A DNA stretch of 64,000 nucleotides from Candidatus Nitrospira kreftii (GTDB taxonomy: Bacteria > Nitrospirota > Nitrospiria > Nitrospirales > Nitrospiraceae). Made by a program: the position numbers and the translations under genes. Position 1 is the first letter of the stretch. Every line of letters starts with the position of its first letter. The stretch is taken from assembly GCA_014058405.1 (NCBI GenBank), contig CP047423.1, forward strand, positions 434,001 through 498,000. Reading direction: 5' to 3'. Positions 1 through 64,000 of the stretch are shown here, in pieces. The notes below the pieces were generated by a model that was given only the letters and a program-made list of their open reading frames with translations, was not told where the DNA came from and did no database searches.

Positions 1-534
1 ATCAGAGTCACAGGTACCAGCGCACCCTATACTACCGCGCCAGCCACACTGAACTCCGACAGTAAAGGCCTTGCCGAAACCATCGACTGCACCGACACCG
101 AATCTTCAGACATGCGCGCCGTTGCGTGGAACATCGCGGACGATTGGAACAACTTCTCGAATACACTCGAGAACTCAACCGGACAAAATGTCGGATCCTG
201 TTTGCAAAAGCGTTTCGCTGAGGACGGTAAAGTGCAATGCGTGCACACGTCGAAGTGCAATCAAGACGGCAAGTGTCAATTGGGCTTCGGCGGAGGGTTG
301 GGTTCGAAGATTAAGATCTTTCAGACGTTCTTCGACAACATCAAATCGATGCCACAGCCTGACCGGCGCGCCTGTTATGCCGCATTGATGGCGCATGAGT
401 TTTCACACACGTGCGAGCACTACGCGGAAGCGGGTCCGGAGGCGCGTGGGGCCGCGGCATTTAATTACTGGAAAGGGCGCTTTGGGGTCACGAGCGACCT
501 GAAGGTGGACGACGATTGTGGCATGAACGATTGA
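1..534 (+). CDS. C-terminal part of a Cys-rich putative zincin-like protein (partial)
   Basis: The reading frame is open from the first base of the window, so the true start lies upstream. The first internal ATG is at 112. About 177 codons are visible. Near the C-terminus is an HEFSH motif (HExxH type) followed by TCEHY, which suggests a zinc-dependent hydrolase active site. Nine cysteines are spread over the visible part, which hints at an exported, disulfide-bonded domain, possibly the variable C-terminal domain of a larger secreted or Rhs-like protein. That last idea is inference only, since no repeat core is visible. The stop TGA is at 532-534. The next gene encodes a DsbA-like thiol oxidoreductase, which fits a Cys-rich exported neighbour. 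Confidence 0.6.
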   Translation: MRVTGTSAPYTTAPATLNSDSKGLAETIDCTDTESSDMRAVAWNIADDWNNFSNTLENSTGQNVGSCLQKRFAEDGKVQCVHTSKCNQDGKCQLGFGGGLGSKIKIFQTFFDNIKSMPQPDRRACYAALMAHEFSHTCEHYAEAGPEARGAAAFNYWKGRFGVTSDLKVDDDCGMND

Positions 535-712
535 GGAGAGCCCGCCAGGTACAACGATTCGGCTGGGTCGGTGACGGCCGGACCTGCGGGTAGAGTACTC
601 CGTTCTCACGGAATACTGCATGCGCGCTAGTCGTTTGTCGCAAGTGTTAGAGACAAGGTTTTCCGCGGTAAGACATGGACCGATCAACCCAAGCGTACCA
701 ATGATGAGGCCT

Positions 713-1495
713 ATGATGCATAGACGGACTGCGTCTTCGACGCGAACAATGCTGAAACTAGTCTTGATGATTTTGGTCTCGGGTGCAGGAATGTTCTCCT
801 CGCCGGCCTTCGGGGAATCCATGACCTCAACGACCGATCCATCATGGCGGCAATCGGTCGAACAGCTGATCGAGTCGTATATTCGGTCACATCCTGAGGT
901 AGTCGAGCAGGCACTGCAGGCGCTGGAAGTGAAACGGCACGAGGAAGAGAAAGTGCGTATCAAACAGACCATAATCTCGCACCAGAGCGAGTTACTGCAC
1001 GATCCTGCGTCGCCAGCCAGCGGCGACCCTGCCGGTGAAGTGACGGTGGTCGAGTTCTTCGACTATCGCTGTGGGTTCTGTAAACGTGTCGCGAGCGCGG
1101 TTACGCAATTGCAGAAGGAGGATGCGCGCGTGCGGGTCGTGTACAAGGACTTCCCGATCTTGGGTGCAGGCTCGGTGGAAGCGGCCAAGGCGGCATTGGC
1201 GTCCCACGCGCAAGGTCGACATCAAGCGTTTCATGAAGCACTTCTCGCCACAAAGGGCGAACTGAATAAAGAACAGATATTAGAGATCGCGAGTGCCGTG
1301 GGCTTGGATACCAAGAAACTCGTGGCTGACATGGACAACCCGGAGTGGCTTGCTATCATCGAGCGCAACCGAAAAATCGCAAAGGACTTGAATATCACTG
1401 GCACTCCGGCGTTCGTAGTGGGTAACGTGTTGGTACCTGGCGCCATGGGGCTGGCAGCACTCAAGGAGCTTGTCGCACGCGCACGTACGCGCTGA
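713..1495 (+). CDS. DsbA-family thiol:disulfide oxidoreductase
   Basis: The protein has an N-terminal hydrophobic segment ending in a likely signal-peptidase site (SSPAFG), then a helical region rich in Glu/Lys. The thioredoxin-fold domain follows, with the active-site motif CGFC preceded by EFFDYR, and a cis-proline motif TGTP near the C-terminus. This layout is typical of periplasmic DsbA/ScsC/Com1-like proteins that oxidise or isomerise disulfides in exported proteins. In-frame starts exist at 620, 701, 713 and 749. The start at 713 gives a basic n-region before the hydrophobic core, but no strong ribosome site decides it. It follows a Cys-rich exported protein in the same direction. The family call is firm; the exact substrate role (oxidase or isomerase) is not. 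Confidence 0.85.
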   Translation: MMHRRTASSTRTMLKLVLMILVSGAGMFSSPAFGESMTSTTDPSWRQSVEQLIESYIRSHPEVVEQALQALEVKRHEEEKVRIKQTIISHQSELLHDPASPASGDPAGEVTVVEFFDYRCGFCKRVASAVTQLQKEDARVRVVYKDFPILGAGSVEAAKAALASHAQGRHQAFHEALLATKGELNKEQILEIASAVGLDTKKLVADMDNPEWLAIIERNRKIAKDLNITGTPAFVVGNVLVPGAMGLAALKELVARARTR

Positions 1496-1510
1496 TCAAG
1501 GGGTGGACAG

Positions 1511-1645
1511 ATGACTATCGCCGATGCACTGGGGCTTCTTCAAATTGTAGAGAAGCAGGTCCATCTGCAGGATTGGGTCAAGTCGCAGAACCATTTCGCG
1601 GCACGCAGCGGCCCGCTTTGCGGAAAGTTTCTGAAGGACATGTGA
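1511..1645 (+). CDS. Small hypothetical protein (44 aa)
   Basis: A short frame begins 15 bases after the DsbA-like gene and has a good ribosome-binding site (AGGGG about 7 bases before the ATG). The product starts MTIADALGLLQ and ends with TGA at 1643-1645. It is mildly amphipathic, with one cysteine and no signal peptide. No family is recognised. The close spacing suggests co-transcription with the upstream gene. It could also be the truncated start of a longer lost gene. Confidence 0.35.
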   Translation: MTIADALGLLQIVEKQVHLQDWVKSQNHFAARSGPLCGKFLKDM

Positions 1646-1738
1646 AGACTCGAATTGGTGGGTAGCGGACTTTAACGAGGCCCGAATTCATCCGACATTG
1701 TTTGTCCGATAAAGTGGCGAGTAATGCAAATGAAGCAA

Positions 1739-3457
1739 CTACCCACTCGGTTTCTCAGTCGCGGCTAGGATGGGCTGGAACATCGGATCGGCGTCGAGGA
1801 CGGCCTTCAGTCCATCGCTCGCGAGGAAATACCGCCAGACCTGGTCGTCTTTTCCGGGTATCTCATCAAACCAGCGTTTAGCCTCAGTGAGGTGTTGGAG
1901 CATTTGGCTTTTGTCACCGTAGTCCGGCATGAACACCATGCTGTAGGCCATGGTGTAGTGCGCGAGAAACTTGTCGATCGGCAGCTCGGCGAGGGCTGCC
2001 GACGCGAGCGCGTCTTCGTAGGCACGGACGCTGTCGGGATCGTGCAAGATTCGATTCCAGGCCACTTTGTTGATGCGGGACCACGCAAGCTGTAGAAGTG
2101 CCTCGGACTTGGGTGTCTTTCGGTCGGCCGGGACGTCTTTGACCAAGGCCTCGAACGTGTCAATCATCGGACCTTGGTCATTGTTCCAACGATAGGCCAT
2201 GCCCAGCCGAAATCGGTTATCCAGCTGTTCCGGATGAGTTCTCGCCAGAGTCTGTAACGCAGGGAGCAATCGATACAGCAGGTCCGCCGGCGTCGGTTGG
2301 GAGAACCCGCCTACTTCCATCCCTAAGGCGAGATCCAGGCGATCAGAAGCGGCAGCGGTCGTCCAATAAAACTCGTTGACCGTGAGCGAGAGTGTGGGAT
2401 CCTTGACGATCAGTTTGTGGTTCTGCGCGGCTTCCCGAAGCAAGACGGCATACAGATTTTTGGTCAGGACTCTCAGCGCATCCACTTGGTTCGGATCGAT
2501 GATGAGGATGCGGTTGAGCAAGGCGACCCGATCGCGCAGTTCGGGAAACCCGGCAGCGCGCGCTGCCGCGGCAGTCAACGTGCCAGGTTGATCGTCGGGC
2601 CCCCACCAGACAATGGAGTCGGGAAGGGCGTGGCTGGATTCGGTGGTAAACGGAATCGTCTCAGGAAGCATGCCCGGTGCTTCAGGCGTGGTCGTCACAG
2701 GGAGATGGAAGACGGCGGTGTCACGTGGGAACCCATGTGGCCGAAGCCCGGTAAAGACCACCCATTGCGTGGTGATGGACTTCACTGCGCGGCGTTCACG
2801 TTTGACCGTACTTGTCCACTGGACGTTGCCTGGCCCATAGGTTACCGGCGAAGTGAGCGGGTCATGATAATGGACAGTCAAGTCGACCAGTGTGGTCGAA
2901 ACTCCGATGACTTTTCCATTCGGTGTGAGTCGGAAGGATCCATTCGGAATCGACCGGCTATTTGTACTAGACAGATGAAGGCCTGTTCCTGGCGGTGCGA
3001 TCCCAAGGGCATCCATCACAAAGGCAGAGGCGGGAGCGCGAGACAGGTCATCTCCATAAAATACGAGCGGACCGGCGCTGGGCCAGAGGACATTCATCCC
3101 AATATCCGACCGTTTCATAAACGAGGCATGACTTGCAGTCAGTGCCTGCCAACAATCGTCATATGAGGAATCGGCTATCGCAGATGACTTCGATTCCACT
3201 GAGAGGCTCGTCACCTGTGTATACTGGCATGCAAAGTCGAGTTGTCCAGCTGCGACCTTATCGCCATGGGCGATGGCTTCGGCATATCGGAGTGCCGTTT
3301 CGACGGCAGCCTGACGGGTCGTCCCGCTCTGCTTAGCCTGAGGAGGAGCTTTGGAGGCGGACGTAGCGAGACTCGGCACGGTTGTATCCAGAATTGTGAA
3401 TAATCCTGAGAGGATGAGGATTCCAAGCAATGGGTTCATAGGGTTCATAGTCATCAA
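1739..3457 (-). CDS. Exported protein with TPR-like C-terminal half, unknown function
   Basis: This 572-residue protein starts with a hydrophobic segment (PLLGILILSGLFTIL) that looks like a signal peptide or anchor. The N-terminal half has mixed beta-type sequence. Roughly residues 330-540 are helical, with TPR-like spacing of Ala/Leu/Tyr/Trp (for example the stretches around LDNRFRLGMAYRW and ALLQLAWSRINK). No enzymatic motif is seen. It lies 21 bases downstream of the anti-sigma gene on the same strand, so sigma factor, anti-sigma factor and this protein probably form one operon. It may be a target or sensor of that envelope-signalling unit, which is inference. The start has weak ribosome-site support, and MTMNPM two codons later is an alternative. 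Confidence 0.75.
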   Translation of the reverse strand: MMTMNPMNPLLGILILSGLFTILDTTVPSLATSASKAPPQAKQSGTTRQAAVETALRYAEAIAHGDKVAAGQLDFACQYTQVTSLSVESKSSAIADSSYDDCWQALTASHASFMKRSDIGMNVLWPSAGPLVFYGDDLSRAPASAFVMDALGIAPPGTGLHLSSTNSRSIPNGSFRLTPNGKVIGVSTTLVDLTVHYHDPLTSPVTYGPGNVQWTSTVKRERRAVKSITTQWVVFTGLRPHGFPRDTAVFHLPVTTTPEAPGMLPETIPFTTESSHALPDSIVWWGPDDQPGTLTAAAARAAGFPELRDRVALLNRILIIDPNQVDALRVLTKNLYAVLLREAAQNHKLIVKDPTLSLTVNEFYWTTAAASDRLDLALGMEVGGFSQPTPADLLYRLLPALQTLARTHPEQLDNRFRLGMAYRWNNDQGPMIDTFEALVKDVPADRKTPKSEALLQLAWSRINKVAWNRILHDPDSVRAYEDALASAALAELPIDKFLAHYTMAYSMVFMPDYGDKSQMLQHLTEAKRWFDEIPGKDDQVWRYFLASDGLKAVLDADPMFQPILAATEKPSG

Positions 3458-3478
3458 ATGGCAGCGAGATGTTGTAGG

Positions 3479-3784
3479 TTATCGAATCTGCGCGGCCTTC
3501 AAGACCTTCTGGCGCATAACGGCCCGGTCGACAGTCGATAAGCTCGGGACCGGACTATGCCGGCAGAGCGAGACGGTCTGACGCAGGGATGTAACGAAGA
3601 CCTCGCAGTTGGGACACGCGCCCAAGTGTCGACGAATTTCCTGGCAAATATCTCCTGCGAGTTCATCATCGATATAGGCGGACAGCTGACGGAGAATGCC
3701 CAGGCATCTGCTCTTCCTATGGTCATGCTGATGCCGACTCGCAGAGGAGCGTGCCTGCTGTCCGGAAGTCTGGCGCTTTGCCAT
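3479..3784 (-). CDS. Putative zinc-finger anti-sigma factor (ZAS type)
   Basis: The start at 3784 is chosen because GGAGG lies about 9 bases upstream; a longer frame from 3856 would overlap the sigma gene. The roughly 101-residue product has a zf-HC2 pattern: a helix containing LSAYIDDEL followed by HLGACPNC, the HxxxCxxC motif of zinc-binding anti-sigma factors. There is no clear transmembrane segment, so it would be a soluble cytoplasmic anti-sigma protein. It begins 16 bases after the stop of the ECF sigma gene, the standard arrangement for a sigma/anti-sigma pair. The family is well supported by motif and context. Confidence 0.8.
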   Translation of the reverse strand: MAKRQTSGQQARSSASRHQHDHRKSRCLGILRQLSAYIDDELAGDICQEIRRHLGACPNCEVFVTSLRQTVSLCRHSPVPSLSTVDRAVMRQKVLKAAQIR

Positions 3785-3800
3785 GGAACGGTTTCCTCCG

Positions 3801-4430
3801 CTATCGAAGTAGAGCGTGTTCGTGTTCAGGTTCGGCCTGGCCGAGTCCTTGGGCACTCAGTTGACGACGCACAAACAGCCGGGCGCGGTGCAGACGTGAT
3901 TTCACTGCTCGTTCATTTAAGCCTACGATGGTTCCGACTTCCTTTGCGCTCAACCCTTCCATGTCTCGAAGAACTAAGACCATCTTGTACTTCTTCGGTA
4001 ACTGATCGATCGCGGCGTCCAGCGCGTGCCGCAATTCCTTGTTCTGGAGCGCTTCTTCGGGACTGAGGCCCTCGATCGGAATCTGGAGACGGAATTCGCC
4101 ATCAGATGTGGGGATGAATTCCTCAAGGGATAGTTCCCGATCCGGAGCTCCCTTTCGTTTTCGCCTCATGCGCAGGCAGGCCCGCGAGGCGATGGTATAC
4201 AGCCATGTTGAAATTTGAGCCTCACCTCGAAATCTCTCAAAGCCTCGGTAGGCATTCAGAAACGTGTCCTGCACCAAATCTTTTGCGGCTTCCGGCTCAC
4301 CGCACAAGCGATGCGCGAATCGGTAAATCAGGTCCACATGATCTCTATAAAGTTTATCAAATGCCTTCACGGTTTGTGAAGGAGTCGTGATTGAAGCGGG
4401 AGGACGACAACTCGTGTCAGCTGCGCGCAT
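3801..4430 (-). CDS. ECF-type RNA polymerase sigma factor
   Basis: A 209-residue sigma-70 family protein. Region 2 is seen around residues 25-95 (DLIYRFAHRLCG, then AKDLVQDTFLNAYRGF, then STWLYTIASRACLR). Region 4 is at roughly 135-190 (LPKKYKMVLVLRDMEGLSAKEVG, split by a typical helix-turn-helix, with AVKSRLHRAR). It directs RNA polymerase to its own regulon and is probably held inactive by the downstream zinc-finger protein. The N-terminal 20 residues are poorly conserved in type, so a start a few codons downstream is possible. It is the first gene of a probable three-gene minus-strand operon. Confidence 0.9.
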   Translation of the reverse strand: MRAADTSCRPPASITTPSQTVKAFDKLYRDHVDLIYRFAHRLCGEPEAAKDLVQDTFLNAYRGFERFRGEAQISTWLYTIASRACLRMRRKRKGAPDRELSLEEFIPTSDGEFRLQIPIEGLSPEEALQNKELRHALDAAIDQLPKKYKMVLVLRDMEGLSAKEVGTIVGLNERAVKSRLHRARLFVRRQLSAQGLGQAEPEHEHALLR

Positions 4431-4492
4431 AGACTGAGGAGTCTACGGGGGGATCGAAAAGAGAGTCAAGACGAAGATTGGCACCCTGGGAA

Positions 4493-5650
4493 CTACTTAA
4501 TCCGGTGGAATCCGACGACGTCGCCTTGCCCATTGAGTTCAACCGTGATCGGTGTTCCTTCCCTCGTGCCGTTCAGCGTGCCGATTCCCAGATCCGTCGG
4601 GTAGGTCTGTTCACCTTCTGGAGTCCAGAGCCTGACACTCGCCCGATCCGGTGTCGCGAATTCTAAAGGGCCAGTCACGAATCGTCGGTCCGGAACGGAG
4701 TCGTTTGAGCGGAAGAGATCGGCTACGACATAGTGGTCATGCATGCGCAAGGTCATCGTCTGCCCAACTTTGGCATTCTTGATGCCGATCTTGGCGTTGA
4801 CATTGACGATGCCGATCGGAGTCCGGAAGAAAATAAAATTGGATTTGAGTTTGGCGATGGTGCCGGTCAACAAGAGGTGGGCTTGAGACCCGCGGCTTGC
4901 GATCTGCCCGATCTGAAGGTCGAACTGAAGATCATGGACGCCGATGACGGTATTGGTATCATCAACCTCGATGGTGATGGAATCGCCGTCCTTCCGGTTT
5001 GAGAAAGCCAGCACATGGTTGCCCATGTGGAAGACCTGCTCGCCTTCCGGCGTCCATCCGATCAGCCGTGTGTCATCTTCGTCGCTTCGCTTGAACGGCC
5101 CACTAAGGTAGCGATGAACGAGCGTCCCATCCATTCGTTTCACGAGATCGACCACGAGATGGTCGTCGTGGATCACAAAGGACACTTCCTGTGAAGCCGG
5201 TATGGTCTTGAGCGTGGTTTTCGAACTCAATGACAAGAGCCCGACCGGTGTTTTGAGGAAGACGATACCTGGCTTTGCTCGCCAGACGCGCCCTGTCAGC
5301 ATGATCGAGGGGTTGGCCTCACTGATGGGAACAGAAGGCTCGGGCTCAAGTTCCACTGTCGCGTCGGGCTCAACTAAGGAGTCCGGTTCAGGCGATTCTT
5401 CTGTGTGGTCAGGGATCTCCGACTCACGTGGAGGCTCAACCTCGGAAGAAGATGAGTCCGGGTGAGTGGATGTCTCTGGATCTGGTGGTAGCTGGAGTTC
5501 GGCAGGGGCTCCGGCTTGTCCAGATGCTGGGTTAAATGGATCCGGAAAGACTCTCTCCTCTGCCAAGCTCGTGGTTCCGGTAATCAGTGTTCCCACGAGG
5601 GAAAGAGTGCTGATTATTCGGAGGATCGGTGGCAGTCGAATCATTGCCAT
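4493..5650 (-). CDS. Exported protein with two tandem beta-rich domains, unknown function
   Basis: With the start at 5650 the protein begins with a hydrophobic signal-like segment (ILRIISTLSLVGTLITG) and a likely cleavage after SLA. A long acidic Pro/Ser/Glu linker follows (about residues 35-120 of the mature part). Then come two similar domains of about 125 residues. Both contain a LTG start, an FFRTP/FLKTP-x-G strand, a VGQ/SQ-x-M/V segment, HDxxxVxDL, a GP-[FL] strand, WTPEGEQ, and a closing ITVE/ITIE strand with VxGxH. This is an internal duplication. No family is recognised. A longer frame reaches 5752, but its extra residues are not signal-like. It ends 62 bases before the sigma-factor gene begins. 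Confidence 0.75.
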   Translation of the reverse strand: MAMIRLPPILRIISTLSLVGTLITGTTSLAEERVFPDPFNPASGQAGAPAELQLPPDPETSTHPDSSSSEVEPPRESEIPDHTEESPEPDSLVEPDATVELEPEPSVPISEANPSIMLTGRVWRAKPGIVFLKTPVGLLSLSSKTTLKTIPASQEVSFVIHDDHLVVDLVKRMDGTLVHRYLSGPFKRSDEDDTRLIGWTPEGEQVFHMGNHVLAFSNRKDGDSITIEVDDTNTVIGVHDLQFDLQIGQIASRGSQAHLLLTGTIAKLKSNFIFFRTPIGIVNVNAKIGIKNAKVGQTMTLRMHDHYVVADLFRSNDSVPDRRFVTGPLEFATPDRASVRLWTPEGEQTYPTDLGIGTLNGTREGTPITVELNGQGDVVGFHRIK

Positions 5651-5813
5651 CAAGAATGTCAAATCTGGTTGGTAGGGTTCACCGATTGGTGATGGTGATT
5701 GCCTCAAACCGTGCTCAATTATGCGAATAACATGTGCTTGCCGTGGAGTCAACCCGAAAGAACGTTTCGAAACGAGGTTGGTAGAACTTCGCCGGCTGCG
5801 TGAGGTGGGTCAT

Positions 5814-7196
5814 CTATTTTTTCCTAATGAGAAGACGGAGCGGTGTGCCGGTGAATCCGTACGACTCGCGCAGTTGATTCTCCAAGTACCGGAGGTATGC
5901 GGGTGTGATGTCATCTGGATGACCGACAAACAAGGCGAAGACCGGCGGTTTGGTGGCAACCTGCGTGATAAAGGCCGCTTTCGTCATCGCTGACGGCTTA
6001 TGCTTGCGAACCGGCAATGGATGGATGGCGAGAATCTTCTGCAGCCAGGTATTCAATGTTCCAGTAGGGATGCGTTTGGTAAACATGGTATGCACGTCGT
6101 TGAGAAGGGGGAACAGACGACGAAGGGATTCGGGTTTGATGGCGGAGCCATACAGGATCGGAGCCCATGTCAGAAAAGGAAATCGACGGCGGAACTCGAG
6201 TTCGTACTCTTCCCGAGCCTTCTCATCCCCGGCGCGCAAGTCCCATTTGTTGATCAACAGAATGCAAGCGCGTCCTTGCTTGAGAATAGCCCCGGCAATC
6301 TTGGTATCTTGTTCTGTGACGCCTTCTACGCCATCCAAGAGCAGGACCGCAATGTCTGACCGACCGATGGCACGGAGCGAACGGAGTACACTGTAGCCTT
6401 CCACCCCGCGATCGATCTTGCCACGCCTTCTGATGCCCGCTGTGTCGGTGAAGATGTAGCGGTGATCGTGGTGGGTGACCAGTGAGTCGATGGGATCACG
6501 TGTCGTTCCCGGAATATCGCTGACGACGACCCGTTCTTCACCCAGAAGTGCGTTGACGAGCGTGGATTTACCGACGTTCGGGCGTCCCACAACGGCAATG
6601 CGGGGCAGTTGTTGCAGCTGATCGGATTCGTCCAGCGACCGAAGAAGTGGATAAATGGCATCCAACAACTCCGCAACCCCGAGGCCATGTTCGGCGGACA
6701 CAGGGTAGAGCTGGTCGGTGCCTAATTGGTAGAAGTCGGCGAGCAAGGGCTCTGATTTTGGTGTGTCGATCTTGTTGATGGTATAGAAGAGCGGCTTCGT
6801 GACGCCACGCAGAAGCCGCACAACTTCATGGTCCGGGGGGGTCAAACCGGAACGTCCGTCCAGGAGTGCGATGAGGATATCGGCCTCGGCAATCGCCAGT
6901 TCCGACTGTCGTCGGATCAAGGTCAACATGCTGTCTGATGCGGAGAGATCGAGCCCCCCCGTATCGACCAGCCGAAATTTTCGATTGCGGTAGGTGGCGT
7001 CGGCATAGTTGCGGTCGCGGGTCACACCTGGGACGTCATCCACAATGGCGATCTTCTGGCCGAGGATCTTATTGAATAATGTCGACTTTCCCACGTTCGG
7101 TCTGCCGATGATGGCGACGAGCGGAGGCGGGCCGCCTTCGTGTGGCAACACCGGCAGGGTCGATTCCTGTTGGGGATTTGATTTTACGCGCGGCAT
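5814..7196 (-). CDS. der: Ribosome-associated GTPase Der (EngA)
   Basis: This 460-residue protein has two consecutive GTPase domains, the hallmark of Der/EngA. The first has GRPNVGKST near residue 32, DxxG in DTGGLD and NKID. The second has GRPNVGKST near residue 205, DTAGIRRRGK and NKWD. A C-terminal KH-like domain follows, ending in LLIRKK. Der acts late in 50S ribosomal subunit assembly. The length matches the family (about 440-490). It is transcribed divergently from the HAD-family gene at 7280, with an 83-base gap. The identification is secure. Confidence 0.97.
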   Translation of the reverse strand: MPRVKSNPQQESTLPVLPHEGGPPPLVAIIGRPNVGKSTLFNKILGQKIAIVDDVPGVTRDRNYADATYRNRKFRLVDTGGLDLSASDSMLTLIRRQSELAIAEADILIALLDGRSGLTPPDHEVVRLLRGVTKPLFYTINKIDTPKSEPLLADFYQLGTDQLYPVSAEHGLGVAELLDAIYPLLRSLDESDQLQQLPRIAVVGRPNVGKSTLVNALLGEERVVVSDIPGTTRDPIDSLVTHHDHRYIFTDTAGIRRRGKIDRGVEGYSVLRSLRAIGRSDIAVLLLDGVEGVTEQDTKIAGAILKQGRACILLINKWDLRAGDEKAREEYELEFRRRFPFLTWAPILYGSAIKPESLRRLFPLLNDVHTMFTKRIPTGTLNTWLQKILAIHPLPVRKHKPSAMTKAAFITQVATKPPVFALFVGHPDDITPAYLRYLENQLRESYGFTGTPLRLLIRKK

Positions 7197-7279
7197 GATC
7201 CGCAGGACCGTAACATAGGATTTTTCTCAAACACAACTCGCCTCGTCTTCCTGCCCGTCGTTCGGCTATACTTGGCGCG

Positions 7280-7957
7280 ATGGCTCAGCACGCTCCCGAC
7301 TGGTCCCACATTGACGATGTGCTGCTTGATATGGACGGTACGCTGCTCGACCGCCATTTCGATAACTTCTTTTTCGAGGAAGAATTACCACGTCGATATG
7401 CGACGCTTCACGGCCTCTCCTGTGAGGAGGCTCGACATCGCCTCATGGCGATGTACCAGTCAGTTGAAGGCGAATTAGCCTGGACGGATCTGGACTACTG
7501 GACGAAGCAGGTCGGTATCGATGTGGTGGCCATGCACAAAGAGCTTAATCACATGATCGGCTTTCTGTCCGGTGCAGAGGAGTTTCTATGTTTTCTCCGG
7601 AAGCTAGGGAAACGCGTCACTATTGTGACGAATGCCCATGAGGCTGGAGTGTCGGTCAAAGTTGCCAAGACTGGTTTGGATCGGTATGTCGATCGGATTG
7701 TGGATGCGTTTGAGGTCGGTTATCTCAAGATGCGACCAGAGTATTGGCCGAACTGCCAGCGATTGCTGAACTTTGATCCGGCGCGCTCGTTGTTCATGGA
7801 TGACGACGAAGGCTGTCTCATGGCTGCGAAAGCATTTGGGGTGGCCTATTTGGTTCACAGTGCCAAGTCGAGTTCGAAGCTGCCGCCGGCTCCGCTTCCT
7901 CAGTTTCTTTCCATCACGGGTTTTTCGCGGCTTATGAACGGACGTCCACCAGCCTAA
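7280..7957 (+). CDS. HAD-superfamily hydrolase, YrfG (GMP/IMP nucleotidase)-like
   Basis: The N-terminal motif I LDMDGTLLD supplies the nucleophile and acid/base aspartates. A helical cap follows, then motif II VTNAH, a lysine in GYLKMRPEYW, and motif IV FMDDDEG. The size (225 residues) and the DxDGTLLD...NxAH pattern resemble YrfG-type nucleotidases that dephosphorylate GMP or IMP, but HAD substrates cannot be set from motifs alone. It runs divergently from der. Its 3' end overlaps the convergent methyltransferase gene by 4 bases. Confidence 0.85.
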   Translation: MAQHAPDWSHIDDVLLDMDGTLLDRHFDNFFFEEELPRRYATLHGLSCEEARHRLMAMYQSVEGELAWTDLDYWTKQVGIDVVAMHKELNHMIGFLSGAEEFLCFLRKLGKRVTIVTNAHEAGVSVKVAKTGLDRYVDRIVDAFEVGYLKMRPEYWPNCQRLLNFDPARSLFMDDDEGCLMAAKAFGVAYLVHSAKSSSKLPPAPLPQFLSITGFSRLMNGRPPA

Positions 7958-8574
7958 TTCTTCTCGACCGCCGTGCCTCGATACATCTCACCGGCTAATC
8001 GTGGTACGCTCGGCATGCTGAATCGATCAAGGCGAACGATCGTGAGGCCGGCTTGGATGATCAGCTGATCGATCTGCCGGTTGAGATTGCACCCACACCC
8101 GATCACATTCTGAATGGGGTTCAACCGGTCCTGCCACCTAGCGATCTTGTGGTCATCGCTCCGGCCATGCTCCAAGAATAGAAATCTACCCCCCGGCTTG
8201 AGAACCCGTTCCACTTCTCGCAGCGCGCGCACGGCATTGGGAATGGTGCACAGCGTCCAGGTGCTGACGATGGTATCAAATGTCTGGTCCCCATAGGGAA
8301 GCCGTTCGGCCTCTTGATGGGTAATCTCCACCGGAAATTGGACAGCCGAACGACGTTCCGCGACACGTGCGGAGAGCATGGCAGCGGGATCGACGGCGCG
8401 CACCCGCGATACGTTGGGGCCATAGTGAGCAAGATTGAGCCCAGTCCCAAACCCGATTTCCAGCACTTCGCCGACTACCTGCCTCAGCAATTCCCTCCGC
8501 AATCGCTGAAATTCCTCGCCACGCATCACGTGGTCCATGAGGCGAGGGAAGATATGTGAGGCGTAGAGTCCCAT
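7954..8574 (-). CDS. Class I SAM-dependent methyltransferase
   Basis: A 206-residue protein with the Rossmann methyltransferase motif I (VLEIGFGTGLNL) near residue 37. It also has a post-I acidic residue (AVDPAA), motif II/III (GDQTFDTIVSTWTLC) and LKPGGRFLFLEHG, typical of the UbiE/Methyltransf_11 group. The substrate is unknown; lipid, quinone or small-molecule methylation are all possible. It runs toward the HAD gene with a 4-base tail-to-tail overlap and starts about 100 bases from leuS, divergently. Confidence 0.85.
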   Translation of the reverse strand: MGLYASHIFPRLMDHVMRGEEFQRLRRELLRQVVGEVLEIGFGTGLNLAHYGPNVSRVRAVDPAAMLSARVAERRSAVQFPVEITHQEAERLPYGDQTFDTIVSTWTLCTIPNAVRALREVERVLKPGGRFLFLEHGRSDDHKIARWQDRLNPIQNVIGCGCNLNRQIDQLIIQAGLTIVRLDRFSMPSVPRLAGEMYRGTAVEKN

Positions 8575-8681
8575 CAGCGGTGCAGTATAGCAAACCGCAG
8601 CCGGTTGGAAATCTTGTGACCCCGGGGGGTCTGTGTTAGAGTCCTTCGTCTTTTTTTAACACTCGGAAACATCAGACGACA

Positions 8682-11117
8682 ATGAGTAAAGGATACGACC
8701 ATCACGCCATTGAATTGAAGTGGCAGGCCTATTGGGAGGAGCACCGCCCCTTCAAAGCCTGCGATGATCTTTCGAAGCCGAAATTTTACTGCCTCGATAT
8801 GTTTCCCTATCCGTCCGGTTCTGGGCTCCACGTCGGCCATCTGGAAGGATACACCGCCACCGATATTGTCTCACGGTATAAACGGATGCGGGGGTTTAAT
8901 GTGCTGCATCCGATGGGCTGGGACGCATTCGGTCTACCGGCTGAACAGTATGCCGTGAAAACTGGAATTCATCCGGTGAAGACGACTGCCGAAAACATTG
9001 CCACCTTTAAGCGTCAGATGAAGCGCGTCGGGCTCTCGTATGACTGGGAGCGAGAACTCAGCACCACCGACCCCCAGTATTATCGTTGGACACAATGGAT
9101 TTTCCTGAAACTCTTTGAACGAGGATTAGCCTATGTGGCGGAAGTTCCCGTGAACTGGTGCCCAGCGCTCGGCACGGTGCTGGCGAACGAAGAAATCATC
9201 GACGGCAAGAGTGAAGTCGGCGGTTTCGACGTGGTTCGCAAGCCGATGCGTCAATGGGTGCTGAAGATCACCGCCTATGCCGATCGATTGCTGGAAGACT
9301 TGAAGTTGGTCGATTGGCCCATCAGTACGTTGGAAATGCAGAAGAATTGGATCGGCCGGTCGATCGGCGCGGAGGTTGACTTCGCGCTGGCCGATCGGAA
9401 GGGCACGATCCGCATATTCACGACCAGGCCGGATACGTTATTTGGTGCGACTTATATGGTTCTTGCGCCGGAGCATCCGCTCATTGATGTAGTCGTGAGT
9501 GACAAGCAGAAAACTGCTGTTCAGACCTACCGTGAGGCGTCGGCGAAGAAAAGTGATTTACAACGGCAAGAGCTGGAAAAAGAAAAGACCGGCGTGTTTA
9601 CCGGCGGCTATGCTATCAATCCCGTGAACGGAGAACGGTTACCGATCTGGATCGCGGATTATGTCCTGATGAGCTACGGGACCGGCGCGATCATGGCCGT
9701 GCCTGCCCATGACGAACGGGACTGGACCTTCGCGCGACAATATGCGCTTCCGATTCGAGAGGTCATTGCAGGGGGAAACGTCCAGGAAACCGCTTTCACC
9801 GAGACGAATCGCGGGACGGTGGTGAATTCAGCGACGAGTGATGGCACCTTTTCGATCAACGGGCTCACGCCGGACAAGGCCATTCCGAAAATCACCGAGT
9901 GGCTGGAAAAACAAGGCAGGGGCACGCGGGCGGTCAATTACAAACTACGCGACTGGCTGTTTGCCAGACAGCGGTATTGGGGTGAACCGTTCCCAATTGT
10001 GTGGGTGGACGGGAACGCGTGTCCGCTTCCAGAAGAGCGGTTGCCTTTGGTGCTGCCAGAGACTCACAACTTTAAGCCATCGGGGACAGGCGAAAGCCCA
10101 TTAGCAAACTTGAACGAGTGGCTGACGACGACCGATCCTGCCACGAACAAACCGGCAAGACGAGAAACGAATACCATGCCGCAGTGGGCCGGCTCTTGCT
10201 GGTATTATCTGAGATTCATCGATCCCCGAAACTCGACTCACCTGGTCGACTCAGCGAAAGAACGCTATTGGATGCCCGTGGATCTCTATATCGGCGGCAG
10301 CGAGCATGCGGTTCTGCATCTCCTGTATGCACGGTTCTGGCACAAGGTCTTGTTTGACATCGGTGTGACGAGCACACCCGAGCCATTCACGAAGTTGGTG
10401 CACCAGGGTATTGTGTTGGGCGAAGATAATCAGAAGATGTCGAAATCGCGCGGGAACGTGGTCAACCCGGACGAGATGATCGACCAGTTCGGCGCGGATG
10501 CCGTGCGACTCTACGAAATGTTCATGGGACCGCTCGAGGCGATGAAACCCTGGAGCACGAGAGGAGTGGAAGGAGTGACGCGGTTCTTGGACCGAGTCTG
10601 GCGAGTGATGGTCGACGAGCAAGGTCGACTGTCCGGCTCCATCGTCTCGACCGCGCCCAGCCTCGAGCACCAGCGGTTGCTCCATCAGACGATCAAAAAG
10701 GTGACGGAAGACATTGAGGCCTTGCGTTTCAACACGGCAATCTCCCAGATGATGATCTTCACCAACGAGATGACGAAAGCTCAGGCGCGACCGCGAGCCG
10801 TGATCGAGCCGTTTGTGTTGCTGCTCTCACCGTTTGCGCCGCACCTCGCCGAAGAGCTCTGGAGCTTGCTCGGACATCACCCCAGTGTCTCGCAACAGCC
10901 GTGGCCGATGTTCGATCCCGCCATGACGGTGAGCGAACACATGACCATACCTATTCAAGTCAACGGGCGGCTCCGGGCAAAAATCGAGGTGCCGACCGAG
11001 GCCGTGCGCGAAGATATTGAACGGCTGGCCCGTATAGAAGCGGCAGAGTGGCTGCAGGGCCAGGAGCCGAAGAAAGTGATCTACGTCGATAGGAAGCTGT
11101 TCAACTTTGTCGTCTAG
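8682..11117 (+). CDS. leuS: Leucyl-tRNA synthetase
   Basis: This 811-residue class Ia synthetase charges tRNA-Leu. The HIGH signature appears as HVGH in [11 protein letters not shown] near residue 50. KMSKS appears exactly in [12 protein letters not shown]. The CP1 editing domain shows [19 protein letters not shown] and [16 protein letters not shown] tRNA-binding C-terminal domain closes the protein, ending [12 protein letters not shown]. It heads the conserved leuS-lptE-holA cluster, with lptE starting 9 bases after the stop. The length is within the bacterial range, slightly short. Confidence 0.98.
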
Positions 11118-11126
11118 GAGTGCGGA

Positions 11127-11768
11127 GTGCTGAGTGCTGAGAAGAGCGAGAATCATGAGCGAAGCGAGCCGTTCGCTTTTATCCTTGGCACGTTCATCTC
11201 AGCACTCATGGCTTCGACGCTCGTCGCGTGCGGCTATCAGTTCAGGGTCGACGGAGCCGGCCCGACAATCGGAGGGGCTGCTGCCTCGACCTCGAATGAA
11301 CCGTCACCACGCCTCATCATCCGGACATTGCTCAATAACAGCTTCGAGCCGAACCTCGAAATGCGATACACCAATTATTTTCGTGATGAATTTTCTGCCG
11401 GGAGTGGTGCGCGGGTCGTTCCCGAATCCGAAGCTGCGGATCTTGTGCTCACCGGACAGATCCTGTCGGTCATCGTGCCGACGCTCAGTTTTTCTCAAAC
11501 GGCGACGTTAGAAAGTCGGACTGAGGTGGTCGTCTTGGTTCAGGTGGAAGATGTTCGATCCAGGAAAGTGGTCTGGAGACAGCTGGCAAAAGGAGCGTCG
11601 GAGTTCTTTGTGACGCCCGACCTCCAGTTCAATCGCGCGCTGCAAAACCGGGCGGTGGAGCAGGCGGGTCGTTTTGTGGCGGCTGACCTGGCGGCGCGAT
11701 TTCTGTTACAGCTCGAGACCGGTGCGCTGACGAAACAAGCGCCCGTACCGGATCCTGAGCTTCAATAG
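11127..11768 (+). CDS. lptE: LPS-assembly lipoprotein LptE
   Basis: LptE plugs the LptD barrel that places lipopolysaccharide in the outer leaflet. Here a hydrophobic segment ends in a lipobox (STLVAC) followed by GYQFR, the usual start of mature LptE. The rest is beta-rich and ends with the helical FVAADLAARFLLQLE. The GTG at 11127 has AGGAG, overlapping the leuS stop, about 7 bases upstream. The first 18 codons lie in repeat-like DNA (GAGTGCTGAGTGCTGAG), so the functional start could be further downstream. The position between leuS and holA is the conserved one. Confidence 0.85.
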   Translation: MLSAEKSENHERSEPFAFILGTFISALMASTLVACGYQFRVDGAGPTIGGAAASTSNEPSPRLIIRTLLNNSFEPNLEMRYTNYFRDEFSAGSGARVVPESEAADLVLTGQILSVIVPTLSFSQTATLESRTEVVVLVQVEDVRSRKVVWRQLAKGASEFFVTPDLQFNRALQNRAVEQAGRFVAADLAARFLLQLETGALTKQAPVPDPELQ

Positions 11769-11786
11769 CATGATAGAGGTTGGTCG

Positions 11787-12899
11787 ATGGCCTCATCGGT
11801 AAACCATGTACAACTCGAGACGGCGCTTAAACAACAGGCGCCGAGATCTCTCTATCTTGTCGTTGGGGAGGAAGACTTATTGAGAGATCATGCAATTGCG
11901 ACACTTAAGGGCGCAGTGCTTGGGAGTGACGGAGATGAATTTAATTATCAACTATTTTATGGCGATGAAGCGAGCGGAAGCGATATTCAAAACAGCGTGG
12001 CAGCCGTCCCTGTTTTCGCTTCACGTCGGCTGGTCGTGGTGAAGTCGGCGGAGAAACTGACGGCTCGGGACGGTGATCTGCTGCTCGACTGTGTGCAGAA
12101 TCCGGTGGAATCCACGACGCTGGTATTTGTAAGCCCGAAGTTAGATGGCCGACTGAAATTCTCCCAAGCCCTTACGCGGGCAGCGGTTATCGTCGATTGT
12201 TCGCCGCTCCGTGAGGCTCAGTTGTCTCCCTGGCTTCTGCGAGAAGCAGAACGGGTGGGGTTGCGGCTTGAGGAACGTGTGGCTCAAGTGCTGCAGGAAG
12301 CGTGCGGAGCATCCCTCTATGGACTACGACGCGAATTGGAGAAGCTGGCTTCGTACGTACCGTCCGATCGGTCAGTCACGGTTGCCGATGTTCACCTGCT
12401 CCGTGGCGTCGATCCTGGCGCGTCCGTATTTGATTTGACGCTGGCGATCGCTGAGGGTGATCGAGGACGAGTCCTCTCGATCTTAGCGCGCAATCTTGAA
12501 GCGGGGGAAGCTCCTCTGCGCATTCTTGGATCTCTCGTGTGGCAGTATCGACGACTCTGGAAAGTCCAAGAGTTGCTGGCCAATGGCGGTCGGGAAGGGG
12601 AAGCCGCCAGGAGTTTGCGCATGGATCCACGGAAGGTGCGCCCCTTTCTCGAGCGATTTTCTGAGGCGCATCTACAGCAAACACTGCGGCTTTTTCTCGA
12701 CACTGATGCCAAGCTCAAAGGAGGGAGTGGCAGTCGTCCCCGAATGGTGTTGGAAGGCCTGCTGTTGAAACTTTGTGAGCAGAATGTGAGCTGGAACCGC
12801 AAATCACCTACGTTACCCCAGGCTCCACCCAAACGAGCGCTCACACGTGTGGTGTCGAACGTTCGAACGATTAGGAGCCGGAACCCGACAGCGCGTTGA
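11787..12899 (+). CDS. holA: DNA polymerase III delta subunit
   Basis: HolA is the wrench subunit of the clamp loader that opens the beta clamp. The 370-residue protein begins with the typical SLYLVVGEEDLLRDHA segment. It has a degenerate AAA-like domain (VVVKSAEKL, TTLVFVSPKLDGR) and the helical middle and C-terminal domains (DVHLLRGVD; LRILGSLVWQYRRLWKVQEL). It follows lptE by 18 bases in the same direction. Its 3' end overlaps the convergent rpsT gene by 29 bases, so the two messages overlap tail to tail. Confidence 0.93.
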   Translation: MASSVNHVQLETALKQQAPRSLYLVVGEEDLLRDHAIATLKGAVLGSDGDEFNYQLFYGDEASGSDIQNSVAAVPVFASRRLVVVKSAEKLTARDGDLLLDCVQNPVESTTLVFVSPKLDGRLKFSQALTRAAVIVDCSPLREAQLSPWLLREAERVGLRLEERVAQVLQEACGASLYGLRRELEKLASYVPSDRSVTVADVHLLRGVDPGASVFDLTLAIAEGDRGRVLSILARNLEAGEAPLRILGSLVWQYRRLWKVQELLANGGREGEAARSLRMDPRKVRPFLERFSEAHLQQTLRLFLDTDAKLKGGSGSRPRMVLEGLLLKLCEQNVSWNRKSPTLPQAPPKRALTRVVSNVRTIRSRNPTAR

Positions 12900-13149
12900 C
12901 ACGATGCGTCAGACGAGAAATCCGGCGGGATGCGGTATTCCGATGAAGTACGCCTTTCGAGACAGCTTTCCCAATCGCCGAAGTGGCTGCTTGCAGATTG
13001 GCCTTGGCTTCATCCGTCTTTTTCCCGTCTACGGCGGACTGGACTTTCTTGATGAGCGTCTTCACCGCGTTAACGGTGGCCTGATTTCGCTCATGTCGTC
13101 GCTCAGTTTGGCGAGCTCGTCGGATGGTCGATTTGTGAGTCTGAGGCAT
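12871..13149 (-). CDS. rpsT: 30S ribosomal protein S20
   Basis: A 92-residue basic helical protein beginning MPQTHKSTIRRARQ, with central NAVKTLIKKVQSAV and the C-terminal motif KGVLHRNTASRRISRL characteristic of S20. S20 binds 16S rRNA early in 30S assembly. AGGAGT lies about 6 bases before the start, and a good promoter lies upstream. It is a monocistronic minus-strand gene convergent with holA. The length and motif make the call secure. Confidence 0.95.
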   Translation of the reverse strand: MPQTHKSTIRRARQTERRHERNQATVNAVKTLIKKVQSAVDGKKTDEAKANLQAATSAIGKAVSKGVLHRNTASRRISRLTHRVNALSGSGS

Positions 13150-13177
13150 TGAGTACTCCTGTAAAAAAGAGGATGAC

Positions 13178-13206
13178 TTGTATCATAAGGCTTTGCCGAT
13201 CGTCAA
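13178..13206 (-). promoter_or_regulatory. Candidate sigma-70 promoter of rpsT
   Basis: On the minus strand TTGACG (13206-13201) and ATACAA (13183-13178) are separated by 17 bases, about 30 bases upstream of the rpsT start codon. The -35 box is near consensus; the -10 box is weaker. Confidence 0.5.
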
Positions 13207-13233
13207 GGATCGGCCTGAAGAAGGAGCGTGGGC

Positions 13234-13947
13234 ATGGTGAAGATTGCAGCACGTGACCGACTGATCTTTGCGTTGGATGTGCCGTCCACGGCCGAAGCGG
13301 ACGGGCTGTTGGACCGGCTTCAAGGACACATCTCCTTTGTCAAAGTCGGCCTTGAGCTCTATACTGCAGCAGGTCCCGACATGATCAAGCGGATCGTTGA
13401 GCGGGGCATGCGAGTGTTTCTGGACCTAAAGTTTCTCGATATCGAGGAGACGGTCCGTCGAGCAACGAGCCGGGTTGCAGCGATGGGAGTGGATTTCTTA
13501 ACCATCCATGCGAATCGTAAGGCGCTCACAGCTGCGGTACAAGGGCGGGAGGGCTCATCGCTCAAGCTGCTCGCTGTGACGGTGCTTACGAATTTCGATG
13601 GGCAGGATCTCCGAGAAATGGGGATCCAGCGGACGGTCCAAGACCTCGTCACCGCTAGGGCACTGCTGGCCTCGGAAGTGGGCTGCGATGGCGTTGTGGC
13701 ATCCGGTGAAGAAGCTTCGGCTATCCGGCAGAAGGTCGGATCGCGCTTCACAATTGTGACGCCGGGCGTCCGGCCGACCGGCAAAGGAGTCGATGATCAT
13801 GCCAGGGCGACCACTCCCACGCAAACGATCGCCTCCGGTGCGGACTATCTCGTGATCGGACGGCCTATTCGCGATGCAGACGACCCGCCGGCGACCGTCG
13901 CCGCCATTCTGGCAGAAATGCAAGCTGCTTTCGATGCCAGAGAGTGA
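13234..13947 (+). CDS. pyrF: Orotidine 5'-phosphate decarboxylase
   Basis: PyrF decarboxylates OMP to UMP, the last step of de novo pyrimidine synthesis. The TIM-barrel protein starts LIFALDVPS and carries the catalytic DxKxxD signature in DLKFLDIEETV near residue 69. It also has the phosphate-binding elements TPGVRP and YLVIGRPI at the C-terminus. The ATG at 13234 is preferred because AAGGAG lies 7 bases upstream; a GTG two codons earlier is too close to that site. It ends about 60 bases before the tRNA-His gene. Confidence 0.95.
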   Translation: MVKIAARDRLIFALDVPSTAEADGLLDRLQGHISFVKVGLELYTAAGPDMIKRIVERGMRVFLDLKFLDIEETVRRATSRVAAMGVDFLTIHANRKALTAAVQGREGSSLKLLAVTVLTNFDGQDLREMGIQRTVQDLVTARALLASEVGCDGVVASGEEASAIRQKVGSRFTIVTPGVRPTGKGVDDHARATTPTQTIASGADYLVIGRPIRDADDPPATVAAILAEMQAAFDARE

Positions 13948-14009
13948 CGCAAGTCTGTTGCGACGACAATCAGCCTTTGTTAAGATCACGATTCTTCAAT
14001 TCCCTTGTG

Positions 14010-14086
14010 GTGGGTGTAGCTCAGTTGGTTAGAGCGCCGGATTGTGGATCCGGAGGTCGCGGGTTCGAAACCCGTCATCCACCCCA
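14010..14086 (+). tRNA. tRNA-His (GTG anticodon)
   Basis: A full cloverleaf can be drawn. The acceptor stem GTGGGTG pairs with CATCCAC (one G-T pair), the D stem is GCTC/GAGC, the anticodon stem is CCGGA/TCCGG with loop TTGTGGA (anticodon GTG, His), and the T stem is GCGGG/CCCGT with loop TTCGAAA. A C discriminator and CCA are encoded. A G at 14009 supplies the genomically encoded G-1 that histidine tRNAs need opposite C73. The 3' part is the left attachment repeat of an integrated element, and the tRNA is left intact. Confidence 0.97.
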
Positions 14087-15306
14087 TGCCCTCTTGTCAT
14101 AACTTCTTGTGGGATCAATTGATCTGAAGATGTTGGTCCGATGAAAGCTGGTGCCGGTTGCGCCGAGGTTGCAGAATTAGCCGTGAGCATGGGCGTATCG
14201 AGTCGGTCCACGGCCTGGGTATTCCCGCCTGGAATCAAATGACCGTACAGGTCCACCGTGACTTGGATTGAACTGTGACCCATCTGATCCTTTACGTAGA
14301 CAGGACTCTCACCGTTCTGGAGCAGTAACGACGCGAAGCTATGGCGGAGATCATGGAAACGGACTTGCCGCACTCCGGCCCTTTTCAAGAGCTTGAAGAA
14401 CTGCAAACGGATCCAATTCTGATGCAACGGTTTCCCATTTGCATCGCAAAATACCCACTGGGATGACTCCTTGCCCTCTGTGGCGGCCTCTTGCTGTCGA
14501 TTCAATTGTAACGCTTCCAGCGTACCGGTCAGCTCTCGGGATAGGTCCACTCGTCGCGATTCGCCACTCTTCGGCGTAGTCAGCCGGCCACGTGTGAAAT
14601 TCTGGCGCACTTCGACAAATCGGCCGGTCAGGTTGAGAGCGTCCCATTGGAGAGACAGCAGTTCGCCTTGGCGAAGTCCCGTCCGAGCTGCACAGAGAAA
14701 GAGCGGATAGACATTTGGAGCTGCCTGCTTGCTATATGTCAGGAACTGCGCCAATTCTTGGCGGTTCAACGGATCAATGGAGCGCCGCTTGCTGATTTTT
14801 GGCAAGAACTTGCCGGGATTGAGTGCGGGATTAGCCGTGAGCAGATTGTCTTCGATGGCATGGCTGAAGAGGCTACTCAATGTACGAATGATATTGATCA
14901 CGGTCTTAGGTGCGAGGCCTCGCTTGAGGCAGGAGACGGCTAGCGCTTTGACTTTGTCTCGGGTGATCTGGCTTAGCGCCACACCGCGAAAGACCGGGAA
15001 CACGTAGCGGTTGAGCACCTTTCGATAATCATCATGCGTCGTATGTTTGCGGGTCTGTTCTATTCGTACGAGAAACGTCTCGGCATAGGCGTCCAAGGTC
15101 ATGCTGATCTGTGGGCGTTCGAACGCGGTCTGCCCGAGTGCCAGCCTCGCTTGAATCTGTTGTGCAACTTGCTTCGCAGCCTTCTTGGCGATCTCACCTC
15201 TACCAATCCGCTTGGCTTTACGTGTGCCCTGATGGTTGATGAAAACCCACCAGGCATTCTTCCACTCTCGCATCGTGACGCCCATGGTGCGTATGGTAGT
15301 CCTCAC
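14029..15306 (-). CDS. Tyrosine-type site-specific integrase
   Basis: A 425-residue integrase. The N-terminus has an arm-type DNA-binding region (WKNAWWVFINHQGTRKAKR) and a SAM-like core-binding domain (residues about 70-160). The catalytic domain shows ARTGLRQGE (Arg I), HDLRHSFAS (H-x-x-R) and MGHSSIQVTVDLYGH with the nucleophile Tyr. GTG 15306 has AGGAG about 8 bases upstream; ATG codons at 15285 and 15273 are alternatives. The gene reads through the attachment repeat and ends inside the tRNA, so its last residues (RTRDLRIHNPAL) are antisense tRNA sequence. It starts 13 bases after the upstream HTH gene. It catalyses integration and excision of this element. Confidence 0.95.
   Translation of the reverse strand: MRTTIRTMGVTMREWKNAWWVFINHQGTRKAKRIGRGEIAKKAAKQVAQQIQARLALGQTAFERPQISMTLDAYAETFLVRIEQTRKHTTHDDYRKVLNRYVFPVFRGVALSQITRDKVKALAVSCLKRGLAPKTVINIIRTLSSLFSHAIEDNLLTANPALNPGKFLPKISKRRSIDPLNRQELAQFLTYSKQAAPNVYPLFLCAARTGLRQGELLSLQWDALNLTGRFVEVRQNFTRGRLTTPKSGESRRVDLSRELTGTLEALQLNRQQEAATEGKESSQWVFCDANGKPLHQNWIRLQFFKLLKRAGVRQVRFHDLRHSFASLLLQNGESPVYVKDQMGHSSIQVTVDLYGHLIPGGNTQAVDRLDTPMLTANSATSAQPAPAFIGPTSSDQLIPQEVMTRGHGVDDGFRTRDLRIHNPAL
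14064..14088 (+). repeat. Left attachment repeat (att), 25 bp, in tRNA-His 3' end
   Basis: The 25 bases from the T loop of tRNA-His through the CCA end and two further bases recur exactly at 31923-31947. The adjacent bases differ on both sides. This is the expected footprint of tyrosine-recombinase integration at a tRNA 3' end. Confidence 0.92.
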
Positions 15307-15319
15307 AAACCTACTCCTG

Positions 15320-15610
15320 TCAAGCTGTTCGACGCGGCTTCTGAATCTGAGAGACGACCGATTCCACCAGCTCAGCCAAATCGTTGGCTGGTTGCATTGT
15401 CCGGTGCGTCGTCATCCACCGATCGAACTCCTCACGCTTCACCAAGATCTTGCCTCCCACTCTGTAGTGAGGCAGCGGCTGATGGTGGTCGACCAGCCGG
15501 TTGCGCAACCACCGAACGGAGCAGCATGAATACGCGGCTAAGGCCTGGAGATCGAAATAGCCAGACGCATTGAGAATTCGGACGTTCACAGCTCCAGTTC
15601 CTCGAACCAT
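15320..15610 (-). CDS. Helix-turn-helix protein, excisionase/MerR-like
   Basis: A 96-residue protein with an excisionase-type winged helix: LQALAAYSCCSVRWLRNRL as the HTH, then YRVGGKILVKREEFDRWM, the usual wing of Xis/DNA-binding family proteins. It lies directly upstream of the integrase on the same strand, the usual place for a directionality factor or integrase regulator. A GTG at residue 8 (15589) is an alternative start. Its role in excision is inferred from family and position. Confidence 0.75.
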   Translation of the reverse strand: MVRGTGAVNVRILNASGYFDLQALAAYSCCSVRWLRNRLVDHHQPLPHYRVGGKILVKREEFDRWMTTHRTMQPANDLAELVESVVSQIQKPRRTA

Positions 15611-15629
15611 GCGTGGGGATCGACAGTTT

Positions 15630-15698
15630 TCACGCGTCTCGTAGCAATCGAGCCGTTGCGATCTGTTCGGATAAGAAGCTGCGAGACACTTTGTTCAT
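15630..15698 (-). CDS. Possible 22-residue peptide or leader ORF upstream of the integrase operon
   Basis: A tiny frame starting MNKVSRSFL has GAGGAGAAC directly upstream of its ATG and ends 19 bases before the HTH gene. It may be a translated leader of the HTH-integrase operon. No homology is recognised. Confidence 0.25.
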   Translation of the reverse strand: MNKVSRSFLSEQIATARLLRDA

Positions 15699-15939
15699 AG
15701 TTCTCCTCACCGACCTTCTCTTCCTGCTCTCCATCTCGCCTCGGGGGAGTCTTCCGACACCACCATCTCCCCCTACATGCGCCCGCGTCACCGCCGGCGG
15801 GGATTGAAGACTAACCTCCCAGTGGGGGCGGGCCATCGCCACGGAGCAGCGGATCAGGCCTTCTCAAACTTCCTGAGCCCACTCTTCCCCGTCCAGGCCT
15901 GCCCGCCGCGAGCGCGCTGAGCCCTCCTCCTCCTCCTTC

Positions 15940-15972
15940 TGCCCCACCCCCGGTTTTGTGCGGGGTGGGGCA
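15940..15972. repeat. Perfect 11-bp inverted repeat (G/C-rich hairpin)
   Basis: The arms 15940-15950 and 15962-15972 are exact complements with an 11-base loop. It sits in the divergent region between the integrase operon and the RadC-like gene. Neither side has a T-run, so it is not a standard terminator. It may be an origin-type or regulatory hairpin of the element. Confidence 0.6.
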
Positions 15973-15994
15973 CAGCTTTGAAGGAGGAATTCGG

Positions 15995-16498
15995 ATGAAA
16001 AAACCATCGCGACTCACAGCAGCGGCCAGTCAGCCATCGGACTCCATCGGGACAGCCGAGCCGTATCGGGCTCCTCGGTATCGGGTCACGCTCGTCTGTG
16101 ACACGGCTGGGACCGCATCGCCCGAACTCATACAGGATTCGCGCACGGCTCTGTCGATGTTCCGGCCCTGCTTTGAGGGATTGGATCGGGAACACTTCGT
16201 GGTCTGTGGGCTGGATGCGAAACATCGGGTGATCGGGATCAATGTGGTGTCGGTCGGCACGCTGACGCTGTCCATCGTCCATCCACGTGAAGTGTTCAAG
16301 CCGTTGATCGTGATGAATGCGGCCGCCTGGCTGTGCGCCCATAATCATCCCTCCGGAGACGCTACGCCGAGTCAAGAAGATCGTGTCTTGACTAAGCGAC
16401 TTCGCGAAGCCGGGGACCTGTTGGGCATCACGCTGTTGGATCATCTCATCCTCGGGGAGGAACGCCACTATAGCTTTGCCGATGAGGGCTGGCCCTGA
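15995..16498 (+). CDS. RadC-like JAB-domain protein
   Basis: A 167-residue protein with the JAMM metal motif HNHPSGDATPSQED (HxHP-x7-S-x2-D type) and the usual C-terminal LLDHLILGEERHYSFAD. It is shorter than chromosomal RadC (about 220) and lacks most of the N-terminal helix-hairpin-helix part, as is common for copies on mobile elements. GGAGG lies 6 bases before the ATG at 15995. The biochemical role of RadC proteins is unsettled; a DNA- or ubiquitin-like-processing metalloprotease fold is all that can be claimed. Confidence 0.85.
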   Translation: MKKPSRLTAAASQPSDSIGTAEPYRAPRYRVTLVCDTAGTASPELIQDSRTALSMFRPCFEGLDREHFVVCGLDAKHRVIGINVVSVGTLTLSIVHPREVFKPLIVMNAAAWLCAHNHPSGDATPSQEDRVLTKRLREAGDLLGITLLDHLILGEERHYSFADEGWP

Positions 16499-16532
16499 TT
16501 CCGAGGCAGCGGTCACGATCGACCGATCCTTG

Positions 16533-16697
16533 TCACCACCGATCTCCGCCTTCTGCGTGTTCACTGTGTCGGAGGTGCTCCACGAGGGTGTCGATCGCCA
16601 CTCGAACCAGCTCTTCACGTTCGGGTCGTGAGCCTTGTACCTCAATGGAGGCCTGCGTGGTGGAGCCGCCCGACCAGTTCACTGTGAGGGTCAACAT
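16533..16697 (-). CDS. Small hypothetical protein (54 aa) downstream of the replication gene
   Basis: The frame starts MLTLTVNWSGGS and ends at TGA 16535-16533. It begins 26 bases after the stop of the Rep gene on the same strand, with an AAAGGA-type site about 9 bases before the ATG. A beta-like N-terminus is followed by a helix rich in Glu/Arg/His. It is probably an accessory product of the rep operon. No family is recognised. Confidence 0.45.
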   Translation of the reverse strand: MLTLTVNWSGGSTTQASIEVQGSRPEREELVRVAIDTLVEHLRHSEHAEGGDRW

Positions 16698-16723
16698 GAA
16701 AGGGGTCCTTTCTGACTACTGGA

Positions 16724-17764
16724 TCACGCACCAGCGGGAGCATAGGCCGCCGAGAAGCCATCCCGGGGATTCCACCACTGCAGCCGGCGTCTCGTGTGCT
16801 CGAGTGTCTTGCCACCTTGGAGGAACGCGAGATGCTTGCTCCGCCACCGATCCACGCCGTCGACAATGGTCCTGACCAGCCACCGTTCCCCCGCCTCCGG
16901 ATGGGCACAGAGCAGGCTCAATGTGGGCGCCAAGCTCCTCTCGGCCCAGCGCTTGACCTGTTCGATGGTCTTGACCGACTGCTCGATCGCAAGTTTGGCC
17001 CGGGCCATGCCGTCGGTGAGCACTTTCCACCAGGGGAGGATTGGCGCGTAGTAGCGATCTTTGGGGTCATCCGCTCGCGTACAGTTGCGGAAATCCACGG
17101 CGGTACGGAACACCCCGACGATGTAGCGTTGGAAGGAGTCCTGATCCAATGTGGACAAGGCCAAGCCCACGGCCTGAGCCCGTTCCCGTTTCCATTCCAT
17201 TTCCCAGCGCATCCAGGGCCCCTCGACCGGCTTCTCTTTGGCCCGTTGTTCTGCCGCTTTGTCATAGATCCGGAGATAGCTCTCCGATTGACGCGACCCC
17301 AAGGCGAGTGTCTTGCCACGCTCAGCCCCTGTAGGCACATCCAGCCCACCGATGATCCGGCACTGCCGGAAGTGCGAAACACAGTGGCCTTTGGCCACGG
17401 CTTCATAGACCCCGTCGACATCGATAACGCCCATGCGATCATCGAGCGCGACATCGATCCGGCCGAAATGCCCCTTCTGATCGAACACCCACGCCGCTAG
17501 CTGATGAAACTTCTCGAAGGGCCAATGACTGATCAGTTCTTGCGAGAGATCGACATGGACTTCACGAGGTGCTCGTTTGGCTCCGGTGGCAATCCGGCCA
17601 TAGCCACTGTCATTGCCTCGGCAGATCCAGACCTCCCGGTACCCTTCATAGCCCTTCTCATCTCGGATCCAGTCTCCCTCACCGAGTACTCGCTTGAGGA
17701 TCTCCACCGTGGAGGAGGGAACGGTAAACCGAAGCCATCCGATCGACATCGACCAGCTACTCAT
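16724..17764 (-). CDS. Rep_trans-type replication initiation protein
   Basis: A 346-residue protein resembling the Rep_trans/pT181-like 'replication initiation factor' family. Supporting segments include an early SIGWLRFTV strand, GRIDVALDD (an acidic catalytic-type motif), GLDVPTG...TLALGSRQSESYLRIYDK (with the conserved tyrosine region) and WMRWEMEWKRERA. Such proteins nick a double-strand origin and start rolling-circle replication of plasmids, filamentous phages and some ICEs. Its ATG overlaps the stop of the upstream HTH gene (ATGA), so translation is coupled. Presence on this element implies that the circular form may replicate. Confidence 0.75.
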   Translation of the reverse strand: MSSWSMSIGWLRFTVPSSTVEILKRVLGEGDWIRDEKGYEGYREVWICRGNDSGYGRIATGAKRAPREVHVDLSQELISHWPFEKFHQLAAWVFDQKGHFGRIDVALDDRMGVIDVDGVYEAVAKGHCVSHFRQCRIIGGLDVPTGAERGKTLALGSRQSESYLRIYDKAAEQRAKEKPVEGPWMRWEMEWKRERAQAVGLALSTLDQDSFQRYIVGVFRTAVDFRNCTRADDPKDRYYAPILPWWKVLTDGMARAKLAIEQSVKTIEQVKRWAERSLAPTLSLLCAHPEAGERWLVRTIVDGVDRWRSKHLAFLQGGKTLEHTRRRLQWWNPRDGFSAAYAPAGA

Positions 17765-18072
17765 ATGGACCTCCGTGAACGTGGTTGGAATTTGCGCCCC
17801 CGTTTGACTATCCGGGGGCTGGGCTGCCCGTCGCGCCGTCGGCTGGCGCCGCCGGTCGCGCGGCGTCCACGTCCCCCGGCAGTGTCGACGGTGACCATCT
17901 GTCCATCCCCGTTCCGTTGGATCGCGGCCCGCACCTGGTCGAGATCGAAACGGACCATGCGACCGATGCGGATCACCGGCAGGTGGCCCTTCCAGTAGGC
18001 GCGACGGACGGACACCACACTGACCTTCAAAACGGCGGTAAGTTCCGGGACGGTCAACCAGGTGCTCTTCAT
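17761..18072 (-). CDS. Excisionase-like helix-turn-helix protein
   Basis: The start at 18072 (MKSTWLTVPEL) has a Shine-Dalgarno-like AAGGAAGGGT directly upstream; a longer frame from 18126 is less likely. The first 60 residues form an excisionase-type HTH (WLTVPELTAVLKVSVVSVR then LPVIRIGRMVRFDLDQV). The tail is very basic and Arg/Gly-rich and may bind DNA nonspecifically. It overlaps the rep start by 4 bases. It probably regulates rep or excision, and the iteron-like repeats just upstream are plausible binding sites. Confidence 0.75.
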   Translation of the reverse strand: MKSTWLTVPELTAVLKVSVVSVRRAYWKGHLPVIRIGRMVRFDLDQVRAAIQRNGDGQMVTVDTAGGRGRRATGGASRRRDGQPSPRIVKRGRKFQPRSRRSI

Positions 18073-18150
18073 ACCCTTCCTTTCATGTCGCGCTGTGGCA
18101 GGAGCGGACCTTACGCGGGAACTCACGCCGGTGGAAGTAGTCCTGTTGTG

Positions 18151-18187
18151 GTCAGGAAGGGTCAGGAATGGTCAGGAGGAGTCAGGA
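18151..18187. repeat. Four direct repeats with exact 10-bp period (iteron-like)
   Basis: The heptamer GTCAGGA occurs at 18151, 18161, 18171 and 18181, exactly one helical turn apart, with variable 3-base spacers. The row lies about 80 bases upstream of the HTH-rep operon. It is a likely binding array for the Rep or HTH protein (origin or operator). Confidence 0.7.
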
Positions 18188-18837
18188 GTTCTGAGGGTGA
18201 GGTGGTGGCGGTGGAGCAGTTCGTGATGATTCCTTCAGCTTGAGTGGTTCAGATGACGAGAGACCAGTAATCGCGTCGCCTTTCTAGACGCAATGATGCG
18301 CAGATGGTGAATTGTAGGTATTTACGAGTTGGGTCACGCGAACGAGAACGACTCAGGAAGAAACGATACGAACGGACAGGACATTTCGAAGTTGCATGAA
18401 AAAATATTTTGGCTCTGGGCCGAATAGCTCTAGGAACTGTTGAATAAAGCGAAGGGGGGTTTTTCGTGCGACGATGGTGAACAACAGTTTATCAAGACCC
18501 TCGAGGCCGCCATCTCTTTGAGGCGTTCTCTGTGGAGTGCGCGTGCGCGCCTCTCTATGGGGTGGGGCTCTCTCTTGAGAGGGGCACGTATGACGTGGGA
18601 CTAGAGCTTACCTCTATAAGGCGACGCTCTGGCAGAATCTGAACGAGAAATGACCGTTCTTCGCGACGACCTTCGTAGGATCCTTTAACGATCAGCCTGG
18701 TGCCTGGCGCAACGGCACCTCATTCGGTTTCAATGACCTGGAGGCGCTCATGCACGTCGTCTTCGAGGCAGGAGTGGATCACGCTCAGAGGCTGAAGCGA
18801 GCTCCCTAAGGACCATCTGGCTGAATATCCATTGGCC
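18188..18837. other. Gene-free stretch within the element
   Basis: No convincing gene is seen on either strand. It joins the replication backbone (left) to the cargo (right). One part (about 18400-18440) is AT-rich compared with its surroundings. No clear repeat or terminator was found. Confidence 0.5.
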
Positions 18838-20943
18838 TTACTCATCGTCGTCGTCTCCCTCGGTGCCATTGCCGCGGTTTCCTCTCTCTCCTCTGTTATT
18901 ACCGTTTCCCCTGTTGCCTCCATTAGTGGCCTCGTCTCCATTCATTGCACGAGTGATAGTGATGGAGTACGTCTTCGAACTGCCATTTGGAGCGGTCACC
19001 GTGATCGAGGCAGCCGTGCTGGTTCCGGCTCCGTTGAGCGGAATGGTCGCGTCTCCTGTCGGAACTCCCGTCCCGGCGCTCACTGAACCGGAGATCACGG
19101 CATTCGCGTCCGCCTTTGTCGCCGACACGTGTATGCTCATGACCTCGCTGGCGACACCTGTTGTATAGTCCTCTGTGTCCGCCGCAAAGGCAGGCGTGAG
19201 TGACCCTGGCGAGACCGTCAGGGCTGACAGGTGGGTATTGCTCGAAGAGGCTGCTCGGTGCATGGTGAGACGGTACGTCTTGGAGCTGCCGTTCGGCGCG
19301 GTGACAGTCATCAACACCACCGTCGCGGTCCCTTCCCCGCCGAGTGGTATGGTCGCTTGGCCGGTGGCCGTTCCTGCTCCGGCTGTCACATCCTCAGACA
19401 GCACGGCAGTGGTATCGGCTTTGGTGGCCGAGACCGTGACGCCGGTGACGGCGCTCGCCACATTCACCGTATAGCTCAGCGTACTTGGTGCAAATGCAGG
19501 AGCCAAGCGGCCTGGAGACACGCTCAGAGCCGACAGATGGTTGTCCCCACCCAGGGCGGCGCGATCGACTTCCACCGTATAGGTCTTCTGCGTTCCGTTC
19601 AGTGCCGTCACCACCAGAGTAATCAGGGTGCGTAGCCCTGCTGCACGCAAGGTCATGGGACGAGCCTGTCCAGAGTTGGTGGGTGTCCCGTTCACTGTCA
19701 ACGTGGCCGTAGAGTCGTGCAGTGTCGGCGTCACGGTGACGGTCGTGACACTGGTCGCCACACTCACCGCATAGTCCTCGGTCTCGGAATTGAAGGCAGG
19801 CGACAAGGGACCAGGCGACACCGTCAACCCGGAGAGGTTGTTGTTTCCAGCCAGGGCGGCGCGAATGACGTTCACAACATATGTTTTGGCAGGGCCGCTC
19901 TGAGGGTCCACGACGATCGTGATAAAGGTGTTCGATCCCGGTCCGTTCAATGTCACGCTGCGAGCCTGCCCTGAGGTCGTGCCTTGCCCACTGACGGTCA
20001 TGATTGAATCCGTATCTTGCAAAGTCGGCGTGATCGTGACGCTGGTCGTCCCGCTTTCCACATTAACGGTGTATCCGACGGTACCGGCGCTGAAAGCGGG
20101 GGTGAGGCGTCCGGGTGAGATAGTCAGGCTCTGCAAGTTGTTATTGTTGGAGACCCCGCGGCTCACCGTCACCAGGTAGGCTTTGTCATTGCCGTTCTGG
20201 GCCGTCACGAGGATGGTGATGGTCGTACTTTGTCCTGGGCCATTGAGGGTGATGGCACGAGCGTGACCGGAGATCGCGGCTTGCCCATTCACGGTCAGCG
20301 TCGCCGCAGGATCCGATAGCGCGGGCGTGACGGTCACGCTGGCGACGGTGTTGGCGACCATGGCGGTATAGACCAGGGTGTCCGCAGTGAATGCGGGGGC
20401 CAGGGTTCCGGATGACACCGTCAAGCTCTGCAAGGAATTCGTTCCAGCTACTCCTGCTCGGTCCAGACGGAGGGTGTAGGTTCTCGAACTCGTATTCGAT
20501 TCGGAAACCACGATCGTGACGATCGTCGTGGACCCTGCTGGCTCGAGGGTAATGGAACGGCTGGTCGTCGCCTGGCCGTTGATCGTCACGGTATCCCCTG
20601 ACACGGCCGCTTGAGCGTTGACGAGCACGCTCTCGACACTGCTGGTCAGATCGATACGGTATTGGGTGGTTCCGCCGCTAAAGGCTGGTTGGAGCGTTCC
20701 GGGTGTAATGGTCACGCTAGCCAGCTCCACCGCTGGGTTCACCGACGCGCTGTCACTACACCCATGGAGGCCCAGACCGGACATGACAAGAACCATCCCC
20801 AGATACGTTCCAGCAGCGGAGACACATCTATTGCGAGCCCAATACAGTGTGTCAAACTGATTTTGATCTGGAGCCGCACGTCGCTTGGGCCGCGGTGTGA
20901 AGCGTGGGAGAGAGTGTACGATGTGGGGGGAGGGAGGCTGCAT
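18838..20943 (-). CDS. Large lipoprotein with six cadherin-like beta-sandwich repeats
   Basis: This 701-residue protein has a hydrophobic segment ending in a lipobox-like LGLHGC near residue 62, so it is probably lipid-anchored. A start closer to that segment is possible. Six repeats of about 95 residues follow. Each begins L-x-x-L-[TS]-[VI]-[ST]-x-G-x-L-x-PAF and continues with a Y-x-V strand, an x-SVTVTPT strand and an NGxxKTYxVxVxRA end. This is the pattern of the 'cadherin-like beta sandwich' family (PF12733). The C-terminal tail is Asn/Gly/Arg-rich and ends in a run of acidic residues. It is probably a surface adhesion or matrix protein carried as cargo on the copper element; function is inference. 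Confidence 0.8.
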   Translation of the reverse strand: MQPPSPHIVHSLPRFTPRPKRRAAPDQNQFDTLYWARNRCVSAAGTYLGMVLVMSGLGLHGCSDSASVNPAVELASVTITPGTLQPAFSGGTTQYRIDLTSSVESVLVNAQAAVSGDTVTINGQATTSRSITLEPAGSTTIVTIVVSESNTSSRTYTLRLDRAGVAGTNSLQSLTVSSGTLAPAFTADTLVYTAMVANTVASVTVTPALSDPAATLTVNGQAAISGHARAITLNGPGQSTTITILVTAQNGNDKAYLVTVSRGVSNNNNLQSLTISPGRLTPAFSAGTVGYTVNVESGTTSVTITPTLQDTDSIMTVSGQGTTSGQARSVTLNGPGSNTFITIVVDPQSGPAKTYVVNVIRAALAGNNNLSGLTVSPGPLSPAFNSETEDYAVSVATSVTTVTVTPTLHDSTATLTVNGTPTNSGQARPMTLRAAGLRTLITLVVTALNGTQKTYTVEVDRAALGGDNHLSALSVSPGRLAPAFAPSTLSYTVNVASAVTGVTVSATKADTTAVLSEDVTAGAGTATGQATIPLGGEGTATVVLMTVTAPNGSSKTYRLTMHRAASSSNTHLSALTVSPGSLTPAFAADTEDYTTGVASEVMSIHVSATKADANAVISGSVSAGTGVPTGDATIPLNGAGTSTAASITVTAPNGSSKTYSITITRAMNGDEATNGGNRGNGNNRGERGNRGNGTEGDDDDE

Positions 20944-21529
20944 GTGATCCGCTCACGATCCTGGGGATGTCTCGAGCTCATTAATGATTGGTTTTAGTAT
21001 TTATCCACTACGATGCAGAAACTCTCCTGGCAGAAGCCCTAGTCTTAAGTCTAGGCCCTAGATATTGTGCAGGCTTCCAAGCCCTTGACCCCCGGTGATC
21101 TGAATAGGCGTAGCGATCGATTCGCGGAGCTGAAGGTCTTCCGATTCAATCTTGTTCATAAAAAACGACGTTTTGCGCACCTGCATCAGCGGATCGCTCT
21201 TCTGCCGACAAAGCGGGCGCATCTGAAGGATCTCATTCTTGCACTCTAATGGCTGGCCTGGGTACGACATATGGCTGGCACAACACATACAGAAAACGCC
21301 GATATGCCGATATTTGGTGAAGCCTTGATAGCGCCAATCCAGCAGAGGGTGGCCCCAGTATGAGGGAATCAGGAAACTGGTTCATGAGTGGGAAGGATCT
21401 TTGGCACGACCTAGGCAGAATGCCTAGCCTAACCTAGGGAAATGCCCAGCTACTGGCTTTGTGATCAGGGAGTAATGAGAGGACAAAGGAGAGAGGCCAC
21501 GAAGGAATCTGCGAGCTTAGGTGGTCACC
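20944..21529. other. Regulatory-looking intergenic region with CTAG-containing repeats
   Basis: No gene is supported. An exact inverted repeat of 7-bp arms with a 3-base centre (CTAGGCA/TGCCTAG) lies at 21411-21427, about 100 bases upstream of the MEDS-domain gene. More CCTAG-type words lie near 21040-21062 and 21433-21438. It could hold an operator for the divergent genes on each side. Confidence 0.4.
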
Positions 21530-22102
21530 ATGCCTGCCAGCGGTCTTCGCGGTATTCATGATATCCCGTTAGGGTCTCATATCTGCACATTTTACCGACA
21601 ACCCAAATATTTTCTCCGAATGAGCGCCTCCTTTCTCAAGGCAGGCTTGATCAACCATGAAGCATGCGTCTGGATTCTTCCGTCCCCGGTGACACTCGAA
21701 TCCGCTGTTCATGCGCTCTCCCAGCATGGTTTGGATGCTGCAGAACTGCAAGCCACGCAGCAGCTTCAAATCTTATTGGCACACGACTATTATTTTGCTT
21801 CAAGCCTCTTTGATGTCGATGCTGCCTTAAATCGGCTCGTGTCGCTATGTGTGATGGCCCGCCAACTGGGCTACAGGAGCGTCCGTGCCGCCGGCGGTCC
21901 CGGGCCGTTTCTCTCCGAGGGACGTCGCCGAGCCTTTATGCGCTATGAACAACATGCGACGGAGGTCATCGCCAGACATCCGGGGATCGGATTATGTTGC
22001 TATCCCTCCCCCCACTGTTTACCGGCCACCGAGATCTTCGACATTATGAGTACGCATCCGAAAGCGTTCCTGCGAACACACGACGGTTGGGCCACCGTCT
22101 AA
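21530..22102 (+). CDS. MEDS-domain sensor protein
   Basis: A 190-residue protein made of a single MEDS (methanogen/methylotroph DcmR sensory) domain. It begins with GIHDIPLGSHICTFYR and has LRMSASFLKAGLINHEACVWILP, followed by the conserved helical segment and a C-terminal TEIFDIMSTHP. The Cys/His residues in HICTFYR and CCYPSPHC are conserved in type and could bind a metal or ligand. No output domain is attached, so it would act through a partner. AGGTGG lies 5-6 bases before the ATG at 21530. A link to the nearby copper genes is inferred from position. Confidence 0.75.
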   Translation: MPASGLRGIHDIPLGSHICTFYRQPKYFLRMSASFLKAGLINHEACVWILPSPVTLESAVHALSQHGLDAAELQATQQLQILLAHDYYFASSLFDVDAALNRLVSLCVMARQLGYRSVRAAGGPGPFLSEGRRRAFMRYEQHATEVIARHPGIGLCCYPSPHCLPATEIFDIMSTHPKAFLRTHDGWATV

Positions 22103-22264
22103 GGGAGCGTGTGATTCAGGCCACTGTCCTGTGTGCAGGTCGCCATGGAGATGCAGTAGTGTGAAAATGCCCTCTATCGCAGGCAATACCCTCGATGGCG
22201 ATGACGGTTCTACCGCTAGTTTAATCTGAGGCGTCTTACTTTCTTGCACCTCCTCCGATAATGC

Positions 22265-22477
22265 TTATCGCCACGTAACTTCTTCCCAGAAGAGATGGAT
22301 AAAGGTTTCAAAAGGCGGAAAGTTGTGTGCATTTTGTGCTTTGGACCGCACCCAGAGATCAATCTCCATCCCGGCCGGATCTGTTGCGCCCCCTGGCAAC
22401 ACACGTTTCACCGGATAGCGGACCTCATGGGTCTTGGGATCACGCGAGCGCTCCATCACCATAAAAATGCGCGTCAT
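22265..22477 (-). CDS. Small hypothetical protein
   Basis: The frame starts MTRIFMVMERSRDPK and ends WEEVTWR (70 residues). AAGGAG lies only one base before this ATG, so translation may begin at one of the Met codons 5-8 codons later. The composition is protein-like (charged, aromatic-rich C-terminus) and unlike a shadow frame. No family is recognised. Confidence 0.4.
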   Translation of the reverse strand: MTRIFMVMERSRDPKTHEVRYPVKRVLPGGATDPAGMEIDLWVRSKAQNAHNFPPFETFIHLFWEEVTWR

Positions 22478-22734
22478 ACTCCTTATAGAGTACCTGGTCC
22501 TCTTTATATATCGTCGCGGTGCCCTAGCCACCGAGATACAGCCATGTTTTGGGATACAGAGGATCGCCGTTGTTGAAGTCGCTAGATGGTCTCTCGGATG
22601 ACAGGATGCTACGAGCCATACTGCACTGTATCAACCGCTGAAGCGAGGTATAACCAAGCAGCCATCAGGCATGCACGTTGGGACGGATTTGAGGGAGGCG
22701 TTGACTCGATTCATACCCGTTGGTAGCATTGAGC

Positions 22735-23064
22735 ATGCGCCGAATGGCCACACTCCTCGTTTTCTTGCTGCTCATTCTCACCTTCAACGCCTACGCCTGC
22801 GTCCTGCCTTTACCGACCGTCACCAAGGCGGATTGTTCCTCGGACACGGACGACCAAGCACGGCAGACATGCGATGCGTTTCTTGAAATAGGGCCTCACT
22901 CACAGCTTTGGTCCAACCATGCCGTGAGCTTGCTCGGCCTTGAATGCGCAGTGCCGATTGAATCGTCTGCAACCTTCGTGTCCAGTTTCAAAGCGACACC
23001 AGCTCCTGGCAGTGCCGATACGCCAATTCATCTCTCCATCCCAAATACTGTTCTGAGGATTTGA
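22735..23064 (+). CDS. Small secreted Cys-containing protein, unknown function
   Basis: The N-terminus MRRMATLLVFLLLILTFNAYA is a clear signal peptide. The mature part of about 90 residues has four cysteines (ACVLP, ADCSS, QTCDAF, LECAV) that could form disulfides or bind metal. It sits 69 bases before the Tat-exported copper-binding protein and in the same direction, so it may belong to the copper response. No family is recognised. The start at 22735 puts positive charge before the hydrophobic core. Confidence 0.55.
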   Translation: MRRMATLLVFLLLILTFNAYACVLPLPTVTKADCSSDTDDQARQTCDAFLEIGPHSQLWSNHAVSLLGLECAVPIESSATFVSSFKATPAPGSADTPIHLSIPNTVLRI

Positions 23065-23133
23065 TACCCTCCTCTTGGTTTCTGTGTGCCAACAGACAGA
23101 GTACGCGAACAGCACGCCACGAAAGGGGGAGTT

Positions 23134-23634
23134 ATGTCCTTGATCAACGCTATAAGCAGAAGAAGACTTCTATCTACCGGTGCATCTCTAGTCGCTGCCG
23201 GTGCGTCGTTCATGATCGTGCCGAAAGGGTATGCCACCTCTGGTGGCAAGTCCGATGCGCCCGCGCCCTTGGTTCAAGGAGGGCATCACATGAACGGCGC
23301 GATGGACCAATGCATTCAGCTCTGCCGAGACTGTCATGCGATGTGCATGCAAACAATCGCGCATTGTCTGAAATTAGGGGGGCGCCATGCTGCCCCCGAT
23401 CACATTCGCCTCTTGATGGACTGTGCACAGATGTGCACGACCACGGTTGACTACATGCTTCGTGAGTCTTCGTTTCACGATCGGGTCTGCCGCCTCTGTT
23501 CCGACCTGTGTACGCAGTGTGGGCAGAATTGCAAGAAGGTGGCAGGAGACGATCAGCTGATAAACCGGTGCATCGAGGTCTGTCGACAGTGTGCGGAATC
23601 TTGTGAGCGGATGGCATCCGAAGTGGCAGCCTAG
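23134..23634 (+). CDS. Tat-exported four-helix bundle copper-storage-like protein (Csp/DUF326 type)
   Basis: The start at 23134 has AGGGGGAG upstream and gives a twin-arginine signal (ISRRRLLSTGASLVAAG). The mature part is helical with cysteines in CxxxC and CxxC-type spacing (MDQCIQLCRDCHAMCM, MDCAQMCTT, VCRLCSDLCTQCGQNC, CIEVCRQCAESC) plus Met and His. This matches the Csp1-like copper storage proteins, which line a four-helix bundle with Cys to hold many Cu(I) ions. It would act in the periplasm as a copper sponge beside the ATPase and oxidase encoded downstream. Confidence 0.85.
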   Translation: MSLINAISRRRLLSTGASLVAAGASFMIVPKGYATSGGKSDAPAPLVQGGHHMNGAMDQCIQLCRDCHAMCMQTIAHCLKLGGRHAAPDHIRLLMDCAQMCTTTVDYMLRESSFHDRVCRLCSDLCTQCGQNCKKVAGDDQLINRCIEVCRQCAESCERMASEVAA

Positions 23635-23957
23635 CCACCCAACGGTCATGTCGCTCCTGCCGAGTCTGCGCGGGCTGTGGCTGGATCACAGTCTGCGCGG
23701 ACTCAGTCTATCTTGCATCAGAGTAGCGACTTGCTGCTGCCAGTTGAGTGCGAAAGCACCCTGACATATCTTGATCCGCGTGTGCGATCCCTGAAGAGAA
23801 ACAGGGAGACCATGTGAAACACCGAACATTGTAGTATTAGCACTTAAGCTATTCGTAAAATACAGGCGTGTGACAACATGCAGGGAACATGTACCAAGCC
23901 AGTCGGGCTTTTGGCAGGCGGCCCCGCGTGCCGCTTTTCGTCGGTACCGGACAGTCG
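23635..23957. other. Intergenic region between convergent genes
   Basis: No supported gene. A TTG-initiated frame on the minus strand overlaps the end of the sigma gene but has no family features or ribosome site, so it is left out. Confidence 0.4.
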
Positions 23958-24545
23958 TCAACGGGTTGAGCAGGTACAGTTAAGACAGCCGTGTTTCGTA
24001 CAGACTCCACACGTTGCTTCAAGGGACATGCGGAGTGCTTGTCGTGCTCGATGGAGTCGTACCGTGGCATTGTTTTGGGAGATATGGAGAGCCTTGGCGA
24101 CCATTGCCGGCGCTTCACCGTGTAGATCAATACGTCGAATGAGTTCTGCATAGTTGGGACGTAGGGCGGCTATTACTTCTTCTATGCAGTGGCAAATCGT
24201 ACCCTTGATCTCGTCTAGGGACGGTACTGCTTGTAGCTGGAGTACTTGAGCATCCTTTTCGAAGGCGTCATGCTGTCCCCGCTGAGCCGCTTTGGCACGG
24301 TAGTAATCAATCACTGCATTTCGGAGGACACGATAGAACCAGGGCACGACGCTCTCCTCCCTTTTGATGGTATGTTGATGCTCGATTGCGCGTACCAGGC
24401 ATTGCTGGAACACGTCGTCCGCGATTGTCCGGTCGCCCAATTGTCTCCCTAAGAAAGCACGGAAGGCCGGTTCGTTCTCGAGAATACGTGCGAGATTGCC
24501 CACGCCCGAGTTGGCCTGACCAGATTCTTTATTTGGTTCAGTCAT
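23958..24545 (-). CDS. ECF sigma factor with Cys-rich C-terminal tail (CorE-like, probably copper-responsive)
   Basis: Sigma region 2 is seen in FLGRQLGDRTIADDVFQQCLVRAIE and VVPWFYRVLRNAVIDYYRAK (each quoted in part). Region 4 is in LRPNYAELIRRIDLHGE and ALHISQNNATVRLHRARQAL. The protein ends in a short Cys-rich tail with CGVC and CLNCTC, plus Cys-His in the linker (CHC). CorE-type (ECF44) sigma factors use such a C-terminal Cys-rich domain to sense copper directly, without an anti-sigma factor. No anti-sigma gene is visible here, which fits. It is divergent from the copper ATPase gene, which it may activate. Confidence 0.82.
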   Translation of the reverse strand: MTEPNKESGQANSGVGNLARILENEPAFRAFLGRQLGDRTIADDVFQQCLVRAIEHQHTIKREESVVPWFYRVLRNAVIDYYRAKAAQRGQHDAFEKDAQVLQLQAVPSLDEIKGTICHCIEEVIAALRPNYAELIRRIDLHGEAPAMVAKALHISQNNATVRLHRARQALRMSLEATCGVCTKHGCLNCTCSTR

Positions 24546-24837
24546 CTTGACCCCTCACGGTGAATCGCTGAAGCCCATTGTATACGGTCCTGCTCTCCCA
24601 AGGTGAAGCTTCCTTCCTTCATCCCTTAAATGTCACTGAGTTCTAAGTCTTTTCTTGCCGGTGGGTAGCTATCTGTAATGTTACAGCACTCCGCCCGTCT
24701 GCAGGTATGAAAAGAGTCTCAGGGACCTTGCTAGGAGACTAATTCACTGTGCCAAACATAAAATGATGGAGGGTACTATGACAGCAGGTAGAACGAACGG
24801 GTGCTGTTCATCCAAACGTTCTGGAGGAGGTGAGCAT
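24546..24837. promoter_or_regulatory. Divergent control region of the copper genes
   Basis: This region separates the Cys-rich sigma gene from the copper ATPase. It holds an inverted repeat CTGTAA/TTACAG with a 2-base centre at 24673-24686, a candidate operator. An in-frame upstream extension of the ATPase from 24763 also lies here. Confidence 0.45.
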
Positions 24838-27300
24838 ATGGCTCGAGGTACAACCGTACTGCCGACGCTGGAGCTCGCAGGGGACGGACTGGCCATTGAT
24901 CCCGTCTGCGGCATGTCCGTCAATCCTCGTGATGCGGCGGCGAAAGCCGAATACCACGGACAGACATATTATTTTTGTAATCCGTCCTGCCACAAGAGGT
25001 TCGTCTCCGATCCTGCTCGCTACCTCTCAGGGAGCAAGCGGGAGCCCCATGGTCACCCCGCGCAACATGGCGAGGATGTTGACTATACCTGCCCTATGGA
25101 TCCCGAAGTCCGCCAAAAGGGACCAGGGACCTGCCCAAAGTGCGGGATGGCGTTGGAGCCGGCCGAGGTGACGGCTCCAGCGACCCGGACGGAATACACG
25201 TGTCCCATGCATCCCGAAATCGTCCAATCGAAGCCGGGCAATTGCCCCATCTGCGGGATGGCCCTGGAGCCTCGAACCGTAACAGGAGCGGAAGTCAATC
25301 CGGAGCTGGTGGATATGGCACGCCGGTTTTGGCACAGCGTGATTCTGGGCTCTCCCATTCTGGCGCTCATGATCTCGGAGATGCTGCCAGGCCGACCGTT
25401 GCAGCAACTCGGTTCGGGTCGCACACTGATCTGGTTGCAATTCGCGCTGGCCACACCGGTGGTGCTCTGGGCCGGCTGGCCTCTCTTCCAACGAGCCTGG
25501 GCGTCGATCGTCAACCGCCATCTCAACATGTTTACTCTCATCGGTTTGGGCACCGGTGCCGCGTATCTGTACAGCGTGGCCGTGACGCTCGTTCCTTGGC
25601 TGTTCCCGGATTCGTTCCGCGACCACAGCGGCGAGCTGGCCGTCTACTTTGAACCGGCCGTGGCCATCGTCGCCTTGGTGCTGTTGGGACAGGTGCTGGA
25701 GCTGCGGGCGCGCAGCCGCACGAGCAGCGCCTTGAAATCCCTGTTGAGCCTCGCCCCGAGAAGCGCGCGTGTCGTCCGTGCGGACGGCCGTGAAGAAGAT
25801 GTCCCGTTGGACCAGGTGCAGGTCGGCGATCATCTGCGCGTCCGTCCTGGCGAGAAAATCCCGGTGGACGGCGTGGTGTTGGAGGGAGGCAGCTCAGTCG
25901 ATGAATCGATGGTGACCGGAGAGCCCATTCCAATGGAAAAGCACGCTGGTCAGACAGTGGTGGGGGCCACGGTCAATGGCACCGGCAGCTTCGTAATGCA
26001 GGCACAGCGGGTTGGCCGCGAAACCCTGCTCTCGCAGATCGTGCGCATGGTCAGTGAGGCGCAGCGAACCCGTGCGCCCATTCAACGGCTGGCAGACCTC
26101 GTCGCCGCGTATTTCGTCCCCATTGTCATCTTCGTGGCGGTGGCCACCTTCGTGGTCTGGGCCCTGTACGGTCCGGAACCCCGCATGGCCTATGCGCTAC
26201 TCAATGCCGTGGCGGTCTTGATCATTGCCTGCCCTTGCGCCTTAGGGCTGGCGACACCCATGTCGGTCATGGTCGGGACTGGGCGTGGGGCGACGGCGGG
26301 CGTGCTGATCCGCAATGCCGAGGCCCTGGAGACGTTGGCCAAGGTCAATGTGTTGGTCGTCGATAAGACGGGCACGCTGACGGAAGGCAAGCCTCGCCTC
26401 ATGACCGTCGCGCCGGCGCCCGGATACACCGATGCCGAGCTCCTCCGCCTCGCAGCTGGGGTAGAGCAGAGCAGTGAGCATCCTCTGGCGGCGGCCATCG
26501 TCCACGGGGCGCGAGACAGAGACATTGTGCCGCCAAAGGCACAGGACTTCCGCTCGGTCACCGGAAAAGGAGTTACGGGCACGGTCGATGGCCGGTCCGT
26601 CACCGTCGGGACGGTGTCATTCCTCAACGACATCTCCGTCGAGACGAAGCATCTGCTGGAGCAAGCCGAGCCCATCAGCTCGCAACGCCAAACGGTCATG
26701 TTCGTCGCGATTGACGGTACGCCGGCAGGATTGCTGGGGGTGGCCGATCCTATCAAGCCATCCACACCGGAAGCCATCGATCTGCTGCATCGGGAAGGGC
26801 TTCGGATCGTGATGCTGACCGGTGACAGCCGGACAACTGCGGAGGCCGTGGCTACCCAGCTTCACATCGATGAGGTGCAGGCCGAGGTGCTGCCAGCGCA
26901 GAAGACCGCCGTGATCAAACGCCTCCAGGCAGAGGGCTATGTGGTGGCCATGGCGGGCGATGGGATCAACGACGCCCCAGCGTTGGCGCAGGCCCACGTG
27001 GGAATCGCCATGGGAACGGGAACCGATGTGGCAATGGAAAGCGCCGGCGTAACGTTAATCAAAGGAGACCTTCGGGCCATCACGCGGGCGCGCCGATTGA
27101 GCCGCGGGACAATGCGCAATATCCGGCAGAATCTGTTTTTCGCATTCGTCTATAACATGCTGGGCGTTCCTATTGCGGCCGGGGTCCTGTATCCGTTCGT
27201 CGGGATTCTCCTCAGCCCAATGATCGCCAGTGCAGCCATGACCTTCAGCTCGGTGTCGGTTATCGGCAACGCGCTACGACTGAGGAATCTGCAACTATAA
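24838..27300 (+). CDS. Copper-translocating P1B-type ATPase with YHS and two HMBD domains
   Basis: The start at 24838 has GGAGG 7 bases upstream; ATGs at 24763 and 24778 would add a Cys-containing N-terminus. The N-terminal YHS domain has DPVCGMSVN and [12 protein letters not shown]. Two heavy-metal-binding domains follow, each with YTCPM[DH]PE and CPxCGMALEP. The transporter core has the CPC motif in [12 protein letters not shown], the TGEP actuator loop, DKTGTLT (phosphorylated Asp), the HP motif SEHPLA and [10 protein letters not shown]. It exports copper from the cytoplasm at the cost of ATP. It is followed by the multicopper oxidase gene after 35 bases, so the copper genes form one operon. 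Confidence 0.95.
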
Positions 27301-27335
27301 CGAGGATAGTACGTCGCTCGATTAACGAGGATGTC

Positions 27336-29153
27336 ATGAACGAGACTGTCCTGACGCGACGCGAACTGCTGAAGCAAGCCGGGGGAGTGGGATGTCTGGC
27401 AGCGTTGCAACAGCTCTTGCCTGCTGGCGCAGTTAGCGCACTCTCACCCGCGCCGCTGCCGAGCGCAAACTCAACGGCGCTGAGCGGTGACATCATCGAC
27501 CTGGTGATCGGCGAATCGCCGTTCACGCTGGACAGGCGGACTGCGACTGCGATGACAATCAACGGGACAATCCCAGGACCGCTGATCCGTCTGAAGGAAG
27601 GGCAGGAGGCGACGCTCCGAGTCACGAATCACTTGAAAGAAATTTCATCTATTCACTGGCATGGGTTGCTACTGCCGTCTCACATGGATGGCGTGCCGGG
27701 AGTGAGCTACGGCGGAATCAAACCTGGGACGACCTTCACCTACCGGTTTCCGATCAAGCAGAGCGGCACCTATTGGTTTCACAGCCATTCGGGCGGCCAG
27801 GAATTACAGGGCCTGTACGCACCGATGATCCTAGAGCCACTCGAGCCGGAGCCGTTTTCCTATGATCGGGACTATGTGGTGATGCTATCGGAATGGACGT
27901 TCGAGTCCGCGGAGATCGTGTTCGACAATCTCAAAAAGTTCTCGGGCTACTACAACTTCCAGAAGCGGGCCGCTCCGGAGTTCCTTTCCGACGTTGCACA
28001 ATGGGGCCTGTGGCCTGCACTGCAGAATTATCTGATGTGGGACCAGATGCGGATGGACCCGACCGACTTTGCCGATGTGACGGGCTCCACCTTCACCTTT
28101 CTCACTAATGGACGTCCGCCATCGGCCAATTGGACCGCCCTCTTTCGGCTGGGAGAACGGATCAGGCTCCGCTTCATCAATGCGGCGGCGATGACGTTCT
28201 TCGATGTGCGTATCCCGGATCTCGCAATGGCGATCGTCCAGGCCGATGGTCAGAACGTTCAGCCGATCGTCGTGGAGGAATTCCGTATCGGTCCAGCAGA
28301 AACCTACGACGTAATTGTCGAACCGAGGGAGGATCGAGCCTATACGATTTTTGCCGAGACGATGGACCGCAGCGGATACGCGCGCGGGACTCTCGCGACA
28401 AAGCCCGGGGTGAGCGGCGAAATTCCCGAGCGGCGGCCCCGTCCGATTCGGACGATGGAAGACATGGGCATGGCAGGCCATGACAGCGGCCATGCGATGG
28501 CTATGTCCGGCCCGAGGCCGTCCGAAAACCATACAAACAGCCATGGCATGCGGTCACATCAGGGTAGGGACCATGGATCGGGCACGGAAACGGAGACTCG
28601 CCCACCCTCGCTGATCCCCGGCGCAGCACCGGTCGCACATGGCCCCGACCATCATGGTACTGGCAACCAGACGGTCGCCGAATTTTCCCAGAATCGCATG
28701 CATGAACCAGGCAGAGGACTGGAAGGAAGTCCGCGGCGCGTGCTCGTCTATACCGACTTAAAAAGCCTCGTGCCTCACCCCGACCAACGGGAGCCGGAAC
28801 GAGAGATCGAGCTCCACATTACCGGTCATATGCAGCGCTATATGTGGTCGTTTGACGGCAAGAAATATTCGGACGCGCCTGAGCCGATCCGCTTTCGCTA
28901 TGGCGAGCGGGTGCGGCTCACCTTCGTGAATGACACGATGATGGAGCACCCACTCCACCTCCACGGGATGTGGATGCAGCTCGAAAACGGCACGGGCGCC
29001 TACCTACCGCGCAAACATACGGTTGCCGTCAAACCGGCTGAGCGACTGTCCGTCATCATTAGCGCCGATGCTCCGGGTCCCTGGGCTTTTCACTGCCACC
29101 TTCTCTTCCACATGGAAGCGGGCATGTTCCGAGTTGTCGAGGTGTCCGCCTGA
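27336..29153 (+). CDS. CopA-type multicopper oxidase (copper resistance)
   Basis: A 605-residue periplasmic oxidase with a twin-arginine signal (LTRRELLKQAGG). The four copper-site motifs are all present: HWHGLLLP, HSHSGGQ, HPLHLHGMW, and HCHLLFHMEAGM near the C-terminus. A Met/His-rich insertion of about 100 residues (around 370-470, with MEDMGMAGHDSGHAMAM) probably binds extra copper. It oxidises Cu(I) to the less toxic Cu(II) in the periplasm. It lies between the copper ATPase and copB, spaced for one operon. Confidence 0.93.
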   Translation: MNETVLTRRELLKQAGGVGCLAALQQLLPAGAVSALSPAPLPSANSTALSGDIIDLVIGESPFTLDRRTATAMTINGTIPGPLIRLKEGQEATLRVTNHLKEISSIHWHGLLLPSHMDGVPGVSYGGIKPGTTFTYRFPIKQSGTYWFHSHSGGQELQGLYAPMILEPLEPEPFSYDRDYVVMLSEWTFESAEIVFDNLKKFSGYYNFQKRAAPEFLSDVAQWGLWPALQNYLMWDQMRMDPTDFADVTGSTFTFLTNGRPPSANWTALFRLGERIRLRFINAAAMTFFDVRIPDLAMAIVQADGQNVQPIVVEEFRIGPAETYDVIVEPREDRAYTIFAETMDRSGYARGTLATKPGVSGEIPERRPRPIRTMEDMGMAGHDSGHAMAMSGPRPSENHTNSHGMRSHQGRDHGSGTETETRPPSLIPGAAPVAHGPDHHGTGNQTVAEFSQNRMHEPGRGLEGSPRRVLVYTDLKSLVPHPDQREPEREIELHITGHMQRYMWSFDGKKYSDAPEPIRFRYGERVRLTFVNDTMMEHPLHLHGMWMQLENGTGAYLPRKHTVAVKPAERLSVIISADAPGPWAFHCHLLFHMEAGMFRVVEVSA

Positions 29154-29170
29154 CTGCGGGAGATGCCTCA

Positions 29171-30010
29171 GTGACGACAGCCCTCAATATATGGCGCACG
29201 TTTATGGCGGTCTGCCTCATGAGCACCGGGATTGAGGTCGCCCCGGTGTTTGCAGAAGGCAGTTCCTCAACCATCGGGCCGAGGGATCAGCCCACCGTCA
29301 CTCAGGCCAATTTGGCTCCGCAGCAGGACTGGCCGAGCCCGGTCAACGATGAGGAACGACGACTCTTCATGTTAGTCGACGTACTCGAATATCGCCCACA
29401 GACCCGCGGCAGGGAGAACACGAGCGACTATCGCTGGGATGTCGAGGGCTGGTATGGCGGAGATTACAATCGGATCTGGTACAAAAGCGAAGGTCAGCAG
29501 GACACCGCATTCAAAGCGGACTACGACCTAGACTTCCAACTGCTTTATGGCCGTTTTGTGCAAAAATATTACGATGTGCAGATTGGCGGACGCATGGAAA
29601 CCCAATCGTTCCGCGGGCGGAATGTAACGCGCGGCTTTGGCGTGATCGGCCTTCAGGGCTTGGTGCCATACAACTATGAGTTCGAATCGGCTTTGTTCCT
29701 GGCTCAAGACGGGGCCGTCTCGGCCCGTCTGTCCTTCACCAAGGATTTTCTGCTGACGCAGCGGCTCATCCTTCAAGGCCGGTTTGAAATGAACGCCGCC
29801 ATACAGCGGGTTGAAGAATTCACCACCGGCTCTGGCTTAAACAATCTCGAGTTTGGGCTGCGATTGCGTTATGAGATCCGACGAGAGTTTGCCCCCTATC
29901 TTGGGGTCTCCTTCGATCGCAGCTATGGACAGACAGCCACTCTCGTCCGACAAGAAGGAGGGGACCCCAGCCAATTAAGGTTTGTGGTGGGGCTAAGAGC
30001 TTGGTTCTAA
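29171..30010 (+). CDS. copB: Copper resistance outer-membrane protein CopB
   Basis: The GTG-initiated 279-residue protein has a signal sequence (TFMAVCLMSTGIEVAPVFA). The mature part is beta-barrel-like with alternating aromatic and polar strands and a C-terminal Trp-Phe typical of outer-membrane proteins. The motifs YDLDFQLLYGRFVQKYYDVQ and NLEFGLRLRYEIRREFAPYLGV are typical of PcoB/CopB. It is translated 17 bases after the oxidase gene. Its stop overlaps the end of the convergent PilZ-type pseudogene by 4 bases. Confidence 0.9.
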   Translation: MTTALNIWRTFMAVCLMSTGIEVAPVFAEGSSSTIGPRDQPTVTQANLAPQQDWPSPVNDEERRLFMLVDVLEYRPQTRGRENTSDYRWDVEGWYGGDYNRIWYKSEGQQDTAFKADYDLDFQLLYGRFVQKYYDVQIGGRMETQSFRGRNVTRGFGVIGLQGLVPYNYEFESALFLAQDGAVSARLSFTKDFLLTQRLILQGRFEMNAAIQRVEEFTTGSGLNNLEFGLRLRYEIRREFAPYLGVSFDRSYGQTATLVRQEGGDPSQLRFVVGLRAWF

Positions 30011-30619
30011 CCGGTTCCCATCCTCCTCAGGCAGCGAGTACAGGAACCATGTGCCTCGTGCCACATCTTTTCGGGCACGCCGTCACGCAAGGCCTCGGAC
30101 CCGACTTCCTCTGAGTCTGAATCACCATCCCATCGCGTGTCGGCTGGTTTGTGCGTCGGATCGGTCTGGAGGTCCCGCAGGTGTTGCAAAATGTCCTCAA
30201 GCGAGGGGATGCCACGTGGTGGCCGAGCATGTTGAGTGGTCGGCGATGTGGTCGGAGGTGCGGTCTTCGGATGGGTCGTGTGTGATATCCATGTGAGACC
30301 AAATTTATGGTGCAGGAATTCGCTGACCCACGCCTGATCCATCGGGTCCATATCTTGCCGTTCAATGGCAAATACATGTACATGACCCTTGACCCATAAG
30401 ACGGTCGACGCGAAGCAGTGTGGGTCGTTCAGGAACGGAGACCTGCACGGTCAACCGCATACCGGGTACCACCGGCATCGTCCCGGCCATGCGCCAGCCT
30501 CGATCGGTCAGATCTAAGACAGTCCCTTCGGCGGGAAAGGTGGCATTGCCATACCGCATGGGGGGCCAGCTGACCGGAAACCGACTCGCATGCCGCCCAG
30601 GACTCGTTCTGTTGTGCAT
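30007..30619 (-). pseudogene. PilZ-domain gene broken by a single-base frameshift
   Basis: Two frames together make one PilZ-like protein. The first starts at 30619 (GGAGAAG 6 bases upstream) and has the c-di-GMP-type RHASRFPV element and VLDLTDRGWRMAG, then leaves frame near LLRVDR. In the other frame the sequence continues VLWVKGHVHVFAIERQDMDPMDQAW with VSEFLHHKFGLTW, the usual end of such domains. Adding one base near 30400-30405 would join them. The second frame then runs into a low-complexity Thr/Pro/His tail. It is either a true pseudogene or a base-calling error. A second ATG at 30351 could still express the C-terminal part. Confidence 0.7.
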
Positions 30620-30857
30620 GGGGGCTTCTCCTTCCAGTAACCGCCATCGCACTACAGCAATCGTAGCCTGACCGTCAGCCATGCGCCTTCCCCAAACTCG
30701 GTACGTCTGAAGGGGGAGAACCTAAAGCTGGTGAAGCCTGTCGGAACGGGTACGCCACGGGCTCTCGTACACAGGCGGTGAGCTGAACCATGTCCGATGA
30801 TGATTACAGGGAAAGAAGAGTTAGACTCAGCCATAACGCAGGATAGGGAGTTCTGCG

Positions 30858-31220
30858 TTAGTGCGCCAGGGTATACCGGACCGCTCGACGAATCTCATCC
30901 GGGGTGAAGGGTTTCTGAATCACACGGCGTGCTCCGAACAAGAGGGCCACGTTCAGGTAGTTCTGATTTCCGGTGGCGCCGGTGATGGCGATCACTCGGG
31001 CGTCCAGGAATTCTCGCGTCAGCGCCAGTGTCACTTCGAGCCCATCCCGCTCCGGCATGAGGAGGTCCGTAATGACCACATCGGCGGGGGTGTCGCGATA
31101 GAGCGTGAGACCCTTCTGGCCGTCAGCGGCTTCGCGTATCTGATGGTCGTCTTCTTCAAGAATCCGACGCAAGAACGTCCGAATGGAGACTTCATCGTCA
31201 ATGATCAAGATCGAGGACAT
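30858..31220 (-). CDS. Single-domain response regulator (CheY-like receiver)
   Basis: The start at 31220 (MSSILIIDDEVS) has AGGAGAG just upstream. This 120-residue receiver has the acidic pair DD, the phosphoacceptor Asp in VVITDLLMPERDG, Thr in AITGATG and Lys in IQKPFTPDE. No output domain is attached, so it works by protein contact or as a phosphate shuttle. No histidine kinase is in the window. It is part of the cargo near the right end of the element. Confidence 0.9.
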   Translation of the reverse strand: MSSILIIDDEVSIRTFLRRILEEDDHQIREAADGQKGLTLYRDTPADVVITDLLMPERDGLEVTLALTREFLDARVIAITGATGNQNYLNVALLFGARRVIQKPFTPDEIRRAVRYTLAH

Positions 31221-31281
31221 GTCTCTCCTGATACAGCACGTGATGGGTGCGTCCACGTCCGTGTGGGCCTCTGCGCTGGAG

Positions 31282-31527
31282 TCAGGCGGCTAGCCTGATC
31301 ACGGCGTCTGTGTCTACATGGGATTCGTAGTGCGTCGTGTATCGTTCAGGGCTTGGAGGGACCCGCATCTGTTCTGTTCGGACCAGTCGATGTTGCTCGA
31401 TCACCGGATCATGGACGTTCCCGCAATTCATACACCGATGGCCACTGGCCCACATATGCCCAATTGTTCCGTCGAAATCCAAGAAGTGCTCTTTCACCAT
31501 CAGACCGTGGCAACGTGAACAGCTCAT
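31282..31527 (-). CDS. Small zinc-ribbon protein
   Basis: MSCSRCHGLM at the start and RCMNCGNVHDPVIEQHR in the middle give two CxxC pairs, a zinc ribbon. The ending is Tyr/His-rich. The start at 31527 has GGGAGAG upstream. It resembles the core-genome protein at 38879-39034 (CQKCKGLMIQER...CLNCGLLIDPLIEQNR), so the two are paralogues, one on the element and one outside. The function is unknown; a small regulatory or RNA-binding role is possible. Confidence 0.7.
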   Translation of the reverse strand: MSCSRCHGLMVKEHFLDFDGTIGHMWASGHRCMNCGNVHDPVIEQHRLVRTEQMRVPPSPERYTTHYESHVDTDAVIRLAA

Positions 31528-31774
31528 GATCACTCTCCCTCGTGACAGATTGTGGAGCTCGTGCGTGCTGTGTCAACGATAGCAAAGAGCTCGGGATACG
31601 GTAGACCCGGAGGAGGTACTCCAAACGAGGGGGCACGACGACGCGGACGTGATCAGGTTGAGACTTGTGCGTCCCTTGATTGCTCGATAGGCTTCTTAAG
31701 CTGACCTGGTAGAGATTCCAAGGACCTTCCGAGTCCTGTGGTGCGAAGACCGTGTGGACAAGTCGTTCGTTCAT
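31409..31774 (-). CDS. Hypothetical protein that would follow the integrase in the circular form
   Basis: The frame starts MNERLVHTVFAPQD with GGAGGTAAG directly upstream, a strong ribosome site. Its 3' third overlaps the zinc-ribbon gene in another frame, so the real product may be shorter or the end disturbed. Its ATG overlaps (ATGA) the stop of the integrase reading frame that would exist when the element is circular. That supports a real translated start. No family is recognised. Confidence 0.4.
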   Translation of the reverse strand: MNERLVHTVFAPQDSEGPWNLYQVSLRSLSSNQGTHKSQPDHVRVVVPPRLEYLLRVYRIPSSLLSLTQHARAPQSVTRESDHELFTLPRSDGERALLGFRRNNWAYVGQWPSVYELRERP

Positions 31775-31922
31775 GGCTTACCTCCGTCAGCTTGAGATGG
31801 GTCTGGATCCTCGGAATCCTGGTTGCAACCGGTTGCAGATTTGCGGATTGTTTTCCCTGTTTTTCCCTGATTTGCCGAGCTAAGTGTGCGAATTTGTTGA
31901 TTTGTCGATAAATCTGGTGCAA

Positions 31923-31947
31923 TTCGAAACCCGTCATCCACCCCATG
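31923..31947 (+). repeat. Right attachment repeat (att), 25 bp
   Basis: An exact copy of 14064-14088 (T-loop to CCA end of tRNA-His). The sequence before it (TGGTGCAA) does not continue the tRNA, so this is only the 3' fragment and marks the right end of the element. Confidence 0.92.
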
Positions 31948-32317
31948 AATCCCGCTGGTCCTGTTATTTTCTTCCCCGCCCAGCGATCCTACGTTCATCT
32001 CGATACCTCAGGAATCATGACATGTGAGGTGCAGGATCATTCTGACCAACTTCGATGCGGTGGAGAAATACTCTCACACCATTCTCAGTCCGCATGTACA
32101 ATACAAGATCCAGCCCCATGTTCTTGTCATTCGATGCGCGATCAACACCCGTAATTGTGTCGGTCTCGCTTAAGATAGCAAAAGTGCTTCGTCTTGCTTA
32201 GTACAGTCGATCGTGCGATGATTGTACCCATCATCTTAGTGATGACGACAATGATGACTTTGACCTTACATCTTTGATTTCAGACTCTGGCTCGTTCTTT
32301 TTTCTCGGCATAGCCGC
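31948..32317. other. Gene-free region just outside the element
   Basis: No supported gene, RNA or repeat. It is the chromosomal flank that would follow tRNA-His if the element excised. Confidence 0.5.
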
Positions 32318-32626
32318 ATGTTACAAAGTGACTCGACCCTAGAGCTCATGACAGAGCAACAATTTATTAAGAAGAATCTTGCTGTCATTAGATTCTATCT
32401 CAAGAGTAAGTTTCCCCGCTGCGTCATCACGGAAGAGTCTAACCCGAGTCTCTATCACACCTTCACCGTGAGAGATGAGAAGCTGGACCACACATACAAG
32501 TTAAAGGTAGGCTGGCCGCGACTTTCGGACCGTAGTAACACGCAGGAGATAACGAAAACCGAGTTGGGCCGTGTCGATGTGGCACGTTGTATGATTCAAG
32601 CAGGGGATGATTGGTTTTACTGGTGA
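32318..32626 (+). CDS. Hypothetical protein (102 aa)
   Basis: A soluble, basic-to-neutral protein with no signal peptide. The segment IKKNLAVIRFYLKSKF and the closing RVDVARCMIQAGDDWFYW look structured (alpha/beta). ATG 32348 (MTEQQF) is an alternative start. It stands alone, 165 bases from the convergent glycosyltransferase gene. No family is recognised. Confidence 0.55.
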   Translation: MLQSDSTLELMTEQQFIKKNLAVIRFYLKSKFPRCVITEESNPSLYHTFTVRDEKLDHTYKLKVGWPRLSDRSNTQEITKTELGRVDVARCMIQAGDDWFYW

Positions 32627-32790
32627 AGACTTCGCCTCCCTCTTCGCACTTTCCAGCTTTTTCATTGCATCAGTGCTGCAGGACGAAAGGCTCCTGACTT
32701 GTTTGCGCTGGTCAACGTGTTGTAAGCCCGAAAGCGAAAAGCCGCCGAACCGCGCTCGCATCCCAATCACTGCTGCAGTGGCATGGAACT

Positions 32791-33855
32791 TCAGGTGTCC
32801 ATGCGTAACTGTAAGGAAGAGACGGTGTGGTTGGCGCGCACCACTTCCTCGTAAATCTTCAAGTAGTCGCTCACCATCCGTTTCGCGGTAAAACGCAAGT
32901 CAAATGACTCGCGGCAGGCACGACGATCGATGGTTTCCAAGTTGGTCACCGAGGAGATCATCTCCTCAAGTGTCTCACTGATGAACCCGGTGACTCCGGA
33001 CTCAATAATTTCAGGGATCGATCCGCGGCGATACGCGAGCACCGGCGTGGCGCACGCCAGCGCTTCGATCAGCACGATGCCGAAGGGCTCAGGCCAATCG
33101 TATGGACACACCAGCGCAATCGCATTGCCGATAAACTCATCTTTCTCTTCATCCGTTATTTCGCCCACGAACTCGATCAAGGGATGGCGCATCATCGGCT
33201 CGATCTCGGCCCGGAAATATGCCTCATCAGCTGGATCAACCTTTGCCGCCATCTTGAGTGGAATCCCCACGCATTTAGCCAGGGTAATGGCATGATCCGG
33301 ACGCTTTTCCGGAGAGATGCGGCCGAGATAGGCCAGATATTGGCCTGGCTCGTAATGTGGACGATAAAGGTCCGGCAAGCCATGGTGCACGGTTCCAACC
33401 CAGTTGGAGAATGGAAGCGGGCGGCGCTGGGACTCAGAGATCGAGATCAATGGCATTTCGGCAAATTCATGGAAAACTGGCACGAGCTCTGGCAGGTCCA
33501 GCCGTCCGTGCAAGGTAGTCACCACCGGCGTCCCACACCGTCGCGCGGTCGAGAATCCGAGGAAATCCAAGTGCGAATGGATCAGATCGAATTCTTTCGC
33601 CATAGCTCCGAATGCCCATTCCTGCAACAACACCTGGGGAGCATCACGATTGAAGATCCCATTATTCAGTCGTAGTGCCTGCGGACAAATGGCTTTCAGC
33701 CGCGCCGCGGTCACGGAGTCACCGCTCGCGAACAAGGTCACGTCGTGGCCCTGACGTACTAGCTCCTCTGTGATGTAGGAAACGATCCGTTCAGTTCCTC
33801 CATAACGTTGCGGCGGCACACTTTCCCACAACGGTGCGATCTGTGCGATTTTCAT
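32791..33855 (-). CDS. GT4-family glycosyltransferase
   Basis: A 354-residue GT-B fold glycosyltransferase. The N-terminal domain starts MKIAQIAPLWESVPPQRYGG, the usual GT4 glycine-loop region. The C-terminal domain has YLGRISPEKRPD and the E-x7-E signature EPFGIVLIEALACATPVLAYR, followed by GSIPEII and GVTGFI. It transfers a sugar from a nucleotide-sugar donor to an unknown acceptor. It has CAGGAG upstream of the ATG and stands alone, so its pathway cannot be read from context. Confidence 0.9.
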   Translation of the reverse strand: MKIAQIAPLWESVPPQRYGGTERIVSYITEELVRQGHDVTLFASGDSVTAARLKAICPQALRLNNGIFNRDAPQVLLQEWAFGAMAKEFDLIHSHLDFLGFSTARRCGTPVVTTLHGRLDLPELVPVFHEFAEMPLISISESQRRPLPFSNWVGTVHHGLPDLYRPHYEPGQYLAYLGRISPEKRPDHAITLAKCVGIPLKMAAKVDPADEAYFRAEIEPMMRHPLIEFVGEITDEEKDEFIGNAIALVCPYDWPEPFGIVLIEALACATPVLAYRRGSIPEIIESGVTGFISETLEEMISSVTNLETIDRRACRESFDLRFTAKRMVSDYLKIYEEVVRANHTVSSLQLRMDT

Positions 33856-34654
33856 GCGTGCTCCTGTTCAGTGAATCGTGATTGGTCGTCGAATGTCGTC
33901 AAACGAGGGCTGTAACTCTCGATGACAAAGAGTGCGTCTGTGTGGGGGCGAGTTACCACACGAGCACGTATGGAGTCACTGCAGGAGGCGTTCCACTTTC
34001 TAAGGCTGAAAGAAATCTACTCTGTGCACAAGGCCGATCAATTACTAAATGAGGAGAATGAGGAAGAAAACCTGTGATTAATCGCAGGTAAAGAGCGCTA
34101 GAAACGATCCCGGTGCATTTTGGAAAAACGCCCCATCTTCACGTGAGTGGGGCCAGATAGGCCTCACTTCTGGAAACAGTCGCCAGCGGGCCTTCCTGCC
34201 GAATGGTCTCAATCGCGAGATCAATCCATCATTTCGAGATCCGTAGCCTGTCCACCGCGGATCTAGGCTCATTGATCCAAGAATGATTTTGAGTGCAGCA
34301 ATCTCCAAGAGTGTCGGCGCCCGTAAGTCGAGCTCTTTCTGAATGTGCTGTGCACAATACAGGATCTTGAATCGTGCATCTTGGGGAAAAATACGACTAC
34401 TGATGGATGATGCGCAGAACAAGATCCAGCCCTGGATCTTGTGACCATCACGGTGCGGCAGAGTCTGGTGTGGTGGGAGAAAGTAGGCCTGGTGTGGACT
34501 GAGTTTGACTCGGCACCGTGCTCACCACGACGCTTATGGTTTCTCTCTGAGAGTTGAGCACGTTGCCCCGCAAGGACGTGGCCCCGGTTGATTTTCTCAG
34601 ACAGTTGCTGACTCTCTCACTACTTGTTGCTCCCTTCCCCCTCCTACTGCACTC
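33856..34654. other. 799-base region without a convincing gene
   Basis: A minus-strand frame at 34078-34422 exists but has no ribosome site and an unnatural composition. No repeat, terminator or RNA gene was recognised. Confidence 0.4.
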
Positions 34655-34846
34655 CTACTGTCCGGGGCGAACGTATAATGCATCGTCTCCCCAGGCTTTC
34701 TTGAGCTGCGCGGCATGCATTGCTTCGTCATGGGTCAAGGGAGCCGTACAATACGCCTCGCCACGACAGATCACGTAAGGCCGCTCAGTACAACCTAAGG
34801 TACCGGCACCGAGAATCAGCGTACAGCCAACTAAGAAGAGTCTCAT
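34655..34846 (-). CDS. Small lipoprotein
   Basis: A 63-residue protein with signal MRLFLVGCTLILGAGTLGC (lipobox TLGC). The mature part of 45 residues has two further cysteines (VICRGEAYC) and a conserved-looking helix THDEAMHAAQLKKAWG. AAGGAGG lies about 7 bases before the ATG. Many Gram-negative genomes carry such short lipoproteins of unknown role. Confidence 0.7.
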   Translation of the reverse strand: MRLFLVGCTLILGAGTLGCTERPYVICRGEAYCTAPLTHDEAMHAAQLKKAWGDDALYVRPGQ

Positions 34847-35123
34847 ATCGAACCTCCTTTTTATGGGGAGCCTGCTTCAATGCCCGACAGGTCTCAAGCT
34901 AGACTCAAGTGCTGTAGAGCACCATCCTACGTTGGGGTAAAGAACCCCGCCCTACCGGGCAGAGCACTCACACAGAGGCGCTTCGCAAATCAGATGGGCA
35001 AGCAAAGCAGGGATCAGGCAGGAGCTAAAGCGTGAATTTTTCCCGAGCCGAGAGGAGACCGATTAGAAGTCTCACTTCCTAGAAATCATCTCTCTTGACC
35101 TTAGGGCATTTGTGGTGTAACCA

Positions 35124-35516
35124 TTGGTTACCGTGACAGCCCGTGAAGATATTGTCCTAGGCGTCTATCTCAGGGGAACCATCGGCGACCGCATGGGCAT
35201 TATTGCCGTCGTTCACCGAGTTGGTATTAGCTTGTCCGGCGAATGGTTCTTCCAGTTACGCTACCTCGGTCGGCCGGCTGGACTGAGGGGAAGAGCCGTT
35301 TCTGAATGGAGCTTGAACCTCCGAGAGAAGGACTTAGCCCATTTTGATCTGATCGGCACATGGCTCTCCGCACAAGCCTTGCTGGCAGCCGGTCCATCTG
35401 TTCGTAAGCCTAGGAAAGCGCCAAGGGGTCAGGCTTGGATGCGCGCGATAGAACAACCGAAACAGCTACGATTGTTTGAAGACTGTGCTGAGCTACTCCC
35501 GCCGAAGCGCAAGTAA
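35124..35516 (+). CDS. Hypothetical protein (about 130 aa)
   Basis: The frame can start at TTG 35124 or GTG 35133. The N-terminal half is beta-rich (DIVLGVYLRGTIGDRMGIIAVV) and the C-terminal third is basic and Pro-rich. No signal peptide is seen. Its end overlaps the convergent membrane-protein gene by 24 bases. No family is recognised. Confidence 0.5.
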   Translation: MVTVTAREDIVLGVYLRGTIGDRMGIIAVVHRVGISLSGEWFFQLRYLGRPAGLRGRAVSEWSLNLREKDLAHFDLIGTWLSAQALLAAGPSVRKPRKAPRGQAWMRAIEQPKQLRLFEDCAELLPPKRK

Positions 35517-35744
35517 GAGCCCTGCGGCAAGGACAAGTGCGCCGACGATCACCAAAAAAGAGGAGGTGTCCGGCAGATTGGCTTCCTGTGGGGCAGGCCA
35601 GTCGATGAAGAGGCCGAGGCCGATCAGGATGCCGCCCAATACCTGTAACACCTTCCAGCGTAACGAGATCTTTCGGTCTGTTTCATGAGCTTCTTGTGTC
35701 TGTTTCTCCCGCATAAGCCTGTCTATCCGGTTCATGATAAGCAT
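35493..35744 (-). CDS. Small membrane protein
   Basis: An 83-residue protein with a charged N-terminal helix (RMREKQTQEAHETDRK-like composition) and two transmembrane segments (VLQVLGGILIGLGLFI and FLVIVGALVLAAGLLLAL) ending RRE. An internal ATG at 35735 is an alternative start. It is convergent with the preceding hypothetical gene. No function is recognised. Confidence 0.55.
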   Translation of the reverse strand: MLIMNRIDRLMREKQTQEAHETDRKISLRWKVLQVLGGILIGLGLFIDWPAPQEANLPDTSSFLVIVGALVLAAGLLLALRRE

Positions 35745-35959
35745 GGTGGTTGAGAGTCGCCATGATCAAGGGGAATTCCTATAACGAGAAGAGCACGCGT
35801 CAGTCTCCAGGAGACCACAGTGTACACTTGTTATGCTGCATAGTGCCCAACTGCCGACTATCTTGGTAGAATCACGGTGCGCGTCAGCGCCAGGTACGCC
35901 ATTCCATAAAATATTCGGCTTAGGTGGGGCGTGCCCCTCTCTATAGGAAAAGAGGAACC

Positions 35960-36262
35960 ATGGCTCTGAGTCGACTCATACGACCCATGCTAATCGGTGT
36001 CTTTCTTCTGACGATCGTCTTCGTCAGTCTACCCAATGCCGCTCGTTCATCCACATCGACCCCAATTCAGGGGGTCGTGGTTACGGTTACGACCGGTATT
36101 CCGGGAACGATGGTCATTCGAGATGAGAAGGGGCAACTCCATATTCTGAAGCTCACGCAACAAACCCAACTGAGTGCTCAATTTAAGATGGGAGACAAGG
36201 TGCTGGCCTTCACCAGCCCGTATGGCGTGAGCGCAGTCCAACTCCAGGCAGGAACTCCATAA
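35960..36262 (+). CDS. Small secreted protein, unknown function
   Basis: The start at 35960 follows AAAGAGGAACC and gives a clear signal peptide (LIRPMLIGVFLLTIVFVSLPNAARS). The mature part of about 70 residues is beta-rich, with MVIRDEKGQLHILKL and GDKVLAFTSPYGVSAVQL resembling a small OB- or SH3-like barrel. It recalls one unit of the duplicated-domain protein at 4493-5650 (strand pattern, TP/PYG turn), but the similarity is weak. Confidence 0.65.
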   Translation: MALSRLIRPMLIGVFLLTIVFVSLPNAARSSTSTPIQGVVVTVTTGIPGTMVIRDEKGQLHILKLTQQTQLSAQFKMGDKVLAFTSPYGVSAVQLQAGTP

Positions 36263-36556
36263 TCGGGCGCTACTTCCTTCAGCTCTTTGATGCGGGCGTT
36301 TATCTTGCCGTTTACACACCTCCACACCCGTCTGAATAGAGCGACGGGGTCTTCGTGTAGAGTTCCACAAAGATGTTTGTGGTGAGTTCGTCAAATCGTG
36401 AAACGTACCATCCTGAAATAACACACCCTTCCACCTGTACAGGGTGAATCGATTGCGACAAGCGCTCACTGAGATTGCACGAACATGGTTGTCGATGGTT
36501 CCTAGAAGGGCGTATGGTTAAGGAGAGAAAAAGGTCAAATCTTTGGTGGAGAGTCG

Positions 36557-37381
36557 ATGAGAGTTCTGAAAAAGTGTTGGAATTGGTTCTGGGGGCAGTC
36601 TGTCTTCAACAAGGTGGCGATTATCGGGCTGTTTGCCGCATTTGTCCCGTTCGTACTCCCTACGATTGTAGCCTGGTTCAGACCGACAATGATTCATGTC
36701 GGGGTGTCCTTCTACACGTATGAACGGGGTGTCCAGGCACAGGGCATGAACACGCTGTATTTCTTCGAACGACGGAATTTGGTGTCCGACTGCAGCATTC
36801 GCCGGGAGGAACAATCGGTCCCAAGCGGTCGAGCGAAGGCACCTGACCCGCAGAGCTGGGTCTTGATCAAGTTGTTGCTTGAAAATGTGTCCGATCGCGA
36901 CATCACGAGTCTTCGGGTCGGTGTGCGGTCTCCTGCGATCAATCAGACGACCCTCCTATTGACTGCCCCGAGAGTAGTCGCCACCGGAAACAAGGAAGCG
37001 CCGCCGGACGTGAAGCCCTTGTATGTCATCACGATCGAGAGGATGCCCGCAGAGAGCTCGGCGGTCGTCACCCTGAAGACACCGATTGACGACTACCTGC
37101 GGGACTTTATCTATATCAAACGGCGTCCTGTGACCATCCAAATTCCCTCCGTGTCGGCTGACCAATTCAGGGCGTATCCACCGATCGTTTCGCGCACGAA
37201 TGCGGTCAAAATGTTGAATCGAGAGGGAGTCTTACGGACTCAGGACGAGGGTTTCGCTGATGAAAAGCTCCTTGTGACGATGGTGTCGTCTGGGGAGTCG
37301 AAGAGGGAGGAAGCAGAGGCATTGTATCGAGCCCTCCCAAAGGCAAAGGCTTGTTCGGAGATAGAAGCGGGGGTGTGGTGA
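36557..37381 (+). CDS. Membrane-anchored hypothetical protein
   Basis: A 274-residue protein with one N-terminal transmembrane helix (KVAIIGLFAAFVPFVLPTIVAW). A largely beta-rich extracytoplasmic domain follows, containing WVLIKLLLENVSDRDITSLRVGV and MPAESSAVVTLKTP, which reads like an Ig- or CARDB-like fold. Its role is unknown. It is convergent with the HI0933-family gene, with 49 bases between. Confidence 0.65.
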   Translation: MRVLKKCWNWFWGQSVFNKVAIIGLFAAFVPFVLPTIVAWFRPTMIHVGVSFYTYERGVQAQGMNTLYFFERRNLVSDCSIRREEQSVPSGRAKAPDPQSWVLIKLLLENVSDRDITSLRVGVRSPAINQTTLLLTAPRVVATGNKEAPPDVKPLYVITIERMPAESSAVVTLKTPIDDYLRDFIYIKRRPVTIQIPSVSADQFRAYPPIVSRTNAVKMLNREGVLRTQDEGFADEKLLVTMVSSGESKREEAEALYRALPKAKACSEIEAGVW

Positions 37382-37430
37382 TTGTCGAATTGGAGAAATC
37401 GGAGCGATACGATGACAATCCAAGGAGGAC

Positions 37431-38756
37431 TCATGGGTTGCGCGATGCGATGTTCTCAGCGCGAAGACTGTGTGCGGCTGACTGTCCTGCCAGCCACCCT
37501 GTCGTCCAAGCCCATTGAAAATTGAACCCACCGATTTGCCCATCACAATCGAGCATCTCTCCGGTCAGATACAGGCCCGGAACCACCTTCGATTCCATGG
37601 TGCGGTAATCGATTTCATCCAACGGCACGCCGCCGGCAGTGACTTCAGCGAAGTTCCATCCTCGATCTCGTTCAACAGGAAATCGAAACTTGGTGAGTGC
37701 GTCGAGTAATCGATTCCGATCAATGCGCGAGACCTGAGCGATGGCCTTCTGCGGGGCATACGAACAATACAGACAGAGGGCATGGGCAAATCGTTCGGGG
37801 ACCAGCAGCGCCAGTGTTCTTACCAGGGAACGTTTTGGGTGCTCGGTGGTTTGGACGGTCAACCAAGCTTTTAATTCGTCAGGTGTGCAACTTGGCGTGA
37901 AGTTGCCATAGAGATCCGCTTGTGCGCCTCGATTCGTCGCCAAAGTCCAGAAACGGCTGGCGTCCATAACCACCGGACCGCTGATCCCAAAGTGGGTCCA
38001 GAGGAGACTCCCTGTCCGTCGATCAGCTTCTCGGCCCTCCACCACGGTCGTCAATCGCACCTCATGCGAGAGGCCTGAGAGCGTTGCATGAAACATCGAT
38101 TGCTCCAGGACAAGTGGGACCAATGCCGGTACGGTCGGCGTCACGCGATGGCCGAGAGCATGAACCAGCCGGTATCCGAATCCATCACTTCCGGTTCTTG
38201 GTAACGACTGTCCCCCGGTAGCAAGAATAACGCGAGCGGCGTGGATCGAGCCATGGGTGTGATGCACTCGGTATCCTGATCCTGACCGTGAGATCTCGAG
38301 CACACGATGATCCGGGCAGATCGTGACCCCGACGTGTTGGGCACGGCTGAGTAATCCGTTCAGTACCGTACGTGCCTTATCGGTTGTGGGAAACAGTTTA
38401 CCGGTTGGCTCACGCTTTAGGTCGATACCTAACGATGCAAACCAGGCGATTGTGCGGTCGACCGGGAACGCGGCCAGAACGTTTCGGATAATGTTTCGAT
38501 TCCCAAAGAAATCCTTTGGCGTGACGGCGTCATGGGTGACATTGCAACGCCCGCCGCCTGACACGAGAATCTTGGCTCCTATGTGCTTTGCCCCATCCAG
38601 TACGATCACTCGACCTGGTGCCTTCTCCTTTAACAATATGTCCGCAGCCGCGATGGCTGCCGTCAGTCCTGCTGCACCGCCTCCCACGACGGTCACGCTC
38701 ACTGCGTCGTCATTGAGACGTTTGGGTTGAGGTAGCAACTGATTGCTGGAGGCCAT
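37431..38756 (-). CDS. HI0933/BaiN-family FAD-dependent oxidoreductase
   Basis: A 441-residue flavoprotein. The N-terminal dinucleotide fold is VVGGGAAGLTAAIAAA. The family signature GGGRCNVTHD follows about 50 residues later. The FAD motif ATGGQSLPRTGSDG and the C-terminal LTGEMLDCDGQIGGFNFQWAW are diagnostic for the HI0933/YhiN group. Substrates in most bacteria are unknown; BaiN acts on bile acids only in gut clostridia, so no substrate is claimed here. It stands alone on the minus strand. Confidence 0.92.
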   Translation of the reverse strand: MASSNQLLPQPKRLNDDAVSVTVVGGGAAGLTAAIAAADILLKEKAPGRVIVLDGAKHIGAKILVSGGGRCNVTHDAVTPKDFFGNRNIIRNVLAAFPVDRTIAWFASLGIDLKREPTGKLFPTTDKARTVLNGLLSRAQHVGVTICPDHRVLEISRSGSGYRVHHTHGSIHAARVILATGGQSLPRTGSDGFGYRLVHALGHRVTPTVPALVPLVLEQSMFHATLSGLSHEVRLTTVVEGREADRRTGSLLWTHFGISGPVVMDASRFWTLATNRGAQADLYGNFTPSCTPDELKAWLTVQTTEHPKRSLVRTLALLVPERFAHALCLYCSYAPQKAIAQVSRIDRNRLLDALTKFRFPVERDRGWNFAEVTAGGVPLDEIDYRTMESKVVPGLYLTGEMLDCDGQIGGFNFQWAWTTGWLAGQSAAHSLRAENIASRNP

Positions 38757-38878
38757 AGGGGATCAGGGGTCAGGTGATGAGATGAGAAACATTAGATAGT
38801 TTTAACTGACTGTTAACACGAAGTTAATGTTGCGATGTTAAGTCATGGTTGTTCGCTAGTCTAAGCAGGAGGAACGCG

Positions 38879-39034
38879 ATGACCTGTCAAAAATGCAAGG
38901 GCTTGATGATCCAAGAACGCCAACCGGCAGTATCGTCCAGTACCATTGTCCTTCGCTGTCTCAATTGCGGTCTGCTCATCGACCCATTGATCGAGCAGAA
39001 TCGTAGCAACCATGTGCGGGCTAAGGCGGCTTAG
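38879..39034 (+). CDS. Small zinc-ribbon protein (paralogue of the element copy)
   Basis: A 51-residue protein starting MTCQKCKGLMIQERQ, with AGGAGG about 8 bases upstream of ATG 38879. Two CxxC pairs (CQKC and CLNC) form a zinc ribbon. The order of motifs matches the element-borne protein at 31282-31527, including DPLIEQNR/DPVIEQHR. The function is unknown. Confidence 0.7.
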   Translation: MTCQKCKGLMIQERQPAVSSSTIVLRCLNCGLLIDPLIEQNRSNHVRAKAA

Positions 39035-39109
39035 AAAACGAGCGGCTCATCGGTCCGACACATATGGGAAGATCGATCTGCTTGGATGGATTGGACGTCG
39101 CGTACGTGG

Positions 39110-39883
39110 TCAGATCGAAAACTCTGCCCACAAAAAAGTATGGTCTGAAGGTTCTTTCGCTCGCCGCGGCTCGACGTCCACATCCGCCTCGATACACTTT
39201 TCCGCGAGCGTTGCAGTCGCCATCATATGGTCGATGCGCCAGCCTTTGTTGGCTGCAAGTGAACTCGGGGCACGGTAGTCCCAGAACGTGTATTGCTGGC
39301 GTGTCGGGTACAACTTCACGAACACATCCTGAAATCCCCACGCGACCGTCTGTTCGTAAGCCTTGCGGGCTGCTTCATGATAACAAACATGCGTGAGATG
39401 TTTTTCTGGACTGTGAACGTCCATTGGTCTGGGCGCGACATTCATATCGCCGCACCAAATAGCCGGCGCCTGGGGAGAAAGATGTGTATCAAAATAACGG
39501 CGTAGCCGTTCGTACCAGGCAAGCTTGTAAGCATATTTGGGCGAATCGATCTCAAATCCTTGCGGCACGTAGGTGTTGACGATCGGAATTCCGTCGATGA
39601 CAACTCTGAGCAAGCGAGAGTCTTCCGGGTCTCCGCCATCATCGAATCCATACGAGATGGCTTCCGGTTTTTTTCGGCTGAGGATCGCTACCCCATTATA
39701 AGATTTCATCCCGCGAAAGGTCGTTTCGTATCCGCTGGGAGTCAGCGCGAGCAATGGGAACTCGCTATCCTGGACTTTCGTTTCTTGAAGGCACAGGACA
39801 TCCGGTTTGTGCCGATCAAGCCATTCGAGCACGATCGGCAAACGCTTCCGCAATGAATTGACGTTGAATGTGGCAATCTTCAT
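39110..39883 (-). CDS. xth: Exodeoxyribonuclease III
   Basis: The start at 39883 (MKIATFNVNSLRKR) is the family's normal N-terminus; the frame's upstream extension to 40078 is not. The metal-dependent AP endonuclease motifs are all present: CLQETKVQD, YNGVAILSRK, GDMNVAPRPMDVHSP, WRIDHMMAT and SDHTFLWAEF. The enzyme cuts DNA at abasic sites and trims 3' ends in base-excision repair. It follows oxyR on the same strand by about 90 bases, so peroxide-linked expression is plausible. Confidence 0.95.
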   Translation of the reverse strand: MKIATFNVNSLRKRLPIVLEWLDRHKPDVLCLQETKVQDSEFPLLALTPSGYETTFRGMKSYNGVAILSRKKPEAISYGFDDGGDPEDSRLLRVVIDGIPIVNTYVPQGFEIDSPKYAYKLAWYERLRRYFDTHLSPQAPAIWCGDMNVAPRPMDVHSPEKHLTHVCYHEAARKAYEQTVAWGFQDVFVKLYPTRQQYTFWDYRAPSSLAANKGWRIDHMMATATLAEKCIEADVDVEPRRAKEPSDHTFLWAEFSI

Positions 39884-39975
39884 TCCAAGCCTGCTCCGAT
39901 TGATGGGGCGCATCCTAACAAAAGCCATCCGAGGCAACAAGCGCCTGTACGAAACCTCGGGAGCTGTCCCGCGGA

Positions 39976-40890
39976 TCAGTGTGAGCCCGTCACCATACTC
40001 AGCCCCGGCACCTTCAACGCCTGAACGGCGTCCCGGATCACATCGATAACCTGTGGTCTGGTGAATCCACGGCGCCATGCGAGTCCGATGCGACGACTCG
40101 GCACTGGTTTCACCAGGTCGATGGCGATCAATCGCTTGTTTGCGTACTTCTTCGTGAGAGCACTAGATGGTAACACGGTGACGCCTAACCCCGACGCGAC
40201 CATCTGGCGAATCGTTTCGAGAGAATTTCCCTGTAGGCCTTCTGCATCGGATCGGCTCAGTTCCGGGCAGGAATTTAATACCTGCTGACGAAAGCAGTGC
40301 CCGGCATGAAGAAGCAACACCTTTTCGCCGTCCAGTTCTCGCGCATCGATCTGTTTCTTGTGCTCCCACCGATGTCCAACCGGTACCACCGCTTTGAACG
40401 GCTCGTCATAGAGGGCTTGAGTGAAAATGCCCAATTCTTCAAACGGCAAGGCCACCATGATTACATCCAATTTCCCGTTCTTCAGCATTGCGGTCAGATT
40501 GGCCGTTAAGCTTTCTTCGATTTGGAGGGGCATCGTCGGTGCGCGCTTGTGAAGAGTCGGGATCAGATCTGGCAGGATATAAGGTCCGACGGTGGCGATG
40601 ACCCCGAACCGCAGCAGCCCATTCAGTTGATCTTTACCTTGAACTGCGATGAGTTTGATCTGCTCCGCTTCTTCCAACACACGCTGCGCTTGATGGACGA
40701 TTCGCTCTCCGAGTGAAGTCAGTTCAATCCGGTTCTGGCGCCGTTCGAAAATCGCTGTACCCAACTCCTCCTCGAGCTTTTTGATCGCAAGGCTCAAGGC
40801 CGGTTGAGTCACAAGAGTCTTTTCCGCGGCGCGGCCAAAGTGCCGTTCCTGCGCCACTGCGACAATGTAGTGTAATTCGGTCAAGGTCAT
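39976..40890 (-). CDS. oxyR: OxyR-type LysR-family peroxide-response regulator
   Basis: A 304-residue LysR protein. The N-terminal HTH includes HFGRAAEKTLVTQPALSLAIK. The C-terminal domain has the redox pair of OxyR: GHCFRQQ, and nine residues later the second Cys in LNSCPEL, matching the Cys199/Cys208 spacing of E. coli OxyR. It also has the NSLETIRQMVASGLGVTVLP helix. Oxidation by peroxide forms the disulfide and activates target genes. Neighbours that may be targets are exonuclease III, the divergent repeat protein, Dps and cytochrome c peroxidase. Confidence 0.92.
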   Translation of the reverse strand: MTLTELHYIVAVAQERHFGRAAEKTLVTQPALSLAIKKLEEELGTAIFERRQNRIELTSLGERIVHQAQRVLEEAEQIKLIAVQGKDQLNGLLRFGVIATVGPYILPDLIPTLHKRAPTMPLQIEESLTANLTAMLKNGKLDVIMVALPFEELGIFTQALYDEPFKAVVPVGHRWEHKKQIDARELDGEKVLLLHAGHCFRQQVLNSCPELSRSDAEGLQGNSLETIRQMVASGLGVTVLPSSALTKKYANKRLIAIDLVKPVPSRRIGLAWRRGFTRPQVIDVIRDAVQALKVPGLSMVTGSH

Positions 40891-41026
40891 CGATCGGTTC
40901 GATCAATTAGTTATTCTTATTACTGCTCTATATATTATCAATTGGACTGATAGTCAAGGTCAGGTTACCTTGTATTTAAGCATATTGAAGACACCGTGGA
41001 GACTATCTAACCATAAGGAGGATGTC
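40891..41026. promoter_or_regulatory. Divergent oxyR / repeat-protein control region
   Basis: An AT-rich stretch (40899-40955) between two divergent genes is the likely site of OxyR autoregulation and of activation of the secreted repeat protein. ATCAATTA- and ATCAATTG-type half sites occur at about 40903 and 40937. An exact OxyR box was not identified. Confidence 0.4.
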
Positions 41027-41389
41027 ATGAGAGTGAAGAGCATGGTGACAGTTGGATTCTTGTCAATAGTGGTTGCAACTGGCGTCGCGAGTGCGCCTGA
41101 CGGCGCTGCTTCCGAAACTCAGCGAGTGAATTCCATTGAACGCATGGGGGCGGGCGGGTCTGCCTACTCCTCCAATCATGCTGATGGCATGGGTACTTGT
41201 TCTGTAACAGGAGTGAATGCCATTGAACGGATTGGACATGGCGGATCGACCTATTCGTTCAGCCGATCGAAGTCTGTCCATGCGGGTGATTGTCATACGA
41301 TGAGAGGGGAGGAGAAAAGGGCAAATGTCGTTGCGCGCATCGAGGCAGGGGGATCGACCTATTCCTCCGGCAGCACGATGAGTAACTGA
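41027..41389 (+). CDS. Secreted protein with three Gly/Ser repeats
   Basis: The start at 41027 has AAGGAGG 5 bases upstream. The first 30 residues form a signal peptide (SMVTVGFLSIVVATGVASA). The mature part of about 90 residues contains three imperfect repeats of the form [VN]-N-x-[IV]-x-R-[MI]-x-x-GGS-[AT]-YS: NSIERMGAGGSAYS, NAIERIGHGGSTYS and NVVARIEAGGSTYS. Two cysteines lie between repeats. It is divergent from oxyR and followed by a hairpin terminator, so it is a single-gene unit probably under OxyR control. The function is unknown. Confidence 0.7.
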   Translation: MRVKSMVTVGFLSIVVATGVASAPDGAASETQRVNSIERMGAGGSAYSSNHADGMGTCSVTGVNAIERIGHGGSTYSFSRSKSVHAGDCHTMRGEEKRANVVARIEAGGSTYSSGSTMSN

Positions 41390-41406
41390 TGACTTGGGAA
41401 GACACC

Positions 41407-41438
41407 GGACTGAAGAGGGCACGATCTCTCTTCAGTCC
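41407..41438 (+). terminator. Hairpin terminator after the repeat-protein gene
   Basis: GGACTGAAGAG (41407-41417) pairs with CTCTTCAGTCC (41428-41438), 11 bp perfect, 18 bases after the stop codon. The T-run is absent, so termination strength is uncertain. Confidence 0.6.
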
Positions 41439-41536
41439 GCCAAGAACCATCGTGACCTAGATCTGAGAAGGACGGAGATACCATGAGTGGAAATGGCCGA
41501 GCACGAGCAGTTGGCTCAGCGGCTCGCGCGCTGGAT

Positions 41537-41765
41537 CTTGTTTGCGGATCCGCATGCGCCATGGCAACATGGCACCAGCGAGAATACAAATTGCTTGCTG
41601 CGCCAGTCCTTGCCGAAGGGCACGAACTTGTCTAGTTACACCCAACGTGAGTTGAACGCCATCGCCTATCGGCTGAACACGCGCCGGGGAAATGTCTCGC
41701 GTCGACGCGGCCTTGGAAGCTTCGCGCAGTTGGGGCGTCTTTCACCCGTTGCACTTGGAACTTGA
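41537..41765 (+). pseudogene. IS30-family transposase remnant
   Basis: The translation contains FADPHAPWQHGTSENTN and LLRQSLPKGTNLSSYTQREL with LNAIAYRLNTR. This is the conserved C-terminal catalytic region of IS30-type DDE transposases, including the Glu of SENTN. The sequence upstream in this frame is unrelated and the end (after LNTR) is degenerate, so this is a short relic. No terminal inverted repeats are recognised. Confidence 0.75.
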
Positions 41766-41961
41766 AGCCGCCGTTTTAAAACGTCTAGTTTGCCAGCAAA
41801 CCGATGAGGTGGGTCTCCTCGGGCGCATAGAGAGAGTCTGAAGGATTGGGATATAGACCTACGCGCCCTGTAGATCAGCCTCGATGGTTGTTCGACAATT
41901 GAGTCAACAACACAAGTCATGATATGAGAGTCCCGGATGCCGGGCTTAAATGAGGGGAGAA

Positions 41962-42474
41962 ATGCCAAAAAATCAACCTCTGACAAGGGCGAGAGCTCAC
42001 AACGGTCCGCAGATCGATCTCGGGATCGAACCGGCTCAGCGGAAAGCGATTGCCGAGGGGCTATCCAAAATGCTGGCCGATACGTATACCCTTTATCTCA
42101 AGACGCATAACTTCCATTGGAACGTTACGGGGCCGATGTTTCAGACGCTCCACCTGATGTTCGAGCAGCAATACAACGAGCTGGCACTGGCGGTTGACCT
42201 AGTGGCGGAACGCATCCGGGCGCTGGGGCATCATGCGCCGGGGAGTTACGCCCAGTTTTCGAAGCTGTCGTCAATCGCTGAAGCCACGGGCGTGCCCAAG
42301 GCGGAAGATATGATTGGCCAGCTGGTTGAAGGGCAGGAAGCACTGGTACGAACGGCACGGAAAGTCTTTGTAACGGCCGAAAAGGCTTCCGATCAGGTAA
42401 CGATCGATCTCTTGACTCAGCGCATGCAGGTGCATGAGAAGACAGCGTGGATGCTCCGAAGCCTGCTGGAATAG
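41962..42474 (+). CDS. dps: Dps-family DNA-binding ferritin-like protein
   Basis: A roughly 170-residue four-helix ferritin-like protein. The ferroxidase/Dps signature is [18 protein letters not shown] followed by [19 protein letters not shown], with the conserved His, Asp and Glu. Dps stores iron and protects DNA from peroxide. The ATG at 41962 has AGGGGAG upstream; ATG 41950 is an alternative. It lies within the suspected OxyR-regulated group. Confidence 0.93.
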
Positions 42475-42784
42475 GGAGCGCCATACCAAAGATTTGAGCC
42501 GGTCGATACGTCGATACATGGGTTGGTGAGACAACTCTTGCGATGAATGCCACTGTGCGAGAGTCTGCTAACCACCTCAAGAGGAACAGGCCCTCGACCC
42601 TGCGGTGTCAGCTAGCTCGAGTTAGCTGGTGTTTGTTTGTGGTCTGTCACGCTGACTCGTTGTCGGCGAGCTTCTTCAATTCTAGAATCGTGGAAGGGTC
42701 GTGGATCTAGTCGTTGATTCGCTATAATGATCGAATGCAGAATGGAATGATAGTTCGGTCAGTGCATAATGAAAGGAGCCCAGG
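42475..42784. other. Intergenic region between dps and the peroxidase gene
   Basis: About 310 bases with no supported gene. It presumably holds the promoter of the cytochrome c peroxidase gene; no box is strong enough to name. Confidence 0.4.
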
Positions 42785-43837
42785 ATGAAGAGGCAGAAGC
42801 TAATGGTTTCAATGTCTGCGCGGGTGTGTATGGTGTTGGGGCTGTTGTTGGGATCCGCCGTAGGCGAGGCACAAGCGGAGGAGTATACGCTCAAGATCCC
42901 TTTCGGTCTTGAAGAGACTGCTGTGGTCATTCCGGCAGATAATCCTCTGACGAAAGAAAAGGTCGAGTTAGGCCGGGTGATGTTCTTTGACAAGCGGCTG
43001 TCGCAGGACAATACGATCGCGTGCGCGAATTGCCACCTCGCAAAATTTGCGTTTACGGACGGCAAGCCGGTCTCTACGGGTATCCGAGGCCAGAAGGGCG
43101 GTCGCAGTGCGCCGGCATCCTTCAACCGGGTGTTCAGCAGTACCCAATTCTGGGACGGCCGGGCCCCGACATTGGAAGCTCAGTCGGTCGGTCCGTTTAC
43201 CAATCCAATCGAGCACGGCTTTGCGAACTACGATGTGATGAATGCGAAGATGATGAAAATCCCAGGCTATCGGAAACTCTTCAAGCAAGTTTTCGGGGAT
43301 GACACTATTACGACGGAAAGGGTGGGCATGGCCATCGCCAGTTTCCAACGTACCGTCCTCTCCGGCAACAGCCCGGCAGACCGGTTTGATCAGGGCGGAG
43401 AAGAAGGGGCCATTCCGGAAGCCGCTCAGAGGGGCCTCATTCTGTTCAGGGATAAGGGGCGCTGTACCAAGTGCCACTCGGGGTTCAATTTCACCGACGA
43501 AAAGTTTCACAACCTCGGCATCGGCTGGGACGACAATAAAGTGGATCTCGGTCGGTATATGGTAACCAGCAACGCCGAAGAAATCGGCGCGTTTAAGACC
43601 CCGACTTTGAGAGAGATTGCTCGAAGTGCCCCATATATGCACGATGGGCGCTTCAAGACCCTTCAAGAAGTCGTCGATTTCTACAACAAGGGCGGGGTTA
43701 AGAATCCACACCAGGACAATCTCATTATCCCGCTGGAGCTGACGGATGAAGAAAAGCATGATCTGGTGGAATTTCTTCATACGCTCAATGGCGAAGGCTG
43801 GCAACACGTCTCCGCGCCAAAGTCGTTTCCGAAGTAA
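42785..43837 (+). CDS. Di-haem cytochrome c peroxidase
   Basis: A 350-residue exported protein with a signal peptide (VCMVLGLLLGSAVGEAQA). It has two haem-binding motifs, CANCH near residue 79 and CTKCH near residue 228. The motifs FFDKRLSQDNTIACANCH, FKTPTLREIARSAPYMHDGRF and DEEKHDLVEFLHTL are typical of bacterial CcpA/MauG-type enzymes. It reduces periplasmic H2O2 using electrons from small cytochromes. AAGGAG lies 6 bases before the ATG. A strong bidirectional terminator follows. Confidence 0.94.
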   Translation: MKRQKLMVSMSARVCMVLGLLLGSAVGEAQAEEYTLKIPFGLEETAVVIPADNPLTKEKVELGRVMFFDKRLSQDNTIACANCHLAKFAFTDGKPVSTGIRGQKGGRSAPASFNRVFSSTQFWDGRAPTLEAQSVGPFTNPIEHGFANYDVMNAKMMKIPGYRKLFKQVFGDDTITTERVGMAIASFQRTVLSGNSPADRFDQGGEEGAIPEAAQRGLILFRDKGRCTKCHSGFNFTDEKFHNLGIGWDDNKVDLGRYMVTSNAEEIGAFKTPTLREIARSAPYMHDGRFKTLQEVVDFYNKGGVKNPHQDNLIIPLELTDEEKHDLVEFLHTLNGEGWQHVSAPKSFPK

Positions 43838-43866
43838 GTCGGCAAACGTCTAGTGCAAGTCGAAGC

Positions 43867-43904
43867 GAGGGCCTTCCGTCGACCATCGGTCGCGGAAGGC
43901 CCTC
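43867..43904. terminator. Bidirectional rho-independent terminator
   Basis: GAGGGCCTTCCG (43867-43878) and CGGAAGGCCCTC (43893-43904) form a perfect 12-bp stem followed by TTTCATTT. It sits between the convergent peroxidase and MscS genes. Confidence 0.85.
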
Positions 43905-43913
43905 TTTCATTTC

Positions 43914-44756
43914 TCAGGACGGCAAAGAGGGAGGGACGGATTGAGAAAGGTAGCGACGTAGAATAGCTTGCTCGATGCGCGAGCGTCCACGATCCGGAGC
44001 CGGAAATCGAAGCACGAGATGCATCTTGCCCGATTCCGGTAATTGAATCGTGATTCGTGGTTCAGGCGAAGGGGCTTCCAGAAGATTGGCCTGCTCGAGG
44101 AGCTTCATTTGCCGAACCGCTTCGCCCATGAACGGGGCGCATTCGTGCTTGGCCGCTTCCAGAAGGGCCCGTTCCGCTCGTTGCCAATCCTCCTCGCTCT
44201 TGAGTGGAACGGTCAATGTGTACAGCCCGTATTCCTGTTGAGGATTCTCTTTGACCAGGGGATTGGTGAACAACAAGCTATTTGGGAAAATCGTCACGCG
44301 TCCCGTGTACAGATGAGCAGATTGGCCAGGGCCGATCTCCAGTAACTTCGTTGCAAAGACATCGTAGTCCAATACCACACCGCGGTGGCCCGCGATTTGA
44401 ATTCGATCACCGACGGTGTAGACTTTTCCGCCGACGCGAAGCGCCGCGCCGCTCCAACACAGGATGAGCTCTTTCGTGGCTAAGACCAACGCGGCAGCCA
44501 ACGCAACGATCGAGACCGCGAAGGCCTGCAGCTCGTGTGCCCAGATGATTACCAGACCCAGGAGAAATGCGAAGACGACGGAGTTCCTCGTTGTGACCAC
44601 CCAACGACGCTTTGACTCCATTGAGAGGGTTGAATTGTTGGCCAACCCGCGTACGACGAGCGTTCTGACGATGAGGAGGACCAGCAGTAGGATGAGTGAC
44701 TTCACACCATCGAAGGCCACCGAGCTGTCGATTGAAAACCATCCGTCTGATGTCAC
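43914..44756 (-). CDS. MscS-family mechanosensitive channel
   Basis: A 280-residue membrane protein with three transmembrane segments (SLILLLVLLIVRTLVV, FAFLLGLVIIWAH, and the pore-lining type AFAVSIVALAAALVLATKELI). The MscS beta domain follows, with YTVGDRIQIAGHRGVVLDYDVFATKLLE and VTIFPNSLLFTNPLVKE. It would release solutes when membrane tension rises. It begins 9 bases after the upstream lipoprotein gene, so the two are co-transcribed. Confidence 0.88.
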   Translation of the reverse strand: MTSDGWFSIDSSVAFDGVKSLILLLVLLIVRTLVVRGLANNSTLSMESKRRWVVTTRNSVVFAFLLGLVIIWAHELQAFAVSIVALAAALVLATKELILCWSGAALRVGGKVYTVGDRIQIAGHRGVVLDYDVFATKLLEIGPGQSAHLYTGRVTIFPNSLLFTNPLVKENPQQEYGLYTLTVPLKSEEDWQRAERALLEAAKHECAPFMGEAVRQMKLLEQANLLEAPSPEPRITIQLPESGKMHLVLRFPAPDRGRSRIEQAILRRYLSQSVPPSLPS

Positions 44757-44765
44757 GGTCGTCTC

Positions 44766-45215
44766 TTATTTCGCTGTCAGCGTGTCGCGGGTACCCGGAA
44801 CGCATTCCTCTCGCTTCCATTGCTTGAGAACCTTCTCTTCGGAGAACGTCAACAGATATCGGTAGCAGTACAAGGTCGGTTTGGCCCCTCCCTCTGCTCC
44901 CCTGCCCATCAAGCTCGTGACTGAATTGGAGGCATCCGCGACAAAGGTGGGATTCCAAGTTGTCAGATCCTGTTCGCTGAGCGCAAACCGATAGGTCCAG
45001 AGGCTATCTCCGCCGAGGGCCGGGGTCTTGGCCGTATGGGGCGATCCCAGTCTCTCACGGACGTCCTCCTGCGTCAGTCGACCGACCCCTTTCTTGAGAT
45101 AGGTATCCCGCCAGGGGCCTCCACAGCCGGAGAAGCTGATTGCCAACGCGATGAGGAGTCCACCCGCTATAATGTGAAACAAATGATTACGAGAGCACGA
45201 AATCGAGGACGACAT
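44766..45215 (-). CDS. BamE/SmpA-like lipoprotein
   Basis: The start at 45215 gives a signal peptide (LFHIIAGGLLIALAISFSGC) with lipobox SFSGC. The mature domain has YLKKGVGRLTQEDVRERLGSP and DSLWTYRFAL, the pattern of the BamE/SmpA-OmlA fold. Cysteines occur near the end (LYCYRY, EECVPG). It is encoded just upstream of the MscS channel in one operon. Whether it serves the Bam complex or is a separate envelope protein cannot be told. Confidence 0.7.
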   Translation of the reverse strand: MSSSISCSRNHLFHIIAGGLLIALAISFSGCGGPWRDTYLKKGVGRLTQEDVRERLGSPHTAKTPALGGDSLWTYRFALSEQDLTTWNPTFVADASNSVTSLMGRGAEGGAKPTLYCYRYLLTFSEEKVLKQWKREECVPGTRDTLTAK

Positions 45216-45383
45216 TGTGTGGCATACGCTACACCGGACGACCGGTAAGTGCAACTCTGCGAGCCCTTCCGAACAATCCCTGTTCTGCTCAACAGGCCAG
45301 CACTCCAAGCGCCGGGGAGGGCATGCCGAGGCAGACTGGATTTAGCCACGCGTTTTCGGTACTTTACTTTACGAGGCAAAGAC

Positions 45384-46361
45384 ATGGTTGTTCGACGAAT
45401 TCTTGCTGTATTCTTCGCAGGTTTCTGTGCGCTGTCTTCTACAGACGGGTTGACATCGGCGACCGAAGGCCGAAGCTCGAAACTCGAATCGCCTCCGACA
45501 AATCCGTTGAAGCCCGATGCGTCCGCCACTTCAGGGAAATCGTTAGGCTCTCCTCATGGCGATAGCAAGAGTACCGATAAGATCAAGTCGGCAACCAACA
45601 TGAATGCCCAGACGGCCCACACTGAGTCGCCTGCCTATGAATATGTCGGAAAAGATGGCACCCCGATGGTGCTGGTGCCGGAAGGCGATTTTATCATGGG
45701 CAGCGATAAGGGCGATGAAGACGAAGCACCCGCGCATCGCGTCCATCTCAACACGTTCTATATTGATAAGTTCGAAGTGACGAACGGACGATTTGCCAAG
45801 TATGTCGCTGCCATTCAGAGTGAGCCGCCTTGGGGATTTTCGGATAAGGAAACTCCTGTGATTTACGCGGACCGTCCGGTGCGATGGGTGAGCTGGATGG
45901 ATGCGATGGGATACTGTCTGTGGGTCGGCAAACGGCTTCCCACCGAAGCGGAATGGGAGAAAGCCGCGCGTGGGACCGACGAGCGGATGTATCCTTGGGG
46001 TAATGATCTGCCGACGCCGGTCCATGCAGTCTATGGGTTGAAAGAAGGTGGTGCGGAGACGGTGTCGGTCATCGGGAATCACCATATGGGACAGAGTCCG
46101 TATGGCGCACAGGATCTGGCCGGCAATCTGTATGAATGGGTGATGGACTGGTATGCTGAAGACTTTTATTCGACCTTTATCAATAGTCCCGCGATCAATC
46201 CACATGGACCGACCGAAGGGACGGCCAAGGTTCAGCGTGGGGGATCGTATATCAATACGCCATATAGGCTGCGGACGTCGTTTCGCACAAAAGCCGATCC
46301 AACCGAGCAGGATCCCAATGTCGGTTTCCGGTGCGCGCAAGATGTTCCGAAGCAACCATAG
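45384..46361 (+). CDS. Exported FGE-sulfatase (SUMF1)-domain protein
   Basis: The start at 45384 follows GAGGCAAAG and gives a signal peptide (RRILAVFFAGFCALSSTDG). A Ser/Lys linker leads to a complete formylglycine-generating-enzyme-like domain. It begins MVLVPEGDFIMGSDKGDEDE and has FYIDKFEVTNGRFAKY, KRLPTEAEWEKAARG, NLYEWVMDWY, VQRGGSY and the closing VGFRCAQDVPK. The Cys pair of true FGE is not evident, so it is more likely a non-catalytic FGE-fold (C-type-lectin-like) binding protein. The same ending occurs in the trypsin-FGE genes at 52-57 kb. Confidence 0.88.
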   Translation: MVVRRILAVFFAGFCALSSTDGLTSATEGRSSKLESPPTNPLKPDASATSGKSLGSPHGDSKSTDKIKSATNMNAQTAHTESPAYEYVGKDGTPMVLVPEGDFIMGSDKGDEDEAPAHRVHLNTFYIDKFEVTNGRFAKYVAAIQSEPPWGFSDKETPVIYADRPVRWVSWMDAMGYCLWVGKRLPTEAEWEKAARGTDERMYPWGNDLPTPVHAVYGLKEGGAETVSVIGNHHMGQSPYGAQDLAGNLYEWVMDWYAEDFYSTFINSPAINPHGPTEGTAKVQRGGSYINTPYRLRTSFRTKADPTEQDPNVGFRCAQDVPKQP

Positions 46362-46519
46362 CCCGCATCATTACCGGTTCCATGTGCTCGTCTCGCATGG
46401 CGTGTCGGCTGTTTAGTCACGAACGTCAGGCGTATGCGGGCTAACGATGAGAGCGATCCACGGGGCTTGGGGGCCATAATGTGGTGGCGTTTCTCACTCG
46501 CTGCAGAGGGAGGCATTCA

Positions 46520-47338
46520 GTGAAACAATATCGGGTGAAGCTCGGGGCAAAACTCTTGCTGAAGCAGTACGATCCGGACGAGACGGGGGAGTACAAAAAA
46601 AGCGCACAGGGGAAGAATCGCGCCAAGGCGGAGACAGCCAAACTCATTGCGAAGCTCGATGGACTGCAAGAACGGCTGTATGCCAATGCGACACGTTCAC
46701 TGCTTATTGTACTGCAGGGAATGGATACCAGCGGGAAAGACGGCACCATCAAGGGTGTGATGTCGGGCGTGAACCCGCAAGGGTGTAAGGTGGTGGCGTT
46801 TAAGGCACCGTCCGACCATGAACTGGGGCACGACTTTCTGTGGCGTGTCCATCGTGAAGTTCCGCGACAGGGACAGATCGGCATTTTCAATCGGTCGCAT
46901 TATGAGGACGTGCTCATCACGCGTGTCCACGGGTGGGTCTCCGATAAAGTCGCAAAGCACCGTTTCAACCAAATCAAGGAATTCGAAGAGCTGCTGACCG
47001 AAAACGGGACGGCTATTCTCAAGTTTTTTCTCCATATCTCCAAGGATGAGCAGAAAGAGCGATTGCAAGCCCGTATCGCTGATCCGGAAAAGCGTTGGAA
47101 ATGGAGTTCTGGAGATCTTGAGGAGCGCAAATTGTGGAACGATTATCAGGAAGCGTTCGAAGACGTCATCTCTGCGACAAGCACCAGCTGCGCACCCTGG
47201 TACATCGTGCCGGCTAATCGGAAGTGGTATCGCAATCTGGTCGTTGCCGATCGCGTCGTCAATGCCTTGGAAGACATGAAACTCAAGACGCCGTCTGCGC
47301 CGGAAGGTGTGGATTTCGCTAAGCTGAAGATCGTCTAG
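46520..47338 (+). CDS. Polyphosphate kinase 2 family protein
   Basis: GTG 46520 has GAGGGAGG 7 bases upstream and is preferred to an upstream GTG at 46481. The 272-residue P-loop kinase has Walker A-type GMDTSGKDGTIKGVM, Walker B/lid residues in IGIFNRSHYEDVL, and the C-terminal SCAPWYIVPANRKWYRNLVV typical of PPK2. PPK2 enzymes use polyphosphate to phosphorylate nucleoside mono- or diphosphates, or the reverse; the exact class is not clear. A perfect 13-bp terminator follows. Confidence 0.95.
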   Translation: MKQYRVKLGAKLLLKQYDPDETGEYKKSAQGKNRAKAETAKLIAKLDGLQERLYANATRSLLIVLQGMDTSGKDGTIKGVMSGVNPQGCKVVAFKAPSDHELGHDFLWRVHREVPRQGQIGIFNRSHYEDVLITRVHGWVSDKVAKHRFNQIKEFEELLTENGTAILKFFLHISKDEQKERLQARIADPEKRWKWSSGDLEERKLWNDYQEAFEDVISATSTSCAPWYIVPANRKWYRNLVVADRVVNALEDMKLKTPSAPEGVDFAKLKIV

Positions 47339-47408
47339 GCTTGGTTTGAGCGGCAGTGGGCGGCTTGCGCAGAATTTGACTGCACATTGAGGGTGAAGTA
47401 ACCGAAAA

Positions 47409-47440
47409 GGAGGAGGGCGGCAAGAGAGCCGCCCTCCTCC
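47409..47440 (+). terminator. Rho-independent terminator of the ppk2 gene
   Basis: GGAGGAGGGCGGC (47409-47421) and GCCGCCCTCCTCC (47428-47440) form a perfect 13-bp stem with a 6-base loop, followed by TTCTTGCTT. Confidence 0.88.
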
Positions 47441-47464
47441 TTCTTGCTTATGCGAAAGGTTCCC

Positions 47465-47908
47465 ATGAACTGGGCCGTGGTGGTCAGGTGTTGTCGCCTG
47501 TTGATCGGAGGGGTACTCCTCGCCTCTGCGCTCGGCAAATCGCTGGATCTCCAAGGATTCGTCGACGTGCTGGCCACCTATCGTCTTTTCCCAGACCGGT
47601 CATTGTGGCCACTGGCGCTCGGGATCACAGGGATCGAGTGGGTGCTGGCCGCATGGATTCTTGTCGGCTGGCAACTTTCGACCGGGGCTCTCATCGCGCT
47701 GAGTCTCAACGGGCTGTACGCCATTGGGCTGAGCATCACCCTGCTCCGTGGTCTCGACCTTCCGAACTGTGGTTGCTATGGCGTGTTTTTCCCTCAACCG
47801 TTGCGGTGGTATTCTCCGCTCGAAGATCTTGTCTTAGTCGGGATCTGCGCACTGTTGCGAATCGGGACGAATAGATCCGACAGGCCTCTTGACAACATCA
47901 TTCAATGA
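47465..47908 (+). CDS. MauE/DoxX-like membrane protein
   Basis: A 147-residue protein with four predicted membrane segments (LLIGGVLLASALGKSLD, LWPLALGITGIEWVLAAWILVG, LIALSLNGLYAIGLSITLL and LEDLVLVGICALLRI). A loop carries CGCYG (NCGCYGVFFPQPL), typical of the MauE/DoxX-like methylamine-utilisation family. Such proteins are often linked to disulfide formation or quinone redox reactions. ATG 47465 (AAAGG upstream) is preferred to 47444. No mau genes are nearby. Confidence 0.8.
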   Translation: MNWAVVVRCCRLLIGGVLLASALGKSLDLQGFVDVLATYRLFPDRSLWPLALGITGIEWVLAAWILVGWQLSTGALIALSLNGLYAIGLSITLLRGLDLPNCGCYGVFFPQPLRWYSPLEDLVLVGICALLRIGTNRSDRPLDNIIQ

Positions 47909-48408
47909 GCGTACGGAAGAATGTGCGGCCCATCTTTTTAACGGAAGTTCGGGAGATCGGGTAGACCGCGCGGCTGCCATCCAGGTCTCTCGGTGACTTC
48001 ATCGTGAGAGGAGGGTGGATATGGAAGACTCGACGCCACCTGGCCCATCAGGCCCACCGATATCAGGGTGGGTTTCTCGTCGGTCACGCTGACCGGTTCT
48101 TCGCTGGCTGTGCCATATTGGCACAATCGCCCTTCGCAACCGGGGGGCAATAGCTGTGTAAGCGGAGATAGCGTCGGGAGCGTGAGGAACATAGGTACCC
48201 GGGATTGACGTGGTCTCCCCCGACTGGAAACCTGGATCACCAGTATCGCGTGGGTCTTGTGGGCCGCGACCATAGAAATTATCATCTTTCGGCGTCCTAA
48301 GCGCCAAACACGGGCGACCTCCCACCAGAGTGCAGGGTCGCCCGTGCTATTTCTGGGTAGCTCCCAACCGCACGATCGGTGCTGCCTCTATGTCTCGTGC
48401 GTAGTCCC
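47909..48408. other. Intergenic region with one strong hairpin
   Basis: About 500 bases. Minus-strand frames (47938-48285 and 47999-48325) exist but lack ribosome sites or family features. A perfect hairpin at 48309-48346 is listed separately. Confidence 0.4.
48309..48346. terminator. Perfect 11-bp hairpin, probable terminator
   Basis: CACGGGCGACC (48309-48319) pairs exactly with GGTCGCCCGTG (48336-48346), followed by CTATTTCT. It would end transcription of the GDPD gene and/or the plus-strand gene. Confidence 0.7.
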
Positions 48409-49098
48409 TCACACACGGTCAGGAAAGTCGGAGATGATGCCATCCACACCGAGCATTTTCACCCGTTTGATCGCAGACGGATTGTCAACGGTGTAGACGA
48501 ACGCAAGCAGGCGTGCGTCATGGAGGCGATGCATAAGGGGTTTAGTGACCGTATCGATGCGTATCCCAACATGCGTGGCCTGGAGACTGATGGCCGTGGC
48601 GACGGGATCCTCGGGCAGCCGTTTGAACAGTGCCAACGTCTGAGCCTTCGGATCAATTCTTCGCACGTGTTGGAGTTCTTCGTGGAGAAACGAGGCATAG
48701 ATCACGGATCCGTTGAAGTCGCTGCCACGCACCGTTGCGCAGGCATCGTAGGTCAGGCCCGGCACTTTCAATTCTAAGATCAACCCGATCCTCCCGCTGG
48801 CTATGGCGAGCGCCTCTTCGAGGGTTGGGACTTTCTGGCCGCTCCCGGCGTCTAACTTTTGGACGTCCTCTAACGCGAGTTCGGCGATGTGTCCTCGCCC
48901 ATTCGTCGTCCGGTTGACCTGTTCATCATGCAGGAGAACGAGCGCTCCGTCGGCAGTCCGCTGGACATCGACTTCCGTGAAATGGCAGTCCAGTGTGATC
49001 GCGTGTTCGATCGATGCGAGCGTATTTTCTGGCCGGTAGCCGCAGGCTCCCCGGTGGCCGATACGAAGGATCCCTCGTTGGGGGTTTTCTTTTGCCAT
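48409..49098 (-). CDS. Glycerophosphodiester phosphodiesterase
   Basis: A 229-residue TIM-barrel enzyme. The catalytic motif HRGACGYRPENT is followed by EVDVQ and HDEQVNRTTNG (metal-binding Glu/Asp and general-base His). The end VDGIISDFPDRV is typical. It hydrolyses glycerophosphodiesters to glycerol-3-phosphate and an alcohol in phospholipid turnover. No signal peptide is seen, so it is cytoplasmic. It runs divergently from the ParB-like gene, with overlapping promoter space. Confidence 0.93.
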   Translation of the reverse strand: MAKENPQRGILRIGHRGACGYRPENTLASIEHAITLDCHFTEVDVQRTADGALVLLHDEQVNRTTNGRGHIAELALEDVQKLDAGSGQKVPTLEEALAIASGRIGLILELKVPGLTYDACATVRGSDFNGSVIYASFLHEELQHVRRIDPKAQTLALFKRLPEDPVATAISLQATHVGIRIDTVTKPLMHRLHDARLLAFVYTVDNPSAIKRVKMLGVDGIISDFPDRV

Positions 49099-49120
49099 GG
49101 TGCTGTCCTACCATATCGCA

Positions 49121-50119
49121 ATGGCCGCAAAAAAATCTAAAAAACCCCCATTGCCCAAAGGAGCCAGACGGCGTCGGAAACCGGGCGGAGCCGCTACCAG
49201 TTTGGCTGCGGTCGAATTACAAGCGGCTGCGCCGCCTGGAGCGGTGGCGGAGCTGCATCATGCCATTGAACAGGACGATGGGAAAGTCCTATCGATGTAT
49301 CGTGAACCCTACGGCGGGCATTGGGTCGCGCTCGCTGCCTTGCCGATCGAGTTGGTCGAGCCGACACCCTATCAACGGAATATCTCCGACACGCATGTCC
49401 GAAAGCTGGAAGGGGTCATCGGGAAAATCGGTCGTTTTCTCGATCCCATCATTGCCGTGCGGATCGTAAAGCCCGACCATCCAGCGAAATATTGGACGCC
49501 GAACGGCAACCATCGCTTGTCCGCTATGCGCACGCTGGGGGCGAAGAGCATCATCGCGATCGTCGTTCCCGAACCCTCTGCCGCCTATCAGATTCTCGCG
49601 CTGAATACGGAGAAGGCGCACAACCTCCGTGAGAAGGCCGTGGAAGTCATCCGCATGTATCGGGAACTCGCGCAACTCGATGGCGCGACGGAAGAGACCT
49701 ATGCCCTGGAGTTCGAGGAGCCGGCGCTGATCACCCTGGGGCTCTGTTACGAAGAACGCCCTCGATTCAGCGGCGGCGCGTACCATCCTGTTCTGAAGCG
49801 GGTGGAAGAGTTTCTGAAAATGCCGTTGCGAGCAGCACTGGAGATTCGGCAGCAACGAGCGAAAACTCTTTTGGCGTGGGATGATCTTATCGTCAAACAA
49901 GTCGAGGCGCTCAAGGCCAAAGGATTGACCAGCCCCTATCTGAAGAGCTTTGTGGTGGCCCGCGTGAATCCCATTCGGTTCCGTCCCAAAGACGCACCAC
50001 CCTTGTCGTTCGACGAGGCGCTGGATCGGATGACGCAGGCCGCCGCTAAGTTCAATCCCGACAAGGTCAAGATGGATGATCTGGCTAAGTCCGGCGGTGC
50101 GCCGGACGAAGCTGAGTAG
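49121..50119 (+). CDS. ParB/Srx-like nuclease-fold protein
   Basis: With the start at 49121 the 332-residue protein begins with a Lys/Arg/Pro-rich tail (KKSKKPPLPKGARRRRK). A ParB-like domain follows at about residues 70-170, with ELVEPTPYQRNISDTHVRKLEGVIGK (in part), FLDPIIAVRI and the GNHR-type motif NGNHRLSAMRTLG. The rest is helical, with TSPYLKSFVVARVNPIRF. ParB-fold proteins either bind parS/CTP for segregation or act in DNA modification and conflict systems. No ParA partner is present and the HTH region of segregation ParB is not obvious, so the function is open. Confidence 0.75.
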   Translation: MAAKKSKKPPLPKGARRRRKPGGAATSLAAVELQAAAPPGAVAELHHAIEQDDGKVLSMYREPYGGHWVALAALPIELVEPTPYQRNISDTHVRKLEGVIGKIGRFLDPIIAVRIVKPDHPAKYWTPNGNHRLSAMRTLGAKSIIAIVVPEPSAAYQILALNTEKAHNLREKAVEVIRMYRELAQLDGATEETYALEFEEPALITLGLCYEERPRFSGGAYHPVLKRVEEFLKMPLRAALEIRQQRAKTLLAWDDLIVKQVEALKAKGLTSPYLKSFVVARVNPIRFRPKDAPPLSFDEALDRMTQAAAKFNPDKVKMDDLAKSGGAPDEAE

Positions 50120-50267
50120 CCGAACGCCTTGTCACACCCGCCAGACGTTTTCCTTCGATAGTAGGCCTCTTTCTACGCTGGATTCCCTACATCATCTGGA
50201 CTACACTACCGCCGAAATTTAGATGAGCGGCGTCGTTCATCCGCAACTCTTTTCGGTGGAGAATGTC

Positions 50268-51014
50268 ATGACTCGCGCGTTTGCACAGGGTGCTCTGGCA
50301 CTCATGCTGTGGTCCTTGCCGACGATGCTCTGGGCGGATCCGAATCTGGATTACCAAAATCGTGGAGATCGTTTTGAGGGGGTCAAACCAAAGCCGGTCT
50401 CCGGATACGACATCGAACTCATCTCCGTGCTGGCCGACTATCAGGAACCGGCTACGCAACTACCTGACCAGCTCCGCGTCGGGTTCTATCTCCCGAGCCA
50501 GACACCTGTTCATCTCACCGTTCGTGAACAGGATTACCGACTGTACTATTGGCTTGATAAGGTCACACCGACTAAGGGCTGGCAGGCCAAGTCGGTGAAT
50601 GAATACAGCTGGCCGACAGGGCCGGTGTTGCGGCGATTGGATCAGAAGCTCAACACCTATGAGTTGGGGGTGCTGATACGTCTCGGACGGGGAACACCGG
50701 CTGAGAACGAGGAGATCGTGCCGGCGATTCTCTATCACGCGAAGTCTCCCGAGAAGATCAGTGGCTATCTGTTCACCATGAAGACGAATGGGGACGCGCG
50801 GCTTTCCTGTAAGATCCTGCGGGGAAAAGAATCAGCCGAGCTCATGACGCAAGCCTTCCGGCGGATTCCAGGGGGCCGTCCATTCACCGTGCGATGGGAG
50901 GCAGGGACTGCGCAGGAAGGTCAGTATGTGTTGGTCTGTGACGGCTATTTCCTCGATACCAATCAGCATCTGCGACAGACCGTGCGGTACTTTCACAAGC
51001 CCACTGTACGGTAA
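50268..51014 (+). CDS. Secreted protein upstream of the membrane TIR gene, unknown function
   Basis: The start at 50268 follows GGTGGAGAATG and gives a signal peptide (FAQGALALMLWSLPTMLWA). The mature part of about 230 residues is beta-rich, with LRVGFYLPSQTPVHLTVRE, YYWLDKVTPTKGW and LNTYELGVLIRLGRG, perhaps an Ig-like envelope protein. Two Cys lie near the end (RLSCKIL, LVCDGYF). It ends 27 bases before the TIR gene in the same direction and is probably the first gene of that operon. No family is recognised. Confidence 0.65.
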   Translation: MTRAFAQGALALMLWSLPTMLWADPNLDYQNRGDRFEGVKPKPVSGYDIELISVLADYQEPATQLPDQLRVGFYLPSQTPVHLTVREQDYRLYYWLDKVTPTKGWQAKSVNEYSWPTGPVLRRLDQKLNTYELGVLIRLGRGTPAENEEIVPAILYHAKSPEKISGYLFTMKTNGDARLSCKILRGKESAELMTQAFRRIPGGRPFTVRWEAGTAQEGQYVLVCDGYFLDTNQHLRQTVRYFHKPTVR

Positions 51015-51041
51015 CGGGCAATAATGCCTTGAATACCGGCC

Positions 51042-52589
51042 ATGAGCGATATCTTCATTAGTTATTCAAGCAAGGATCGTCCCTGGGTTGAACGATTCGC
51101 GAAGACGCTGGAAGCGCACGGCTGGTCGGTCTGGTGGGACCGCGAGATTCCCACCGGAGGATCGTTCAACCAAGTGATCAGGCAGCAACTTGCAGCGGCG
51201 AAGTGTGCGATTGTCGTCTGGTCCGCAGAGTCCGTTGAGTCCGAGTGGGTCCAGGCGGAAGCCTCAGAAGCCAAGCGGCAAGAGAAGTATCTGCCCATCA
51301 AGATCACTGAGTGCGAGATCCCACTCGGCTTTACCCAGCGGACCTATCAATCGCTGGTGGAGTGGGAAGCAGGCGTCGAGCATGCCGGGTTCTCCCAGCT
51401 GCTCAAGGATATTGAACGACTCGTTCAGCGCCTGGCAAAGCAGATCGTAATCGATCCAAAACCCTGGTGGAAACGGGTTCCTCCCATCTGGCTCATCAGC
51501 GCCCCGGCTGCCCTGGCGGCCGTCGTCGTAGTTGGTCTCATGCTGTGGTCGATTCCGGCGCGAGTCCAAGTGGAACTAACCACGGAGCGGGTAGAGCTCG
51601 AAATCGGGCAAACCGAACAGGGCAAGACGATGCTTGCTGGGTTTGATGTGGAGTCGGTCGCAATCGAGAAGTTCTCCACCCTTGCCTTTGAACCAGTCAC
51701 AATTGAGGTCGCTGATCCATTGCAGTATCGGGTCAAGACGGATGACTTTCCACCCGCAGCCTGGAAGCGTCTGAAGGTCGATGGTGCCAAGGTCACATTG
51801 GGCGCTAAGGATCAAACCAGGCATCCGAGAGTGACAGTCGAGGGACTGATCGCTGCTGAATCAGAGCCCATCCATCTCGACCCGATGGCGGTCACGCCGG
51901 GCACACACGTGACGTTGACAGCGCGAAAAATGCATGGCGGAAAGAAGACGGGATTGACGATTCAGGTCAAGAGTCAGGACACCGTCACGCTGTCGATTCA
52001 CAAACCATTCAAGTTGATCGCAGACCAGGTGGAGTTGGGCGATATCGCAACGCCTTTCGGGAACCAAGACGAACTGACCTATCGTGTCACCCTGTCGGAG
52101 CAAGCGTCTTGGCTCGCCGTCACGGCACTGCCCAGTGGGCTGATTTTGGCACCGACCTTTGCCGCAGGCCAGTCAGGCACGTCGTTCTTCAGCGGCATTG
52201 CTATAGCCGCCATGGACTTTAGCAAGCAGGATCCATCCGGCGAGCGGATCAGCGCCTTGACCGGACAGGGGTCCATCAGCTTCCCGGATTTTCCGCACCT
52301 TGGGACCGTGCCGGTGAACAAGGATGACGCCATCGGGTTGGAACAGCTCGATCGATTCACGATCAAAGAAATCAGTCTGGTTTCACAGAGCGGCGGCCTG
52401 CATTTGATCGGTAACGGCATGGTGAAGCAAGTCCGGACGAAAGCGGGCCAAATTCCGATTCAGCGCAGCCTGACCGTGTTGGATGCCTTGTGGCATAATG
52501 CGCGGCTTGCCGTATTCATGACGATTATCGCGACAGTCATCACGACCAGTCTTGGAGCCTATCGGCTGTGGAAGGAGTTCAAGCGGTGA
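51042..52589 (+). CDS. Membrane-anchored TIR-domain protein with large extracytoplasmic region
   Basis: Residues 1-135 are a TIR domain: MSDIFISYSSKDRPWV, then WSVWWDREIPTGG and SEWVQAEASEA, whose WxxxE carries the Glu expected for NAD-cleaving TIRs. One transmembrane helix (PIWLISAPAALAAVVVVGLMLW, about 149-170) separates it from a region of about 300 beta-rich residues outside the cytoplasm. A second membrane helix lies near the C-terminus (RLAVFMTIIATVITTSLGAYRLW). The layout is receptor-like: an outside sensor and an inside effector. The next gene, an exported protease, starts at GTG overlapping this stop (GTGA), so the two are coupled. Confidence 0.85.
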   Translation: MSDIFISYSSKDRPWVERFAKTLEAHGWSVWWDREIPTGGSFNQVIRQQLAAAKCAIVVWSAESVESEWVQAEASEAKRQEKYLPIKITECEIPLGFTQRTYQSLVEWEAGVEHAGFSQLLKDIERLVQRLAKQIVIDPKPWWKRVPPIWLISAPAALAAVVVVGLMLWSIPARVQVELTTERVELEIGQTEQGKTMLAGFDVESVAIEKFSTLAFEPVTIEVADPLQYRVKTDDFPPAAWKRLKVDGAKVTLGAKDQTRHPRVTVEGLIAAESEPIHLDPMAVTPGTHVTLTARKMHGGKKTGLTIQVKSQDTVTLSIHKPFKLIADQVELGDIATPFGNQDELTYRVTLSEQASWLAVTALPSGLILAPTFAAGQSGTSFFSGIAIAAMDFSKQDPSGERISALTGQGSISFPDFPHLGTVPVNKDDAIGLEQLDRFTIKEISLVSQSGGLHLIGNGMVKQVRTKAGQIPIQRSLTVLDALWHNARLAVFMTIIATVITTSLGAYRLWKEFKR

Positions 52590-54193
52590 AAATGCCGATG
52601 AGTTTGGAACCGGTGATCGTCCTTTTAAGAGGTCTTCTGTTTTTCACTCTCTTCCTGGAGGCCACGATCGCCCAGGCACAGAATATCGAGGAGCTGAAGA
52701 AAGGCGTGGTGAAGCTTACCGCGCAGGTCGATGGCAAGACCAAGGTCGGGACCGGCTTCATCGTCAAGTTCGATTCGGAGATTGTCTATATTATGACGGC
52801 TGCACACGTCATCAGTGGGGACTCCCAACCGAAAGTACAATTCTTTTCGCGACAAGAGGTGCCGGTACGAGCTCAAGTGAAACATGCGGAAGGTGGGGAC
52901 GGAGAAACTGGCATGGCCTTACTGGTTGTCCGCGGGAAGGACAACATTCCCGTCGGGCTCGCCACGCTTCCGTTAGCGACTGTAGCCCGCGTTTCAGGCG
53001 GAGAAGATATCATGGTCATTGGGCATCCGCGCGGTGCGGGTGACTGGGCCATCCTCAAGGGCAGCATCGCGGCTCGCCAGGGACGGTATCTGACGGTCGA
53101 TGCCAATATTGACGAGGGCAACTCCGGCGGACCGATCATGCACAGCGGCCAGGTGGTTGGGCTGATTGGAGGCGCACAGCGATATGGCAAGGGCGTCACG
53201 ATTGGCACGGTGTTGTTGCTGAAGAACGCGCATCACCAAGCGTCGCCAAGGCCCCTCCTCCCAGTAGTCAGCCTACGCAATCCACGTCCACCCCTACCCG
53301 TGAAATCACCGGCAAGGACGGTGCGCCGATGGTCTTGATTCCGGCTGGGAGCTTCTTGATGGGCAGCACCAAAGACGAGGTGGATCGGGCGATCAAAGAC
53401 TGCGTCAAGGAGTTGGGAACAGATCAGCAGACTTGCGCGGGCTGGTATAAGCGAGAACTCCCTCAACACAGGGTCCAGATGGGTGCCTTCTACTTCGATA
53501 CGTACGAGGTGACTAACCGGCGCTTCCAACAGTTCACGCGGCAGACTGGATATCGGACGACGGCGGAGCGGGAAGGCAGCGCGTGGGCGTTCATCGAGGG
53601 GAAGGGATGGGAGGAAGTGAAGGGAGCGAATTGGCAGAAGCCGGAGGCAGGCGCAACCGTCTTTGATTCGAATCGAGCAGAACATCCCGTGGTCGCTGTG
53701 TCCTGGGACGATGCGCAGGCCTATTGCCGATGGGCCAAGAAGCGGCTTCCCACGGAGGCAGAATGGGAGTATGCGCGCCCGCGCCGGCACGACGACCACA
53801 TACTGGTGGGGGCACGGGAATCCGGGGGCACGGCGTGTCGAGAATATCGCGGACGAATCAGCGAAGCAGCTCCTCAACTCGATCATGTCGGGGTATAACG
53901 ATGGGGCGGTGCGCACCGCTCCTATTGGATCCTACGAGGCTAATCCCTGGGGGCTGCATGACATCAGTGGGAATGTTACAGAGTGGACGGGGGACTGGTA
54001 CGACGAGCACTATTACAGCAACAGCCCGGAGCGAAATCCCCAAGGCCCTTCGAGTGGTGAATATCGAGTGATCCGCGGTGGGTCCTGGACCTCTGCTCCG
54101 GTGTTTGTTCGATCTGCTCTCCGGCTCAGGGACCTACCGACGAAACGGTACTTCAATTTTGGGTTCCGCTGTGCCCAGGACGTTCCGAAGTAA
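52586..54193 (+). pseudogene. Exported trypsin-like / FGE fusion gene with two offsetting frameshifts
   Basis: GTG 52586 overlaps the TIR stop, with GAAGGAG 8 bases upstream. A signal peptide (IVLLRGLLFFTLFLEATIAQA) leads to a trypsin-like domain with His in TAAHVISGD and Ser in DEGNSGGP. Near 53205 the frame is lost; in the next frame it continues as VVAEERASPSVAKAPPP and then an FGE domain (KDGAPMVLIPAGSFLMGS; KRLPTEAEWEYA). Near 53771-53787, in a run of G and C, one extra base breaks the frame again; it resumes as RAGTTTTYWWGHGN and ends YFNFGFRCAQDVPK. The intact gene would give about 535 residues. Both lesions could be true mutations or sequence errors. Confidence 0.75.
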
Positions 54194-54242
54194 CCTTTTC
54201 ACTTTGACCCTGTTTCCTTTTCTCCGGGGCTTGAAGGTCGCT

Positions 54243-55298
54243 ATGCTAGATGCTGCATCGTCAAAGTCTCAAACACCTCATCCATATATCGTGCTGACCC
54301 TTTGTGCTCTATTCCTGCTGACTGTGCTCGTACCTGATATTCTCCTGGCCCAGGACGTCGCACAGGTCAAAAAGAGTGTTGTGAAAATCACCGCACAGGT
54401 GGATGGCAAGCATCGAGTCGGCTCCGGCGTCGTGGTGAAAGTGGATGAGGACCATGTCTATCTCGTGACGGCGTCGCACGTGATCGAGGGTGATCCACAG
54501 CCGAATGTGTTTTTCTATGCGGCCCCGCACCGCGCGTTCCGGGCACGGGTATTGGGCTTGGAGGGAGGGGATCCGGCGGGATTGGCAGCGCTGTTGGTCG
54601 AAGGGAAGATTCCGTCCGATCTGGTGGCCCTACATCTCGACCAGGCGACCAAGGTCAGCGGCGGAGAACCGATTACCTTGATCGGTTTTCCGCGCGCGGA
54701 GGGGGCTATGTGGACGGTGACCACGGGCACGCTGTCCGGCCGCAAGGGCACGGCGCTTTCCTTTTCCGGGACAGCCGACGAAGGCAATTCGGGTGGGCCA
54801 GTCTTGTTTAAGAACAGTGTGGTGGGCATTGTGACGGAGGTGGGCGCCAAATTTAACACTGCCGTGCCGGCCGTGGTGGTGCGCTTTGCCCTGGATAGCT
54901 GGGGCGTGCGCCTCGAAGAAGACGTGAAGCCGCTGACAACTCGACCCACTGAAGGCGAACCGGAACCGGTCTCGGTCCAACCGACAACGAGAGGGCTGGT
55001 GTCCGGAACATACCAGGGCCTTGCGATGACGCTTTTGGGTGGCACCACCACCATCCAGACCGCCTATCAACAAACCGGCGACCAGGTCAACGGCACCTAT
55101 GCCGACAACCAGGGCGATGCCGGCGTGATGCAAGGCCGTGTGCAGGGCACAGTCTTCGCCGGGCGCCTCGCATCGCAGATCTTCCAGGGTGTGGCTTGCG
55201 ATTTTACCTCGGAAGTCGGCGACGGTGGAAAAACTATCCAGGGTACGGTGAGCTGCAACAATGGCAATGCTGGGTCGTTTGCGCTGGAACGGCAATAG
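54243..55298 (+). CDS. Exported trypsin-like protein with C-terminal beta domain
   Basis: The start at 54243 gives a signal peptide (YIVLTLCALFLLTVLVPDILLA). The trypsin-like domain has QVDGKHRVGSGVVVKV, His in TASHVIEGD and Ser in DEGNSGGP. At the place of the usual catalytic Asp (DxALL type) it reads GGDPAGLAALLV. The last roughly 105 residues are a separate beta-rich domain (GTYQGLAMTLLGGTTTIQ; VNGTYADNQGDAGVM; two Cys, VACDF and VSCNN) resembling a lipocalin-like barrel. It is the second of three paralogues and starts 49 bases after the first. Confidence 0.85.
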   Translation: MLDAASSKSQTPHPYIVLTLCALFLLTVLVPDILLAQDVAQVKKSVVKITAQVDGKHRVGSGVVVKVDEDHVYLVTASHVIEGDPQPNVFFYAAPHRAFRARVLGLEGGDPAGLAALLVEGKIPSDLVALHLDQATKVSGGEPITLIGFPRAEGAMWTVTTGTLSGRKGTALSFSGTADEGNSGGPVLFKNSVVGIVTEVGAKFNTAVPAVVVRFALDSWGVRLEEDVKPLTTRPTEGEPEPVSVQPTTRGLVSGTYQGLAMTLLGGTTTIQTAYQQTGDQVNGTYADNQGDAGVMQGRVQGTVFAGRLASQIFQGVACDFTSEVGDGGKTIQGTVSCNNGNAGSFALERQ

Positions 55299-55465
55299 CA
55301 GAATGTTGAACCAGTTCGTCAGCGGCGTTCGCGTATCGCTCTGAAGGGCGTGAAGCGTATCCCGTGAAACGTGAAGCGGACGGATGGGACTGCAGTAAAA
55401 TGAGTTAGTCGGCTGAGGCCGGCCCGCAGGAAGGCGCGTTTGGTGTGTTGGAGTTGGGTGGGTGA

Positions 55466-56803
55466 GTGAGATCAGTGGCCTTTTTGAACATCCTACGAAC
55501 GATCCGTCACCTCCTGACACGGCTTGATCCGAAAACCATCGAAAGAACTTTCTTTGTCACGGTAGCGCTCTGGCTGTTGTCCATGTTCTTGGTTCCGCAT
55601 GATCTCTGGGCGTACAACAATGATGATCTCAAATGGGGCGTGGTGAAAATCACTGCTCAAGGCGAGGGTCAACAGCCCAAGGTTGGGACAGGGGTTATCG
55701 TCCGGTTGGACAACGACGCCCTGTACATCGTAACGGCGACGCATGTGATAGAGGGAGATCCTAAACCTACCATCACATTTTTCCCCAACCCTCAGCAGCC
55801 TTTCGTGGCCCAGGTCGTGGGAATTGAAGGTGGAGATCCCCATGGACTTGCAGCTCTGCGCGTGGCCGGGCCTGTTCCCGATGGTGTGGTGGCGTTACCG
55901 TTAGACCTAACCACCAAGGTAGCTGGTGGGGAAGTGCTCACCTTTATCGGATTTCCCCGGACATTACCGCCCTGGACGGTCTCGACCGGCACTGTCAGCG
56001 GCCTGAAGGGACCGTCGCTGGCGTTTCAGGCTTTGATTGAAGAAGGCCATTCCGGTGGCCCACTCTTGCTCAACGGGCAGATGATCGGCATTGTGAGCGA
56101 AACGCGGGAGCGACTCGGCTATGCCGTGCCGGCTTCGATTGTGGCTGTAGCCTTGGCGGGGTGGCAGATCGAGCCACGGGCGAGCGACTCGATGATGGTT
56201 CAAGAAACGATCGGCGCCGATGGCGTCCCCATGGTGCTGCTTCGGTCTGGCCGCATCCCGACCAAGATGGTGGAAGTGTATATAGGTGGGAGGGCGGAAG
56301 AAATCAAAGGAACTCCACGGCTTGTATATCTGGCGGACGACCTGTATGTCGACACCACGCTGGTCACGAATGGGCGCTATCGTCGATTCATCGACGCGAC
56401 GGGCGCGGTGCTTTCTGATGCGCTACTGGACCAATCCACGTCGGTCGATCCTGATGGCCCGGTAGAGAGTGTCACGTGGTATGACGCAATGGCCTACTGC
56501 CGATGGGTCCGCAAGCGGCTGCCGACGGAAGATGAATGGGAGAAAGCGGCGCATGACACACAGGGCCGGATCGTGAACGACCAGTTGTACGAGTGGACGG
56601 CGACCACCTATCAAGAGATCCGATGGAGTTCGGCAAAGCCGGAGGACGAGACGCGGAAGGTGATTCGGGGGAGTCTTCAGGCGCTTGGCATTCATGATGC
56701 TGTCGGTGACCTCAATTATCAGGTGCGCAAGTACATGAGTGCGCACGAGGAGGCGTCCGGTGGAGGCTTTCGCTGCGTGCAAGATGTTCCCAAGGAACGT
56801 TGA
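55466..56803 (+). CDS. Exported trypsin-like / reduced FGE fusion protein
   Basis: A GTG-initiated 445-residue protein with a membrane or signal segment at about 28-48 (RTFFVTVALWLLSMFLVPHDLWA in part). The trypsin-like domain has GTGVIVRLD, His in TATHVIEGD, the GGDPHGLAAL variant region and Ser in EEGHSGGP. The C-terminal part is a shortened FGE domain with GADGVPMVLL, YDAMAYCRWVRKRLPTEDEWEKAA and GGGFRCVQDVPKER. The middle of FGE is abbreviated compared with the protein at 45384. It is the third paralogue in the row, 167 bases after the second. Cleavage or sensing of envelope targets is inferred. Confidence 0.85.
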   Translation: MRSVAFLNILRTIRHLLTRLDPKTIERTFFVTVALWLLSMFLVPHDLWAYNNDDLKWGVVKITAQGEGQQPKVGTGVIVRLDNDALYIVTATHVIEGDPKPTITFFPNPQQPFVAQVVGIEGGDPHGLAALRVAGPVPDGVVALPLDLTTKVAGGEVLTFIGFPRTLPPWTVSTGTVSGLKGPSLAFQALIEEGHSGGPLLLNGQMIGIVSETRERLGYAVPASIVAVALAGWQIEPRASDSMMVQETIGADGVPMVLLRSGRIPTKMVEVYIGGRAEEIKGTPRLVYLADDLYVDTTLVTNGRYRRFIDATGAVLSDALLDQSTSVDPDGPVESVTWYDAMAYCRWVRKRLPTEDEWEKAAHDTQGRIVNDQLYEWTATTYQEIRWSSAKPEDETRKVIRGSLQALGIHDAVGDLNYQVRKYMSAHEEASGGGFRCVQDVPKER

Positions 56804-56844
56804 GTTGAATGGTATCGCCTTGAGTCCGTCGACAAATCTGCCCT

Positions 56845-56877
56845 AAGTCCTTCGACTGGCTCAGGACAGGCTCGCCC
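56845..56877. repeat. REP-like intergenic repeat, copy 1
   Basis: Contains TTCGACTGGCTCAGGACAGG, related to the copies at 59207 and 59888 (shared TTCGAC-x-GGCT core). It lies between the third protease gene and the pterin dehydratase gene. Confidence 0.55.
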
Positions 56878-56950
56878 GAAGAGACCACCTTGCCCTTCAA
56901 CTCGACGCCCCTTTAGAATGAATCGTTGTTTTTTACGCAAGGAGGAACTT

Positions 56951-57301
56951 ATGGGTCTGGCCGACAATAAATGTATTCCCTGTCATGGCGGGGTCCCGCC
57001 TGTACCGAATGATCGCGCGCAAACATTGCTGAAAGAATTGGGCCGTGGCTGGGCGCTCAATGGGGAAGGGCATCTCGAACGGCTTTTTACCTTCCCGGAT
57101 TTTGCGCAGGCCTTGGCCTATGTCAACAAGATTGGCGCCATCGCGGAGGCCGAAGGCCATCATCCTGATCTCTATCTGGCTTGGGGCAAGTGTAAGGTCG
57201 AGATCTGGACACACAAGATCAATGGCCTGACCGAAAGCGATTTTTATCTGGCGGCGAAAGCCGATCGAGAGTTTGAACCTTTTCGGGCTGCCGCTGGTTA
57301 A
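56951..57301 (+). CDS. Pterin-4a-carbinolamine dehydratase
   Basis: A 116-residue protein starting MGLADNKCIPCHGG, with AAGGAGG upstream. The family motif is EGHHPDLYLAWGKCKVEIW (two His of the active site) preceded by FPDFAQALAYVNKIGAIAE, with TESDFYLAAKAD at the end. It dehydrates 4a-hydroxytetrahydropterin and may also act as a small cofactor-binding protein. The N-terminal CxxC is common in such bacterial forms. It lies 41 bases upstream of the radical SAM gene in the same direction. Confidence 0.92.
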   Translation: MGLADNKCIPCHGGVPPVPNDRAQTLLKELGRGWALNGEGHLERLFTFPDFAQALAYVNKIGAIAEAEGHHPDLYLAWGKCKVEIWTHKINGLTESDFYLAAKADREFEPFRAAAG

Positions 57302-57341
57302 GCACCAGACAGTTGCTTGCCATGAATATACGAGGCATTAG

Positions 57342-59192
57342 ATGAGCCAAGCAGCCAAGATTGCGCTCGTCAACATGCCCTTCAGCTACGCCAAGTATCC
57401 GTCCATCCAACTTGGCACGCTCTCCGCACTGCTCAAAGCCAACGGCATTGTTGTCGATTGTCACCATTTGAACGTCCGCTTTGCCCACATGATCGGTATC
57501 GAATTGCACGAGTCGATCTGTGAGAAGCGCGCGCTCTTCGGTGAGTGGCTCTTTTCCTCGCTCCTGTTCGGGGAGAATTCGAAACGGTCCGAGTACCCAC
57601 ACATATTCAAGCCGGTCTTCGAACAGATCGCGCACGAGAGTGGAAAGCCGATCGGCTATTTTCAGGAGATGGCGTCACGTATTGCGCCGCAGTTTCTGAC
57701 CTGGTCGCTACGGTCAATCGATTGGGGGCATTACAAGCTGGTCGGGTTTACCTCGACCTTTGATCAGAACGTCGCCAGCCTCACGATGGCCAAGCTCATC
57801 AAGGATCTGTATCCGGACGTGACCATCGTTTTTGGTGGAGCCAACTTCGACGGCGAGATGGGGCTGGAGCACTTCAGGGCGTTTCCCTTCATTGATCATG
57901 TCGTCGTTGGGGAGGGGGAAGACAGTTTCCTGCCGTTGGTCCGTCAGGTTCTGACCGGCAAGAAGGGTAATTATCCCAATGGGGTGACCTATCGGCAGGG
58001 CGACCAGATTATGCTCACGCCGAATGAGTCGCTCTTTTCCGATTTTGCCAAGACCGGCCCTCCTGATTACGATGACTACTATCACCTGCTTGCCGAGCTG
58101 GGCGACAAGGCCCAGGGGCTCGATCGGATCCTCTTGTACGAAGGCTCGCGTGGTTGTTGGTGGGGGGAGAAGCATCACTGTACGTTCTGTGGGCTCAATG
58201 CGCAGAGCATGAAATTCCGGGCCAAGGCGCCTGAGCAAGTATTAAATGAAATCGCCGATCTCTCGCAGCGCTACGATGCGGTCCGGTTTCGTCTCGTCGA
58301 TAACATCATCGACATGAGCTATATCGACAACCTTTTCGGCAAGCTGGCCGAAGACCATTGCGACCTGGATGTGTTTATCGAGACGAAGAGCAATCTGCAG
58401 AAGCGCCAGATCAAGACTTTGGCGGCGGGTGGGGTGAAGTGTATGCAGCCGGGTTTGGAGAGTCTGAGTGTCAACCAACTGCGTGCCATGGACAAGGGCG
58501 TCACGCCGATGCAGAACATCGTCTGCCTCAAGTGGAGCCTCTACTATCACGTGATGGTGTCATGGAATATTCTGCTCGGATTTCCCGGTGAGACCAACGA
58601 GGATTACCAGCGGCAGCTGGATCTGATCCCGTCACTACTGCATCTTCAGCCGCCCGAAGCCACCGGAAAGTTCTGGTTGCAGCGATTCAGTCCGTACTTC
58701 ACCAGATCGCATGAATACGGCGTCCGCATCACTGGACCGGGGATGGCGTATGAATATGTGTACGATGCGCGGCAAGTCGACTTGAAGAAGATCGCCTACG
58801 ATTTCGAGTACGAGCTCGACAGCTGGCAGGTTGATCCGCACCTATATCAAGAGTTGGTCGCTGCGATTGAAAATTGGCAACGGATGCATAAGTCCGGAGA
58901 CCAGCCGTTTCTGTATTACTCGAAAGCGCCGAACTATGTGACCGTCTACGACGGCCGGAATCCGCAAGATCCAACGCGGCAGCGTTATGAAGGTTTGGCG
59001 GCGCTGGTGATTGAAATCTGTAACGAGTCAGCGAAGGGCGCAGCGCAAATCCGAGCAGCTGTCGCGGAACGAGCCGATTGCAGCGATGCAGTCTTGTCGC
59101 CTATCCTCAACGACCTCACGGCGCAGCGGGTCTTGTACGAAGAGCGGGGCAAATATTTCACGCTGGCGATTCCGGAGAATCCGTATTTGTAA
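57342..59192 (+). CDS. B12-binding radical SAM enzyme of the RiPP-maturation C-methyltransferase type
   Basis: A 616-residue protein. The N-terminal half is a cobalamin-binding Rossmann domain (IVFGGANFDGEMG; VVVGEGEDSF). The radical SAM cluster motif is GSRGCWWGEKHHCTFCGLN, that is Cx7Cx2C. This wide spacing and context are diagnostic for the 'RiPP maturation radical SAM C-methyltransferase' (rSAM 1) group. Later motifs are KCMQPGLESL and SWNILLGFPGETNEDY. A winged-helix-like C-terminal extension closes the protein. Such enzymes methylate unactivated carbons of a peptide precursor. No precursor-like gene is visible within several kb. Confidence 0.88.
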   Translation: MSQAAKIALVNMPFSYAKYPSIQLGTLSALLKANGIVVDCHHLNVRFAHMIGIELHESICEKRALFGEWLFSSLLFGENSKRSEYPHIFKPVFEQIAHESGKPIGYFQEMASRIAPQFLTWSLRSIDWGHYKLVGFTSTFDQNVASLTMAKLIKDLYPDVTIVFGGANFDGEMGLEHFRAFPFIDHVVVGEGEDSFLPLVRQVLTGKKGNYPNGVTYRQGDQIMLTPNESLFSDFAKTGPPDYDDYYHLLAELGDKAQGLDRILLYEGSRGCWWGEKHHCTFCGLNAQSMKFRAKAPEQVLNEIADLSQRYDAVRFRLVDNIIDMSYIDNLFGKLAEDHCDLDVFIETKSNLQKRQIKTLAAGGVKCMQPGLESLSVNQLRAMDKGVTPMQNIVCLKWSLYYHVMVSWNILLGFPGETNEDYQRQLDLIPSLLHLQPPEATGKFWLQRFSPYFTRSHEYGVRITGPGMAYEYVYDARQVDLKKIAYDFEYELDSWQVDPHLYQELVAAIENWQRMHKSGDQPFLYYSKAPNYVTVYDGRNPQDPTRQRYEGLAALVIEICNESAKGAAQIRAAVAERADCSDAVLSPILNDLTAQRVLYEERGKYFTLAIPENPYL

Positions 59193-59206
59193 CCCTCGTT
59201 CATGAC

Positions 59207-59233
59207 GTTCGTGGTGAGCTTGTCGAAGCACGG
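59207..59233. repeat. REP-like intergenic repeat, copy 2
   Basis: GTTCGTGGTGAGCTTGTCGAA is, on the minus strand, close to the copy at 59888 (TTCGACAAGCTCACCACGAA against TTCGACAGGCTTATCATGAA). It lies between the radical SAM gene and the second TIR gene. Confidence 0.6.
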
Positions 59234-59354
59234 CCTCAAAGTCACCAAGAACATTCTAGACAGCTCTACGTAAGATCGCTACACTTGGGCCCTTCTTGGA
59301 CCCGGGCAAGATATCTCATGCCAGCGCATTGCTATCGAAGGCAAGGCCAGCATT

Positions 59355-59909
59355 ATGAGTGACATCTTCATCAGCTACTCCAGCGAAGATAAAAGCCGCG
59401 TCCAGGCCCTCGCGCGAGCCTTGGAACGGAAGGGGTGGTCGGTCTGGTGGGATCGGCGTATTCCTGCAGGCAAGTCGTTCGATGACGTCATTCATGAAGC
59501 CCTCAAAGCCGCGAGATCGGTGGTTGTTGTGTGGACCAAGACTTCCGTGAAAAGTACCTGGGTGAAGAATGAGTCGCGGAGCGGGCTTCGCCGAAACATT
59601 TTGTTCCCCGTGATGCTGCTGGATGAAGTCGAGATCCCGCTGGAATTTGAGCATCTGCAAGCGGCGCATTTGATGGACTGGCAGCCGGAGCAGGAGCATG
59701 CGGGGTTCGACCAATTTATCGACGATCTGGCTGGGGTGATCGGCGCTCCCGTGACGCACAGAGCCAGGGCACACCAGCATCGCCTGCGAAGCCGACGTCA
59801 GAACTTGAAACAGAACTGCTGCAGGGTGTGGTTCGTGCTGTCCATATTCAGCAGTGACCAAAGCCTACGATGTGTTGCTCTGGCGCATGGTTCGACAGGC
59901 TTATCATGA
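59355..59909 (+). CDS. TIR-domain protein, truncated and probably frameshifted
   Basis: Residues 1-135 form a TIR domain closely similar to the one at 51042: MSDIFISYSSEDKSRV, GWSVWWDRRIPAGKSF and STWVKNE (the WxxxE Glu is kept). After GVIGAP the present frame becomes Arg/His-rich and unnatural, and its last residues are read through a REP-like repeat. In another frame the sequence continues DAQSQGTPASPAKPTSELETELLQ and stops at 59857, which looks like a genuine linker. The gene therefore has a one-base lesion near 59750 and lacks the membrane and outer part of its paralogue. It may be a remnant or a free TIR effector. Confidence 0.7.
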   Translation: MSDIFISYSSEDKSRVQALARALERKGWSVWWDRRIPAGKSFDDVIHEALKAARSVVVVWTKTSVKSTWVKNESRSGLRRNILFPVMLLDEVEIPLEFEHLQAAHLMDWQPEQEHAGFDQFIDDLAGVIGAPVTHRARAHQHRLRSRRQNLKQNCCRVWFVLSIFSSDQSLRCVALAHGSTGLS

Positions 59910-59914
59910 ACGGG
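59888..59914. repeat. REP-like intergenic repeat, copy 3
   Basis: Contains TTCGACAGGCTTATCATGAA, an inverted relative of copy 2. It overlaps the apparent tail of the second TIR gene. Confidence 0.6.
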
Positions 59915-60182
59915 TTTCAAATAGAGCTCGCGAGCCTCAAACTGATTGATTCCCCACGTGGGCAAATTCCCATGGTCGCATCGGTTTTGTCCTAGGGGAT
60001 CGGATCGCACCTTCCAAACGATCAGCATCCGAAGAGAACGGGCTGGCACGAGCAGACCTACCTGGCTGACGAGTAGAAAATTGATATCCGGTTGCAGGCG
60101 TTCGGTGTTGGGCACTAATATGCTCAGACGCTCGTTATGTCGCCCGCTCAGGAACGAGAGCTGAATAGGCGAAGGAGGCAGT

Positions 60183-60515
60183 ATGGCCCCATTAGTTTCT
60201 GCAACCGTCGATAGGGAGCGGCTTAAAACCATTGCAGATCGGTTGCGCCACGAGTATGGAGCTGTGCGTGTCATCCTCTTTGGGTCGGTGGCACACAACA
60301 CAGCCACCGAACATAGCGACATCGATCTGCTGGTGATCGCCGACACCGGCGAGCGTTTTTATGAGCGTTCGGCCTCGGTGCTTCGCGTTGTGCGCGAACT
60401 CAGCTATGGGTTGCCGCTGGCGCCGATTGTCCTGAGCCCACAGGAATTGCAGACCCGGTTAGACCGCGGCGATCAATTTATTGCGGAGGTGGTGGGGACA
60501 GGGGTGGACTTGTGA
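60183..60515 (+). CDS. MNT-type nucleotidyltransferase (antitoxin-like)
   Basis: A 110-residue minimal nucleotidyltransferase. The signature GSVAHNTATEHSDIDLLVI contains the GS motif and the two metal-binding Asp residues (DID). It is preceded by LRHEYGAVRVILFGS. MNT proteins of MNT/HEPN pairs can AMPylate or otherwise silence the partner HEPN protein. Its stop overlaps the GTG start of the HEPN frame by 4 bases (GTGA), so the two genes were translationally coupled. Confidence 0.88.
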   Translation: MAPLVSATVDRERLKTIADRLRHEYGAVRVILFGSVAHNTATEHSDIDLLVIADTGERFYERSASVLRVVRELSYGLPLAPIVLSPQELQTRLDRGDQFIAEVVGTGVDL

Positions 60516-60895
60516 ACTCACGCCATGACTCCTTGTACCCTGATGACTGGCGGGCAGTAGGACGACAGGACTGGCACCGAATTCATGTCATGTTGGCCGA
60601 TGGCGACGCCGAAGGGGCGGGGCTCTTCCTCCAACAGGCCTTGGAGAAATTTCTCAAGACGTAGCTCTTGGGGAAAGGCTGGGAACTGAGGAAAGTGCAC
60701 ACGCTTCAGAGCTTACTTGATGAAGCTGCGGCCCATGATGACGCGATTCGACCGTTTCGTGGCCTCTGCGAACAAGCCTCTTCTTTCTACATGGCTGAAC
60801 GGTATCCGACTCTGTGTGGCGAATCCTCCTTGCCGGTTGAACCAGGGACAACTGTAAAAAACCCAATCAGCTCCTTTTGGCTGATCTCAACTTGA
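60512..60895 (+). pseudogene. HEPN-domain gene interrupted by an in-frame TAG
   Basis: The frame from GTG 60512 reads DWRAVGRQDWHRIHVMLADG and LFLQQALEKFLKT, then a TAG at 60662-60664. It continues in the same frame as LLGKGWELRKVHTLQSLLDEA and SSFYMAERYP to a TGA at 60893-60895. Together the 128 codons match a PF05168-type HEPN domain, in which the interrupted position is normally Tyr (FLKxYLL). A single TAC/TAT to TAG change would explain it. The partner MNT gene is intact. It could also be a sequence error. Confidence 0.7.
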
Positions 60896-60943
60896 TGGGG
60901 TTGAGTCATGGCACCTTTTATGAAACACCTGTCAACTCACATC

Positions 60944-61276
60944 CTACATCGATAACTTCTCTGTTATGTTCCTCATCTGCACGCCGTGGACGAGCGACGC
61001 GCCGCCGCGGATGGCGCAGGCCACGTGGACGGCCTCGGTCATTTCTTCAACGTTTGATCCCTTTTCCAGCGACGCCTGTGTGTAGGCATCAATGCAGTAG
61101 GGACATTGGACGGTGTGGGCGACAGCGAGGGCAATGAGCGCCTTTTCTCGCTCCGTGAGCGCACCTTCAGTGAACACCGCATCGTAGTAGCTCTTGAACT
61201 TCTCCCACAGGGCTTTGTTCCCCTTCCCGATATCAGCAAACTTGCCCAAATCATGAGCGTGATAGTACGAGTCCAT
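60944..61276 (-). CDS. AhpD/carboxymuconolactone-decarboxylase-like protein of the arsenosugar-associated type
   Basis: A 110-residue AhpD-like protein with the redox motif CPYC and the downstream His of the family (VAHTVQCPYCIDAYTQ; EAVHVACAIRGGASLVHGVQM). The start MDSYYHAHDLGKFADIG matches the subgroup named arsenosugar biosynthesis-associated peroxidase-like protein, usually found beside an ArsS-type radical SAM gene. No such neighbour is present here. The enzymatic role in this setting is unproven. Confidence 0.82.
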   Translation of the reverse strand: MDSYYHAHDLGKFADIGKGNKALWEKFKSYYDAVFTEGALTEREKALIALAVAHTVQCPYCIDAYTQASLEKGSNVEEMTEAVHVACAIRGGASLVHGVQMRNITEKLSM

Positions 61277-61333
61277 AAGAGTCTCCTCTAGTGATTCGTT
61301 GTGGGGGAAAATCAGAGCTGAACGGTGGAGCGA

Positions 61334-61615
61334 TCAGGCATTGCCCGGAGGCATCGGGTCGATGTTCGCTAGGGCTTTGGAAAAGCGATCACCGACGATG
61401 TCCGTGACCTTGCCCATAAGATCCATCACATCTTGCCATTCGTTGGGCAGCAAGTCCTGCTTCAGCTGCGGATGGATGGCCCACTGAGCTTCAACCTGCG
61501 TCCCCTTCCGACTGACAAGCACGCGGAGCAACTCGACGTCCCAGGCCGGGTCGGGGGCATTGTCATTGGAAAGACCGCCGTTTGCTTGTTCAGATGGAGG
61601 AACGGCGCGTGCCAT
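61334..61615 (-). CDS. Hypothetical protein (93 aa)
   Basis: A small acidic soluble protein. A disordered Asn/Pro-rich N-terminus is followed by WDVELLRVLVSRKGTQVEAQW and LLPNEWQDVMDLMGKVTDIVGDRF, a beta-hairpin plus helix pattern. No signal or metal motif. It lies 57 bases upstream of the AhpD-like gene on the same strand. No family is recognised. Confidence 0.6.
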   Translation of the reverse strand: MARAVPPSEQANGGLSNDNAPDPAWDVELLRVLVSRKGTQVEAQWAIHPQLKQDLLPNEWQDVMDLMGKVTDIVGDRFSKALANIDPMPPGNA

Positions 61616-61709
61616 AGAAGACCTCGGTTAGTTCAGCTTACAAGATACCGTATCCTCGGGCTTGTTGTACATCTATCGTTATGCTCAGCGATGTGGATTC
61701 CTTGGTGTC

Positions 61710-62540
61710 CTATGCTTGGCGAGACTCTTGGTTCAAGACTGTGAGCATCGCCTCGTGGATCTGTCCGTTGCTGGCTACGAGTTCCTGCTCATAGATAGAT
61801 AGGTCCTTGCCGCTGAAATCGGTCAGCCGCCCCCCGGCTTCTCGTACGATTACGGATCCCGCCGCCATATCCCAAGGATTAAGTCGCACTTCCCAGAACC
61901 CGTCGAATCGCCCTGCTGCAACGTAGCAAAGATCCAAGGCGGCAGATCCCGTTCGTCTGAGTCCCTGAGCCTTCAGGGCAAATTTGCAGAAATGATCAAG
62001 GTTATTTCGCGGTGTTTCCCGGATGTCATAGGCGAAGCCGGTGACCAAGAGGCTATGGTCGAGAGCCATTGTCTCCGATACGTGGATAGATCGGCCGTTC
62101 AACCGCGCGCCCCTGTGCTCGCTGGCAGTGAACAGCTCATTTCGCGTGGGATCATAGATGACACCGAGGATGCAACGCCCCTTGTACTCGAGTCCGATGG
62201 ACACGCAATAGGCTGGGTAGCCATGCGCGAAGTTGGTGGTCCCATCTAATGGATCGATGATCCACAGATAGGGCGAGGGGGCTGGCTCAACACTGCCGCG
62301 CTCCTCGGCCAAAAAACGATGGGATGGGAAACGGCCTCGAATGTGGTCGATGACACATTGTTCTGCGGCATGGTCTGCCTCGGTCACCAGATTGATTGGG
62401 TTCTTGTACTCGATGCGGAAGCCGTCAGCGGTATATTGAAGAAGCAGCGCTCCAGCTTCTCGACTAGCGGTGATGGCAGTTTCTAAGAGCGTGGCCTCGT
62501 GGAGTGGTTCAGGAGGAATTGGCACGCGCGATTGTAGCAT
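61710..62540 (-). CDS. Inositol-monophosphatase family protein (SuhB-like)
   Basis: A 276-residue Mg-dependent phosphatase. The metal-binding motifs are LVTEADHAAEQ, EERGSVE, IIDPLDGTTNFAHGYP and the C-terminal WDMAAGSVIVREAGG. It hydrolyses inositol monophosphate or related sugar phosphates; SuhB-type members also act in rRNA antitermination. The substrate is not fixed by sequence. The gene stands alone between a hypothetical gene and the divergent HARE-HTH gene. Confidence 0.92.
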   Translation of the reverse strand: MLQSRVPIPPEPLHEATLLETAITASREAGALLLQYTADGFRIEYKNPINLVTEADHAAEQCVIDHIRGRFPSHRFLAEERGSVEPAPSPYLWIIDPLDGTTNFAHGYPAYCVSIGLEYKGRCILGVIYDPTRNELFTASEHRGARLNGRSIHVSETMALDHSLLVTGFAYDIRETPRNNLDHFCKFALKAQGLRRTGSAALDLCYVAAGRFDGFWEVRLNPWDMAAGSVIVREAGGRLTDFSGKDLSIYEQELVASNGQIHEAMLTVLNQESRQA

Positions 62541-62671
62541 GCCCAGGCTTGCAGCTTACAAGAATTGTGCTAATCTTGCCTTCACAAGCCTTATGATCAG
62601 TAATAGATCAAGGATTACTTGCTTACAAAAAGACTAACCTAATCGACAATGTATTATTCAAATATAAAGTA

Positions 62672-62700
62672 TTGACAAGGATTACAAGCAATGCTATAAA
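62672..62700 (+). promoter_or_regulatory. Near-consensus sigma-70 promoter with palindrome at the start site
   Basis: TTGACA (62672-62677) and TATAAA (62695-62700) are separated by exactly 17 bases. The perfect palindrome AAGCATGCTT (62703-62712) sits where transcription should begin, a natural operator position. The GTG start of the HARE-HTH gene is at 62723. Confidence 0.8.
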
Positions 62701-62722
62701 GCAAGCATGCTTTGAATGAGTA

Positions 62723-63253
62723 GTGAGTGAGACGATTGTGGAAGAATTAAAAGACATTCTCGTTGGTTTGGAGCAACGGATCAACGCGTATAAGAGCCGG
62801 TTTCAGGACTTAGAGAAAAAGCGTCGTCGCTTGGACGACGAAATCGCGACCATTAAGAAGTATCTTGAGCTTGCGGAAACCCTCTACCGTGTCGAGGCCG
62901 ACAAGGCCAAGCTTGCCAGCTTATCCAATCAGATCATTCCAGCTGATGACTCTAAGGGGATTCGGTCTCCACAGGTGATGGATGTGACCGATCAATCCCG
63001 AGAAATTCTTCTTGGGCGGAGTAAGTATGTTGGAAAAAGCGTTCCTCAAGCCGCTTACGAAATACTCCGAGAATCTAATCGAGCAATGCATGCGAAAGAA
63101 CTGGTCCATCGATTGATCGAAGGTGGATTGCAGATCAAGGGGAAGACGCCGCTGACATCCATTGCAACGTCGCTCAAGCGTGACAAGCGGTTCAAGAAAG
63201 TCGGTCCCAATACGTTTGAGGCTATAGACGACATGTTGATTCAGGCTGTGTAG
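62723..63253 (+). CDS. Coiled-coil plus HARE-HTH (winged helix) protein
   Basis: A 176-residue protein. Residues 1-75 form a charged coiled coil (INAYKSRFQDLEKKRRRLDDE). The C-terminal part (about 105-170) is a HARE-HTH-type winged helix: SVPQAAYEILRESNRAMHAKEL and SIATSLKRDKRFKKVGPNTFEA. HARE domains occur in RNA polymerase delta and in restriction/modification proteins. Here it is a stand-alone DNA-binding regulator. It has a strong promoter with a palindrome at the start site, which suggests autoregulation. The start is GTG 62723 with a very short leader. Confidence 0.8.
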   Translation: MSETIVEELKDILVGLEQRINAYKSRFQDLEKKRRRLDDEIATIKKYLELAETLYRVEADKAKLASLSNQIIPADDSKGIRSPQVMDVTDQSREILLGRSKYVGKSVPQAAYEILRESNRAMHAKELVHRLIEGGLQIKGKTPLTSIATSLKRDKRFKKVGPNTFEAIDDMLIQAV

Positions 63254-63291
63254 GTGGTCCTAACTTACAAATGCGAAGGGGGGTGAGACTC

Positions 63292-63330
63292 TTGGCAACT
63301 AAGAAGGCAGCAAAGAAGAAGAAGAAGTAA
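63292..63330 (+). CDS. Possible Lys-rich micro-ORF (12 aa)
   Basis: TTG 63292 (or in-frame ATG 63271) with GGGGGGTGAG about 5 bases upstream encodes ATKKAAKKKKK and stops. It lies between the HARE-HTH gene and a hairpin terminator. It may be a relic of a histone-H1-like Lys/Ala tail or chance. Confidence 0.25.
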   Translation: MATKKAAKKKKK

Positions 63331-63348
63331 TCCCCGCTATTGATGTGA

Positions 63349-63397
63349 TGCGTCGGAGGTAAGTCCGCTTGTCTCCGGCGCACCATCGTCTGTTTTT
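63349..63397 (+). terminator. Rho-independent terminator
   Basis: TGCGTCGGAG (63349-63358) pairs with CTCCGGCGCA (63373-63382) with one G-T pair, followed by a TTTTTATA run at about 63392. It ends the HARE-HTH transcript. Confidence 0.7.
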
Positions 63398-63471
63398 ATA
63401 AAAGACGCAGGCAAAAGCATCCCCATTCAGGAAAGAATCCAATCCAGAAGTCAGTGAGAAAGGCTTTGGGG

Positions 63472-64000
63472 TTAAGACGCGGCCTGAAGCGCAACAGCCG
63501 GCTGGATGCGTGACCGGTGAGCGGTCGCCCGCGCTCCTTCGACCGTCGGCTCCGCGTTCAGCAGTACCCACTTCTCCGGCTGCTTGAGGATCTGTTGGAC
63601 GAGCCGTGTGTGGAGCGCGTGTCCCGAACGGTTGGCGATGATATGGCCAATAAAGGACATCCCAAGGAGAGAGAAGTCACCGATCAGATCGAGAATTTTA
63701 TGCCGGACAAACTCATTGTCGAATCGAAGACCGGAGTCATTGACGATGCCGTCACCCGATAGCACCACCGTGTTATCTAGCGTGCCACCCTTCCCAAGTC
63801 CACGAGCCCACAACGCCTGAACTTCCTGCAAAAACCCGAAGGTCCTTGCTTCCGCAATTTCGCTTTCAAACGCGCTGACAGTGCAGTCATGTTCGTACGT
63901 CTGGGTCTTGATGAGAGGGTGCTCATAATGAATTGAATAGGTGACGCGTGGAGTAGGGGACGGTTCAATCCGCACCTGCTTTGATCCCTCGGTCACTTCG
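63472..64000 (-). CDS. lpxC: UDP-3-O-acyl-N-acetylglucosamine deacetylase LpxC (partial)
   Basis: Only the C-terminal 174 or so residues are in the window; the start lies beyond 64000. The family's zinc-site region is clear: EFVRHKILDLIGDFSLLG and GHIIANRSGHALHTRLVQQIL (in part), together with the earlier FGFLQEVQALWARGLGKGG and NDSGLRFDNE. LpxC catalyses the committed step of lipid A synthesis. With LptE it shows that the organism makes lipopolysaccharide. Confidence 0.95.
   Translation of the reverse strand, partial: EVTEGSKQVRIEPSPTPRVTYSIHYEHPLIKTQTYEHDCTVSAFESEIAEARTFGFLQEVQALWARGLGKGGTLDNTVVLSGDGIVNDSGLRFDNEFVRHKILDLIGDFSLLGMSFIGHIIANRSGHALHTRLVQQILKQPEKWVLLNAEPTVEGARATAHRSRIQPAVALQAAS

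Follow-up and report, generated by a model that had tools for sequence, protein, structure and literature searches.

A mobile element in the genome of Candidatus Nitrospira kreftii, located within a 64,000-nucleotide stretch of the complete chromosome (the window), has the core of its attachment site, as read from both borders, in the 3′-terminal part of the gene for its tyrosine integrase. The best explanation of the evidence as a whole, and one judged likely to be right, is that attP lies in the integrase 3′ end, that the circular form of the gene is the native one, and that integration exchanges the tail of the protein. In other words, the circle form is probably the native integrase gene, and its product would consist of a folded catalytic domain, a disordered linker, the core and a tail of about 50 residues that is acidic and hydrophilic, in this order. 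Recombination with the 3′ end of tRNA-His would cut the gene at the core and provide it with an 11-residue end read from the antisense strand of the tRNA, and excision would restore the native tail. Both reading frames, the repeat at which the crossover takes place and the recurrence of the arrangement at four tRNA targets can be read directly in the genomes, and the element presumably forms a circle. A putative role of attP as a regulatory switch is plausible.

The element and the two ends of its integrase

The element occupies positions 14064-31922 (17,859 bp) at the 3′ end of a tRNA-His(gtg) gene (14010-14086, plus strand, predicted by ARAGORN), which is the integration target and whose 3′ part forms the att core. 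The 25-bp core, TTCGAAACCCGTCATCCACCCCATG, occurs as an exact direct repeat at attL (14064-14088) and attR (31923-31947), and both copies are identical to the tRNA-His end. With the tRNA 3′ end repeated at both borders and the tRNA itself intact, the locus has the form of a tRNA-targeted integrative element.

The integrase gene begins with a GTG codon at 15306 on the minus strand and, in its integrated form, extends to 14029, encoding 425 residues with a tyrosine recombinase domain (PF00589, E 2.9e-27). The invariant residues of the R..HxxR..Y pattern are found at R212, H318, R321 and Y354. There is no stop in this frame before the core, and the core is read in frame in both forms. The preliminary description had stated that the frame crosses the 25-bp repeat and ends RTRDLRIHNPAL inside the antisense tRNA, and this reading was reproduced exactly, the last 11 residues being encoded by antisense tRNA-His.

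In the modelled circle, the part common to both forms (14064-15306, minus strand; element plus core, 1243 nt) is joined to 152 nt of the right end (31771-31922, minus strand), giving 1395 nt, which correspond to 464 codons and a TGA at 31771-31773. All figures given earlier for this frame (464 residues, 465 codons including the TGA at 31771) were recovered. The circle-only 3′ end provides about 50 residues past the core, and its homologue is likewise open in 12 further right ends. Its TGA overlaps an ATG (31774-31772) as ATGA, with the Shine–Dalgarno-like sequence GGAGGTAAG just before it (31777-31785, minus strand), also as first described. The model supports the view that circularisation would result in a longer and different integrase. 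Tyr354 lies well upstream of the exchanged end, and the whole catalytic domain remains on the left piece. In the AlphaFold model of the integrated form, Tyr354 belongs to the folded domain and pLDDT is below 50 for residues 361-425, so that either tail could be attached without touching the active site.

Besides the integrase, Pfam domains identify two HTH_17 proteins, a Rep_trans protein and a RadC protein in the element. The Rep_trans replication initiator (16724-17764, minus strand) and the RadC protein (15956-16498, plus strand) are encoded behind the integrase. In relatives located at tRNA-His, a DnaB-like helicase takes the place of these two, and one of them (G020) also has a DnaD-like loader. 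Copper-resistance cargo is found at 24763-30010 (plus strand), where a P-type ATPase with YHS and heavy-metal-binding domains, a multicopper oxidase and CopB are encoded consecutively. Additionally, a 701-residue protein with six cadherin-like beta-sandwich repeats (PF12733) is encoded at 18838-20943 (minus strand).

Relatives at four tRNA targets

At a cut-off of E below 1e-40, 51 of the 175 family genomes contain a homologous integrase, and all five named relatives (5/5) belong to Nitrospira. In the groups with ends that were read, the targets are tRNA-His, tRNA-Ser(tga), tRNA-Arg(tcg) and tRNA-Arg(acg), and read-through from the core into the tRNA occurs, across the four targets, in every homologous integrase with a readable end. 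The arrangement is kept in relatives whose integrases are 61-79% identical, and at other tRNA genes with integrases that are 37-62% identical. The tRNA-coded end, given above for tRNA-His, reads PTGSKPGALSN at tRNA-Arg(tcg) and VPVLKTGDGVTHPRVQISPPPP at tRNA-Ser(tga). Circles modelled from both borders for G020, G053, G037, G017 and G026 have tails of 51-59 residues.

Conservation of the right-end frame in relatives had been set in advance as a check on the preliminary description, and among the 14 tRNA-His right ends collected, 13 proved to have an open circle frame of the integrase, the sole exception being G144, with a stop 9 codons past the core. The first stop overlaps an ATG in 12 of the 14 (nine as ATGA, three as TGATG), although elements belonging to one clade do not count as independent observations. 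In G020, the circle frame terminates just past an equivalent ATG. Counted from the core through the stop codon, the circle-only part measures 128, 152, 155, 167 or 179 nt.

At the other targets, the circle form ends differently. In all ten tRNA-Ser right ends, the frame closes 11 codons past the core, with tails such as DLDPQEPPKTA that follow the pattern D-L/S/V-DPQ...KT-A/P, and a strong hairpin (z about -3.7) is located after the stop, again in 10/10; this hairpin is probably the terminator of the integrase gene in the circle. The tRNA-Arg elements with both borders have tails of 22 and about 27 residues. Because the tails of the other targets end in these different ways, the exchange of the tail is a trait of the whole family and the ATGA junction is a trait of the tRNA-His branch only.

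None of the assemblies shows an attP junction, and, wherever its outer flank was read, the right arm adjoins other DNA and not an integrase end. Searches for free-form relatives in phage and plasmid collections returned only distant integrases, with at most 35% identity among the matches listed, and none were found among viral contigs.

Several single elements have features of their own. In the tRNA-Ser right ends L168-L177, the hairpin is conserved, has paired changes and stands about 20 nt past the circle-form integrase stop. The G106 element L157 (G106:C5:238001-258000) has both cores and a length of 17.4 kb, its integrase gene is split in two and holds an in-frame TAA, and the element is probably trapped. 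Partial integrase matches, consisting of the C-terminal part only, up to the tRNA-coded end, occur in G118:C45, G046:C1:802162, G069:C6, G124:C56, G035:C8 and G108:C1; some may be leftovers of earlier integrations and others contig ends. The G020 element, 13 kb in all, encodes a terminase small subunit (L045:11446-12045, minus strand; phrog_51, E 1.8e-21) and a 542-residue protein without a PHROG (L045:12065-13693, minus strand), and it resembles a phage satellite more than a conjugative element.

The circle-only tail and its junction

The open frame past the core was rejected as evidence by itself. The chance of 50 open codons at the stop frequency of the window is P about 0.23, and the neighbouring +1 frame is likewise open, in the window and as far, past the ATGA, in most right ends. 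The frame stands above chance because of its recurrence in relatives, namely 13 of 14 open right ends, 12 overlaps with an ATG and a shared composition in 17/17 elements. Across these elements, the acidic fraction of the tail is 0.19 in the integrase frame, compared with 0.03 and 0.04 in the other two frames, and its hydrophobic fraction is 0.085, compared with 0.24 in the others. This acidic, hydrophobic-poor composition is found in the integrase frame only, in all 17 elements and at four tRNA targets. Since the right ends of the four groups are unrelated, the rough chance that the integrase frame is the most acidic one in all of them is (1/3)^4, about 0.01.

Constraint on the tail at the level of amino acids or codons is weak. 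The pN/pS ratio rises from 0.19 in the catalytic part through 0.55 in the linker preceding the core to 0.77 in the tail; within the tail region it is 0.77-0.82 in the integrase frame against 0.69 in the +1 frame, which is no worse over the first 110 nt. In an alignment of 14 right ends, the corresponding right-arm DNA (31813-31922, minus strand) is ungapped and conserved, has GCAA-type repeats about every 10 bp and shows little codon-level constraint. The repeats suggest putative arm-type sites for the integrase or an accessory protein, and the tail fits a disordered, loosely constrained protein end that overlies putative DNA-binding sites.

The ungapped arm with its repeated GCAA motifs, a pN/pS near 0.8 that is lower in the +1 frame, the openness of that frame beyond the ATGA in most right ends and the disorder predicted for the tail region in the integrated form also suit another reading, in which the right arm is kept for the DNA-binding sites of recombination, the integrase frame is open accidentally and the tail is functionless. 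This reading is considered rather unlikely, and three observations speak against it. In 12 of the 14 right ends, and at several arm lengths, the integrase stop overlaps the start codon of the ORF that follows; the composition is confined to the integrase frame in each of the four target groups, whose right ends are unrelated; and in 10/10 tRNA-Ser elements a stop and a hairpin of their own come directly after a short tail. Far less probable still is the reading in which the integrated integrase is what has evolved and the circle tail is a leftover, even though every sequenced copy is integrated and nearly all tRNA-His elements share an identical tRNA-coded end. That end is set by the sequence of the tRNA and not by selection on the integrase, and what the element itself carries and passes on is the circle tail alone, which remains an open frame in divergent elements.

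The preliminary description had further proposed that the circle, besides making a longer integrase, couples it to the gene at 31774 and thereby to the cargo. The proposed longer form is supported, with relatives that keep the arrangement, but for this element the coupling to cargo is not. The ORF concerned (31409-31774, minus strand, 121 residues) has no Pfam match, and its middle and C-terminal part has matches in Nitrospira, mostly with stops in that frame. It overlies the gene for a conserved zinc-ribbon-like protein (CSRC...CMNC; 31282-31533, minus strand), which is essentially stop-free in 39/39 Nitrospira genomes tested, is the first credible gene past the integrase in the circle and has a promoter-like site immediately upstream (31576-31549). 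This overlap accounts for the stops among relatives, and because of it the 121-residue ORF is best read as a shadow ORF with a relic start codon, most likely not a gene; it was therefore rejected as a real one.

In G053, G045 and G162, the ORF at the junction encodes an intact TSCPD-domain protein (PF12637), and in G106, G118, G082 and G136 the ORF past the junction has only 15-20 codons. The ATGA in the window is most simply a relic of an ancestral junction between the integrase and the TSCPD gene that is intact in the former three. In the ancestral tRNA-His elements, the circle would have joined the two genes through the 4-nt overlap, and the TSCPD gene would later have been lost from the present element, leaving the junction alone.

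These junctions also bear on the stronger proposal that the circle yields a distinct integrase and, through the integrase link, turns on the right-end cargo genes. The ATGA or TGATG junction with a Shine–Dalgarno sequence in 12 of 14 right ends, the intact TSCPD gene in three elements and the location of the integrase and right-end genes on the same strand agree with it. Nevertheless, the proposal appears improbable, as the coupled ORF of the window is a shadow, the ORF past the junction is very short in four elements, a hairpin follows the integrase in the tRNA-Ser elements, and a separate promoter-like site precedes the next real gene of the window. Tentative and still unlikely, although less so, is the idea that attP reads the state of integration, such that the circle would give the acidic tail and, in tRNA-His members, the TSCPD operon, and integration would remove both. 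If it is true, DNA topology alone would set enzyme activity and right-end gene expression.

Comparison with known systems

The proposed exchange of the integrase tail resembles int/intX of phages Mx8 and Mx9, where a tyrosine integrase has attP within its coding sequence and its C-terminus is swapped for one read from the host. The attB of Mx8 likewise lies in tRNA genes (tRNA-Asp), at their 3′ ends. According to one account, the Myxococcus phage Mx8 has attP inside int, and integration makes a new int 3′ end and alters the enzyme (PMC6070905); according to another, 112 residues are replaced by 13 upon integration and activity is lowered (PMC4701971). Integrases extending across attP in Mx8 and SSV are noted in the Islander paper (PMC4383910). 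In the element described here, the core likewise lies in the integrase frame, and in the modelled circle the C-termini are swapped while the catalytic domain stays whole. The likeness is one of arrangement. In contrast to Mx8, about 50 residues are exchanged for 11, one family in the Nitrospiraceae uses four tRNA targets, and in the tRNA-His members the circle form closes on the start of an ORF downstream. The two enzyme forms may differ in activity, and by analogy with Mx8 the integrated form would most likely be the less active one, favouring stable residence.

Other systems share single aspects of this arrangement. In the streptococcal ICEs inserted in rumA, integrase and target reciprocally exchange their 3′ ends upon integration, which alters the C-terminus of the integrase (PMC4701971), but these have a serine recombinase and a protein-coding target, whereas here a tyrosine recombinase acts at a tRNA gene. 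In the integration-dependent immunity of mycobacteriophage BPs, attP is inside a reading frame and integration alters the C-terminus and hence the behaviour of the protein (PMC4557955); the altered protein is a repressor, shortened to its active form, while attP here lies in the integrase gene. The suicidal integrases of archaea (SSV1, pTN3, pT26-2) also have the att site within the integrase gene (PMC8371274), but that gene is split into inactive parts, whereas here the folded catalytic domain remains on one piece, the left one.

A survey from 2016 described att sites inside an element's own integrase gene as rare (PMC4701971), and an archaeal review regarded integrases that disrupt their own gene as exclusively archaeal (PMC8371274). 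No published account of these Nitrospira elements turned up in the literature searched. The arrangement as such is already known; the novelty lies in an apparently widespread family in bacteria that uses several tRNA targets and, in one of its branches, joins a downstream gene through a junction present only in the circle. Dozens of Nitrospiraceae genomes provide many natural pairs of C-termini with which a possible control of integrase activity by the state of integration can be probed. Furthermore, annotated integrases with tRNA-antisense ends such as RTRDLRIHNPAL would be products of integration and not the native protein.

Follow-up and report, generated by a model that had tools for sequence, protein, structure and literature searches.

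The row of four GTCAGGA repeats in the window, by which we mean the whole 64-kb stretch of DNA analysed, is most likely the operator of the adjoining HTH protein. Four protomers would sit head to tail on one face of the helix and activate the hth-rep operon, with Rep acting at a hairpin and with array and HTH protein exchanged between elements as a cassette. At the level of sequence, the array itself, its register with a promoter motif, its co-variation with the HTH protein and its independence from Rep can each be seen.

The repeat array and its genetic context

Exact copies of GTCAGGA begin at positions 18151, 18161, 18171 and 18181, a step of 10 bp, with 0 mismatches in all three successive pairs. 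Shuffled sequence, with up to 2 mismatches allowed, gave 0.58 pairs per window and three pairs in 1 of 100 shuffles. When periods of 5-20 were scanned, the array (25/30 matching bases at period 10) was the sole site in the 64-kb window with at least 24/30, and TRF also detects it, at 18149-18187. The initial annotation had described four copies at a strict 10-bp period, a description confirmed here and unique to this site in the window. It had also placed them upstream of a xis-rep operon. The position is right, since the array starts 77 bp 5′ of the ATG of the HTH_17 gene (18072) and the stop of that gene overlaps the rep ATG as ATGA, while the name xis is weak, the protein scoring 26.2 bits against the xis model TIGR01764, below the cut-off of 28.8. 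On the operon strand, the repeat unit is TCCTGACC followed by two variable bases. Within the source genome (4.13 Mb, one contig), exact matching finds the array pattern at 18151-18187 only; with 3 mismatches there are 27 matches, compared with 11 for a reversed control pattern, and these include sites 5′ of two Rep-less HTH genes. An Rfam scan of 17700-18900 returned no match.

The array lies in an integrated element of ∼17.9 kb at tRNA-His (14064-31947), bounded by 25-bp repeats (Table 1). Reading from the array, the minus strand carries the HTH_17 gene, Rep_trans, a second HTH_17 gene, the tyrosine integrase gene and the tRNA gene, and a RadC-like gene sits among these element genes on the opposite strand. 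The nearest named relatives of the window Rep are Nitrospira assemblies. Against the MobT model NF041493, Rep reached E = 9.3e-16 and 57.6 bits, short of the equivalog cut-off of 600. Judged by eye from the translations, other genes of the element encode a copper-type P-type ATPase (24763-27300) and a protein resembling multicopper oxidases (27336-29153), and a 701-amino acid protein with six cadherin-like domains (PF12733; 18838-20943) is encoded beside the array region. An inverted repeat, CTCCTTCGTC...GACGAAGGAG, perhaps a single-strand origin, was noticed by eye ∼80-130 bp 5′ of the array at four related loci (L005, L011, L024 and L032); it looks decayed in the window, at ∼18215-18270.

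Table 1. Features of the integrated element discussed in the text (window coordinates).
Feature	Position	Strand	Details
Proposed operator array of the HTH protein	18149..18188	-	four units of 10 bp each, reading TCCTGACCNN (operon strand) or GGTCAGGA (+ strand)
TTC element replacing the -35	18134..18136	-	21-23 bp 5′ of the -10-like hexamer
TAAGGT, -10-like member of TANGGT	18108..18113	-	anchor of the register test
GC hairpin GCCCCCG-GATAGTCAAA-CGGGGGC, candidate Rep nick site	17796..17819	-	3′ end of hth
HTH_17 winged-helix protein, 103 aa, putative array binder	17761..18072	-	Pfam HTH_17, 34.9 bits (cut-off 27)
Rep_trans (PF02486) protein, 346 aa, MOBT-like	16724..17764	-	Pfam E 2.2e-39, 135.6 bits (cut-off 29.6)
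Second HTH_17 protein beside int, other candidate excisionase	15320..15610	-	HTH_17, 27.3 bits (cut-off 27)
Tyrosine integrase, runs into the tRNA gene	14029..15306	-	PF00589, E 2.9e-27
attL repeat	14064..14088	.	inside and past the tRNA-His 3′ end
attR repeat	31923..31947	.	far end of the element

An AlphaFold model of the 103-amino acid HTH protein predicts a winged helix at approximately residues 1-57, with pLDDT of 75-88 to residue 50 and a whole-protein mean of 69.9. The best Foldseek matches are Pukovnik Xis, BldC, RdfS and the GIsul2 excisionase (E 0.018-0.15, probability 0.99-1.00; 0.018-0.09 for the first three), and VIA gives Z of 6.2-6.7 for the HTH fold matches, where values below 8 can reflect a common arrangement only. 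With these modest fold scores, the predicted structure places the cognate protein of the array in the MerR-like winged-helix class of the Xis/BldC type.

Related loci

A single-sequence search with Rep found relatives in 7/98 genomes, and a profile search found them in 16/79 genomes of the genus and 36/295 of the phylum; a search of genome contigs found Rep relatives at 15 loci. Viral contigs yielded no relative, and every Rep relative in 200 plasmid records was below 60% identity. After removal of exact duplicates, 97 loci remained, 58 of them with an HTH gene of the window's family upstream of rep. Near-duplicate loci persist in this set, since loci were merged only where a stretch of up to 450 bp was exactly identical. 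The G113 copy at the place of L022, G321:C90, G223:C3 and partial Rep matches lie outside it. The period count dropped L033 and loci with a Rep match starting past model position 30, giving 58 HTH loci and 36 others out of the 97; L070 is a run of N and was counted as unreadable, leaving 57 readable HTH loci. Correlations were computed on 52 of the 58, without L070, L018, L046, L088 (short Rep), L112 and L125 (short HTH). Promoter-anchored analyses used loci with TANGGT only: 48 loci for base conservation, 44 loci for register and 204 pairs for identity.

The array is conserved in period and varies with the HTH protein

A period-10 array precedes the HTH gene in 48 of the 57 readable HTH-Rep_trans loci (49/58 reach 20/30 if L070 is included). 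The best self-match at period 10 in the 210 bp before the HTH gene averages 22.3/30, compared with 12.7 in shuffles, and the other periods from 6 to 16 average 12.4-13.3/30, which is background. Nine loci fall below 20, with scores of 15-19 (L006, L011, L012, L028, L066, L074, L089, L090 and L113). The letters of the repeat differ among loci, the types being TCCTGACC as in the window, CTGTCC/CTGACC, TGTCCCC, AACTGCC, CCTAAGC, ACATCTG and GCACNAAA.

This variation follows the HTH protein. Across the 52 loci, array and HTH protein correlate with a Spearman coefficient of 0.789 (0.772 as a partial coefficient controlling for Rep; permutation p 0.001), a value inflated by linkage because the HTH gene and the array adjoin, and the partial correlation of array with Rep, with the HTH protein held constant, is small and non-zero (0.100, p 0.017). 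In the 61 pairs in which Rep is at least 90% identical and the HTH protein at most 65%, the mean array distance is 0.57 (0.52 for shuffled units), compared with 0.23 in the 110 pairs in which Rep is at least 90% and the HTH protein at least 80% identical. Where Rep identity is no higher than 70% and HTH identity no lower than 70% (16 pairs), it is 0.31. The cleanest case comes from the source genome itself, where locus L010 has a Rep 96% identical and an HTH protein 40% identical to those of the window, with a different array, of type AACTGCCG.

Three features of the sequences go beyond linkage. The period is kept despite the changed letters; in the 204 pairs of the same type the array is 74% identical and the 40 bp upstream of it 31%; and two Rep-less HTH genes of the source genome, L164 and L165, also have arrays (20/30; 14/30 with a 1-bp slip). 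Both genes (L164, 5182-5505; L165, 2368-2658) sit in small integrase elements with a family HTH gene and array, with no Rep_trans in the stretch read. When we searched for HTH residues that predict the array, partial signals were weak, at best 0.37, and we set them aside. Upstream of rep at L027 and L029 there are tandem array-plus-HTH cassettes with a truncated outer HTH gene, probably traces left by cassette exchange.

The array is phase-locked to a promoter-like element

The -10-like TANGGT is found upstream of the HTH gene at 48/57 loci, compared with 3.7% of random windows. Anchored on it, the T at -23 is invariant in the 48 sequences (effective number 18), and pairs of C recur at -67/-66, -57/-56, -47/-46 and -37/-36. 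In register, array bases agree across HTH types at 0.387; a shift of one turn gives 0.357 and 0.360, and intermediate shifts ∼0.25. Alignment on the ATG, the hairpin or the rep start instead gives 0.296, 0.285 and 0.285, respectively. The phase of the array is therefore set relative to TANGGT rather than to the hairpin or rep. In all 48 HTH loci the -35 zone is a weak one, with 3-4/6 matches, and a consensus scan found no sigma-70 site at the TANGGT promoter motif of the window. This layout would suit an activator on the polymerase face, the sign of control being what we infer from it.

RHH loci and the rep hairpin

At 14 loci an RHH gene takes the place of the HTH gene and there is no array (the 20/30 at L081 is an AT-rich run). 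Ten of the Reps at these loci are 93-96% identical to Reps at array-bearing loci, those of L009, L086 and L087 are 91-96% identical to the Rep of the HTH locus L088, and that of L082 lacks a close counterpart. RHH loci have better sigma-70-like sites than HTH loci (8-11/12), scores that the search favours because the best site was taken from a wide stretch. At L009, L086 and L087, palindromes such as CGTCATGCATGATGACG lie between TTGACA and the -10 and resemble a repressor operator in place of the array.

A GC hairpin is found no more than 110 bp upstream of rep in 91/94 loci, whichever regulator is present. Its 100 bp give a partial correlation of 0.70 with Rep and 0.37 with the HTH protein, and the hairpin region is 91% identical in the 61 pairs with a changed array. 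MOBT relaxases nick at CT′AA in the loop of a GC hairpin (PMC9371924, in excerpt). The loops here are GGTAA or AGTCAA, unlike CT′AA, so the hairpin is a candidate nick site only.

Alternative roles of the array

The initial annotation offered two readings of the repeats, an iteron-type origin and a regulatory operator contacted along one side of the helix. The sequence evidence supports the second, with the HTH protein as the likely ligand of an operator that is phased helically on a promoter-like element. The first, in which Rep would bind the four repeats to start or limit replication, is very improbable. The array does lie within 430 bp of rep and in one operon with it, and arrays persist at 15 loci after loss of the HTH gene. 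However, repeats of an origin would be conserved with Rep, and the partial correlation noted above is 0.100. Absence of the repeats from close relatives of the rep operon had been named as grounds for dropping the proposal; the array is present at most HTH loci and absent wherever the RHH gene replaces the HTH gene, even though 13 of those 14 Reps are 91-96% identical to Reps of array-bearing loci. The nearly unchanged Rep of L010 comes with another array, arrays stand at HTH genes without Rep, and what tracks Rep is another conserved feature, a GC hairpin such as Rep_trans would be expected to have. Because the array tracks the HTH protein, is missing from RHH loci and is locked to TANGGT, with the hairpin following Rep, the iteron-type reading fails and the operator reading stands. 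Equally improbable is that the repeats are excisionase sites proper, at which a Xis would act on recombination. RDFs do share this fold and this repeat spacing, but attL is 4 kb and attR 14 kb away from the array, and a period-10 array or tandem own-type core was found within 500 bp either side of the tRNA gene in 0/12 elements; the far ends were covered for the window alone. There, 50-70 bp inside attR, a two-copy TTTTCCCTG repeat was considered as an att-side array and rejected, since no two of its CCTGA cores are spaced by 10 bp.

Two further roles assume that the HTH protein binds the array. In one, quite improbable, the array is a relaxosome site from which the bound protein recruits Rep to the distant hairpin, comparable to the HTH domain of RelSt3 on IR2 away from nic. 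RelSt3 depends on an HTH site that lies 68 bp away from nic (PMC9371924), and HTH and RHH genes interchange here, RHH proteins being common relaxosome helpers in the excerpted literature. Yet the array stays in register with TANGGT rather than with the hairpin, which lies at anything from 264 to 342 bp from the -10, and the sharp conservation takes in the promoter-like element. In the other role, unlikely though less so, the array is a repressing operator through which the HTH protein shuts its own operon, as excerpted accounts describe RdfS attenuating its own promoter and Apl repressing pR and pL. An array placed 5′ of the -35 zone and not covering the promoter, a weak -35, and the activation of their own promoters by AlpA and XisF4 (both from excerpts) speak against repression.

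Comparison with known systems and proposed mechanism

Excerpts of the literature describe Xis, BldC, RdfS or like proteins binding direct repeats one turn apart, head to tail (PMC7498355, PMC5859096, PMC11963761), and by analogy the Nitrospira HTH protein probably lines up one per turn 5′ of its own promoter, like BldC, RdfS, Apl and lambda Xis. At the Streptomyces smeA-sffA promoter, four cooperative wHTH subunits of BldC, also a fold match, occupy four one-turn repeats upstream in the promoter (PMC5859096). BldC is, however, a chromosomal developmental regulator with AT-rich, loosely conserved sites, whereas the Nitrospira arrays are GC-rich, nearly exact and vary by element with the protein. 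RdfS of ICEMlSym is likewise a wHTH protein of an integrative element, with one molecule per 10 bp over 40 bp, and binds its own promoter; unlike the case here, the excerpted study found no consensus motif, and RdfS binds attP and attenuates its own promoter (PMC11963761). The Nitrospira array has clear repeats and no att-side copy at the tRNA ends of the 12 elements.

XisF4 of phage Pf4 is an excisionase-type protein that activates two promoters, its own (11-fold) and the replication initiator's (2.2-fold). It differs in belonging to a filamentous prophage with the initiator in a separate operon, and the excerpt of that paper mentions no phased array (PMC7379572). AlpA of E. coli PICIs, of the HTH_17/AlpA type, activates its own expression and replication of the integrated element, but in a phage satellite with Pri-Rep, and again no phased array is named in the excerpt (PMC6092414). 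RelSt3 and the MOBT oriT of ICESt3 share with the present element a PF02486 protein, a GC-rich hairpin nick site and a separate HTH-bound site (PMC9371924, in excerpt). The loop motif there is CT′AA and here GGTAA/AGTCAA, and in Nitrospira the HTH belongs to a different class, forms a protein of its own and has direct rather than inverted repeats.

In the mechanism that we propose for the operator, HTH protomers would bind head to tail, one per 10-bp unit, in a row of four that ends beside the -35 zone of the hth-rep promoter, here a motif rather than a mapped start. The row would contact RNA polymerase and most likely activate its own operon, switching a silent integrated element to Rep production; activation is not assured, since RdfS lowers its own promoter. 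Rep would act elsewhere, at the putative nick site in the GC hairpin in the end of hth. Array and HTH domain would be swapped between elements as one cassette, with the hairpin and rep remaining. Phased arrays are a kind of operator already known, while swapping matched pairs of regulator and operator on an unchanging Rep chassis appears to be new; searches of open-licence PMC papers on Nitrospira Rep_trans or integrative elements and on phased Xis-type operators turned up no such cassette system. For experimenters, the likely origin would move from the repeats to the hairpin inside the hth gene. The elements would also offer a natural set of small regulators with predicted distinct targets and a fixed promoter geometry, and thus a way to read DNA recognition by Xis/BldC-like wHTH proteins, left open for RdfS, which is without a consensus.

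Arrays without an HTH gene

Fifteen loci with no HTH gene before rep retain period-10 arrays, mostly two in a row (L062, L077, L079, L080, L083, L084, L097, L102, L107, L110, L111, L116, L117, L119 and L121). The first array is often of the GCGCAC type and the second of the TGTCC type; at the 13 of the 15 loci that were inspected more closely, TANGGT lies 62-76 bp past the start of the second array, approximately as usual, with self-matches of 15-24/30. These arrays fit the proposed operator poorly, and may be relics or may be controlled in trans. It is possible, and we suggest it tentatively, that Nitrospiraceae elements share one Rep/hairpin chassis and that some seven types of repeat, each paired with a type of HTH, occupy a common promoter register. 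Elements that have lost the activator gene and retain one or two arrays would then be switched on in trans by the activators of co-resident elements, one element listening to another. Among the genomes of these loci, G107, G201, G230 and G244 encode a matching HTH protein elsewhere, and G319, G215 and G167 show distant HTH_17 proteins only. Strict exclusion between co-resident elements of the same type was also considered and set aside, as G201 and G246 carry several copies of one HTH type.
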